A stretch of 36,508 nt of DNA, taken from NCBI GenBank assembly GCA_020724265.1, contig DYHH01000030.1, positions 1 through 36,508 of the forward strand, given 5' to 3'. Below, one piece after another: positions 1 through 36,508 of this stretch. A model generated the notes under the pieces. The model was not told where the DNA came from and searched no databases. It worked only from the letters and a program-made list of their open reading frames with translations. Within the stretch, counting starts at the first letter, position 1; the number at the start of each line of letters is the position of its first letter. A program made the position numbers and the translations under genes. This stretch comes from Melioribacter roseus (GTDB lineage Bacteria; Bacteroidota; Ignavibacteria; Ignavibacteriales; Melioribacteraceae).

Positions 1-395
1 TGTTTGAATTTATTTATAAACAATATACTGCTGAAGTATAGAGCTATTATCCCAATACCAAAAAGAAAAGAAAAAAACTCCGGCAATGCAGTGCCGCTAA
101 AAATACTCATACCAATTATAATTCCAACAAGGATAAGTAATAGCGGCATACCGTAAAGAGTAAATGACGCTTTAAAAATTTCCGCACCGGCAATTTCAAT
201 TTGAACTTCATCGCCGACTTTAACACCGAAAGGATCATCAACTTCGATTATTTTTTTATCCTTTTTCTCCGAAGGTTTACAGAAAATTTTTGCGGAACAT
301 TCTTCACAACTCCCGGTTTCTATCAATGCAATTTCTGCATGACCATCGGCGGATGAAAGAACAATTCCTTTTTCTATGATTGATTCACTTTGCAT
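1..395 (-). CDS. rseC: RseC/MucC family protein, 3' end cut by window edge
   Basis: The frame opens at an ATG at 395, ten bases after the rnfB stop, and stays open to base 1, so the C-terminus lies outside the window. The visible part (about 131 residues) starts MQSESIIEKGIVLSSADGHA. It has a cysteine cluster near residues 30-40 (CEECSAKIFC) and a GVKVGDEVQIEI segment followed by two predicted membrane helices. This is the layout of RseC family proteins, which sit in the inner membrane and act on the SoxR-reducing/Rnf system or on sigma-E control. Its place as the last gene of the rnf operon is typical of the family. Family assignment is fairly sure. The exact role in this phylum is inferred. 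Confidence 0.82.
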   Translation of the reverse strand, partial: MQSESIIEKGIVLSSADGHAEIALIETGSCEECSAKIFCKPSEKKDKKIIEVDDPFGVKVGDEVQIEIAGAEIFKASFTLYGMPLLLILVGIIIGMSIFSGTALPEFFSFLFGIGIIALYFSSILFINKFK

Positions 396-404
396 TATGA
401 TTGA

Positions 405-1268
405 CTAAGCTAATTCTTTTTCCATACTTGTACTTTCACCAACCGGGATTTCAATAACAACTTTTTCATTTTTATTTAAATAACCAATAGCACCGGTTTT
501 GCATTTATCAAAGGGTATTTTACTCGAGTCAAATTGAGCATAATTAATCACTGCAAGATTATTATCCATTACAACACCGCCATCGGATTTGCGAGCACAT
601 ATTCCGCAGCCCATACAAGAAACGGAACAAACTTCTTTTGCTTTTTTCGGGTCATCCTGGTTTTTACAAAAAACAAATACTTGTCTATCAGCCGGATGCA
701 TTTCGATAATATTGCGCGGACAAGCTTTAACACAGTTACCACAACCTGTACATAATTCTTCAATTACTTCAGGTAATCCATTTTCATTCATTACCATTGC
801 GTTAAACGGGCAAGCTTCAACACAATCGCCGCCGCCTAAGCAACCGTAATAACATTGTTTATCTCCGCCCGAAACAATTGCCATAGCAGAACAGCTTAAC
901 GGACCATAGTACTCTACCATTTTTTTAACGGCTTCACTGTTGCCGCCTCTGCACAAAATTCTCGGCAGCATTTTTATACTTGCCCCGGCATCAACACCCA
1001 TCACTGCAGCAATATCATGCGCACAATCTTCCCCGCCTACAGGACATCCCGTTACAAGTGCTTTCCCGGAGACTACGTTTACTGCAAAATCATAACAACC
1101 TGCGTATCCACATCCGCCGCAGTTTGCACCCGGTAGTAACTCATTAATCTGTGCAATTTTAGGATCTTCAAAAACTCTAAGTTTCTTATCCGCAATTGCA
1201 AGTCCGCCTGCAAATATAAAACCGAGTCCGCCCATTGTTGCTATAGCAATTAATAAAGTAGCATCCAT
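405..1268 (-). CDS. rnfB: Rnf electron transport complex subunit B (ferredoxin-like Fe-S protein)
   Basis: 287-residue RnfB, the subunit that takes electrons from reduced ferredoxin and passes them into the membrane complex. It has an N-terminal membrane anchor (residues 1-25). Next is a four-Fe cluster domain with the CGGCGYAGC motif near residues 50-58 and a later CP. A pair of ferredoxin-type motifs follows near 140-185 (CLGGGDCVEACP and CTGCGNCVKACP), and a further Cys set, CSVSCMGCGIC, lies near 215-225. A strong Shine-Dalgarno (AGGAGG, minus strand, 1277-1282) sits eight bases before the ATG, inside the end of apbE, suggesting translational coupling. It ends the core rnf gene set. Very secure. 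Confidence 0.97.
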   Translation of the reverse strand: MDATLLIAIATMGGLGFIFAGGLAIADKKLRVFEDPKIAQINELLPGANCGGCGYAGCYDFAVNVVSGKALVTGCPVGGEDCAHDIAAVMGVDAGASIKMLPRILCRGGNSEAVKKMVEYYGPLSCSAMAIVSGGDKQCYYGCLGGGDCVEACPFNAMVMNENGLPEVIEELCTGCGNCVKACPRNIIEMHPADRQVFVFCKNQDDPKKAKEVCSVSCMGCGICARKSDGGVVMDNNLAVINYAQFDSSKIPFDKCKTGAIGYLNKNEKVVIEIPVGESTSMEKELA

Positions 1269-1273
1269 AAATA

Positions 1274-2239
1274 TTACCTCCTAAAATATTGATCGAAGCC
1301 GGAAGATTTAATTATTGTTCCACTGCTGTCGACGATCAATCCTTCAACATTTTTTAAACTCTCAATTATTTTTAGTCCTTCCACCGGTCCAATTACAAAC
1401 ACCCCTGTAGCCAGAGCATCCGCATCAATATTCTTCTCTGAAATGATAGTAACCGCTTGTGTTTCCAAAGACGGAAGTCCGGTTTTCGGATTAATGATGT
1501 GGTGAAATCTTTTATTTTTCTTTTCAAAGAATTGTTCATAATCTCCGGATGTTGCAACCGAAATATTATTAAGGATTACTTTCCCGAGTAATTCATTCTT
1601 TTTCCGGGGATGCTGAATCCCAATTGTCCATTCATTTCCTTCACCAATTAATTCACCACCGGCATTGATTAAGAACTTTTTAATACCGTTATTCCTTAAT
1701 ATTTCTGCCATCCGGTCAACTGCATATCCTTTTGCAATCGCACCGAAATTAATTTTAACCGGTTTAGTTTTTCTTATAAGATTATTCTCTAAAAGTTCAA
1801 TATGCTTCCAACCCACTTTTTCAAGCGCAGACTGGATTTCCGTAATTGACGGTTCATCCGGGTTATCGGTTTCAAATCCTAAAATATCAATATAGGTACC
1901 GATTGCCGCATCAAAACCTCCGTTTGTTACTACATAAAATTCATTACATTTTTGAAGTAAGTAGAAAGTTTCATCATCTACTTTTAGCTCACTTACCCCG
2001 GAATTATTTATAACCCATAAATAATTACTATCAATGTATGTAGAATATTTTCGGTTTATCCTTTCAACTTCTTCAAACGCGGAATTGATAGCTTCATTCG
2101 CAGCTTGATTATCATTATGAATAACTTGAATTTCAATAGTGGTTCCCATTGAAATAGTTGTTCTTTTTATTCTAACTTGTTGAGAGGAACAACCTAATAG
2201 AAAAATTAAAAGTAATATGTATATAAATTTATTTCTCAT
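1274..2239 (-). CDS. apbE: FAD:protein FMN transferase ApbE (lipoprotein)
   Basis: 321-residue ApbE family flavin transferase. It moves FMN from FAD onto a threonine of target proteins outside the cytoplasmic membrane; in this operon the targets are RnfG and RnfD. The N-terminus has a lipoprotein signal with lipobox LLGC and the lipidated Cys at about residue 17. Family features include the MGTTIEIQV start of the domain, the central GAIAKGYAVD segment, HHIINPKTGLPS near residue 245 and DADALATGVFVIG near 280, which carries metal-binding residues. It lies between rnfA and rnfB, six bases upstream of rnfB. Encoding it inside the rnf operon makes co-production of the flavin loader with its substrates likely. 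Confidence 0.96.
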   Translation of the reverse strand: MRNKFIYILLLIFLLGCSSQQVRIKRTTISMGTTIEIQVIHNDNQAANEAINSAFEEVERINRKYSTYIDSNYLWVINNSGVSELKVDDETFYLLQKCNEFYVVTNGGFDAAIGTYIDILGFETDNPDEPSITEIQSALEKVGWKHIELLENNLIRKTKPVKINFGAIAKGYAVDRMAEILRNNGIKKFLINAGGELIGEGNEWTIGIQHPRKKNELLGKVILNNISVATSGDYEQFFEKKNKRFHHIINPKTGLPSLETQAVTIISEKNIDADALATGVFVIGPVEGLKIIESLKNVEGLIVDSSGTIIKSSGFDQYFRR

Positions 2240-2261
2240 ACTTGATACTTGATACTCGATA

Positions 2262-2840
2262 CTAAATAGAAATCAAACCTGAAAAACCCATAAAAGCTAA
2301 AGCCAGTAAACCTGCTACAATTAAAGTAATCGGTACACCTTTGAAAGGCTTAGGAACATCTGCTAAATCAAGTTCTTCTCTAATTCCAGCCATAACAGTA
2401 ATTGCTAACGTAAACCCAGCGCCTGCACCGACACCGTATACAACACCTTGGATAAATGTATAATCTTTTAGAACCATAAATAAAGCTAAACCAAGAATTG
2501 CACAATTTGTTGTAATTAACGGAAGAAATATTCCAAGTGCTCTATATAAAGGTTGACTTACTTTTTTAACAAACATTTCAACAAACTGAACAAGTGATGC
2601 TATGACCAAAATAAAAGAAACATACTGAAGAAATTCCAATTGAAACGGAACAAGCAAGAGATGATAAATCAGCCAGGTTACAATAGCCGTAATTGTCATT
2701 ACAAAAGTTGTTGCCATTCCCATTGAAAATGCCGAAGTAATTTTACCAGATACGCCGATAAACGGACAAATCCCAAGGAAGTATGCAAGGACAAAATTAT
2801 TAACAATCGCAGCAGAAAAGAAAATAAGTATTAGTTCCAT
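2262..2840 (-). CDS. rnfA: Rnf electron transport complex subunit A
   Basis: 192-residue integral membrane subunit with six predicted helices. RnfA pairs with RnfE as an inverted pseudo-symmetric dimer in the centre of the Rnf complex. The two conserved cysteines that in Rnf/Nqr structures help hold a [2Fe-2S] cluster at the dimer interface are present at about residues 25 (FLGICPF) and 113 (TTNCAILGLAL). Length matches the family. Its start overlaps the end of rnfE by ten bases, so the two are translationally coupled. Very secure. Confidence 0.97.
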   Translation of the reverse strand: MELILIFFSAAIVNNFVLAYFLGICPFIGVSGKITSAFSMGMATTFVMTITAIVTWLIYHLLLVPFQLEFLQYVSFILVIASLVQFVEMFVKKVSQPLYRALGIFLPLITTNCAILGLALFMVLKDYTFIQGVVYGVGAGAGFTLAITVMAGIREELDLADVPKPFKGVPITLIVAGLLALAFMGFSGLISI

Positions 2841-3520
2841 TTTGCTTGTCCTCCCATTTCATCCGCTTCTTTCTTTGCTTTCAAGTATTTTTCGATGAGA
2901 TAATTTTTCTCATCTTGTTCTTTCTTTTGCAGATAAGAATTTGCCGCACCAAATAACAATCCTAAAGTAAGAAATGCGCCTGCCGGTAAAATCATTACCA
3001 ACCAAGGTTCATAAAAATCAGGCATAACTTGAAAACCAAGCAAGGTACCGGTTCCAAATATTTCTCTTAATCCGCCTAAAACAAAAAGAGCAATCAAAAA
3101 CCCGGTTCCCATACCTAAAGAATCGAGTAAAGAACGACCAACCGTATTTTTCGAAGAAAAAGCTTCCTGTCTACCTAAGATTAAGCAGTTAACTACAATA
3201 AGCGGAATATAAGGTCCAAGTGCTTTACTTAATTCGGGAAATTGGGCTTTCATTACCAGGTCAACAATGGTAACAAATGTTGCAATTATTAAAATGTAGG
3301 CTGCAATTCTAACCTGCGTAGGTATTAATTTTCTGATTGATGAAATAATTAAACTTGCCGATGTTAAAACAAAAGTAGTAGCAAGCGCCATAGCAATACC
3401 GTTAATTGCAGAAACAGTAACAGCAAGTACAGGACACAGCCCAAGAGCTTGTTTAAATACCGGATTTTGGTCCCACAATCCTTTTAGGTATTCTTTGCTT
3501 AACGTCAATTGTTTTTTCAT
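2831..3520 (-). CDS. rnfE: Rnf electron transport complex subunit E
   Basis: 229-residue membrane protein homologous to RnfA, with conserved cysteines near residues 29 (GLCPVLAVT) and 112 (VVNCLILGRQEAF), the positions that contribute to the membrane [2Fe-2S] site. A hydrophilic tail of about 35 residues follows the last helix. The ATG overlaps the rnfG stop by four bases (ATGA) and its own stop overlaps rnfA, consistent with one polycistronic message. It cannot easily be NqrD, because NqrA and NqrF are absent and RnfC and RnfB are present. Confidence 0.96.
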   Translation of the reverse strand: MKKQLTLSKEYLKGLWDQNPVFKQALGLCPVLAVTVSAINGIAMALATTFVLTSASLIISSIRKLIPTQVRIAAYILIIATFVTIVDLVMKAQFPELSKALGPYIPLIVVNCLILGRQEAFSSKNTVGRSLLDSLGMGTGFLIALFVLGGLREIFGTGTLLGFQVMPDFYEPWLVMILPAGAFLTLGLLFGAANSYLQKKEQDEKNYLIEKYLKAKKEADEMGGQAKWN

Positions 3521-4080
3521 AATTTACCTTCCTCTTTAACAGAGCGAAGCTTTTGCAGTCCCGCATTAATAATATCTACAATTGCAACCGAAGAAATTGT
3601 TGCTCCTGTAATCGCTTGAATTTCATTTTCCTTTGAAGCCGGGGCTCCTTTTATCCAGTCAATTTTGGGCTGAGCAATTAAATCAATAAATTGTTTAGTG
3701 AATGGTTCTTCGGTTACTTTTGTACCCAAACCGGGTGTTTCAATTTGTTCAAGTACTTCCAATCCAACAAGTTGATTTAAATTTTCTTTAACACCAACCA
3801 TAACTCTAATCTTCCCTTGAAAACCGTTCCCCTCATAAGGCATTGCATAGCCTATTACATTTTTATTTTCATCGAAAACTTTATAGAGTTCAAAATCAAT
3901 TGCATTAACTTTTTCATAATCTTTTCCGGTTGGCTGAACCATAAAGATTGCTTTCTCCGTTGTGGCTTTGCGGTGCGTTTCAATTTTAGGAGCAGCCCAC
4001 CCGCTTATTTGAGATAGCATAGCTCCGGAAACAACACCGATTAAAGAGAGTGTGATCAACATTTTGATTACTGTTTTCAT
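3517..4080 (-). CDS. rnfG: Rnf electron transport complex subunit G, covalent FMN carrier
   Basis: 187-residue RnfG with one N-terminal membrane helix (residues 5-25) and an extracytoplasmic FMN-binding domain. The flavinylation motif ITGATISS is at about residues 157-164, with Thr161 as the expected FMN acceptor for ApbE. The ATG overlaps the rnfD stop by four bases. A strong ribosome binding site (GGGGAGG) sits four bases before it, inside the end of rnfD. Length and domain layout are normal. Confidence 0.96.
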   Translation of the reverse strand: MKTVIKMLITLSLIGVVSGAMLSQISGWAAPKIETHRKATTEKAIFMVQPTGKDYEKVNAIDFELYKVFDENKNVIGYAMPYEGNGFQGKIRVMVGVKENLNQLVGLEVLEQIETPGLGTKVTEEPFTKQFIDLIAQPKIDWIKGAPASKENEIQAITGATISSVAIVDIINAGLQKLRSVKEEGKL

Positions 4081-5048
4081 TTCACCTCCCCGAATACTCT
4101 TGGTCTGGTATATCTATTTATCAAAGGAACGAAAGCATTCATAAATAAAATTGCATACATAACGCCTTCAGGCAGACCTCCGAATAATCTTATAATTATT
4201 AATACAAGTGAAATACCTAAACCGAATATCCACATTCCTTTTAATGTCATTGGGGACGTAACCCAATCGGTTGCCATGAACAGAGCACCGAATAAAAATC
4301 CACCTGCTGATAAATGAAATAAAGGATTTGGATATGCAATAGGATCAATTAACCAAAAAATTCCGCCAAAAATAACAGCACCGATAACCATTGCAGCAGG
4401 AACGCGGTAATTCACAACGCCGGCAAATATTAAAAATAACCCACCGATTAATATTGCAATTGCCGAAGTCTCACCTATTGACCCGCCGATATTTCCGATA
4501 AACATTGTGGACAACTCAGTTGCTACGGAATCAAACTTAAAAGCCGAAAGAGGAGTAGCAGTAGTAATTGAATCAACTTCGGTAAAATTCGGTTTTGTCC
4601 AGGTTGTCATCGGTACGGGAAATGCAGCTTGTAGAAATGCTCTTCCAACTAAAGCCGGGTTAAAAATATTGTAACCAAGTCCGCCGAAAATTTCTTTACC
4701 TAAACCAATAGCAACAACAGAGCCAATTGCTGTAAATGCTAAATTAAAATTAGGTGGTAAAATTAATGCAAGAAGTAACCCTGTAATAATTCCGCTTCCG
4801 TCGGTAATTGTAACTTTCTGATTACGAATCTTTTTAATTACAGCTTCGGTACCTACCGCAAAGCCAATTGCAACTGCAATTATTAATAATTGATAAAAAC
4901 CGAAAAAGATCACCGCAGAAATTACAGCAGGAAGCAATGCCAAAACAACAAGCCACATAGCTTGTTTGGTATTCCATCGTGAATGCAGGTGCGGTGAACT
5001 CGCAAGTTCTAATTTGTAAACAGGATTATCAGTAGTTGTAGTAGTCAT
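4077..5048 (-). CDS. rnfD: Rnf electron transport complex subunit D
   Basis: 323-residue polytopic membrane subunit that binds covalent FMN and contributes to ion translocation. The flavin acceptor region reads DSITTATPLSAF at about residues 159-170, and Thr165 aligns with the flavinylated threonine of other RnfD proteins. Conserved GLGYNIFNPALVGRAFLQAAFP precedes it in two shorter blocks. About eight helices are predicted. It is separated from rnfC by 138 bp holding a small dyad, the only sizeable gap in the operon. Confidence 0.96.
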   Translation of the reverse strand: MTTTTTDNPVYKLELASSPHLHSRWNTKQAMWLVVLALLPAVISAVIFFGFYQLLIIAVAIGFAVGTEAVIKKIRNQKVTITDGSGIITGLLLALILPPNFNLAFTAIGSVVAIGLGKEIFGGLGYNIFNPALVGRAFLQAAFPVPMTTWTKPNFTEVDSITTATPLSAFKFDSVATELSTMFIGNIGGSIGETSAIAILIGGLFLIFAGVVNYRVPAAMVIGAVIFGGIFWLIDPIAYPNPLFHLSAGGFLFGALFMATDWVTSPMTLKGMWIFGLGISLVLIIIRLFGGLPEGVMYAILFMNAFVPLINRYTRPRVFGEVK

Positions 5049-5186
5049 TTATTTTTCCAGTAATCTGATTCTTTATCATTATCTTAATCCTAATCTTAAT
5101 CGTTTTTAATTCAGAACTGATTAAGACAGTTCAATAAATTAAAATTGACTTCCGGTTTAAGACCGGAATAACATATATCGCTTAAG
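5049..5186. repeat. Intra-operon spacer with dyads between rnfC and rnfD
   Basis: This 138-bp gap holds no gene. It contains reiterated CTTAATC/CCTAATC units around 5083-5101, an inverted pair CTTAATC (5095-5101) with GATTAAG (5119-5125), and a perfect seven-bp stem with a five-base loop at 5150-5168 (TTCCGGT and ACCGGAA). On the transcribed minus strand the second hairpin comes just after the rnfC stop and is followed by a loosely T-rich stretch. It could attenuate or protect the message between rnfC and the rest, or be an interspersed repeat remnant. Function is inferred. Confidence 0.45.
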
Positions 5187-6524
5187 CTATGCAGATTTTC
5201 GTTCTTTCTGCATTGCTAAAACTCTTTGTTTACCTAATCGTATCCATTGAACAAGCGGGATGTTTGCCGGACAAGTAAATGTGCATGTTCCGCATTCCAT
5301 ACAAACAGTAATATTATACGCTTCGGCATCTTCAAATCTATCAAGTTGTGAAAACCGGGAAAGTTTTGTCGGTATTAATCCAATCGGACAAACTTCAATA
5401 CATTTTCCGCATCTCAAACATGTTGTTTCTTCATGTAAATTTTCTTCGGTTTTTGTTAATATTAAAATTCCCGAAGTAGCTTTGGTAACCGGGGCTGAAA
5501 AATCAAATTGTGCAACTCCCATCATAGGACCACCGATTACAACTTTTGAAGCATCTTCGGTAATTCCTCCGCAGTATTCGATAACATTGGCAATTGGAGT
5601 TCCAACACGTACAATTAAGTTTTTCGGTTCTTTAATACCATACCCGCTTACAGTTAAAGCTGCAGTTATTTGAGGTTCGCCCTTAACAACTGCATCATAA
5701 ATAGCTAAGGCTGTCCCTATGTTTTGTATAACAGCACCGACATCAAGAGGAAGTTTTCCGGGAGGTACTTCACGATTCAATATTGCTTTAATCAACATCT
5801 TTTCGGCACCTTGCGGATATTTTGTTACCAATACTTCCACATTGATATTATCATATTTTGCTGCAGCTTCTTTTAATTTCTTTATAGCTTCTGGTTTGTT
5901 GTCTTCAATTCCAATATAACCTCTTCCGACACCGAGAGATTTCATTATTAGCCTCAATCCTTCAATTACCTCCTCGGTTCTTTCAATCATAAATCTATAA
6001 TCACGTGTTAAGTAAGGTTCACATTCGCAACCGTTAAGAATAACCGCTTCAATGTTTTGATTTGGCTGGGGAGTAATTTTTACAAATGTCGGGAACGCTG
6101 CTCCACCTTGCCCTACAATACCAGCCCATTTAACCCTTTGTTGAATTTCTTCCGGGGCTACGGTTTCAGGATTAAGTGGTTCTTTTAATTCTATTTCGTT
6201 TGAATCAGCTGCGTCAATTATTATCGAATCTTTTGGAAAACCCGAAGGTGTAATTTCGGTTGATATTTTTTTTACTTTACCCGAAACCGAACTATGAATA
6301 GGAACAGATATAAACCCGTCTGCTTCGGCTATTATTTGACCGGCTTTTACATCATCTCCTTTTTTAACTAATGGATTTGAAGGTTTACCTATATGCTGGA
6401 CTAAAGGAAGTATTACCTGCTTAGGATTCGGCATTATTTCAAATGATAAATTTTCACTGAGTTCTTTATATTCAGCCGGGTGAACTCCGCCTTGAAATGT
6501 TTTGGTTGATGTAAATAGTTTCAT
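5187..6524 (-). CDS. rnfC: Rnf electron transport complex subunit C
   Basis: 445-residue peripheral subunit that binds NADH/FMN and exchanges electrons with NAD+. The N-terminal barrel-sandwich-like region is at residues 40-90 (KKGDDVKAGQIIAEADG). A flavoprotein 51 kDa-like Rossmann region contains GQGGAAFPTF and NGCECEPYLTRD near 130-175. Two [4Fe-4S] motifs lie near 370-420 (CLRCGKCIEVCP and CMECGTCTFTCP). It starts at the ATG at 6524 with only a weak A-rich leader, and it is the first gene of the operon. With no NqrA or NqrF, the set is Rnf rather than Nqr. Confidence 0.97.
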   Translation of the reverse strand: MKLFTSTKTFQGGVHPAEYKELSENLSFEIMPNPKQVILPLVQHIGKPSNPLVKKGDDVKAGQIIAEADGFISVPIHSSVSGKVKKISTEITPSGFPKDSIIIDAADSNEIELKEPLNPETVAPEEIQQRVKWAGIVGQGGAAFPTFVKITPQPNQNIEAVILNGCECEPYLTRDYRFMIERTEEVIEGLRLIMKSLGVGRGYIGIEDNKPEAIKKLKEAAAKYDNINVEVLVTKYPQGAEKMLIKAILNREVPPGKLPLDVGAVIQNIGTALAIYDAVVKGEPQITAALTVSGYGIKEPKNLIVRVGTPIANVIEYCGGITEDASKVVIGGPMMGVAQFDFSAPVTKATSGILILTKTEENLHEETTCLRCGKCIEVCPIGLIPTKLSRFSQLDRFEDAEAYNITVCMECGTCTFTCPANIPLVQWIRLGKQRVLAMQKERKSA

Positions 6525-6613
6525 TCTTTTTTCATTTTTTGATTGATTAATTTCAATTGCATATACTATGCCAGATGATACTCAGTTTTAGCACTGATTT
6601 TATGTTCTTTTGA

Positions 6614-6637
6614 ACTCAAAAACCATGTTTTTTGAGT
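6614..6637 (-). terminator. Possible terminator hairpin upstream of rnfC
   Basis: ACTCAAAAA (6614-6622) and TTTTTGAGT (6629-6637) form a perfect nine-bp stem with a six-base loop. It lies between the phosphoesterase gene and rnfC, both on the minus strand. It may end the upstream transcript before the rnf promoter. The stem is AT-rich, so strength is doubtful. No confident promoter was recognised in the remaining 6525-6717 spacer. Confidence 0.4.
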
Positions 6638-6717
6638 AAAATCTAAAAATAAATAGAGAATTTTTTCATTATTGAAAAATGGATTTAGTATATGAGAAAA
6701 AGAAGACCGAATGTATT

Positions 6718-7641
6718 TTAAGCTACATGGGAGGGTACAAGTAATTCGGAACTTAGAAGTGAATTTCCATAAATCAAATTATTCTCCAGTCGATAAACTT
6801 CTGTTTCATAATTTTTATCTGTATCTATTATTAGAATTGATGATGCCTCAGAAAAAGAGTTATCCAGTGATCCGCCGGCATTAATAAACTTAATACCTTT
6901 TCTATAATATTCACGAATTTCATGACTGTGACCATGAAGAACTAATTTTACTTTATTTTCAGAAAACATGTTAATCAACTTTTTCTTTCCACGTAGTTTT
7001 AGAGTATAGCATTCAATTTTTTTCCAATAAGGATTAGAACTCGTTGCCTCTTCGGTGTTTTTATAAAAATGATGATGGGACAAAACTACTTTGTGTGCGA
7101 TTTTTTCATCCGTTTGTGAAAGCAAAGTTTTAATTGCATTAAATTGATCACGATAGATTTTTCCATTTGATGCGAATGGATTTTTTATTCTGGAATAGAA
7201 ATCAATTGTATTGATTCCGATTAGTTGAACATCATTAACATATTTTGAATACGGAAATAATAAATCCTTTCTAGAGAATGAACAATTCTCAAAAAGCTCC
7301 GCAAAGTATACGCCGAATTGACGAACTTTCTCATGAAAATCTGTCTTTAAACATTTAGAAGGAAAATTTAATACGTCATTTACTGTTTGGACTCCGCCAA
7401 AGATATCATGATTTCCGATTACAATAGAGGTCTTTCTGCTGTCGAGTAAGTCAAAAGTTTTTAGTATTTTACGAAAGATAACAAAGTCTTTTTCATTTGA
7501 ATTATCGGAAATATCGCCGGTAATTACTAGATGATCAAAACCAATCTCAAGGGCGAGATTTATTAACTTTTTAGTTTTACCAATATTATTTTTTCTTAGA
7601 TCCGAATTAAGATGGATGTCTGAAATATGAGCAATCCGCAT
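6718..7641 (-). CDS. Calcineurin-like metallophosphoesterase
   Basis: 307-residue cytoplasmic-looking protein with all five motifs of the dinuclear metallophosphoesterase fold: Asp8-x-His10 (SDIH), GD at 42-43, GNHD at 76-79, a His cluster at 189-191, and GHSH at 237-240. The layout resembles Icc/CpdA-type enzymes that cleave phosphodiesters such as cyclic nucleotides, or phospholipid head groups, but the substrate cannot be read from sequence. There is no signal peptide. It is divergent from the sugar operon, and the shared 7642-7825 region carries a Pho-box-like array, so a role in phosphate recovery is possible though unproven. Confidence 0.9.
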   Translation of the reverse strand: MRIAHISDIHLNSDLRKNNIGKTKKLINLALEIGFDHLVITGDISDNSNEKDFVIFRKILKTFDLLDSRKTSIVIGNHDIFGGVQTVNDVLNFPSKCLKTDFHEKVRQFGVYFAELFENCSFSRKDLLFPYSKYVNDVQLIGINTIDFYSRIKNPFASNGKIYRDQFNAIKTLLSQTDEKIAHKVVLSHHHFYKNTEEATSSNPYWKKIECYTLKLRGKKKLINMFSENKVKLVLHGHSHEIREYYRKGIKFINAGGSLDNSFSEASSILIIDTDKNYETEVYRLENNLIYGNSLLSSELLVPSHVA

Positions 7642-7738
7642 AAACTATGTCGTTTTTTGTTTACGAACATACTCAAGTGATGTTAATTAAAAATCAACAA
7701 TATGTTAAAAAATCATTATCATTTTTAGGATTTATCAA

Positions 7739-7777
7739 GTAACAATTTATTAATATATTCTTAACAACCTCGTAATA
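7739..7777 (+). promoter_or_regulatory. Pho-box-like array: four hexamers at 11-bp spacing
   Basis: Four TTAACA-related hexamers sit exactly 11 bp apart: GTAACA (7739), TTAATA (7750), TTAACA (7761) and GTAATA (7772). One hexamer per helical turn is the arrangement bound by OmpR/PhoB-family regulators, and TTAACA with about five-base spacers matches the known Bacillus PhoP Pho box. The array ends 48 bp before the ATG of the sugar operon, with the hexamers reading toward it. It also lies upstream of the divergent phosphoesterase. The regulator itself is not in the window. The repeat is seen; PhoB/PhoP control is inferred. Confidence 0.6.
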
Positions 7778-7825
7778 CTAAGCTTATTCTTTTTACGGAA
7801 TTTTGTAGAAAAAAAATTGAGAGTT

Positions 7826-8857
7826 ATGAAAAAGGAAAAAATACTTTTTATATGCGGTTCGCTTAACCAGACAACAATCATGCACCAAATAGCAAGTAAT
7901 TTAACAGATGACTATGATTGCTGGTTTACTCCTTATTATGCTGATGATTTTGTCAAACTGTATGCTAAACTCCGTTTAATCGATTATACAATTGTCGGCA
8001 ACGGAAATTTTAGAAAGCAAACTTTAGCATACTTCGGCAAGCATAATTTACAGATTGATAACAGAGGTGAAAAATATAACGATGATTATCAACTTGTTTT
8101 TACTTGTTCGGATTTAATAGTACCTAAAAATGTTAGGAACAAAAAAATTCTTCTTGTACAAGAAGGAATGACCGATCCTGAAACTTTTCCTTATTATCTT
8201 GTAAAATATTTACACTTACCGCGATGGTCTGCAAGTACATCAACAACCGGCATGTCTAATCTTTACACATATTTTTGTATTGCTTCGGAAGGTTACCGGG
8301 AATTGTTCATTCGTAAAGGTGCCGATCCGTCAAAACTAATCGTTACCGGGATACCAAATTTTGATAGTGTTCATCAATATCTTGATAATGATTTCCCCCA
8401 TAAAAATTATTTGCTGGTTGCTACTTCCGACATGCGCGAAACATTGAAGTATGAAAACCGGAAAAAGTTTATAAAGCGTGCTGTTGAAATTGCAGATGGT
8501 AGGCAAATAATCTTCAAACTGCACCCGAATGAAAATGTTAAACGAGCAACAAAAGAAATTAACAAATACGCGCCCGGTTCATTAACATATACTAACGGCA
8601 ACACAAATTATATGATTGCCAATTGTGAGATTTTATTAACTCGTTATTCCTCTGTTGTTCTCGTTGCTAAAGTGCTTGGCAAAAAAGTTTACTCGGATTT
8701 ATCCGAAGAAGAATTAACAAAATTAGCACCGATTCAAAATGGCGGAACATCTGCCGAAAGAATTGCAAGACTTGGAAGATGTTTAATTGAAGAACCGGCA
8801 AAAAATGAAAAAGAAATCCACGATGAGTTTGAATTAAAACAAGTTCTTTCTCATTAA
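7826..8857 (+). CDS. GT-B-like surface polysaccharide transferase (CDP-glycerol transferase/epimerase-like fold)
   Basis: 343 residues from ATG 7826; a TTG at 7817 would add three residues but is less likely. There is no signal peptide or membrane segment. The N-terminal half starts like a Rossmann domain (ILFICGSLNQTTIMHQIA). The C-terminal half has a KLHPNE motif near residue 235, then YMIANCEILLTRYSSVVLVA, the pattern shared by CDP-glycerol glycerophosphotransferases, capsule transferases and UDP-GlcNAc 2-epimerase-like GT-B proteins. It is the first gene of the sugar operon, 14 bp before the cytidylyltransferase. A role in transferring the CMP-activated sugar made by the operon is plausible. 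Donor and acceptor are unknown. Confidence 0.7.
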   Translation: MKKEKILFICGSLNQTTIMHQIASNLTDDYDCWFTPYYADDFVKLYAKLRLIDYTIVGNGNFRKQTLAYFGKHNLQIDNRGEKYNDDYQLVFTCSDLIVPKNVRNKKILLVQEGMTDPETFPYYLVKYLHLPRWSASTSTTGMSNLYTYFCIASEGYRELFIRKGADPSKLIVTGIPNFDSVHQYLDNDFPHKNYLLVATSDMRETLKYENRKKFIKRAVEIADGRQIIFKLHPNENVKRATKEINKYAPGSLTYTNGNTNYMIANCEILLTRYSSVVLVAKVLGKKVYSDLSEEELTKLAPIQNGGTSAERIARLGRCLIEEPAKNEKEIHDEFELKQVLSH

Positions 8858-8871
8858 GTTAATGATGTGTT

Positions 8872-9693
8872 ATGAAAGAAATTAATATTGTAACAGTCGT
8901 ACAAGCAAGAACAAGTTCTTCGCGTTTACCGAATAAAATTCTACTCTCCATAAAAGGTAAACCTCTACTATTGAGAATGTTGGAAAGAGTTAAAACTTCT
9001 AAGTATGCCAAATCTATTGTTGTCGCAACCTCAGCAGACAAAGAAGATGACCCGATAGAAAAACTTTGCAAAGAAAATAATTTAGAATTTTACAGAGGCA
9101 GTTCACATGATTTACTTGATAGACATTACCAAGTTGCAAAACTATTCGATGCTGATGCAGTTGTAAAAATTCCTTCCGATTGCCCATTAATAGATCCGGC
9201 TGCAATTGATACAGTGATTCAACATTTTCTTGAAAACATTGATAAATATGATTATGTGAGCAATCTTCATCCGGCAACTTACCCCGATGGGAATGATGTA
9301 GAAATAATGTCATTTAAAACATTAAAAACTGCCTGGATGGAAGCAGCAAAAGATTTTGAACGTGAACATACAACTCCATACATCTGGGAAAATAAGGATA
9401 AATTCAGAATAGGTAATGTTGAATGGGAAACCGGATTGGATTATTCAACAACTCACCGCTGGACGATTGATTATGAAGAAGATTATTTATTTATCAAGAC
9501 TGTGTATGAAAAATTGTTTGATATTAATCCCAACTTCGGAATAAATGATATTCTAAATCTGCTGAAAGAAAAACCTTATATTTATAAAATAAATGAAAAG
9601 CATCTCGGTAAATATTGGTATGAAAATCATCTTGATGAACTAAATAACATTAATGAATACAAGCAGAAGAGAGAATTCAAAAACAATGACTAA
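8872..9693 (+). CDS. spsF: SpsF-type cytidylyltransferase (acylneuraminate cytidylyltransferase-like)
   Basis: 273-residue nucleotidyltransferase of the SpsF branch of the CMP-sugar synthetases. The N-terminal nucleotide-binding signature VVQARTSSSRLPNKIL is at residues 9-24. It is followed by VVATSADKEDDPIE and the metal/nucleotide loop VVKIPSDCPLIDP near residue 100. It probably activates the operon's acidic ulosonic sugar with CMP. The stop overlaps the start of the downstream transketolase gene, so the two are translationally coupled. Length fits single-domain SpsF proteins. Substrate is inferred from context. Confidence 0.87.
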   Translation: MKEINIVTVVQARTSSSRLPNKILLSIKGKPLLLRMLERVKTSKYAKSIVVATSADKEDDPIEKLCKENNLEFYRGSSHDLLDRHYQVAKLFDADAVVKIPSDCPLIDPAAIDTVIQHFLENIDKYDYVSNLHPATYPDGNDVEIMSFKTLKTAWMEAAKDFEREHTTPYIWENKDKFRIGNVEWETGLDYSTTHRWTIDYEEDYLFIKTVYEKLFDINPNFGINDILNLLKEKPYIYKINEKHLGKYWYENHLDELNNINEYKQKREFKNND

Positions 9694-10543
9694 GGATGAA
9701 ATAAAGAAATTACAAGATCAGGCTTTACGAGTTAGAGAACATATTATTCGAATGTCCGGCAACGGAGGATGCTTTATTGGTGCATCACTGAGCTGTGCCG
9801 ATCTTACTGTTTATCTCTACAACAAATTTCTTAACACAACAAAAGATAATTTACAAGATCCGAATCGTGATTATCTTTTCCTTTCAAAAGGACATGACGT
9901 TCCGGCACTTTACGGAACATTTGTTGAATTAGGTTGGATGGAAAAGGATAGATTAAAAAATCATCTTAAAACAAATGATAATATTTACTGGCATCCCAAT
10001 AGAAATATTCCCGGTATTGAATTCCATTCCGGTTCTTTGGGACATTTACTTTCAGTTTCTCTCGGTGTTGCTATTGATTGCAAACTTCAAAAACAGACTA
10101 ACAAGGTAGTTACGATTGTTGGTGACGGTGAACTTAACGAGGGTTCTAATTGGGAGGCTCTTTTAGTTGCATCAGCTCATAAAGTTGATAACTTATGTAT
10201 TGTAGTTGATAGAAATGCATTTCAAGCTAATATGCCTACAGAAGATTTAATTCCGCTTGAACCGCTTGAGAAAAAGTTCGAAGCATTCGGATGTTCGGTT
10301 AAAAGAATTAACGGTCACGATTTTGAAGAGATGGAGAATGCATTCTCTTCATTCCCCTTTGATAAAAATAATGTTTCTGTAATAATTGCCGATACAATTC
10401 GAGGTAAAGGTTTACCAAGCATTGAAAAACGTGCAGATAGATGGTTTGTAAATTTTAAAGATGAAGAAGTAGAAGCACTTTTAAAAGAACTACACGGTGT
10501 TGCAAAAGCTGAACTTACATCAGAAACATTGACGGTGCGCTAA
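9686..10543 (+). CDS. Transketolase, N-terminal (TPP-binding) subunit
   Basis: 285 residues from ATG 9686, which overlaps the spsF stop; an upstream in-frame ATG at 9653 lies inside spsF and is less likely. The thiamine pyrophosphate motif GDGELNEGSNWEA is at about 145-157, followed by VVDRNAFQA, and SKGHDVPALYGTF lies near residue 71. Free-standing N-terminal transketolase subunits pair with a separate C-terminal subunit, which is the next gene. They transfer a two-carbon ketol unit between sugar phosphates. Placement inside a CMP-ulosonate operon suggests a dedicated enzyme that builds a sugar precursor, not the pentose-phosphate housekeeping enzyme. Confidence 0.9.
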   Translation: MTKDEIKKLQDQALRVREHIIRMSGNGGCFIGASLSCADLTVYLYNKFLNTTKDNLQDPNRDYLFLSKGHDVPALYGTFVELGWMEKDRLKNHLKTNDNIYWHPNRNIPGIEFHSGSLGHLLSVSLGVAIDCKLQKQTNKVVTIVGDGELNEGSNWEALLVASAHKVDNLCIVVDRNAFQANMPTEDLIPLEPLEKKFEAFGCSVKRINGHDFEEMENAFSSFPFDKNNVSVIIADTIRGKGLPSIEKRADRWFVNFKDEEVEALLKELHGVAKAELTSETLTVR

Positions 10544-11442
10544 TGAACTACGAAGATTTATTACATCAATTAGCTACAAATGATCAACGATACATTATTA
10601 TCACTGCTGAAAATAGAGCGGCGATTAGAACATTACCGTCAAAAATTGAGAATCAATTTTTAGATACAGGAATTACGGAACAAACAATGGTTGGAGTTGC
10701 TGCCGGAATGGCATTGCGCGATAGAATCCCGATTGTACATGCACTTGCAACATTTTTAACAATGCGTGCATTTGAGTTTATTCGTACAGATGTCGGAATC
10801 GGTAATTTACCTGTTAAAATTGTAGGAGCTGTTCCGGGATTTTTATCTGACGCAAACGGACCAACTCATCAAGCAATTGAAGATATTTCATTGATGCGCG
10901 GAATTCCGAATATGAAAATATTTTGTCCGGCAGATGAAGACGATATGTTAAAAGGATTACCAAAAGTCTTTACCGATGAATCACCTTTTTATATTAGATA
11001 TAACAATCAAAAACCATTGGTTGAACATGAAGATTTTAAAATCGGTAAAGCAGAAATTTTTGGTGATGGAAAAGACATCGCAATTTTAACTTATGGTTTT
11101 CTTTTTAATCAAGCATATCAAGCAAAAGAATTACTTGAAGACAAAGGTTATAACGTAAGATTGATTAATCTTCGAACTCCAAAACCAATAGATGAAGATG
11201 CAGTTTTAAATGCCGCAAATGATTGTAAACTATTAGTCACATTAGAAGATCATTTTATTACCGGAGGTTTATTTTCTATCTTATCAGAATTGTTATTAAA
11301 AAATAAACAGACAGCAGATGTATTCCCAATTGCGTTAATGGATAAATGGTTCAAACCGGCTTTACTTAATGATGTTTTAGAGTATGAAGGGTTTACGGCA
11401 AAGCAAATTGCTGATAAAATTGAAATAAGAATAAAAAGTTGA
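10543..11442 (+). CDS. Transketolase, C-terminal subunit
   Basis: 299-residue partner of the preceding gene, carrying the pyrimidine-binding domain and the C-terminal domain. The segment RTLPSKIENQFLDTGITEQ near 22-40 holds the catalytic Glu that activates TPP. GPTHQAIEDISLMRGIPNM near 106-124 is typical of the family. The ATG overlaps the upstream stop by one base (TAATG), so the two halves are translationally coupled, as expected for a 1:1 complex. Length is normal for a split transketolase. Confidence 0.9.
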   Translation: MNYEDLLHQLATNDQRYIIITAENRAAIRTLPSKIENQFLDTGITEQTMVGVAAGMALRDRIPIVHALATFLTMRAFEFIRTDVGIGNLPVKIVGAVPGFLSDANGPTHQAIEDISLMRGIPNMKIFCPADEDDMLKGLPKVFTDESPFYIRYNNQKPLVEHEDFKIGKAEIFGDGKDIAILTYGFLFNQAYQAKELLEDKGYNVRLINLRTPKPIDEDAVLNAANDCKLLVTLEDHFITGGLFSILSELLLKNKQTADVFPIALMDKWFKPALLNDVLEYEGFTAKQIADKIEIRIKS

Positions 11443-11460
11443 TAAAGGAGTTGCATCTTT

Positions 11461-12792
11461 ATGCCCAATAAAATTGACTTAAATAATGACTATCCCGTTA
11501 TTGAAAAATCAGAAGAGCTTTACAAACGTTCACTTGGATTGATTCCCTCAAACACACAAACACTCGCAAAAGGTCCGACACAATATGTAAACGGAATGGC
11601 ACCGAAATATTTAGTTAAAGGTAAAGGTTCACATGTTTGGGATGTTGACGGAAATGAATACATCGATTATAATATGGGTATCGGTCCCCTCTCGCTCGGT
11701 TATGCATACGATAAAGTTGATGAAGCAGTAAAAAAACAATTGAAAGACGGAATTACATTTTCTCTCGTTCATCCTTTGGAAGTTGAAGTTGCAGAAATTA
11801 TTCGTAATATAATTCCGAATGCAGAAATGGTTCGTTATAGTAAAACCGGTGCGGATGTTACGAGTGCAGCCGTCAGACTTGCAAGAGCTTACACAGGCAA
11901 AAATAAAATCTTATGCTGCGGTTATCATGGCTGGCACGATTGGTATGTTTCGGTCACCGCACGCAACCACGGCATTCCGGAAGCTGTTCAAGCGATTACT
12001 TACACATTCGATTATAATAATATTGATTCACTAAAAGACTCAATCGATGATGATGTTGCAGCGGTAATTTTAGAACCGGTTGTTTTTCAAGAACCAAAGG
12101 ATAATTTCCTTCATAAAGTTGCTGATTTATGTAATGAAAAAAATGTTATTCTTATCTTTGATGAAATGTGGACCGGATTTAGAATGGCACTCGGCGGAGC
12201 TCAAGAATATTTTGGTATCACTCCCGACCTCGCAACTTATTCTAAAGCTGTTGCCAACGGTATGCCGATTTCAATTCTAACCGGGAAAAAGGAAATTATG
12301 CAGTTAGCCGATGAAGACATTTTCTTCTACACAACATTCGGAGGAGAAGCATTATCACTTGCAGCTGTTAAAGCAACAATTGCAGAAATGAAAGAGAGAA
12401 ATGTTCCGGCATATCTCGATAAACAAGGTGCAAAGTTAAAAGAAGGTTATAATAAAATTGCCGAAGAACTCGGAATAGATTATACCAAAGCAAGCGGATA
12501 TAATTGGCGTTCAATTGTTACATTTGATGCTAAAGCCGGGGACCCGTTGATATTAAAATCACTTGTTCAGCAGGAAATGATTAAGCGTGGTGTACTTTGG
12601 GGAGGATTTCATAATATGTCATTCTCTCATACCGATGAAGATATTGAATATACATTGAATGCTTACGAACAAGCTTTACCTATTTTGAAAAAGGCAGTTG
12701 AAGAAAACAATGCAAAAGTATTATTAAGAGGAAAACCGGTGCAGCCCGTATTCCGAAAAACAGAGAACTTTAACATGAAGCCCAGACACTAA
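11461..12792 (+). CDS. Class III aminotransferase (glutamate-1-semialdehyde aminomutase-like)
   Basis: 443-residue PLP enzyme of fold type I, class III. The PLP-binding Asp lies in LIFDEMWTGFR (Asp234) and the Schiff-base lysine in TYSKAVANGMP (Lys262). RYSKTGADVTSAAVRLARAYTG near residue 121 resembles the glutamate-1-semialdehyde aminomutase signature. A good ribosome binding site (AAGGAG) lies about ten bases upstream. In this setting it probably aminates a sugar aldehyde or ketone, not a haem precursor. The last three codons (Arg-His-stop) lie inside the inverted repeat that flanks the next gene, so the native C-terminus may have been altered by an insertion. Confidence 0.88.
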   Translation: MPNKIDLNNDYPVIEKSEELYKRSLGLIPSNTQTLAKGPTQYVNGMAPKYLVKGKGSHVWDVDGNEYIDYNMGIGPLSLGYAYDKVDEAVKKQLKDGITFSLVHPLEVEVAEIIRNIIPNAEMVRYSKTGADVTSAAVRLARAYTGKNKILCCGYHGWHDWYVSVTARNHGIPEAVQAITYTFDYNNIDSLKDSIDDDVAAVILEPVVFQEPKDNFLHKVADLCNEKNVILIFDEMWTGFRMALGGAQEYFGITPDLATYSKAVANGMPISILTGKKEIMQLADEDIFFYTTFGGEALSLAAVKATIAEMKERNVPAYLDKQGAKLKEGYNKIAEELGIDYTKASGYNWRSIVTFDAKAGDPLILKSLVQQEMIKRGVLWGGFHNMSFSHTDEDIEYTLNAYEQALPILKKAVEENNAKVLLRGKPVQPVFRKTENFNMKPRH

Positions 12793-13226
12793 TTTCACGA
12801 ATTACACAAATGAGATATTAATTGACGAAAGAGTTGTTATATAAAGATGAAGCTTATGCCATTGTTGGATGTTGTATGGAAGTGCACAAAACATTAGGCA
12901 AGGGCTTTAATGAAATTGTTTATAAAGATGCACTTGAGATTGAATTTAAGATAAATGACATTCCTTATGAAAGAGAAAAGAAATTTGAATTGATGTATAA
13001 AAACTTTCAACTCCCACGTCAATACAATGCGGATTTTGTTGTTTATGATAAAATAATTTTGGAAGCAAAAGCAATTGAATCATTATCTAATTCTAACATA
13101 AAACAAACATTGAACTATCTTGCAGCATCTAAAATGAAATTAGGTTTATTAGTAAATTTTGGAGAAGATTCATTAAAATACAAAAGAGTAATTTTATAAT
13201 TAGCGTAATTGGTGAAATTCGTGTCT
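12784..13226. mobile_element. Inverted-repeat-bounded GxxExxY element
   Basis: A 28-bp arm at 12784-12811 matches the reverse complement of 13199-13226 at 24 of 28 positions. The GxxExxY gene fills the space between. The left arm contains the last codons and stop of the aminotransferase. The right arm contains the GxxExxY stop and runs directly into the ATG of the SDR. No clear target-site duplication was seen. The structure suggests an inserted unit within an otherwise tight sugar operon. Whether it is or was mobile is inference. Confidence 0.55.
12822..13199 (+). CDS. GxxExxY family protein (PD-(D/E)XK nuclease-like)
   Basis: 125 residues from a TTG at 12822. The signature GFNEIVY fits G-x-x-E-x-x-Y near residues 28-34. 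It is preceded by YAIVGCCMEVHKTLG and followed by a nuclease-like core, NADFVVYDKIILEAKAIE near 64-82, where Asp and Glu-x-Lys could form a PD-(D/E)XK site. GLLVNFG near the end is also family-typical. The function of the family is unknown. In Bacteroidota relatives these genes occur in many copies as isolated inserts between unrelated genes, which fits its place here between two sugar genes. Family call is confident; activity is not. Confidence 0.87.
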   Translation: MTKELLYKDEAYAIVGCCMEVHKTLGKGFNEIVYKDALEIEFKINDIPYEREKKFELMYKNFQLPRQYNADFVVYDKIILEAKAIESLSNSNIKQTLNYLAASKMKLGLLVNFGEDSLKYKRVIL

Positions 13227-14024
13227 ATGTTTTCGTTAATAAATAAGACAGCAATCGTTACCGGTGCACTTGGGTTAATCGGAAAGGAACATTGCAAAGC
13301 CTTATCCGAAGCCGGCGCAAATGTAATTGTAGCCGACATAGATGATAAGAAAAGTGAAGAATTTGCAAAGACTTTGAAAACAGAATCCATCGGGATTGGA
13401 ATAGATGTAACAAACAAAGATTCATTAATTAACGCACGAGATAAAATTTTAGAAAAGTTCGGTCACATTGATATACTTGTAAACAACGCTGCAATAAATG
13501 ACATGTTTGAAAATCCTAAAGCTGCAAGCGAACAGAGCAAGTTTGAAAATTATCCATTAGAACTCTGGCAGAAATCAGTTGACGTAAATTTAACCGGAGT
13601 GTTTCTCTGTTCACAAGTTTTCGGGACAGAAATGGCAAAGCAGAAATCCGGCAGCATAATTAACATTGCATCGACTTACGGTATGACCGCTCCCGATCAA
13701 TCATTATATATTAAGAAAGACGGAACACAGGATTTCTTCAAACCTCCGGCTTATTCGGCAACAAAAGGTGGAGTGATAATGTTCACTCGTTATCTCGCCG
13801 CTTATTGGGGAAAAGATAATGTAAGAGTAAATACATTAACTCCCGGCGGAGTTGAAAATAACCAAGATGAATTTTTTATTGAACAGTATTCTAAACGAAC
13901 AATGTTAAACAGAATGGCAAAACCAACCGACTACAAAGGTGCACTGATTTTCTTAGCAAGTGATTCATCAAATTATGTGACAGGTGCTAACCTTGTTGTT
14001 GACGGAGGTTGGACGGAGTGGTAG
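13227..14024 (+). CDS. Short-chain dehydrogenase/reductase
   Basis: 265 residues from ATG 13227. Upstream in-frame TTG/GTG codons exist, but they lie inside the inverted repeat. It is a classical SDR: the NAD(P) loop TGALGLIG is at residues 12-19, NNAA near residue 90, Ser in NIASTYG near 149-155, and catalytic Tyr176-x-x-x-Lys180 in YSATKGG. Residues AKPTDYKGALIFLASDSSNYVTGANLVVDGGW (two blocks) close the fold. It likely oxidises or reduces a sugar intermediate of the operon. It has no Shine-Dalgarno, because its leader is the right arm of the GxxExxY-flanking repeat. Confidence 0.9.
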   Translation: MFSLINKTAIVTGALGLIGKEHCKALSEAGANVIVADIDDKKSEEFAKTLKTESIGIGIDVTNKDSLINARDKILEKFGHIDILVNNAAINDMFENPKAASEQSKFENYPLELWQKSVDVNLTGVFLCSQVFGTEMAKQKSGSIINIASTYGMTAPDQSLYIKKDGTQDFFKPPAYSATKGGVIMFTRYLAAYWGKDNVRVNTLTPGGVENNQDEFFIEQYSKRTMLNRMAKPTDYKGALIFLASDSSNYVTGANLVVDGGWTEW

Positions 14025-14084
14025 TAATGATTTGATTGTTGTGTATCCATTTAATCAATCAGAAATTAACAAGAGGATATTAAA

Positions 14085-14543
14085 GTGATCCAAATTTATT
14101 ATATAGACACTTCTGTTTTAGGTGGTGTATTTGATGAAGAATTTAGTTCTTATTCATCTATGTTAATTGAAGAATTTATTTTAGGGAATAAAATTGCCGC
14201 TGTATCGGAGGTTACTTTGCAAGAATTGGAACGAGCACCGAAAAAAGTTCAAAATATTTATAAAGAAGTTTCTAGAAAACACATAAAAATATTTAGATTA
14301 GATCATGCTTCTAAAACACTTGCAAATAAATACATTAATGAAAAGGCAATTAGTCCAAATTTTTTATTAGATGCACAACATATTGCAATTGCTACGGTAA
14401 ACAAAGTCGATGTATTAGTTAGCTGGAATTTTAAGCATATAGTTAACTTAAGACGAATAAAATTGTATAATTCAATCAATTTAAAGAACGGATATCCTTT
14501 ATTAGAAATCCGTTCACCAAGAGAGGTTGTTGAAAATGAGTAA
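14085..14543 (+). CDS. PIN domain protein (VapC-like toxin candidate)
   Basis: 152 residues from a GTG at 14085, with a ribosome binding site (AGAGG) about nine bases upstream. It has PIN-domain acidic residues in order: Asp in YYIDTSV (residue 8), Glu in VTLQELERAP (about 45-47), Asp in LLDAQHIAIA (about 97) and Asp in KVDVLVSWNFKHIVN (about 107). PIN proteins are metal-dependent RNases, mostly toxins of type II systems. A 55-residue gene overlaps its end and is the likely antitoxin. The pair interrupts the sugar operon between the SDR and the phosphatase genes and has no obvious metabolic link. Confidence 0.82.
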   Translation: MIQIYYIDTSVLGGVFDEEFSSYSSMLIEEFILGNKIAAVSEVTLQELERAPKKVQNIYKEVSRKHIKIFRLDHASKTLANKYINEKAISPNFLLDAQHIAIATVNKVDVLVSWNFKHIVNLRRIKLYNSINLKNGYPLLEIRSPREVVENE

Positions 14544-14703
14544 AACCAAAGCCAAGAAATTTGACGCTGTTAAAATGATGAGAGAGATTCGCGAAAAGTT
14601 ATCTCGTGAGTATGAAAAGAATCCACAAAAACAAAAAGAAGATTTAGAAAGCATCAGAAAAAAGTATGGTGTAAAACCTAAATACTCACGTAAAATGAAA
14701 TGA
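14536..14703 (+). CDS. Small basic/acidic protein, probable antitoxin of the PIN gene
   Basis: 55 residues starting MSKTKAKKFDAVKMMREIRE, from an ATG that overlaps the end of the PIN gene by eight bases. It is rich in Lys, Arg and Glu and is predicted to be mostly helical. The MMREIREKLSREYE stretch resembles the short helical antitoxins found beside PIN proteins of this type. The tight overlap argues for a real, co-translated gene. The toxin-before-antitoxin order is the reverse of classical vapBC. No DNA-binding domain can be named. The function is inferred from position and size. Confidence 0.65.
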   Translation: MSKTKAKKFDAVKMMREIREKLSREYEKNPQKQKEDLESIRKKYGVKPKYSRKMK

Positions 14704-14748
14704 TTCAACTCTTTTTAACACTGAGGGAGTTTGAATAATAAGGACTCT

Positions 14749-15267
14749 ATGAAATCAAACACACTAGAAAAAGCACGCAAAATTAAATTAGTCCTAACCG
14801 ATTGCGACGGTGTTTTAACCGATACCGGAACTTATTATACCGCAAATGGTGAAGAGATGAAACGGTTTTCAATACGTGACGGAATGGGAACAGAACGATT
14901 ACGAAAATTCTGTAATATAGATACCGGAATTGTTACCGGCGAGAACAGCGGAATTGTAACGAGTCGCGCTGCAAAGTTAAATATTACCGAAGTTCATCTT
15001 GGTATTAAAGATAAGGTATCATGCGTAAATGAAATTTGCGAGCGATTGAATTTAAAGTTGGATGAAATTGCATTCATCGGCGATGACACAAACGATATCG
15101 AAATAATGAAGATTGCCGGTTTAACCGCATGCCCGTCCGATGCAACTAGATTCGTGAAAGAACTTGCGGATGTAATTGTCGAAAGCAAAGGCGGACATGG
15201 TGCATTTCGTGATTTTGCCGAAATGATTATAGAAGCCAACTTGAATAAAAATGAGGATAAAAATTAA
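14749..15267 (+). CDS. KdsC-type HAD phosphatase (ulosonate-phosphate phosphatase)
   Basis: 172 residues from ATG 14749, which has AAGGA four bases upstream; a TTG at 14731 is an alternative. It is a C0-type HAD phosphatase: the DxD nucleophile motif is at Asp18-Cys-Asp20 (LTDCDGVLTD), Thr lies in GIVTGENS, Lys in GIKDK, and the metal loop is IGDDTNDIEIM. It shares size and motifs with KdsC, which dephosphorylates Kdo-8-phosphate, and with NeuC-neighbour phosphatases. The stop overlaps the neuB-like ATG by one base. Together these imply that the condensation product is a phosphorylated ulosonic acid that must be dephosphorylated before CMP activation. Confidence 0.88.
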   Translation: MKSNTLEKARKIKLVLTDCDGVLTDTGTYYTANGEEMKRFSIRDGMGTERLRKFCNIDTGIVTGENSGIVTSRAAKLNITEVHLGIKDKVSCVNEICERLNLKLDEIAFIGDDTNDIEIMKIAGLTACPSDATRFVKELADVIVESKGGHGAFRDFAEMIIEANLNKNEDKN

Positions 15268-16139
15268 TGACAAAAGTAAAAGTCGGTGACCGTTATATTG
15301 GCGAAGGTGAACCTGTTTATATTATTGGTGAAATCGGAATCAACCATAACGGATCGATTGATATTGCAAAAAAATTAATTGACGGTGCTGCTGCAGCAGG
15401 TTGTGATGCAGTCAAGTTTCAAAAAAGGACTCCCGAATTATGCGTCCCTTCTGATCAATGGTATATTGAACGTGAAACTCCTTGGGGTAGAATGACTTAT
15501 ATAGAATATCGTCATAAAATTGAGTTCAATGAAAAAGAATACGAGATTATTGATAAATATTGTAAGGAGAAAAACATTCATTGGTTTGCCTCGCCCTGGG
15601 ATGAAGAAGCAGTAAACTTTTTGGAAAAATTTAATCCGGTTTGTTATAAACTCGCATCGGCTTCGTTAACGGATAATTTTCTTCTTAAAAAAGTTAAATC
15701 AACCGGTAAACCGATTATGCTTTCTACCGGTATGTCGACCTTGGAAGAAATCGATAAAGCAATTTCAATTTCAGGAACCGATAATTTAATGCTCGCGCAA
15801 TCTACGTCTTCTTATCCTTGTAAACTTGAGGAACTTAATTTGAAAGTGATTGGTTCGTTCAAAGAAAGATATCCGAATGTACCAATAGGATATTCGGGAC
15901 ATGAAACCGGTCTGGCGCCGACACTTGCTGCAGTTGCTTTGGGTGCTGCTTTTGTTGAAAGACATATTACTTTGGATCGAGCAATGTGGGGAACCGATCA
16001 AGCTGCTTCAGTTGAAATGGTTGGTATGACAAGACTTGTTAAAGATATTCGCGATATTGAAAAAGCTCTCGGCGACGGAATTAAAAAAGTTTACAATAGT
16101 GAAAAACCTTCGCTGGTAAAATTGAGAAGAGTAAAATAA
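15267..16139 (+). CDS. NeuB-type PEP-condensing synthase, short form without SAF domain
   Basis: 290-residue TIM-barrel enzyme of the sialic acid synthase family, which condenses PEP with an aldose to give a 3-deoxy-ulosonic acid. Family blocks are IGEIGINHNG near residue 20, AGCDAVKFQKR near 45, STGMSTLEEI near 151, STSSYPC near 176 and GYSGHETG near 210. The usual C-terminal SAF (antifreeze-like) domain of about 60 residues is absent: the protein stops right after the barrel at KLRRVK. The His of the usual HCTS motif is Gln (AQSTS), and the GPDH motif reads GTDQ. These changes point to a substrate other than an N-acetylmannosamine type sugar. It is translationally coupled to the KdsC-like gene. 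Confidence 0.9.
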   Translation: MTKVKVGDRYIGEGEPVYIIGEIGINHNGSIDIAKKLIDGAAAAGCDAVKFQKRTPELCVPSDQWYIERETPWGRMTYIEYRHKIEFNEKEYEIIDKYCKEKNIHWFASPWDEEAVNFLEKFNPVCYKLASASLTDNFLLKKVKSTGKPIMLSTGMSTLEEIDKAISISGTDNLMLAQSTSSYPCKLEELNLKVIGSFKERYPNVPIGYSGHETGLAPTLAAVALGAAFVERHITLDRAMWGTDQAASVEMVGMTRLVKDIRDIEKALGDGIKKVYNSEKPSLVKLRRVK

Positions 16140-16232
16140 CCTTAGTGTTACTTTGAGTGTACTTTGTGGTACTTTGTGAAACTTAAACACAAAGAACCAT
16201 GGAGAAGACACGGAGAACCACAGAGTTTCCTT
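16140..16232. repeat. Intergenic dyad repeat (CTTTGTG/CACAAAG type)
   Basis: The spacer between the synthase and hydroxylase genes holds reiterated ACTTTGTG/ACTTTGAG words on the left, and CACAAAG, CACGGAG and CACAGAG words on the right, so the two halves are roughly inverted. It has no start codon context of its own beyond serving as leader for the hydroxylase ATG at 16233. It looks like a member of the word-repeat dyads seen at several other junctions of this window. Confidence 0.5.
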
Positions 16233-17057
16233 ATGATAGATTCGATCATAAATTTCATCACAAATTATTATAACTCACTTTCCTTCCCGGAATTAATTTC
16301 ATTTGGATTAATTATTGTCGGGGCATTTGTTATAATTTTACTCGAAAGAATTTTCCCTTATACAAAGGGACAAAAATTTTTACGTGAAGGATTCTTTAAT
16401 GATCTTGCTTTATATACAATCGCACAGAGTTATATCCTCGGAATAATAATTTTCGGTGGAATAATTTATTACATCGACAATACAACGGGTTTATCAAGAC
16501 TCGGTTTATTTGCAAATGTCCCGATTTGGATTCAGTTAGTTTTCTTTACAATCACACATGATATTTACATCTATTGGATGCATCGCTGGCAGCACAAGAA
16601 TAAATGGTTGTGGAGAATTCACGAAGCACATCACTCACCAAAGAAAGTCGATTGGCTAAGCGGTTCTCGTTCACATGCATTTGAAATTCTTATCAACCAA
16701 ACAATTGAATTTGCACCGATTGTTTTACTTGGCTCACCACCGGAAGTTATTGCTTATAAAGGTGTCATAAGTGCCGTTTGGGGAATGTATATTCACTCAA
16801 ATATTAATGTAAATACCGGAAGATTTCAGTATATAATTAACGGACCGGAAATGCATCGCTGGCATCACGATGTAGGTAAAGGACGCAACAGAAATTTTGC
16901 TACAAAGCTCGCAATTTGGGATTGGATTTGGGGTTCCGCATATCTCCCCCGTCCGGAAAAACCAAAAGAATATGGTTTGAAATCTTACTTCCCCGATAAT
17001 TTTATCATGCAGTTCATTTTTGCTTTTATGGATTCTAAAGCTCGGAAGAAAAAATAA
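16233..17057 (+). CDS. Fatty acid hydroxylase/sterol desaturase family membrane protein
   Basis: 274 residues from ATG 16233; the longer upstream frame runs through repeat DNA and is rejected. There are about four membrane helices. The di-iron histidine clusters of the family are complete: His109 and His117-x-x-x-His121 (HDIYIYWMHRWQH), His130-x-x-His133-His134 (HEAHH), His188, and His208-x-x-His211-His212 (HRWHH). These enzymes hydroxylate or desaturate lipids using O2. OlsE, an ornithine-lipid hydroxylase of rhizobia, belongs to this superfamily. The next gene is an OlsF-like aminolipid synthase, so acting on that lipid is a reasonable guess. Substrate is unproven. Confidence 0.88.
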   Translation: MIDSIINFITNYYNSLSFPELISFGLIIVGAFVIILLERIFPYTKGQKFLREGFFNDLALYTIAQSYILGIIIFGGIIYYIDNTTGLSRLGLFANVPIWIQLVFFTITHDIYIYWMHRWQHKNKWLWRIHEAHHSPKKVDWLSGSRSHAFEILINQTIEFAPIVLLGSPPEVIAYKGVISAVWGMYIHSNINVNTGRFQYIINGPEMHRWHHDVGKGRNRNFATKLAIWDWIWGSAYLPRPEKPKEYGLKSYFPDNFIMQFIFAFMDSKARKKK

Positions 17058-17064
17058 AAGAAAT

Positions 17065-17100
17065 GGGAACGCAGATCATTATGATTTTTTATGATTGTCA
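17065..17100. repeat. Copy of GGAACGC(A/T)GAT...TTATGAT repeat
   Basis: Just after the hydroxylase stop, GGAACGCAGAT is followed by two TTATGAT words. The same word order occurs, inverted, at 34244-34271 between sir2 and queD. The sharing of an exact 7-bp head and two spaced TTATGAT words between distant intergenic sites supports a dispersed repeat family. Confidence 0.5.
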
Positions 17101-17145
17101 TTGATTTATCCACAGCTCTGACATGAAATCGTATAAACAGTTTTC

Positions 17146-17184
17146 TTAACATTCTCTTAATTATTTTTTAACAATCTAATAACT
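17146..17184 (+). promoter_or_regulatory. Pho-box-like array before the OlsF-like gene
   Basis: Hexamers TTAACA (17146), TTAATT (17157), TTAACA (17168) and ATAACT (17179) lie exactly 11 bp apart, the same layout and orientation as at 7739-7777. The array ends 59 bp before the ATG at 17244. Phosphate-starvation control of aminolipid synthesis is well known in other bacteria, so the match of site and gene function is mutually supporting. PhoB/PhoP binding is inferred. Confidence 0.62.
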
Positions 17185-17243
17185 TGTCCTCGCCTATTTC
17201 CGTAGTTAACTTTCCATGCAATAAGCTAAGGAGTATTACGGAA

Positions 17244-18995
17244 ATGCAAAAAATCAATATTGAAAAGTTGATTGATGAGAAATACCCAAAACTCTTCGAA
17301 AAGAAACCGCGTTTTATAAAAAATCTCACTCTTCGAATTTTCGAAAGAGTTTTACATATAAACGAAATAAATTCATTTATACAAAAACATGAAGACACAA
17401 GAGATATAGAATTTATTGACGAAGTCTTTGAAATGCTGAACTTCTCATTTAGAATTGCAAACAAAGATATTAAACGAATTCCGTCGGAAGGAAGATTAAT
17501 CTGTGTAGCTAATCATCCGATCGGGAGTCTTGATAGTTTGTCATTAATAAAACTTATCTCAGAAATCAGAACTGATGTTAAAATTGTTGCCAACGATGTA
17601 TTACTGAATATAGAAAATTTGAGAAATTTATTTTTACCTTTCAATCTTGAGAGTCAATCATCACAAAAGCAAAACGTTCTTGCAATCGGTGAAGCACTCA
17701 ATAAAGAAATGGCTGTAATAATATTTCCGGCAGCCGAAGTTTCTCGTTTAAATTGGTTTCAAGTACTGGATGGGAAATGGCACAAAGGTGCAATATACTT
17801 TGCAAGAAAATATAATTCGCCTATTCTACCGATTTATATTGATGCAAAAAACTCCTCTTTTTTCTACCTGTTTTCGATTATACACAAAGGTCTTTCTCGT
17901 GTTCTTCTTTCGCATGAATTATTCAATAAAAGAAATAAAATAATTAATATGAAAATCGGTGATCCGATTCCCCCGGTTGCATTCACAAATAATTTTATTA
18001 ATGATAAATATCAAACGAAATTATTAAAAAAGCATGTTTATCTGATCGCGAAAAATAGGGATGGAATTTACAAGACTGAAAAAAATATAATTCATCCAAT
18101 CGATAGAAAATCAATTAAACGTGAGTTGAATAATGCACAACTAATTGGTGTTACTTCAGATGAGAAGAAAATATTATTAACGGGGTTCTATGATTCACCG
18201 AATGTATTAAATGAAATTGCCAGATTAAGAGAAATTACATTTCGTAAAGTCGGCGAAGGAACAGGAAAGAAAATGGATTTTGATCGTTTTGATAAGCATT
18301 ACAAACATCTAGTTGTTTGGGATGAAAATGAATTAGAAATTGTCGGTTCTTACAGGATTGGATTAGGAAGTGAAATTACTAAATCCATCGGCAATGATGG
18401 TTTTTATACTTCAACAATTTTTGAGTATGATAACGAGTTTAAGAAAAAAATCATGCCCAATTCAATTGAACTCGGAAGAAGTTTCGTACAGAAGAAATAT
18501 TGGAATACCAATGCATTGAATTATTTGTGGCAAGGTATCGGTGCTTTCCTTGTTCATCATGAAAATGTTAAATATATGTTTGGCGGTGTGAGTATAAGCA
18601 ATAACTATCCGGAAAGCGCAAAGAAAATGATTGTATATTACTTTAAAAAGTGGTTCGGAAATGAAAATTTACTTGCTTCGGCATTTTCACCGTTTAATAT
18701 TCCGGAGACTTCAAAATTTGAGTATGATCAAATATTTACCGGGAATGATTATAAAGAAGATTACAGAATATTGAAAACAATGCTTAAGCCATATGGATTC
18801 TCCGTTCCGATTCTTTACAAACATTATTCGGAACTGTGTTATGAAGGTGGAGTAAAATTTCTAGATTTTGCGGTTGATGAATCTTTTGAAAATTGTATAG
18901 ATGGACTAATTTTAGTCGATGTCGATCTTATAAAAAATGAAAAACGAGAAAGATTTATTTCCTGTCATAAACCTAACTTACTTGTTAGTGCATAA
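17244..18995 (+). CDS. olsF: OlsF-like bifunctional aminolipid synthase (PlsC-type acyltransferase + OlsB-type GNAT)
   Basis: 583 residues from ATG 17244, preceded by AAGGAG; a TTG at 17184 overlaps the Pho-like box and is rejected. The N-terminal half is a lysophospholipid acyltransferase-like domain with NHPIGSLD at about 90-97 and FPAAEVSR at about 161-168. The C-terminal half (about 320-560) is an OlsB/hemolysin-type GNAT domain, with ARLREITFRKVGEGTG near 326 and ELGRSFVQKKYW near 410. This fusion order is that of OlsF, which N-acylates and then O-acylates ornithine to make ornithine lipid. Glycine or another amino acid is possible in this phylum. No signal peptide; probably membrane-associated. 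Confidence 0.87.
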   Translation: MQKINIEKLIDEKYPKLFEKKPRFIKNLTLRIFERVLHINEINSFIQKHEDTRDIEFIDEVFEMLNFSFRIANKDIKRIPSEGRLICVANHPIGSLDSLSLIKLISEIRTDVKIVANDVLLNIENLRNLFLPFNLESQSSQKQNVLAIGEALNKEMAVIIFPAAEVSRLNWFQVLDGKWHKGAIYFARKYNSPILPIYIDAKNSSFFYLFSIIHKGLSRVLLSHELFNKRNKIINMKIGDPIPPVAFTNNFINDKYQTKLLKKHVYLIAKNRDGIYKTEKNIIHPIDRKSIKRELNNAQLIGVTSDEKKILLTGFYDSPNVLNEIARLREITFRKVGEGTGKKMDFDRFDKHYKHLVVWDENELEIVGSYRIGLGSEITKSIGNDGFYTSTIFEYDNEFKKKIMPNSIELGRSFVQKKYWNTNALNYLWQGIGAFLVHHENVKYMFGGVSISNNYPESAKKMIVYYFKKWFGNENLLASAFSPFNIPETSKFEYDQIFTGNDYKEDYRILKTMLKPYGFSVPILYKHYSELCYEGGVKFLDFAVDESFENCIDGLILVDVDLIKNEKRERFISCHKPNLLVSA

Positions 18996-19000
18996 AACAT

Positions 19001-19076
19001 AGAATACAGATGACACAGAAAAATCTGATTAGCACCGATCTGCAAAAATCCTATCCTTCTGCGTCATCTGTGTTCT
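19001..19076. terminator. Inverted repeat between convergent genes, possible bidirectional terminator
   Basis: Arms at 19001-19020 and 19057-19076 match at 18 of 20 positions as an inverted repeat, with about 36 bases between. It fills the gap between the convergent olsF-like and MuiA-family genes. Words such as CAGATGACACAG recur in other intergenic dyads here. It could end transcription from both sides; no long T tract follows. Confidence 0.5.
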
Positions 19077-19082
19077 GTTGAA

Positions 19083-20675
19083 TTAATAAATATTAACCGG
19101 TTTATCGCCGGGATGCCTAACCGAATAAGTAAACTTTTTAGAGACTGATTCTGCCGGATTGAGTTTAAGATTCCAAGTTAAGATACCATCATTCTTATTT
19201 ATTTTTGCATCAGCTGTTTCAATCAATTTTACTTTTATATCTTCATTCTTTGAAATCGGGAATTGATCTTCGAGGGTTAACTTAATTTCTTTACTCTTAG
19301 TATTCCTAACAGTTATTTCATAACCGAAAAATCGTTCAACATCGCTACCGAAGAATTTATCTTCCGTAAAGTCTTGTAAAGTTTCTCGTTTTATGACAAT
19401 ACTTTCATCTCTTCCCAAAGAGAAAGTCATTGCTTCTTCGGTAATGTTGGGATTAATAAACGAGGTACCGACAAAAGAATTTTCGAAATAGATATTAGCT
19501 GATCCGGGGAGCAGATTATACTTACTCCAATCTTTAACATTCGCTACAAGGAATGCATTGGCAACAATTTTCGGTGCGGCATAGTATTCGTAATCAGCTA
19601 GCATATCATAGCTTTGAAGTGCAACAATGTGTGGTTTACCATCCGCCGCTATTGAATATTTTATTTGTGGAGTGTATTCTACAGCAAGTTGAGTTTCACT
19701 AACCATCATATAATCCGCCATTGATTCTGCTTCTGCGGCTGCGTCCATTGTCGGGGCTGCAGCTGATTTCATCATTTGCATTTCATTTATTCCGCCGCCT
19801 CTATATTTCATTTGATTAACAAAATCAATGAACCATCTTTTTAATTCGGGTTTGTTGTTATTTTGTCTTGCGGATCGTGTTGAAAGTACAATTTTCATAT
19901 CATTCCAATCAATTCCGGTCTGCTGCCAAACATTTGCACGGAGATCAAGTTTAATCGGAGTATCAATCCCCGAACTTCGTAAATCATAGGAAGGATTCCA
20001 GCCGGCATCATAAGTTAAGTAGCTTGCTTTAAAATTCCCTTTAGTATTTTTACTGGCAGATACTGTAACAACTATTTCCGTTACAGATGATTTTGCTTTG
20101 CTATTAATTTCGTTAATCTGGTTCTGAATTTTTGTAATGCGTTCGTTTAATTTTTCTTTCTTCAGATCGATTGAAGTCATATCGTTCAAAAGCTGTGTCG
20201 ATTTCTTGTTGAAATAATCCGACATTCTTTGAAGTTCTTGAACAGTTATTGTTTTAGTATCATTTCCCAAATTTTTATTTGCGAGTAGTAAATCAAGCTC
20301 ATACTGAAGTACTTGTCTATTGTTATTCAACTTGTTTAAATCGGCTTTTAACAATTTTAGTGAGTCCTCTAAAATTATAAGCTGCGGAGTTTTTTCTTTT
20401 GCTTTGAGATAATTCTGCCGCTGATTTACCGAAAGTATTACAAAGTCACCGGTTCCCCCTACTTGCAAACTGTTTCCGATAATATTGTTTGCAACATTTT
20501 CAAAAATTATTTCATGGATGCCTTGTGGTACATCAATTTGAGCTGTGTGGGTTAATTCAGCTCCCCCGAGAAAAACTGTTACGGAATTTAATTTTGTATC
20601 GGCGGGAATTTCCATTGCGTATAGATTAACTACCGCAAATATTGAAATCACGAGTACAAATATTTTCTTTATCAT
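19083..20675 (-). CDS. MuiA family protein (DUF4140-DUF4139)
   Basis: 530 residues with a Sec signal peptide (positively charged start, hydrophobic core to about residue 20, then AMEIPADT). The N-terminal DUF4140-like region contains VTVFLGGAELTHTAQ. A long coiled-coil segment of Lys/Glu/Leu-rich sequence covers about 95-190. The C-terminal DUF4139 domain begins near 205 (VTVSASKNTKGNFKASYLTYDAGW) and runs to the end. The family is named after a mucoidy inhibitor, but its biochemical role is unknown. It is expected in the envelope. A single gene, convergent with olsF and divergent from the kinase, with no obvious operon partner. Confidence 0.85.
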   Translation of the reverse strand: MIKKIFVLVISIFAVVNLYAMEIPADTKLNSVTVFLGGAELTHTAQIDVPQGIHEIIFENVANNIIGNSLQVGGTGDFVILSVNQRQNYLKAKEKTPQLIILEDSLKLLKADLNKLNNNRQVLQYELDLLLANKNLGNDTKTITVQELQRMSDYFNKKSTQLLNDMTSIDLKKEKLNERITKIQNQINEINSKAKSSVTEIVVTVSASKNTKGNFKASYLTYDAGWNPSYDLRSSGIDTPIKLDLRANVWQQTGIDWNDMKIVLSTRSARQNNNKPELKRWFIDFVNQMKYRGGGINEMQMMKSAAAPTMDAAAEAESMADYMMVSETQLAVEYTPQIKYSIAADGKPHIVALQSYDMLADYEYYAAPKIVANAFLVANVKDWSKYNLLPGSANIYFENSFVGTSFINPNITEEAMTFSLGRDESIVIKRETLQDFTEDKFFGSDVERFFGYEITVRNTKSKEIKLTLEDQFPISKNEDIKVKLIETADAKINKNDGILTWNLKLNPAESVSKKFTYSVRHPGDKPVNIY

Positions 20676-20919
20676 TTTATCCTCAAAAAGTTTTAAGCTT
20701 CGTTTTATACACTAATTTATTTTTACGGTTCCTCTCGTGTTAATAATATTGCTTAGTATCACTCCTTGTAAAGAATTTAAAATTGAGTCTATAAACTAAA
20801 CTATAAATAGAAAACATGATTCGAATAACCTTTTAATTCATACATGCAATCCGTATTTTTCAATTCTCAATTTTGGGAAGAGGGTTAAATAAGCAGACTA
20901 TTATGGTCGATATTCCCAA

Positions 20920-20930
20920 TTTTTTTTTTT
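20920..20930. repeat. Homopolymer tract of 11 T
   Basis: A run of 11 T residues ends ten bases before the ATG (20941) of the histidine kinase gene. Such tracts slip during replication and can alter promoter spacing or leader structure. The 20676-20940 intergenic region otherwise holds nothing recognisable; it must contain the divergent promoters for the MuiA family and kinase genes. Confidence 0.5.
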
Positions 20931-20940
20931 GAAGTACGAC

Positions 20941-22440
20941 ATGAAAAAACTAATCATTGAATTAATAAAAAAATACTTTTCTCAAATTACGCAAAGCTGG
21001 GTTGAAAAGCTTACACAAGAATTCGACAAAAAATTGTCGAAAGCACAAGTAACAACCTTTGTAGAGAGTACTTTAAACACTCTTTTGGATGTAATTGACA
21101 CCGCGGACTATACACGAGCCGATCAATATTTAATTGATTCATATCAACTGTTTTCTAAAACCAAACTTAATTTACTTCAGATAAGTCAATTGTTTACAAT
21201 CGGTCGTTATGCAATAATTAATTATCTGGAAAAAGATGATAATCATGATATTGACCCGTTAATATTACTTGGATTTTTAGATGAAGTAATTGAGCAAATA
21301 TATGCTCGTTATGGAATGCTTCATCAAAATGCTGAAATGCAGGAATTGGCATCTGACCGGGATAGACTCGCCAACAAGCTTGATGCAAGTCAACAGTATT
21401 TACATAATATATTGTTCTCTTCAGATTCTGCAATTATGGTTATTGATAACAACGAGAAATTTATCTCCTGGAATAAAGGTGCGGAATCAATCTTTGGATT
21501 TTCTGAAGATGAAGTATTAGGAAAATCGTCATCCCTACTTTTTCCTAAAGGGAAAAAATATGAGTCGGAGTTAAAATATATTCAAGATGAAATTAGAAAT
21601 AATGGATTTGTAACAATAAGCGAAACTGAACGGCTTACAAAAGAAGGTAAAATTGTTACCGTTCAATTAACAGTAACAAAACTTCCTGGAAGTAACGGAG
21701 AATCTGCCGGCAGAACCGTAATTATTAGAGATTTTACCGAAGTAAAAAAATTACAGCAGCAAGTAGATCAATCTGAAAAGCTTGCTGTTATAGGACAATT
21801 AGCTGCCGGGGTTGCGCACGAAGTCGGTAATCCGCTTACATCTATTTCATCAATTGTACAAATATTGCAGCGAAAATCACCAAATGAATTTTTCAGCGAG
21901 CAGTTATCTACAATAAAAGAAAATATTGATCGAATTTCACGAATAGTAAGAGAGTTGGTTGATTTCTCACGTCCGCCGAGTCATGAGAAAACTTTAATAC
22001 AAATTACAGATATAATCAAAACGGCAATTGGAATTGTTAAGTATGATAAGCGCGTTAAAAAGGTTGACTTCAAAACTGATCTCGATACGGATTCACCGCT
22101 TGTTATGCTGGTACCAGATCAGCTTCTTCAAGTATTTGTGAATATTCTTATAAACGCACTTGATGCGATTGGTGGAAACGGAATTATTGATATTAAATCT
22201 TCGCACGATGATAAATATTTATACGTTACAATTGAAGATAACGGATGCGGTATGGATGAAAATACTCAAAGTAAAATTTTTGATCCCTTCTTCACTACAA
22301 AGAGAGTCGGGAAAGGAACCGGTTTGGGTCTTTCCGTTAGTTACGGCATAATTAAAAAATTTCACGGCGATATCTCCGTTGAAAGCGAATTAAATAAAGG
22401 TTCAAAGTTCACAATAAAAATTCCAATCGAAGAGAATTAA
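20941..22440 (+). CDS. NtrB-type PAS sensor histidine kinase
   Basis: 499 residues from ATG 20941; a TTG at 20929 is the upstream alternative. The N-terminal 140 residues form an all-helical domain resembling the RsbRD N-terminal sensor fold (weak match by eye). A PAS domain follows at about 155-270 (AIMVIDNNEKFISWNKGAESIFG), then HisKA with phospho-acceptor His293 in AAGVAHEVGNPLTSI, and a HATPase domain with NILINALDAI, DNGCGMD and GKGTGLGLSVSYGII. No membrane helices, so it is a cytoplasmic sensor. It is followed after 15 bp by a sigma-54 response regulator, its obvious partner. Signal unknown. Confidence 0.92.
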   Translation: MKKLIIELIKKYFSQITQSWVEKLTQEFDKKLSKAQVTTFVESTLNTLLDVIDTADYTRADQYLIDSYQLFSKTKLNLLQISQLFTIGRYAIINYLEKDDNHDIDPLILLGFLDEVIEQIYARYGMLHQNAEMQELASDRDRLANKLDASQQYLHNILFSSDSAIMVIDNNEKFISWNKGAESIFGFSEDEVLGKSSSLLFPKGKKYESELKYIQDEIRNNGFVTISETERLTKEGKIVTVQLTVTKLPGSNGESAGRTVIIRDFTEVKKLQQQVDQSEKLAVIGQLAAGVAHEVGNPLTSISSIVQILQRKSPNEFFSEQLSTIKENIDRISRIVRELVDFSRPPSHEKTLIQITDIIKTAIGIVKYDKRVKKVDFKTDLDTDSPLVMLVPDQLLQVFVNILINALDAIGGNGIIDIKSSHDDKYLYVTIEDNGCGMDENTQSKIFDPFFTTKRVGKGTGLGLSVSYGIIKKFHGDISVESELNKGSKFTIKIPIEEN

Positions 22441-22455
22441 TTAAGGAGTAATGAA

Positions 22456-23817
22456 ATGTCTGCAAAGATATTAGTAGTTGATGACGAAAAAGCGATACGT
22501 GATTCTTTAAATATGATTTTATCGGATGAAGGATATGCGGTCTCCTCAGCGGCAGACGGCGAAGAAGCACTTAACCTTATCAATAAAGATGATTTTGATA
22601 TAGTTATTACCGATATCAAAATGCCTAACATAGACGGGATGGAATTACTTTCCAAAGGGGCAAAAAATTCACCAAGTACTTTCTTTATTATAATGACTGC
22701 TTACGCATCTGTTAATACGGCAGTTGAAGCACTAAGATACGGGGCTTATGATTATATTATTAAACCTGTCGAGTTCGATGACTTGATAATGAGAGTAAAG
22801 CGTTTACTTGATTACAAAAAAGTTTCACTGGAAAATAAATTATTAAGACAACGGGTTGTTGAAGTAGGCGATTTCAACAACATCATCGGTAAAAGCGAAC
22901 CGATGAAAAAAGTATTCGATCTAATTAAACAAGTCGCTCCAACTAACTCAAACGTTTTGGTTTCCGGTAAAAGCGGAACCGGGAAAGAACTTGTTGCAAA
23001 AGCTATTCACTATAACAGTTTAAGAAAAGATCAAATCTTTTTACCTATTAACTGCGGGGCAATTTCGGAAAACTTAATCGAATCGGAATTGTTCGGACAT
23101 AAAAAAGGATCTTTTACCGGAGCCACAGAGGAAAAACAAGGATTATTCAAAGTTGCTGATGGCGGAACTTTATTCTTAGATGAAATCGGTGATTTACCTT
23201 TAAATTTACAAGTTAAGCTTTTGCGCGCAATTGAAGACAAACAATTCCTTCCGGTCGGCGGTACAAAACATATTCAAACAAATGTGAGAATTATTGCTGC
23301 TACAAATCAAAATCTTTATGAGAAAACTAAGAAAGGTGAATTCCGTGAAGATTTATTCTATAGATTAAATGTAGTTGAAATAAAACTCCCCTCTTTGAAT
23401 GAAAGAAAAGATGATATTCCTTTACTCGTCAACCACTTTATTGAAAAATACTGTAACGAAATGGGGAAAAAAGTATTGGGCGTTGATAATGAAACAATGA
23501 AAGTCTTGATGGGACACGATTGGCAGGGCGGAGTTCGGGAGTTGGAAAACGTTATTGAACGTGCTGTAATTTTTGCTTCCGGTGATATGATTACAGTTGA
23601 AAATTTAGCAGAACATATTCGCGGTGAAGCTCATCCTCATGGTTATCCCGATTCACTCAAAGAAGCAATTGCCGGTTTTGAACGCGAGCACATCTTAAGA
23701 ATCATTAAAAAATTCGATTACAATAAAGAAGAAGCTGCAAAATCCCTTTGTATTGGTCTTTCTTCTCTTTACAGAAAAATGGAAGAACTAAAAATCCCAA
23801 CCAAATCCCCACGATAA
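22456..23817 (+). CDS. NtrC-family sigma-54-dependent response regulator
   Basis: 453 residues with three domains. The receiver (1-120) has acidic pair Asp9-Asp10, phospho-site Asp53, Thr82 and Lys103. The AAA+ sigma-54 activator (about 140-375) has Walker A GKSGTGKE at 171-178, the sigma-54 contact loop GSFTGA at 218-223, and Walker B GGTLFLDEIGD near 236. A C-terminal Fis-type helix-turn-helix (KEEAAKSLCIGLSSLYRKMEEL) completes it. The contact loop has Ser in place of the usual Ala, a tolerated variant. A ribosome binding site (AAGGAG) precedes the start. No sigma-54 promoter was found in the window, so its targets are elsewhere. Confidence 0.95.
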   Translation: MSAKILVVDDEKAIRDSLNMILSDEGYAVSSAADGEEALNLINKDDFDIVITDIKMPNIDGMELLSKGAKNSPSTFFIIMTAYASVNTAVEALRYGAYDYIIKPVEFDDLIMRVKRLLDYKKVSLENKLLRQRVVEVGDFNNIIGKSEPMKKVFDLIKQVAPTNSNVLVSGKSGTGKELVAKAIHYNSLRKDQIFLPINCGAISENLIESELFGHKKGSFTGATEEKQGLFKVADGGTLFLDEIGDLPLNLQVKLLRAIEDKQFLPVGGTKHIQTNVRIIAATNQNLYEKTKKGEFREDLFYRLNVVEIKLPSLNERKDDIPLLVNHFIEKYCNEMGKKVLGVDNETMKVLMGHDWQGGVRELENVIERAVIFASGDMITVENLAEHIRGEAHPHGYPDSLKEAIAGFEREHILRIIKKFDYNKEEAAKSLCIGLSSLYRKMEELKIPTKSPR

Positions 23818-23829
23818 AAAGTGGGGATT
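23804..23829 (+). terminator. Hairpin at the end of the sigma-54 regulator gene
   Basis: AATCCCCAC (23804-23812) and GTGGGGATT (23821-23829) form a perfect nine-bp stem with an eight-base loop that contains the stop codon. No clean T tract follows, so it may be a terminator or an mRNA 3'-end stabiliser. Confidence 0.6.
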
Positions 23830-23923
23830 ATTAGACAAATTATCCTTTAAAATACATATCTCGATTATTGAAATTTTATGTTTCTTCTTAATTTTGATTT
23901 TCTTACCTTAAGTACATAATTAA

Positions 23924-23976
23924 AGATTTCATTAAGGCAATCTTTATTATTGACAATGGTTGCTTTAATGAAATCT
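23924..23976. repeat. 17-bp inverted repeat upstream of the T9SS protein gene
   Basis: Arms 23924-23940 and 23960-23976 pair over 17 positions with a single G.U wobble and a 19-base loop. It lies in the 263-bp gap between the response regulator and the secreted protein gene, about 105 bp before the ATG. It could be a terminator, an operator-like dyad or a small repeat element. The rest of the gap holds no gene. Confidence 0.55.
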
Positions 23977-24080
23977 CACCGATAGGTTAATTCAATAAAA
24001 AAATAAAGTTGCAACATTTATTCTAATCTTCTTTTTCTGAAGCAAGCAATTAACTCTTTAATTACAAAAAGAGGCTGGTC

Positions 24081-26999
24081 ATGAGAAAGCTAATAAAGTT
24101 TACCTTCTTCTTAATCTTTATCTTAACAAATTTTGCACAACTTGAAGAATTGCAGAAAATCTCAATTGAAAGTAAAACCTATACCGACTTTCAAAAATCA
24201 TACGTTTTCCAAAACAATGGAACTCTCTATTATTTTTATAGACTACCCGGTTCTCAATCTATTAGTATTGAGATAAGTAATGACTTTGGCAAAACTTGGA
24301 AGGGATATCATGAAATTACCGGACTTCCGCTTGGTTTAACAAATGTGAGAAGTTTTGACATAATTCAAATAGGCAGCAATAATGTTTTTATTGCATATCT
24401 GCAATTCCCCGGCAAACTCTCGATCTTTAATTATAATATTGTAACAAAGTCTCTTGAACAAATTGGAACTGCACACTCGCTTAGTTCCGGGGTCGAAGAA
24501 ATTGAATTTACATATATTGACGAATCCACATACTTTGCTTCTTTAAAGGACTCAGGTAATAATGTTTTTTATGTAAGAACTGACGACGGCGCCTTAACGT
24601 GGTCAACAAATCATAGTTTCCCGGGAATACTAACCGGCAACAGACCAATAATTACATCTTATCATAATGGTAATCTCTACGCTGCTATTGTTGAAGAAAA
24701 CAAAATCTCTCTTGTTGTAAGTCCCGACAATGGTGTAACATGGAGTGCTCCGTTTGATGTTTTTACGAATGATAAATCAATTTCCAATGTATCTGTTCAT
24801 TCCGATGGCGATAAATTATTTATCGCTTTTGAAGAACACATATTTGTTGATCAATTAAATGATTTTCAAACAGATGTATGTTATTTAAGCAGTAATGATA
24901 ATGGAAATAATTGGTCCGGAAAAATTAAATACACCAAATATATTCGTAACGATTTAATTTCATCAATCAAACTTTCCGGTGAACAAATAATTGCACTTAT
25001 TCTTTCAAATAGGGTAAACCAAGAGAGACAAGATACTTATCTTGGAATTCTAACAGAAACAATCGACCCTGCCCCACCGGCAATTAATTGGATGGATTTT
25101 CCTAACCCGATTGATTTTGATCAAGATTTTCAAATTCAAGTATTTGCATATGATGAATCCGGGATTAATTCCGTTAGTGTAGAATTTAATCACAAAGTTT
25201 ATACTCTTTACGATGATGGCAACCATAACGATCTACTTGCAGGAGACTATATTTATGGTGGAACTATTGACGGTGTTCCTTCACATACATCTTTGGGTCC
25301 TAATCAAAGTAAGGTTATTGGATTAAATAATATTCAACTTCCGATAGGAAATAATGGAATAATTGCTGATATCAATTCAGCTGAAAGAATTAGACTTGCT
25401 ATTAAAGCAGTTGATACCGAGCAGAACGAAATAAACAGAACAGCAAATGTTTATTTGGATGAACTAAGCGGGTCTTACGGAAAATATGATGGAAAGAATA
25501 TTTTATTCAGCGGCGGTTTTTTTCTTTCAGGATATGCCGATACCTCATTATGGTTCAGTGCTGTTTCTTCAAGTAGCCTGATAGTTGATTATCAAGCCGG
25601 ACAGATTGGAAGTAATCCTACCGATCCGGATAATTTAATTTATTCGGTTCTTTCAGGTGATACACCTTTCGGGCATTCATGGCAGGATTGGAAAAAAGCT
25701 GTTGATAACGGTGCTTATTTCTACGACGGAGATAATGACGGAGTATATAATCCTATCGATAAAAATGAAAATGGTATTTGGGATCCCGATGAAGACAAAC
25801 CAGCTATTTTATACGACGGTGTTTATTATACTGTCTATAATGATGGTGTACCATCTAATGATCGAAGATTTAAAACTACCAAACCAATGGGCATTGAAAT
25901 TAGACAATCAATCTTTGCTTCCAACAGAAATTCTATTCTTGATGATGTAATTTTCATAAGATATTCACTCTTGTATAATGGTTTAGGAAATGCCAACGAA
26001 CCGGATTCGCTCACAGATGTCTATTTCTCAGTATGGACAGACAGCGACATCGGCGATCACGGAGATGATAAAGTTGGTTGCGATACCACTTTACACTCGG
26101 GTTATACTTATAATAATGGCTCCGATCAAGTATTTGGTGAAAATCCACCTGCAGTATTTAAAACAATTGTTCAAGGTCCGCTTGTTAAAACCGGGAACTC
26201 CACTGATTACGGTTACAATAAATTTGGACCCGATATTGGTTTCAATGCTCTTCAAGGATACAAAAATTTAGGAATGACAACATTCGCACCGCCGCATAAA
26301 AATCATTATAAATTACTCGATCCTCAAAATCCACTTGAGGCAAGAAGATATCAAGAAGCTCTATATCCTTTTGATGGATCTGAAATTGATCCATGTAATT
26401 TTGAATTCGGTGAAGTACGGGGTGGAGTAAATTGTGCTGAAGTAAATAATAAATTTTGGTTTAGCGGTGATCCCGTTACAAATTACGGTTGGATTGGAAT
26501 CATTTCCTTAGATATGAGAGATCTAACTTCAACAGGTACTTTTACTCTACGCAAAAATGAACCGATGGATATTATCGTTGCGTATGTCGTAGGTAGAGGA
26601 ATCGATCATCTTAACTCAATTGACCGAGCAAGAGAAATAACCCGTTATGTTCACGAAGAATACGAAAGAAATTTCAGTACACTAGTAAATGTAGAAGACA
26701 AACACGAAGAGTTACCGACACAATTTCACTTATCTCAAAACTATCCAAACCCTTTTAACCCAGTTACAAAAATAAAATATAGAATAGGTGTAGTGGACGA
26801 AAATCTTCGTCCACTACAAACTCAATTAATTGTTTATGACATTCTGGGTAGAGAAATAAAAACTCTAATAAACGAAGTCAAATCTCCTGGTAATTATGAA
26901 ATTACATTCGATGCTTCGCAGCTTGCAAGCGGTGTTTATTTTTATAGATTAATAAGCGGTGATTTTATATCAACTAAGAAGATGATTCTGCTTCGTTAA
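24081..26999 (+). CDS. Large T9SS-exported protein with Asp-box (BNR) repeats
   Basis: 972 residues. It has a Sec signal peptide (MRKLIKFTFFLIFILTNFAQ). Four Asp-box-like motifs follow at about residues 64-72, 165-173, 213-221 and 270-279 (for example SNDFGKTW and SPDNGVTW), which mark a sialidase-like beta-propeller. The middle is an unrecognised extracellular region with a calcium-binding-like DGDNDGVYNPIDKNENG loop near 545. The C-terminal T9SS sorting domain starts near residue 885 (LSQNYPNPFNPVTKIKY). Cargo of this type is exported across the outer membrane and released or anchored. An Arg-triad sialidase site could not be identified, so no enzyme activity is claimed. Start supported by AGAGG seven bases upstream. 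Confidence 0.85.
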   Translation: MRKLIKFTFFLIFILTNFAQLEELQKISIESKTYTDFQKSYVFQNNGTLYYFYRLPGSQSISIEISNDFGKTWKGYHEITGLPLGLTNVRSFDIIQIGSNNVFIAYLQFPGKLSIFNYNIVTKSLEQIGTAHSLSSGVEEIEFTYIDESTYFASLKDSGNNVFYVRTDDGALTWSTNHSFPGILTGNRPIITSYHNGNLYAAIVEENKISLVVSPDNGVTWSAPFDVFTNDKSISNVSVHSDGDKLFIAFEEHIFVDQLNDFQTDVCYLSSNDNGNNWSGKIKYTKYIRNDLISSIKLSGEQIIALILSNRVNQERQDTYLGILTETIDPAPPAINWMDFPNPIDFDQDFQIQVFAYDESGINSVSVEFNHKVYTLYDDGNHNDLLAGDYIYGGTIDGVPSHTSLGPNQSKVIGLNNIQLPIGNNGIIADINSAERIRLAIKAVDTEQNEINRTANVYLDELSGSYGKYDGKNILFSGGFFLSGYADTSLWFSAVSSSSLIVDYQAGQIGSNPTDPDNLIYSVLSGDTPFGHSWQDWKKAVDNGAYFYDGDNDGVYNPIDKNENGIWDPDEDKPAILYDGVYYTVYNDGVPSNDRRFKTTKPMGIEIRQSIFASNRNSILDDVIFIRYSLLYNGLGNANEPDSLTDVYFSVWTDSDIGDHGDDKVGCDTTLHSGYTYNNGSDQVFGENPPAVFKTIVQGPLVKTGNSTDYGYNKFGPDIGFNALQGYKNLGMTTFAPPHKNHYKLLDPQNPLEARRYQEALYPFDGSEIDPCNFEFGEVRGGVNCAEVNNKFWFSGDPVTNYGWIGIISLDMRDLTSTGTFTLRKNEPMDIIVAYVVGRGIDHLNSIDRAREITRYVHEEYERNFSTLVNVEDKHEELPTQFHLSQNYPNPFNPVTKIKYRIGVVDENLRPLQTQLIVYDILGREIKTLINEVKSPGNYEITFDASQLASGVYFYRLISGDFISTKKMILLR
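26789..26818. repeat. In-frame 30-bp palindrome inside the T9SS sorting domain
   Basis: TGTAGTGGACGAA (26789-26801) and TTCGTCCACTACA (26806-26818) form a perfect 13-bp stem with a four-base loop inside the coding sequence. It encodes roughly VVDENLRPLQ, in a loop between the IKY and VYD strands that is about six residues longer than in the other sorting domain of this window (near 36100). Confidence 0.75.
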
Positions 27000-27017
27000 G
27001 TTGTTAATTATGTGGTG

Positions 27018-27112
27018 AGGGTGACCAAAAAGTAATTATTCAATAAAATTAATTGCGAATATTAGCGTAATTCGCGGCTAATATAAATAAAACATTACTT
27101 TTTGGTCACCCT
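27018..27112. terminator. Perfect 19-bp inverted repeat between convergent genes (terminator or MITE-like)
   Basis: AGGGTGACCAAAAAGTAAT (27018-27036) is perfectly inverted at 27094-27112, with 57 bases between. The interior holds a second palindromic segment, ATTAGCG...CGGCTAAT, at about 27061-27082. Because it sits between the convergent T9SS and TonB receptor genes, it can act as a two-way terminator with A/T runs on both sides. The long interior and nested palindrome also suit a small non-autonomous element. Confidence 0.6.
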
Positions 27113-27120
27113 AACTACAA

Positions 27121-29391
27121 TTAGAATTCCAGACTGATACCGAATGATGGAAGTATTCCGATTGAAGAAGTATCATCAACTTTCATTTTTTTATAATCCC
27201 ACCTAATATTCTGCACATTGCTTCTGTTATAGATATTTTGAATATCCAGATATGTAATTAAACTTAACCCGCCGAGATCCCATCTTTTATCAACACGTAA
27301 ATCCAATGTATGAAGCGGAGGAAGATTATCGGTTAAGTAATTTGATAAGCTTTGTGTTCCGTTTGAATTATATGGAGTTACCGGTCTACCCGAAGCATAT
27401 CTGAACTTGAACGAAACTTCCCACTGATGATCGAAAATATATCCGCCGCTTAAATTAAAAATCCATTCTTGTTCAAATGCACTCGGACGTTTTACACCGT
27501 CAAGTCCTGTAAATTCCGTTTGAGCATAAGTTGCGCTAATCAAGCCATAAATCCCCTGACCGGTTGAACGCTTTTGAACAGATAATTCAATTCCTTTTGC
27601 GTTACCAGATCCATCACTTACAAGAGGTTCAAATCCGAACGATTCGAAATTTTCTTCTGCTCCTCCGTAACCCGCACCGGTATTGGCTAAAACAAGGTAT
27701 GGGCGCAACGTACTTGCCGGATAATTTTTATAATCTTTATAAAATCCTTCCAACTTAACTTGAAGATTTTCCGTTAATCTTTGGCTCACTCCTAAAATGT
27801 ATTGATTCACTTTTATTGCTTCCAAATTATTATTCCCTGCTGCAAGCCAAATGTAGGAAGGAAATTGATGGTAAACACCTGTACTGAAATTTAATCGTGT
27901 CAGGTTATTGAAGTTGTACGAAGCAGAAAATCTGGGGCTTAAATAAAACGATTTATCAATTGCATCAAAGTAATCAACTCTACCGCCTAAATTAAATCGC
28001 AGCTTGTTAAAGAAAAGATTACTGTATTGGAGATATGCACCGTATTTAGTAAAATTTTTATCCGCTGTTAAATTATTCTGCAATAAAGTATCGCCAAGCG
28101 TTGTAATAAAATTATTCGGGAATAAAACATCCGTTTGAAAATCAATAAACTTTACCGAAGCACCAACATTAATTTCCGCATTCGAAGAAAGTTTATAGAT
28201 TAAACTCCCCTTCAATTCATTTTCCGCTTCAATAGAATTATTTATAAAGATAGGATTCAATAAAGTGTCGTTCTGGAACGAATCGAATTTAATATAACTT
28301 CTTCCCGCACTGAAAGTTAAAATTCCGTTCCTAAATAGATGATCATACGATATTCCGGTGACATACTGGTTTTGATCGCTTCCTAATATTCTTGCATTGT
28401 CGAATATGTCGTCTTCATCATTGTTGTTGAATTTAACTCTATCAAGCGCCCCGACAAACAAAAATGAAATTCTATTCGAGTTATCAATGTTGTAATTATA
28501 TTTACCGAGTAAGTCATAATATTCGGGTACGAAATTGAAACCGGCGGCATTAAAAATAAAATCGAGATAACTTCTTCTTATGGAAAAGATAAAATTACTC
28601 TTATCTTCAACCGGTCCTTCCAAGTTTAATCCGAATTGTGAAGCTGAAATTGTTGCTTTACCACCAATTCTATCAGATCTTCCTTCGCGCAAATCAATTT
28701 TCAAAACTGATGAGAGTTTGTCTCCGTAAATTGCAGAAAATCCTCCGGTTGAAAATGAAGTCTCTTCAACATAATCAAGATTGATAAAACTCAACGGACC
28801 ACCGGTTGCGCCTTGATTTCCGAAATGATTTATAGTCGGGAAAATAAATCCGTCAACCAAATACAAATTTTCCGAAGGAGCGCCGCCTCTGACAACTAGA
28901 TCATTTCTTCCCGCGGACTGTTGACCGACACCGGGTAAAACCGAAAGAGCACGTACTACATCTTCAAATCCGCCGGGCGCTCGTCTTATTTCTTCGTACG
29001 AAAATTTTTTGAGACTAATTACTTCGGTGGGTTCAGAATCAAAAAAACCGGACGTAACCGTTACTCCTTCCAGTTCAAGAACAGTTTCTACTAATTCAAT
29101 TGTAAGTTGAGTCGGGCGTGCTGAATTTACCACCACGTCTGATCTTACCGATGTTGTATAACCAATCGCAGAAATTCTTACCTGATAATTACCGATAGGT
29201 ACATTATTAATTTCAAATCTACCTTCAATATCAGTAGCTGCTCCAATTTGGGTATCAACTAAAAGCACATTAACGCCGGGTATGGGCTGCCTGGATATTT
29301 TCTCAACTACTTTGCCTATTATTGTACCGGTAGATTGAGCATTAATTACAAGCGAAATAAAAAACAATCCAAAAATTATTTTTTTCATCAA
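27121..29391 (-). CDS. TonB-dependent outer membrane receptor with carboxypeptidase-regulatory-like domain
   Basis: 756 residues. It has a signal peptide to about residue 18, then a CarboxypepD_reg-like beta-sandwich (about 20-105, TGTIIGKVVEKISRQPIPGVNV) and a plug domain (about 115-235, with VVRGGAPSENLYLVDG). A 22-strand type beta-barrel ends in a terminal Phe (GISLEF). It imports a large or scarce ligand across the outer membrane using TonB energy; the ligand cannot be read from sequence. There is no SusD partner next to it, so it is not a classical Sus pair. Single gene, convergent with the T9SS protein and divergent from the hybrid kinase. Confidence 0.92.
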   Translation of the reverse strand: MMKKIIFGLFFISLVINAQSTGTIIGKVVEKISRQPIPGVNVLLVDTQIGAATDIEGRFEINNVPIGNYQVRISAIGYTTSVRSDVVVNSARPTQLTIELVETVLELEGVTVTSGFFDSEPTEVISLKKFSYEEIRRAPGGFEDVVRALSVLPGVGQQSAGRNDLVVRGGAPSENLYLVDGFIFPTINHFGNQGATGGPLSFINLDYVEETSFSTGGFSAIYGDKLSSVLKIDLREGRSDRIGGKATISASQFGLNLEGPVEDKSNFIFSIRRSYLDFIFNAAGFNFVPEYYDLLGKYNYNIDNSNRISFLFVGALDRVKFNNNDEDDIFDNARILGSDQNQYVTGISYDHLFRNGILTFSAGRSYIKFDSFQNDTLLNPIFINNSIEAENELKGSLIYKLSSNAEINVGASVKFIDFQTDVLFPNNFITTLGDTLLQNNLTADKNFTKYGAYLQYSNLFFNKLRFNLGGRVDYFDAIDKSFYLSPRFSASYNFNNLTRLNFSTGVYHQFPSYIWLAAGNNNLEAIKVNQYILGVSQRLTENLQVKLEGFYKDYKNYPASTLRPYLVLANTGAGYGGAEENFESFGFEPLVSDGSGNAKGIELSVQKRSTGQGIYGLISATYAQTEFTGLDGVKRPSAFEQEWIFNLSGGYIFDHQWEVSFKFRYASGRPVTPYNSNGTQSLSNYLTDNLPPLHTLDLRVDKRWDLGGLSLITYLDIQNIYNRSNVQNIRWDYKKMKVDDTSSIGILPSFGISLEF

Positions 29392-29514
29392 TTCCCTTTT
29401 TTACTCTAAAACAAATTCTCAAAAGATAAAGTTTCATATTCAAAGATATGTAGATTGTTCTATTATTCTACTTATTATTATATTTAGTGGTCATATCAAC
29501 ACAAAACGGTTTCT

Positions 29515-31065
29515 ATGGGCATCGATTTTGAAAAATTAAAAGCTTTGGCTAAAGATGACGAGGCTTTTGAAGAATTAGTTCGGCTAATTAATACGTTTAG
29601 CGGCAACTCCTTTACATCAGTCGGAGAATTTAAGGATTTCTTTATAACTGAAAGGAATAGAAAATCTTCAAAAAGATTACAAATATCCAAATCGGTAAAG
29701 GATATACTGGGTTATACATCCGAAGAGATTGAAAATATGCAGGGTGGATTATTCGCCTTAGTTTATGAGGATGATTCAGCTCTTGTAAAGAGAAACATCA
29801 GTGAGTTTGAGACAAATCCCAAAAATTTTTCTATGCAGCATATTTACCGGCTGGTTGATAAAGAAGGAAAACCGCATTGGATAAAACAATCAATTAATGT
29901 AGAACGTGACGAACACGGAAGAATTATAAAAGAATTAACAATTATTTGTGATATCAATTCAATCAAAGAAAATGAAGAAAAGTTTAAAAACGATGTACAG
30001 CATCTTAGAGAAATAAATAAATCGAAAGACCGATTTATATCAATAGTATCACATGACCTCAGAGCACCTTTTACCAGTTTACTCGGTTTTTCAGAAATTC
30101 TACTAAATGAAAACGAATTATCCGATGAAGAAAAGAATGAGTATTTATCTTATATCTATGACGCTTCCCAAAATCAACTTCAGTTAATTAATTATCTGTT
30201 AGAATGGTCAAGACTACAAACCGGAAGAATTCAAATGGAACCAAAGCGTTTGAATCTTCGTGTTGTAGTTTCTACTTGTGTCGCTTCACTAATAGGTAAT
30301 GCGATAAGAAAAGATATTGATGTAGTTCAAGAAATTGATAATGATATTTTTATTCAAGCAGATGAAAAACTTATTTCGCAAGCAATTACAAATTTGATAA
30401 GTAATGCAATCAAGTTCACACCGCGGAATAAATCAGTTACAATTACATCCGCTAAATTTAAGCTCGGTACAGTTGAATTAATAATTAAGGATGAGGGAAG
30501 AGGCATTGCCGAAAAAGATCAAGAAAAGGTTTTTAAGATAGATGAAAAATTTACATTAGAAGGAACCGAAGGTGAAAAAGGAAGCGGGCTCGGTTTAACT
30601 TTAGTCAAAGAAATTGTTGATAAACATAAAGGAGAAATTTGGTTTTACTCTAAAGTTGACGAAGGGACAGAGTTTCACATTACCTTACCAGAAGCAAAAA
30701 ATATAATACTTCTTGTTGAAGATGACGAATCCATAATGGATCTTTATAATAAATCAATACAAAGAGCACTTCCAAATTACGAAGTAATTAGGTCTGCCAA
30801 CGGTTATGAGGCTATGAGTATAATTATGAATTGTCTTCCGACAATTGTAATTACCGATCATGACATGCCTCTGATGAACGGTTATCAACTCGTTGAAGCA
30901 ATTCGTAAAAGAGATAAAAATTTTGCTATTCCAATTGTTGTAGTCTCTGCTCAATTAGATAAAGAATTAGAAAAAAAATATGAAAATATGGGTGTAGCTA
31001 AAATCTTGTATAAACCAATTCAATCCGAAGATTTTGTAAAATCATTAAAGGAATTGATAATATAA
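29515..31065 (+). CDS. Hybrid histidine kinase (PAS-HisKA-HATPase-REC)
   Basis: 516 residues without membrane helices. A PAS/PAC region lies at about 50-160 (SVKDILGYTSEEIENMQGG). HisKA has acceptor His near residue 179 (SIVSHDLRAPFTSLLGFSEILL, cut into blocks). HATPase follows, with NLISNAIKFTP, DEGRGIAEKD and GSGLGLTLVKEIV. The C-terminal receiver (about 398-516) has VEDDES and phospho-site Asp near 448 (IVITDHDMP). It lacks a DNA-binding output, so it signals to another protein or by phosphotransfer. Its stop overlaps the ATG of the NusG-like gene by one base, directly coupling a sensor to a transcription elongation factor. Confidence 0.93.
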   Translation: MGIDFEKLKALAKDDEAFEELVRLINTFSGNSFTSVGEFKDFFITERNRKSSKRLQISKSVKDILGYTSEEIENMQGGLFALVYEDDSALVKRNISEFETNPKNFSMQHIYRLVDKEGKPHWIKQSINVERDEHGRIIKELTIICDINSIKENEEKFKNDVQHLREINKSKDRFISIVSHDLRAPFTSLLGFSEILLNENELSDEEKNEYLSYIYDASQNQLQLINYLLEWSRLQTGRIQMEPKRLNLRVVVSTCVASLIGNAIRKDIDVVQEIDNDIFIQADEKLISQAITNLISNAIKFTPRNKSVTITSAKFKLGTVELIIKDEGRGIAEKDQEKVFKIDEKFTLEGTEGEKGSGLGLTLVKEIVDKHKGEIWFYSKVDEGTEFHITLPEAKNIILLVEDDESIMDLYNKSIQRALPNYEVIRSANGYEAMSIIMNCLPTIVITDHDMPLMNGYQLVEAIRKRDKNFAIPIVVVSAQLDKELEKKYENMGVAKILYKPIQSEDFVKSLKELII

Positions 31066-31643
31066 TGTATCAACCCGCTGACAAAACATATAATCAGAAT
31101 CCTGTAATCTCTTCCGAGAAATTTTGGTATGCACTTTACACAAAACCGCGGCATGAATTTCAAGCCGGGATTTATCTTGACAGCATTGATATTGAATATT
31201 ACCTGCCAACTATAACAACCGTAAGAAAATGGAGCGATAGAAAAAAGAAAGTAACCGAACCTCTTATAAGAGGCTATATATTTGTTTACTGCAACGAAAA
31301 AGAGCGATACGAAGCATTGCAGCATGATTCAATATTAAACACGGTTTGTTTTGAAGGAAAGCCTGCACGCATTCCCGATTGGCAGATTGAAAACTTGAAA
31401 AAATTGCTTTCGGAAAACAGGGAAGTGTTTATTAGAGATATGATTCCACTCGGCACGAAAGTAAAAATTGTCGAAGGTCCATTTGCGGGCGTTATCGGTC
31501 AAGTTTGCCAAAGCGATGAAGACGGTAAATTATTGGGAATTACAATAGATTTATTACGACGCTCTGTTTTAGTTAGACTTCCGAAAGAAAGTGTTGTGAA
31601 AGAATTAAAAAAGGTTGATGATGAATCAGAAAGAGTTGATTGA
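31065..31643 (+). CDS. NusG paralogue (UpxY/RfaH-like transcription antiterminator)
   Basis: 192 residues. The NGN domain (about 18-115) starts FWYALYTKPRHEFQAGIYL and contains PLIRGYIFVYC. It is followed by a KOW motif near 145-160 (LGTKVKIVEGPFAGVIG). The residues between match the UpxY-like branch of specialised NusG proteins found in Bacteroidota, rather than housekeeping NusG. It should bind RNA polymerase and reduce pausing or termination on particular operons. Specialised NusG genes normally lead polysaccharide operons; here it follows a hybrid kinase and precedes an exoribonuclease, an unusual setting. It overlaps the next gene by 23 bp. Confidence 0.9.
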   Translation: MYQPADKTYNQNPVISSEKFWYALYTKPRHEFQAGIYLDSIDIEYYLPTITTVRKWSDRKKKVTEPLIRGYIFVYCNEKERYEALQHDSILNTVCFEGKPARIPDWQIENLKKLLSENREVFIRDMIPLGTKVKIVEGPFAGVIGQVCQSDEDGKLLGITIDLLRRSVLVRLPKESVVKELKKVDDESERVD

Positions 31644-32610
31644 AATTAATACAGGCGAACCGGTAGATCATTTCTTAATTCTTACTAAAATTGAAGAAAG
31701 AAAAACCAAAACCGGCAACCCGTTTTTAAATTTAGAGCTACGCGATAAATCTACAGTTATTGCAGCTAAAGTTTGGGATAACTTTTCGGGTTTTATCAAA
31801 GAAGCAGAAGCCGGAAAGGTTGTTAAGATAAAAGGATTAATGGAAGAATTTAACAACTCTCCTCAAATAAAAGTCAGCTCAATTAGATTAGCTAATGAAA
31901 AAGATAAAGTTAATCCGGGCGATTTCTTGCCTAAATCTTCCCGCAATATTGAAGAGATGACTTCAGAACTTGAAAAAAGAATAGAGGAAATTAATAACGA
32001 AAATCTAACATTACTTATTAAGAAAATTTTATCCGGTGAAAAGTATGAGAAGTATAAACACGTCCCCGCCGGCAAAGCATGGCACCATGCTTATGTACAC
32101 GGATTAATAGAACATACTTTAGAAATTGTAAAAATCTGTGATTTGATGTGTGATATTCATTCCGAACTAAACAGAGATTTAATAATTACCGGGGCAGTAT
32201 TACATGACTTCGGCAAAACAGAAGAACTAAACTACGAGACAAATTTTGATTATACGGATAAAGGTAAACTATTAGGTCATATTGTACTTGCGGCAATGGA
32301 AATTGAGAGTGCAGCTAAATCGATTAAGAATTTCCCGGATGATTTGAAAGACCATGTAATCCACTTGGTTTTAAGTCATCAAGGTAAACTTGAACAAGCT
32401 TCGCCGGTTGTTCCCAAAACATTGGAAGCAATAACACTTTACCATGCAGATGAATTAAGCGCAAAGGTAAATGCTTATAAGTACGCAATTAAATTAGACG
32501 AAAACAAAGAAGGTAACTGGACAAGATTTCAACAGCTTGCCGGTACCGCAATTTTTATTCCCGAGAAAGATAATCTGGATATTGAACCAGAAACATTATT
32601 TGACAACTAA
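31621..32610 (+). CDS. yhaM: YhaM-like 3'-5' exoribonuclease (OB fold + HD domain)
   Basis: 329 residues from ATG 31621, with AAGG six bases upstream; ATG 31618 and TTG 31615 are close alternatives. An N-terminal OB-type nucleic-acid-binding domain (about 12-95, FLILTKIEERKTKTGNPFLNLEL) precedes an HD hydrolase domain (about 145-290) with WHHAYVHGLIEHTLEI, the HD pair in VLHDFGK and LVLSHQG. This is the layout of YhaM, an RNA-degrading enzyme of Bacillus and others. It begins inside the NusG-like gene, so RNA elongation control and RNA decay are encoded together. Confidence 0.9.
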   Translation: MNQKELIEINTGEPVDHFLILTKIEERKTKTGNPFLNLELRDKSTVIAAKVWDNFSGFIKEAEAGKVVKIKGLMEEFNNSPQIKVSSIRLANEKDKVNPGDFLPKSSRNIEEMTSELEKRIEEINNENLTLLIKKILSGEKYEKYKHVPAGKAWHHAYVHGLIEHTLEIVKICDLMCDIHSELNRDLIITGAVLHDFGKTEELNYETNFDYTDKGKLLGHIVLAAMEIESAAKSIKNFPDDLKDHVIHLVLSHQGKLEQASPVVPKTLEAITLYHADELSAKVNAYKYAIKLDENKEGNWTRFQQLAGTAIFIPEKDNLDIEPETLFDN

Positions 32611-32625
32611 ATCAAGGACAGCATT

Positions 32626-33411
32626 ATGAAAAGAAAATCACTTCTTTCGTTCATGCTCATTTTATTCATTTCAGGTTTTGCATTCTCACAAACAATCGAA
32701 CAGTATCTCGAAAAAGGAGATTCCCTTTACAAAAGTTTTGATAATGAAGGAGCGCTGAATGTTTTTCTGGAAGGTGATGAAAAATATCCGGGTAATTGGG
32801 AAATTCTTTGGAGATTAAGCAGAACATACACGGATATTGCAGAACACTTACCAACTTCCACAAGTGAACAGGAAAAGGCACAGCTTGCAATGTATGAAAA
32901 GGCAGTTGATTATGCAGACCGAGCTATTGCTCTTGCACCGGGTGAATCGGTTACTTATTTAAGAAGAGCAATTGCTAACGGTAGAATTGCTTTGTTCAAA
33001 GGTGTTTTTTCTGTCGGTAAAGTTGTTGACCAAGTTAAAGCTGATTGTGAGAAAGCAATTGAACTTGGTACAGGCGGTAATGAAGTACAGGGAGTTGCTC
33101 ATTATGTTCTTGCAAGAACACATGATAAAATATCCGATAAATGGTCTGTAGCTCGTGCTGCTCTTGGTCTTGGCTGGGCTGATTACGATATCGGGATAGA
33201 ACATTATAAAAAAGCAATTGAACTTTATCCCGAATTTATGATGATACATGTAGAATATGCAAAAGCATTAATGGAAGAAGACGAATGGGTTCAAGCAAAA
33301 CAATCACTGGAAACTGCTTTAAAATGCCCGATCATTGACGAAGATGATTCGAAGCTTTTAATAGAAGCAGAAGAACTTTTAGCAGAAGTAAATAAAAAAA
33401 TAAAAAAATAA
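32626..33411 (+). CDS. Exported tetratricopeptide repeat protein
   Basis: 261 residues with a Sec signal peptide (MKRKSLLSFMLILFISGFAFSQ). TPR-like helical repeats cover most of the mature protein, for example AMYEKAVDYADRAIALAPGE near 85-105 and GIEHYKKAIELYPEFMMIHV near 188-207. It is expected in the periplasm or at the envelope as a scaffold. It lies 15 bp after the yhaM-like gene and 15 bp before sir2, so it is probably in the same transcript. No more specific function can be given. Confidence 0.85.
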   Translation: MKRKSLLSFMLILFISGFAFSQTIEQYLEKGDSLYKSFDNEGALNVFLEGDEKYPGNWEILWRLSRTYTDIAEHLPTSTSEQEKAQLAMYEKAVDYADRAIALAPGESVTYLRRAIANGRIALFKGVFSVGKVVDQVKADCEKAIELGTGGNEVQGVAHYVLARTHDKISDKWSVARAALGLGWADYDIGIEHYKKAIELYPEFMMIHVEYAKALMEEDEWVQAKQSLETALKCPIIDEDDSKLLIEAEELLAEVNKKIKK

Positions 33412-33426
33412 TATTTGTTTAAAAGA

Positions 33427-34191
33427 ATGAGCGAAACAAAATTTCCTAAAGAGTTATTAGACAAATTAGTCACCGCCGAAAATATAGTTTTCTTTACCGG
33501 TGCCGGCATCTCTGCCGAAAGCGGTGTGCCTACTTTCCGCGGTAAAGACGGTATTTGGAATAAACTTAAACCGGAGGAACTTGCAAACTTCAATGCATTC
33601 CTCCGGAATACCGATATGGTTTGGGAATGGTATCAATACAGAAGAAAAATTGTGAGGGAAGCTCAGCCGAATCCGGGACATCTTGCTATTGCCGAATTTC
33701 AAAATTATTTTCCGAACGTTACCGTTGTTACACAAAATGTAGATAACCTCCATAAACGTGCCGGCAGTAAAAAGATCTACGAACTTCACGGCAATATTGA
33801 AAGAAATTTTTGTATCGACTGCAAAAAATGGTATAATGATGTTCCGATAGACGAAAACAAAAAGGGTGCAATTAAATGTGATTGCGGCGGACTAATTCGT
33901 CCCGATGTTGTTTGGTTCGGTGAATATTTACCTCAAGATGAATTTAAGCAATCCGAATGGGAAGCCGGTCGAAGCGATATTTGTTTTGTGGTAGGAACTT
34001 CTGCTGTTGTTTACCCGGCTGCTTACATTCCTTTTACAGCGTTACAAGCCGGTTCGTATTTAGTTGAAGTTAATATTGAACCGACCGATTTCAGTTCTCA
34101 TGCACATTATTCTTATTTTGGAGAAGCCGGAAAAGTTTTGCCTGAAATTTTATCTGAAGTGAAAAAAATCAAAAGTTCTAAAAAACAATAG
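33427..34191 (+). CDS. cobB: Sir2 family NAD-dependent protein deacylase
   Basis: 254 residues from ATG 33427; a TTG at 33415 would add four residues. NAD-binding GAGISAESGVPTFRG is at about 25-39. TQNVDNLHKRAGS and the catalytic His in ELHGN follow, then a zinc site from a CIDC pair and a KCDCGG pair. WEWYQYRRKI near 66-75 places Tyr69 and Arg72 where SIRT5 and bacterial CobB have the Tyr and Arg that bind succinyl and malonyl groups, so desuccinylase/demalonylase activity is likely beside deacetylation. It is the last gene of the kinase-NusG operon. Confidence 0.94.
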   Translation: MSETKFPKELLDKLVTAENIVFFTGAGISAESGVPTFRGKDGIWNKLKPEELANFNAFLRNTDMVWEWYQYRRKIVREAQPNPGHLAIAEFQNYFPNVTVVTQNVDNLHKRAGSKKIYELHGNIERNFCIDCKKWYNDVPIDENKKGAIKCDCGGLIRPDVVWFGEYLPQDEFKQSEWEAGRSDICFVVGTSAVVYPAAYIPFTALQAGSYLVEVNIEPTDFSSHAHYSYFGEAGKVLPEILSEVKKIKSSKKQ

Positions 34192-34269
34192 GACACAGAT
34201 TTTTATGATTATTATGATCGACGCAGATTTTAATCATAACTTATCATAACCATCATAAAAATCAGCGTT
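34192..34269. terminator. Long imperfect inverted repeat between convergent sir2 and queD
   Basis: Arms 34192-34217 and 34244-34269 match at 21 of 26 positions as an inverted repeat, built from CACAGAT, TTATGAT and CGCAGAT words. It fills the gap between convergent genes and starts right after the sir2 stop. It may terminate both transcripts and belongs to the same word-repeat family as 17065-17100. Confidence 0.5.
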
Positions 34270-34274
34270 CCAAT

Positions 34275-34691
34275 CTATAAAGAAATTTCATCTTCAGCAT
34301 AAGTCTTTTCTGTTTCGTAAACTCTTACTTTTATTCTTTTTATTCGATCGGAAGTAATTCGTTCTTTTATTTTCTCTAACATATGTAGAGTAATATTCTC
34401 AGCCGTCGTTTCAAAAGGAACTACAACTTTTTTGGATTTCAGCTTATCAAGAAAATCAATTATTTCTTTATCGGTTTCTATTACCATGAATGAATGATCG
34501 AGTTCATCAACAATCGGAGAAATAATTTCTGAGACATCGTAATAATCTATTACCATTCCGTTTTCATCCAAATCACCTTCAATTTCAACACGCATTTTGT
34601 AAGTATGCCCGTGAATGTTTTTACATTTACCGGAATGAAACGGAAGTCTATGACCCATTTCCCACTTAAACTCTTTTGAAATTTTCATCAC
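34275..34691 (-). CDS. queD: 6-carboxytetrahydropterin synthase QueD
   Basis: 138-residue member of the 6-pyruvoyl-tetrahydropterin synthase fold. The zinc ligands are His14, His27 and His29 (MGHRLP and HGHTY) and the catalytic Cys23 lies in GKCKNIHGH. ELDHSFM and VYETEKTYAE supply the remaining active-site His and pterin-binding Glu. It converts dihydroneopterin triphosphate to 6-carboxytetrahydropterin, the first committed step toward the 7-deazaguanine of queuosine. Its ATG overlaps the queE stop by four bases. queC and queF are not in the window. Confidence 0.95.
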   Translation of the reverse strand: MMKISKEFKWEMGHRLPFHSGKCKNIHGHTYKMRVEIEGDLDENGMVIDYYDVSEIISPIVDELDHSFMVIETDKEIIDFLDKLKSKKVVVPFETTAENITLHMLEKIKERITSDRIKRIKVRVYETEKTYAEDEISL

Positions 34692-35326
34692 ACACCTTTT
34701 TTATCGGGTTCCCAAATTATTTTGTGCATTTGTAATTGATAACGCACATTTAGTTTATCTTCCAATATCCAATTGACTAACGTTACCGGTTCAAGTTCTC
34801 CGAAAACAACTGAGAAAAGTACAGTGCATTTTTTATCTAATTGATACTTTTCAACTTGTTCTTTTGACCACTCATAATCTTCACGTGTACCGATTACAAA
34901 TTTTACTTCGTCAATAGATTTTAGATATTCAATATTCTCGTATAAATTTTTCTTCATCATTCCGCTGGAAGGACATTTGAGATCGAGAATAATTCTTACT
35001 CTTTTGTCAATTTCCGAAATCGGCAGACTTCCGCCGGTTTCAAGCATAACTTCAAAACCTTCATCGCATAATCTTTTCATCAATTCAATCGATTCATTTT
35101 GAACAAGCGGTTCACCGCCGGTAACTTCAACCAAATTACAGTTATATTTTTTTACTTCATCAATAACTTCATCAATCGATTTATCATATCCCTCATAAAA
35201 AGCATACTCGGTATCGCAATAAGTGCAGCGGAGATTACAGTAAGTCAGCCTGATAAATACACAAGGCAGACCGGCTTTTGTGCTCTCTCCTTGAATGGAA
35301 TGATAAATTTCGTTGATTTTAAGCAT
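34688..35326 (-). CDS. queE: 7-carboxy-7-deazaguanine synthase QueE (radical SAM)
   Basis: 212-residue radical SAM enzyme with the CX3CX2C cluster at Cys30, Cys34 and Cys37 (YCNLRCTYCD). SIQGESTKAGLPCVFIRLTY precedes it and the VEVTGGEPLVQ loop follows near 67-77. It turns 6-carboxytetrahydropterin into 7-carboxy-7-deazaguanine. It is coupled to queD by a four-base overlap. The 165-bp upstream region was examined for a preQ1 riboswitch and none was recognised. Confidence 0.95.
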   Translation of the reverse strand: MLKINEIYHSIQGESTKAGLPCVFIRLTYCNLRCTYCDTEYAFYEGYDKSIDEVIDEVKKYNCNLVEVTGGEPLVQNESIELMKRLCDEGFEVMLETGGSLPISEIDKRVRIILDLKCPSSGMMKKNLYENIEYLKSIDEVKFVIGTREDYEWSKEQVEKYQLDKKCTVLFSVVFGELEPVTLVNWILEDKLNVRYQLQMHKIIWEPDKKGV

Positions 35327-35429
35327 TTTTCGCTGATTTATCTTTAAAAATTAGAGGACAAAAATAGCTATTAAATTGGTGAGATTAAAGATAATAACCG
35401 GATACTTTATTTGATTCATTCAAAAGTAA

Positions 35430-35457
35430 GATTTTCTGTTGTTTTAAGTAGAAAATC
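35430..35457 (-). terminator. Possible terminator of the MNT gene
   Basis: GATTTTCT (35430-35437) and AGAAAATC (35450-35457) form a perfect eight-bp stem with a twelve-base loop downstream of the minus-strand nucleotidyltransferase gene. The stem is AT-rich and the following T tract is interrupted, so this is a weak call. Confidence 0.35.
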
Positions 35458-35491
35458 AATTTCATAAATTATATGTCGCAAGTATACTATG

Positions 35492-35791
35492 TTATGCTTC
35501 ATACCATTGAATTTGATTGTGGATGTATGGAAGAATATAAGGACTAATTCCTTTCTCTGTAAGAAGATCAACTTTTCTGTTGAATATTTTTTCTAACGCG
35601 AAAACAAGTTCGATATAATTATCGAATGTCTTTTCGTCAAAATCTACAATTAAATCAATATCGCTTTCCGAAGTTGCTTGGTTATTAAGATGTGAACCGA
35701 ACAAACCGATTTTTTTAACTCGATATTTCCGCAATAAGTCTCGATTACTTCTTAATATTTCTAATATTTCTTTGGCTGAGATATTTTTCAT
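35492..35791 (-). CDS. MNT-type minimal nucleotidyltransferase
   Basis: 99-residue protein of the minimal nucleotidyltransferase family: the GSHLNNQATSESDIDLIVD segment near 32-50 holds the GSx(10)DxD metal/NTP-binding motif. Such proteins usually work with a HEPN-domain partner as a toxin-antitoxin module (MntA-HepT type), where the MNT protein adenylylates the HEPN toxin. No HEPN gene is present on either side within the window: the 118-bp upstream and 165-bp downstream spacers are too short. It is therefore an orphan or a remnant. Confidence 0.85.
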   Translation of the reverse strand: MKNISAKEILEILRSNRDLLRKYRVKKIGLFGSHLNNQATSESDIDLIVDFDEKTFDNYIELVFALEKIFNRKVDLLTEKGISPYILPYIHNQIQWYEA

Positions 35792-35838
35792 CTGGTATAG
35801 TTTCTATTCTTGTGGGAAAAATAAATAAAATTCAATAA

Positions 35839-35868
35839 AGAAACCCGCAGCCGAAGCCACGGGTTTCT
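35839..35868 (-). terminator. Strong rho-independent terminator with UUCG tetraloop
   Basis: On the minus strand, AGAAACCC pairs with GGGTTTCT. An inner GTGGC/GCTGC stem (with two G.U pairs) is capped by TTCG, giving 13 stem pairs and a UUCG tetraloop, followed by a T-rich tail toward 35815. It lies about 40 bases after the stop of the T9SS gene and ends that transcript. Confidence 0.85.
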
Positions 35869-35909
35869 ATAGTTCTCTTTCTAGGAAATAATGAATTGAT
35901 TCATGTTTG

Positions 35910-36508
35910 TTATTTGATTAACATCAATTTTTTCGTCTGTGAAAAGCTCTCGGTCTCAAGCCGGTAGAGGTAAACACCACTTGGTAAATTTGAAGCATCG
36001 AATTGAACTTCATATGTACCGGCATTTTTGTAACCATTAACTAAGGTAATTATTTCTTTCCCGAGTATATCAAAGACCTTCAGTTTGACATTTGTTCCGT
36101 TTGGAATTGCGTACTTTATCTGTGTACTTGGATTAAACGGGTTAGGGAAATTTTGAAACAAAGCATATTCACTTGGTAATATTTCTTCTTCATCGTTTCT
36201 AACAGAAGTAACAGTTAATGTATCTACAAACGTCTTAACACCGAACTTTGTACCTATATACATTTTTCTAGGTATTTCATTGTCTGCTTTGATTACATTC
36301 ACTGCACTGCCATAAACCTTGCGCCAGTTATTTCCGTTATCTTCGGTTAAGTATAATCCGCCGTTTGAAAAGTTATCCGTTAACGGCTGACCGAATGAAT
36401 ATGTACCTACGTACATTCTACCGGATTGTAGTTCATCCAACCAAATAGTTGCAACATGCCCGCCATTATCAAGTTCATTCAATTTGCTATCTATCCTTGT
36501 CCAATTTC
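35910..36508 (-). CDS. T9SS-sorted Asp-box protein, C-terminal part (5' end outside window)
   Basis: The frame is open to the right edge (encoding ..NWTRIDSKLNELDNG before the first in-frame TTG at 36482), so only about 199 C-terminal residues are seen. An Asp-box (TEDNGNNW) lies about 60 residues in, suggesting a beta-propeller of BNR/sortilin-like type upstream. The T9SS sorting domain covers the last 85 residues: FQNFPNPFNPSTQIKYAIPN, VFDILGKEI and the final GVYLYRLETESFSQTKKLMLIK in blocks. Secreted or cell-surface protein of unknown activity; a strong terminator follows. Confidence 0.85.
   Translation of the reverse strand, partial: NWTRIDSKLNELDNGGHVATIWLDELQSGRMYVGTYSFGQPLTDNFSNGGLYLTEDNGNNWRKVYGSAVNVIKADNEIPRKMYIGTKFGVKTFVDTLTVTSVRNDEEEILPSEYALFQNFPNPFNPSTQIKYAIPNGTNVKLKVFDILGKEIITLVNGYKNAGTYEVQFDASNLPSGVYLYRLETESFSQTKKLMLIK

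Follow-up and report, generated by a model that had tools for sequence, protein, structure and literature searches.

What might be produced by an operon that combines a NeuB-family synthase and a CMP transferase with a split transketolase and a class III aminotransferase? The locus in question lies on a 36,508-nucleotide stretch of Melioribacter roseus DNA (contig DYHH01000030.1; hereafter the window, whose coordinates are used throughout). On balance, we think it probable that the operon is dedicated to making a 3-deoxy-2-ulosonic acid, most probably amino-substituted, in CMP-activated form and to transferring it to a surface glycan or lipid. Together with inserted ORFs, the conserved operon spans positions 7826-17057, all on the (+) strand, in the order GT, SpsF, TktN, TktC, class III aminotransferase, SDR, KdsC, NeuB and a fatty-acid-hydroxylase-like gene. 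The initial annotation of this DNA had listed seven families (those from SpsF to NeuB) in one orientation with several stop/start overlaps, and both observations hold: profile matches were obtained for each family, one-base overlaps occur at 10543 and at 15267, and a further overlap joins the ORFs of SpsF and TktN. Its extent of 7826-16139 was correct at the start, an in-frame ATG of the GT gene, but ended too early, missing the hydroxylase-like gene, and it did not set apart the GxxExxY and PIN-like ORFs, which sit inside the span yet outside the conserved operon.

The same gene order recurs in other genomes. The GT, SpsF, aminotransferase, SDR and NeuB genes showed identical order and strand, with 50-97% identity, in 44/44 chosen loci. 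Of 51 stretches fetched, which were selected from NeuB matches, mostly the stronger ones, these are the loci that bear the operon; exceptions are present in loci beyond the 44. Since synteny is kept in all 44, a chance grouping of genes is excluded. Of 80 named loci, 49 had enough flanking sequence; in these, NeuB was detected in 46, SpsF in 45, GT in 44 and SDR in 43 at no less than 35% identity. The gene group appears to be common to many little-studied environmental bacteria and to make, by an unusual route, an acidic surface sugar that resembles sialic acids. Both inserted ORFs are accessory: the GxxExxY-family ORF (12822..13199, + strand; TIGR04256, 139.1 bits) recurred in 1/44 loci and in two of the 80 named loci, and the PIN-like ORF (14085..14543, + strand; PF01850, 21.6 bits, under the cut-off of 23.6) in none of the 44. 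The last operon gene (16164..17057, + strand; PF04116, 102.7 bits) encodes a membrane protein of the fatty-acid-hydroxylase superfamily, which resembles OlsE but reached 121.9 of the 475 bits needed with the OlsE model; a gene of this family lies on the same strand in 34 of the 44 loci.

The synthase (15267..16139, + strand, 290 aa) belongs to the NeuB family (PF03102, 259.3 bits, cut-off 22.1), but falls short of the NeuB equivalog TIGR03569 (248.7 bits, cut-off 399.65), partly because its C-terminal domain is missing, and of the PseI cut-off (213.2 vs 340.25). No C-terminal SAF/antifreeze-like domain was found: the match of the protein with N. meningitidis NeuB stops at chain residue 284/349, and its predicted model contains no extra domain. 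Residues E22, K50, Q52, K128, Y183, H212, H233 and D244 are invariant in 21 sequences, among them those aligned with NmNeuB E25, K53, H215, H236 and D247. Together with the fit of the predicted model to 6ncs and 1xuu (TMq 0.86-0.87), this points to a PEP-condensing barrel of the NeuB superfamily. A KdsA-type identity was rejected, the synthase being of the NeuB family and KdsA being encoded elsewhere in the genome (371.3 bits, cut-off 314). The adjacent KdsC-type HAD phosphatase (14731..15267, + strand; TIGR01670, 144.0 bits, cut-off 106.95) is present in 29/44 loci, and its nearest curated model is KDN-9-phosphate phosphatase NF058599 (173.7 bits, cut-off 180). Its absence from the other 15, where another phosphatase would be needed, weakens the case for a phosphorylated acceptor.

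For activation and transfer, the operon offers an SpsF-type CMP-sugar (ulosonate) cytidylyltransferase (8872..9693, + strand; CTP_transf_3 PF02348, 105.4 bits, cut-off 22.6), whose best PDB relative is the cytidylyltransferase 6oew (E 2.3e-40), and a GT-B-fold protein (7826..8857, + strand; the ORF opens with TTG at 7817, the ATG is at 7826), a candidate CMP-ulosonate transferase; both occur in 44/44 loci. The names NeuB, SpsF and aminotransferase denote family resemblance, no equivalog cut-off being passed by any of them. The AlphaFold model of the GT (pLDDT 88.6) is closest to UDP-GlcNAc 2-epimerases (Z 18.8) and TagF (Z 16.6), and this epimerase-like fold leaves room for a NeuC-like role. 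GT homologues gave weak matches to Epimerase_2 (24/26), Glyphos_transf (18/26), surf_polysacc (22/26) and BFO_1060 (18/26), while in the profile search the window's own protein stayed under all four cut-offs. Bacterial sialyltransferases are described by the motifs D/E-D/E-G and HP in the part of PMC6388019 concerned with them. H233-P234 is invariant in 26 GT sequences, though a two-letter motif is weak evidence, and D/E-D/E-G was not found, the best candidate being Q112-E113-G114, likewise invariant in the 26.

A nitrogen-bearing product, which we consider most probable, is predicted from the presence of the aminotransferase and from no other gene. This class III (GSAM-like) PLP enzyme (11461..12792, + strand; Aminotran_3, 175.4 bits, cut-off 30.5) remains under the curated cut-offs of PRK06209 (407.3 vs 486) and hemL (251.5 vs 527.3). 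Although its nearest solved relatives in the PDB are glutamate-1-semialdehyde aminomutases, identity with HemL was rejected on the latter score and because the M. roseus genome searched (99.98% complete) encodes a separate, true HemL outside the operon. K262, presumably the PLP lysine from its alignment with GSAM, and K37 are invariant in 21 sequences; Lys37 takes the place of an Arg in HemL/GSAM, and the loop after YHG is shortened in the operon enzyme. The SDR (13209..14024, + strand, with the conserved start probably at an ATG near 13227; PF13561, 170.1 bits, cut-off 27) is found in 44/44 loci and lies below PRK09186 (194.1 vs 255) and PtmA (140.2 vs 350). As 7/11 further genomes picked for a check held only a 44-47% identical relative, it is perhaps not strictly required.

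The split transketolase consists of TktN, the ThDP-binding subunit (9653..10543, + strand, with the conserved start probably at an internal ATG near 9686; Transketolase_N PF00456, 87.1 bits, cut-off 22), and TktC, the pyrimidine-binding/C-terminal subunit (10543..11442, + strand; Transket_pyr PF02779, 95.9 bits, cut-off 27; Transketolase_C PF02780, 74.8 bits, cut-off 25.9), whose best PDB relatives are the split transketolase chains 6yak and 6yaj, respectively. Cofactor and catalytic residues are retained, namely the Mg/ThDP Asp and Asn of TktN (77/77 rows) and the catalytic Glu of TktC (79/79); the rows of both alignments include same-gene copies from two collections, the 76 TktN rows without the window representing 67 different sequences. 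Of the positions we take to be the active-site His pair (H26 and H261, E. coli transketolase numbering), the H26-like one is Phe in 76/76 aligned rows and the H261-like one in 77/77, whereas 6yak has His in both stretches (the second one column off in the alignment). Histidines at three further positions persist (H66-like 76/76 aligned, H100-like 74/76, H473-like 79/79). Relative to 6yaj, TktC carries S to R, H to V/F/I and D to N exchanges in 79/79 rows, so that S and H of the RSFHR motif are changed throughout while F and the last R are kept (the first R is unmapped). From the loss of both histidines and the altered substrate-end residues, a non-standard substrate is probable for the pair, and, given that the changes affect sugar-phosphate-orienting residues, this substrate might carry no standard phosphate.

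The initial annotation had made its reading depend on the pair not being the organism's sole transketolase, and indeed a canonical Tkt scoring 903.5 bits against a cut-off of 682.25 is encoded elsewhere in the genome, as is DXS (822.7 bits, cut-off 465.95). Within the host's order, a second transketolase, as a split pair or a distant single chain, was found in 57/61 operon-positive vs 5/52 operon-negative genomes with a completeness of at least 90% (Fisher p 3e-21), in 75/87 vs 7/77 at any completeness, and in 37/39 vs 2/29 when counted by genus. A split TktN orthologue (E < 1e-100) occurs in 75 genomes of the class sample, 72 of them with a short NeuB, and 23/95 short-NeuB genomes of the class do not have it. 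A single-chain transketolase occupies the same slot in loci L057 and L073 as well as in MAGs named Bacteroidales or Draconibacterium (L156, L161, L162, L170). Beyond the host's order, operon-negative genomes (e.g. G021, G011, G038) commonly contain TktN matches with E-values from 1e-35 to 1e-56, often other split-type subunits, and the tie between transketolase and operon is therefore shown for the host's order only. The earlier proposal of a transketolase-fed route stands to this extent; its chain-lengthening step is hypothetical, amino-ketose cleavage fitting equally well.

In the pathway we favour, the specialised ThDP transketolase (split here, single-chain in other lineages) would convert a non-standard ketose or aldose into a sugar phosphate, and the GSAM-like aminotransferase, usually together with the SDR, would introduce nitrogen onto the carbon chain ahead of PEP condensation. 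The SAF-less NeuB would then join an aldose phosphate to PEP. Dephosphorylation by the KdsC-like enzyme, addition of CMP by SpsF and passage of the sugar to a surface glycan or lipid by the GT-B protein would follow. We infer the phosphorylated acceptor of the synthase, the sequence in which aminotransferase, SDR and transketolase act, and the product and its acceptor. As the route has its own altered transketolase and aminotransferase, the sugar may be undescribed.

Could the operon instead belong to a conventional route to sialic, legionaminic or pseudaminic acid whose precursor genes lie elsewhere? The NeuB family membership and the NeuC-like fold of the first gene would be in keeping with this, but we regard it as highly improbable. 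In the M. roseus genome, profile searches returned no second NeuB, no NeuC (60.6 vs 235.9 with the NeuC model, the sole Epimerase_2 protein being WecB with 228.2 bits, cut-off 210.15) and no PseB over the cut-off (best 49.3 vs 407.75), i.e. neither the ordinary NeuB/LegI with LegG/NeuC of a legionaminic route nor the PseB and PseI of a pseudaminic one, while a positive control, a same-genus genome (G106), yielded a LegB-LegC-NeuD-NeuB-NeuC cluster, each above cut-off and apart from the operon. Besides, the SAF-less synthase falls into a separate clade (support 100/100) rather than into a characterised NeuB/PseI/LegI clade, and such a route leaves the transketolase and class III aminotransferase unexplained; the non-sialic, non-legionaminic and non-pseudaminic character assigned earlier is thus supported. 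We also doubt, less strongly, that the product is a nitrogen-free or terminally aminated Kdn- or Kdo-type acid built from an ordinary aldose phosphate, with SDR and aminotransferase acting at its far end. Far-end amination has a precedent in Kdo8N of Shewanella, some class III enzymes act on terminal carbons (the C-6' aminotransferases 7lm0 and 7lld), and the phosphatase scores just below the cut-off of the KDN-9-phosphate phosphatase model. A phosphorylated route is known in B. thetaiotaomicron, according to an excerpt of PMC6200933. However, such a pathway could do without the dedicated transketolase that accompanies the operon in the host's order, and the genome already has its own KdsA.

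Two specific versions of our main reading differ from each other in the direction of the transketolase reaction. An aminoshikimate-like version, in which SDR and aminotransferase would yield an amino-ketose phosphate and the transketolase would remove a two-carbon ketol, leaving an amino- or imino-aldose phosphate to be joined to PEP by the NeuB-like enzyme, would place nitrogen on C4 of the ulosonic acid or close to it. A similar parts list exists in the rifamycin pathway (in part of PMC8788734). Loss of the H26- and H261-like residues with retention of the H66-, H100- and H473-like ones might be expected if the ketose C3 group is not a hydroxyl. Against this version speak the aminotransferase, which is of class III and not DegT-type as RifK is, an operon without kinase or isomerase, and the single-chain transketolase found in the pair's place, which keeps both histidines in 12/12 cases; we consider it rather unlikely. 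A comparably low likelihood is given to the chain-extension model of the initial annotation, in which an aldose phosphate would gain two carbons and amination plus oxidation of the resulting ketose would supply NeuB with a 2-amino-aldose phosphate; sedoheptulose 7-phosphate would give a C10 ulosonic acid. The kinship of the aminotransferase with glutamate-1-semialdehyde aminomutases, whose substrates carry the carbonyl and the amine on neighbouring carbons (C1/C2), would suit such amino-carbonyl chemistry, and the SDR gene follows the aminotransferase gene in the conserved order. On the other hand, the housekeeping transketolase already supplies standard ketose phosphates, the pocket of the dedicated enzyme is altered, and only a 44-47% identical SDR was detected in those 7/11 genomes. 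A long shot, to return to the pair itself, is that it has been retuned for a nitrogen-bearing ketose, with Phe for both histidines and the bond split (or formed) at a carbon bearing nitrogen instead of oxygen, the NeuB-type synthase then yielding a ulosonic acid of the 4-amino-3,4-dideoxy type or one with similar amination. To our knowledge, CMP-activated acids of this type have not been described. In this scenario the carrier may be an aminolipid or LPS-like, in view of the OlsE-like gene that ends the operon.

If our main reading is true, a lineage of environmental bacteria (Ignavibacteria and their relatives) has another entry into sialic-acid-like sugars, from sugar-phosphate carbon and not from nucleotide-HexNAc. 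It would bring a surface monosaccharide that is new, a transketolase whose active site has been rebuilt, and soluble enzymes amenable to assay; surveys of NulO producers based on NeuB alone would then mislabel operon-bearing bacteria. Several known systems share parts of this design. Leg/Pse/Neu5Ac biosynthesis (NeuB, LegI, PseI) likewise has a NeuB-family enzyme condense PEP and activates the sugar with CMP, yet starts from UDP- or GDP-HexNAc precursors and uses a full-length, SAF-bearing synthase and an unphosphorylated acceptor. GDP/UDP-GlcNAc precursors are named for these routes in part of PMC6388019. The Kdn-9-phosphate pathway (Bacteroides thetaiotaomicron type; Prymnesium) also employs a NeuB-family synthase, a phosphatase and a CMP transferase, with a phosphorylated intermediate proposed in both, but uses mannose 6-phosphate directly and, as described in the excerpt of PMC6200933, does so without transketolase, aminotransferase or SDR. 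Two-subunit transketolases are likewise represented by SqwGH, acting on 6-deoxy-6-sulfofructose, and by C. hydrogenoformans 6yaj/6yak; substrate-orienting residues are changed in the sulfofructose enzyme too (RSFHR to RAFDR, PMC11659671), whose role, unlike the one proposed here, is catabolic. A further relative in design is the aminoshikimate/AHBA pathway of the rif cluster (orf15A/B, RifK, RifL, RifH), where the relevant part of PMC8788734 describes an oxidoreductase, a transaminase, the transketolase orf15 (orf15A and orf15B in the figure legend), iminoE4P and PEP condensation. There, RifH leads via aminoDAHP to an aromatic acid without CMP transfer to a surface sugar. Its aminotransferase is from another family than class III. 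Oxidoreductase, amination, transketolase and PEP condensation are what the two systems have in common.

The operon lies on the forward strand, where ORF and family annotation gives a GT-B-fold transferase (window positions 7826-8857), an SpsF-type cytidylyltransferase (8872-9693), the N and C subunits of a split transketolase (TktN, 9653-10543; TktC, 10543-11442), a class III aminotransferase (11461-12792), a GxxExxY ORF (12822-13199), an SDR (13209-14024), a PIN-like ORF (14085-14543), a KdsC-like phosphatase (14731-15267), a NeuB synthase (15267-16139) and a fatty-acid-hydroxylase-family gene (16164-17057). Stops and starts overlap by one base at 10543 and 15267. The families and ORFs of the initial annotation agree with this list; it had overlooked the last gene and the GxxExxY and PIN-like ORFs, both accessory insertions found in 1/44 and 0/44 operon loci from relatives, respectively. 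The operon seems to be a collector of insertions. In the related loci L140 and L141, the inserts are a YhcG-type nuclease and an aldo/keto reductase. Upstream, genes for an Rnf-type complex with ApbE occupy the minus strand (1274-6524), and a metallophosphoesterase ORF (6718-7641) sits between them and the operon.

Among the matches listed, the nearest named relative of the aminotransferase comes from an Ignavibacteria MAG (93% identity), followed at 83-74% by proteins named as Melioribacter, Melioribacteraceae, Stygiobacter, Ignavibacteria or Bacteroidetes, and further members are labelled as Kapaibacteria, KSB1, Chloroherpetonaceae/Thermochlorobacteriaceae or Bacteroidales, with one MAG each labelled Myxococcota and Nitrospirae. 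As this named set is the best 80 of 520 confirmed stretches, the taxonomic spread is at least that wide. We picked and fetched 51 stretches, and the operon was present in 44; the seven omitted were L059 and L079, where NeuB was the only operon gene found, and L082-L086, retrieved for an ordinary or second NeuB. The glycosyltransferase (GT), SpsF, aminotransferase, SDR and NeuB kept identical order and strand in 44/44 operon loci. TktN and TktC were present in 31, a single-chain transketolase filled their slot in two and neither form was there in 11; KdsC occurred in 29/44 and the hydroxylase-like gene in 34/44. In a named set that overlaps the fetched one in many genomes, and hence is not independent of it, 49 of 80 loci were usable (at least 5.5 kb before and at least 5 kb after the aminotransferase) and at ≥35% identity contained NeuB in 46, SpsF in 45, GT in 44, SDR in 43 (excluding L126, where a run of N precedes the SDR) and split TktN in 32. 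An apparent aminotransferase-SDR fusion in L126 was rejected, as it reflects that run of N in the contig.

The operon can also be divided. TktC, aminotransferase, NeuB and hydroxylase lie together in L160, L173 and L185, with GT, SpsF, TktN and SDR not adjoining. In three genomes (G155, G205 and G132) GT-SpsF-TktN forms a second group away from NeuB; the distance in G155 to the group of TktC, aminotransferase, NeuB and hydroxylase is about 40 kb. Across 11 hand-picked genomes, the SDR found was no more than 44-47% identical in seven and 63-69% identical in the other four. A KSB1 variant of the operon (L134, 4675-12895) has a methyltransferase between SDR and NeuB; its NeuB is 50% identical, and it also includes a Gfo/Idh/MocA oxidoreductase and a distant HAD phosphatase. 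Besides, a 707-710 aa ORF lies between TktN and TktC in L054 and L056.

The synthase is set apart from the reference enzymes. At 290 aa it stops at the end of the barrel and has no counterpart of the SAF domain of Neisseria meningitidis NeuB (NmNeuB, 349 aa), and in profile searches it reached 248.7 bits with the NeuB model (cut-off 399.65) and 213.2 with that of PseI (cut-off 340.25). The positions aligned to NmNeuB E25, K53, H215, H236 and D247, which we take to be catalytic or ligand-binding, are invariant across 21 homologues, and the structure closest to its AlphaFold model (pLDDT 88.2) is a SAF-less Leptospira enzyme (6ncs). For the initial annotation, membership of a characterised NeuB, PseI or LegI clade, together with standard precursor genes elsewhere, would have spoken against its reading. 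In a tree of 66 rows, a branch with 100/100 support separates the 56 short NeuBs from PseI, SpsE, NmNeuB, 6ncs and six ordinary NeuBs; long branches make the order among these outsiders unsure, and the tree contains only four reference chains. A NeuB match was found in 134/294 genomes of the class Ignavibacteria, where, among the matches listed, the short clade is mostly 57-94% identical (two short members, 47-50%) and ordinary NeuBs reach at most 41%. Short-clade copies in L059, L085 and L086 have no operon partners within the fetched stretch; those of L085 and L086 adjoin the acyltransferase gene described below, and their genomes (G195 and G029) carry the operon too.

The remark in the same annotation that the precursor genes of standard routes are missing held genome-wide (completeness 99.98%) for NeuC and PseB. 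There is one NeuB and no NeuC, the sole Epimerase_2 protein being WecB, and no PseB passes its cut-off (eight weak matches, the best 49.3 against 407.75). By comparison, our positive control G106, a genome of the same genus, has LegB, LegC, NeuD, NeuB and NeuC clustered, every one over its cut-off, apart from its copy of the operon. The standard sialic, legionaminic and pseudaminic routes were rejected on these grounds and on the separate synthase clade. Kdo replacement was discarded as a complete explanation, since the genome encodes a KdsA above its cut-off at another site (371.3/314). Likewise, the aminotransferase was rejected as HemL, which is encoded elsewhere (613.6/527.3). Nor is the split pair the organism's sole transketolase, a caveat raised initially: a canonical transketolase (903.5/682.25) and DXS (822.7/465.95) are found elsewhere, and a housekeeping role was rejected.

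We searched 164 genomes of the order Ignavibacteriales with NeuB and TktN, calling a genome operon-positive at a short-NeuB match of E <1e-70 and banding it by its best TktN match (split, <1e-100; second form, 1e-100 to 1e-36; none, weaker). Such banding would miss a second form in a genome that also has a split pair; among the matches listed, no split-pair genome had a single chain of second-form type. The 87 operon-positive genomes comprised 37 split, 38 second form and 12 neither, and the 77 operon-negative ones 4, 3 and 70. At ≥90% completeness, a second transketolase was found in 57/61 operon-positive versus 5/52 operon-negative genomes. Since related genomes make p-values overstate independence, the genus table is the safer one: 37/39 operon genera had a second transketolase versus 2/29 others, and no genus mixed split and single-chain forms among its operon-positive members. 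Among the matches listed, all 38 operon-positive genomes in the second-form band had a match in an open frame longer than the split subunit (329-696 aa; 656-677 aa in 33). Exceptions were 12/87 operon-positive genomes without a second transketolase, four of them at least 90% complete (G019, G211, G366 and G330; G211, counted absent, has the single-chain gene across two frames), and 7/77 operon-negative genomes with one, including G386, one of the three in the second-form band, which has only a 279-aa split-type subunit. Within the order only, the second transketolase belongs to the operon pathway.

Single chains from six loci and the G211 pieces are 53-58% identical to the in-operon transketolase of a Bacteroidales-named MAG versus 29-32% to the joined split pair; these sequence identities therefore suggest that one transketolase form displaced the other. 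The unlinked single-chain gene had no shared context in six neighbourhoods (L205-L210, unannotated ORF lists). Across the whole class the link of a second transketolase fails, TktN matches of 1e-35 to 1e-56 being common in operon-negative genomes and often other split-type subunits, but that of the split orthologue to short NeuB holds: the orthologue occurs in 75 class genomes, 72 of which have short NeuB (exceptions G151, G217 and G224), and is absent from 23/95 short-NeuB genomes. TktN relatives of 56-58% identity were seen in two genomes without a short-NeuB match, at L214 (G151; with TktC too) and L215 (G217). Their context might show a simpler use of such a transketolase.

The active site was compared over 77 TktN and 79 TktC rows, which contain duplicate genes drawn from two collections (67 different sequences in 76 TktN rows without the window; 71 in 81 TktC rows before length filtering). 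In E. coli numbering, TktN retains the metal/ThDP Asp and Asn (77/77) and the H66-like (76/76 aligned) and H100-like (74/76) histidines. The H26-like and H261-like positions are Phe (76/76 aligned and 77/77), and 76 rows have His for the Gln of GPLGQG. Both histidines are present in the organism's canonical transketolase, DXS, the single-chain form (12/12) and the split transketolase 6yak, the H261-like one aligning directly with the Phe in DXS and the single chain and one column off in the canonical enzyme and 6yak. TktC retains the catalytic Glu and the THQ His (79/79) and differs from 6yaj by S to R, H to V/F/I and D to N (79/79 each); the single-chain form likewise has neither this H nor this D. 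According to PMC11659671, the phosphate-orienting set RSFHR is RAFDR in sulfofructose transketolase, which was read as altered specificity. TktC too is altered at substrate-orienting positions. Read in the same way, the changes in TktN and TktC would point to an active but non-standard transketolase.

The aminotransferase is nearest to glutamate-1-semialdehyde aminomutases (GSAM), yet falls well below the HemL cut-off; its invariant Lys37 aligns with an arginine near the GSAM N terminus, and its loop behind the YHG motif is shortened. For the phosphatase, the nearest model is KDN-9-phosphate phosphatase, at a score just under the cut-off, a resemblance in keeping with a phosphorylated ulosonate. 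The first gene product has a good predicted model with a fold like UDP-GlcNAc 2-epimerases and TagF, which makes an epimerase role possible. Its homologues weakly match surface-carbohydrate and BFO_1060 transferase models. Of the two bacterial sialyltransferase motifs given in PMC6388019, it has HP, but QEG stands where D/E-D/E-G is expected. The 50 listed fold matches include no sialyltransferase, which has no bearing either way, and we regard the protein as a candidate CMP-ulosonate transferase. After the OlsE-like hydroxylase gene comes one whose 603-aa product carries Acyltransf_2 and Acetyltransf_5 domains (both genes within 16164-18995), a combination that we take for an aminolipid-type acyltransferase pairing. 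Most loci lack this acyltransferase near the operon, where it was found in 4/44 fetched and 11/80 named loci; the sugar acceptor is possibly a lipid.

Each family is known already, as are NeuB-phosphatase-CMP transferase pathways as a kind. We found no published account of this gene combination among the matches listed from the open-licence literature; PMC12342839 uses similar wording for unrelated genes, and what PMC4481668 says on PtmA/PtmF is of no help on the operon. We propose that the dedicated transketolase would provide a phosphorylated sugar, making a separate kinase unnecessary, and that the aminotransferase, usually with the SDR, would convert it into an amino sugar. As expected from their families, NeuB would condense this with PEP, KdsC would dephosphorylate the product, SpsF would perform CMP transfer and the GT would transfer the CMP-activated sugar. 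Should the sugar be aminated in this way, the product may be new. While this chemistry is a proposal, it should be of high interest to glycobiologists because every step is testable with small soluble enzymes. Extension of the sugar chain by the transketolase, as the initial annotation had it, fits the operon; so does cleavage of the chain, for which the aminoshikimate pathway, with similar enzyme types, offers a precedent. As described in PMC8788734, that pathway combines an oxidoreductase, a transaminase and a transketolase to form iminoerythrose 4-phosphate for condensation with PEP.
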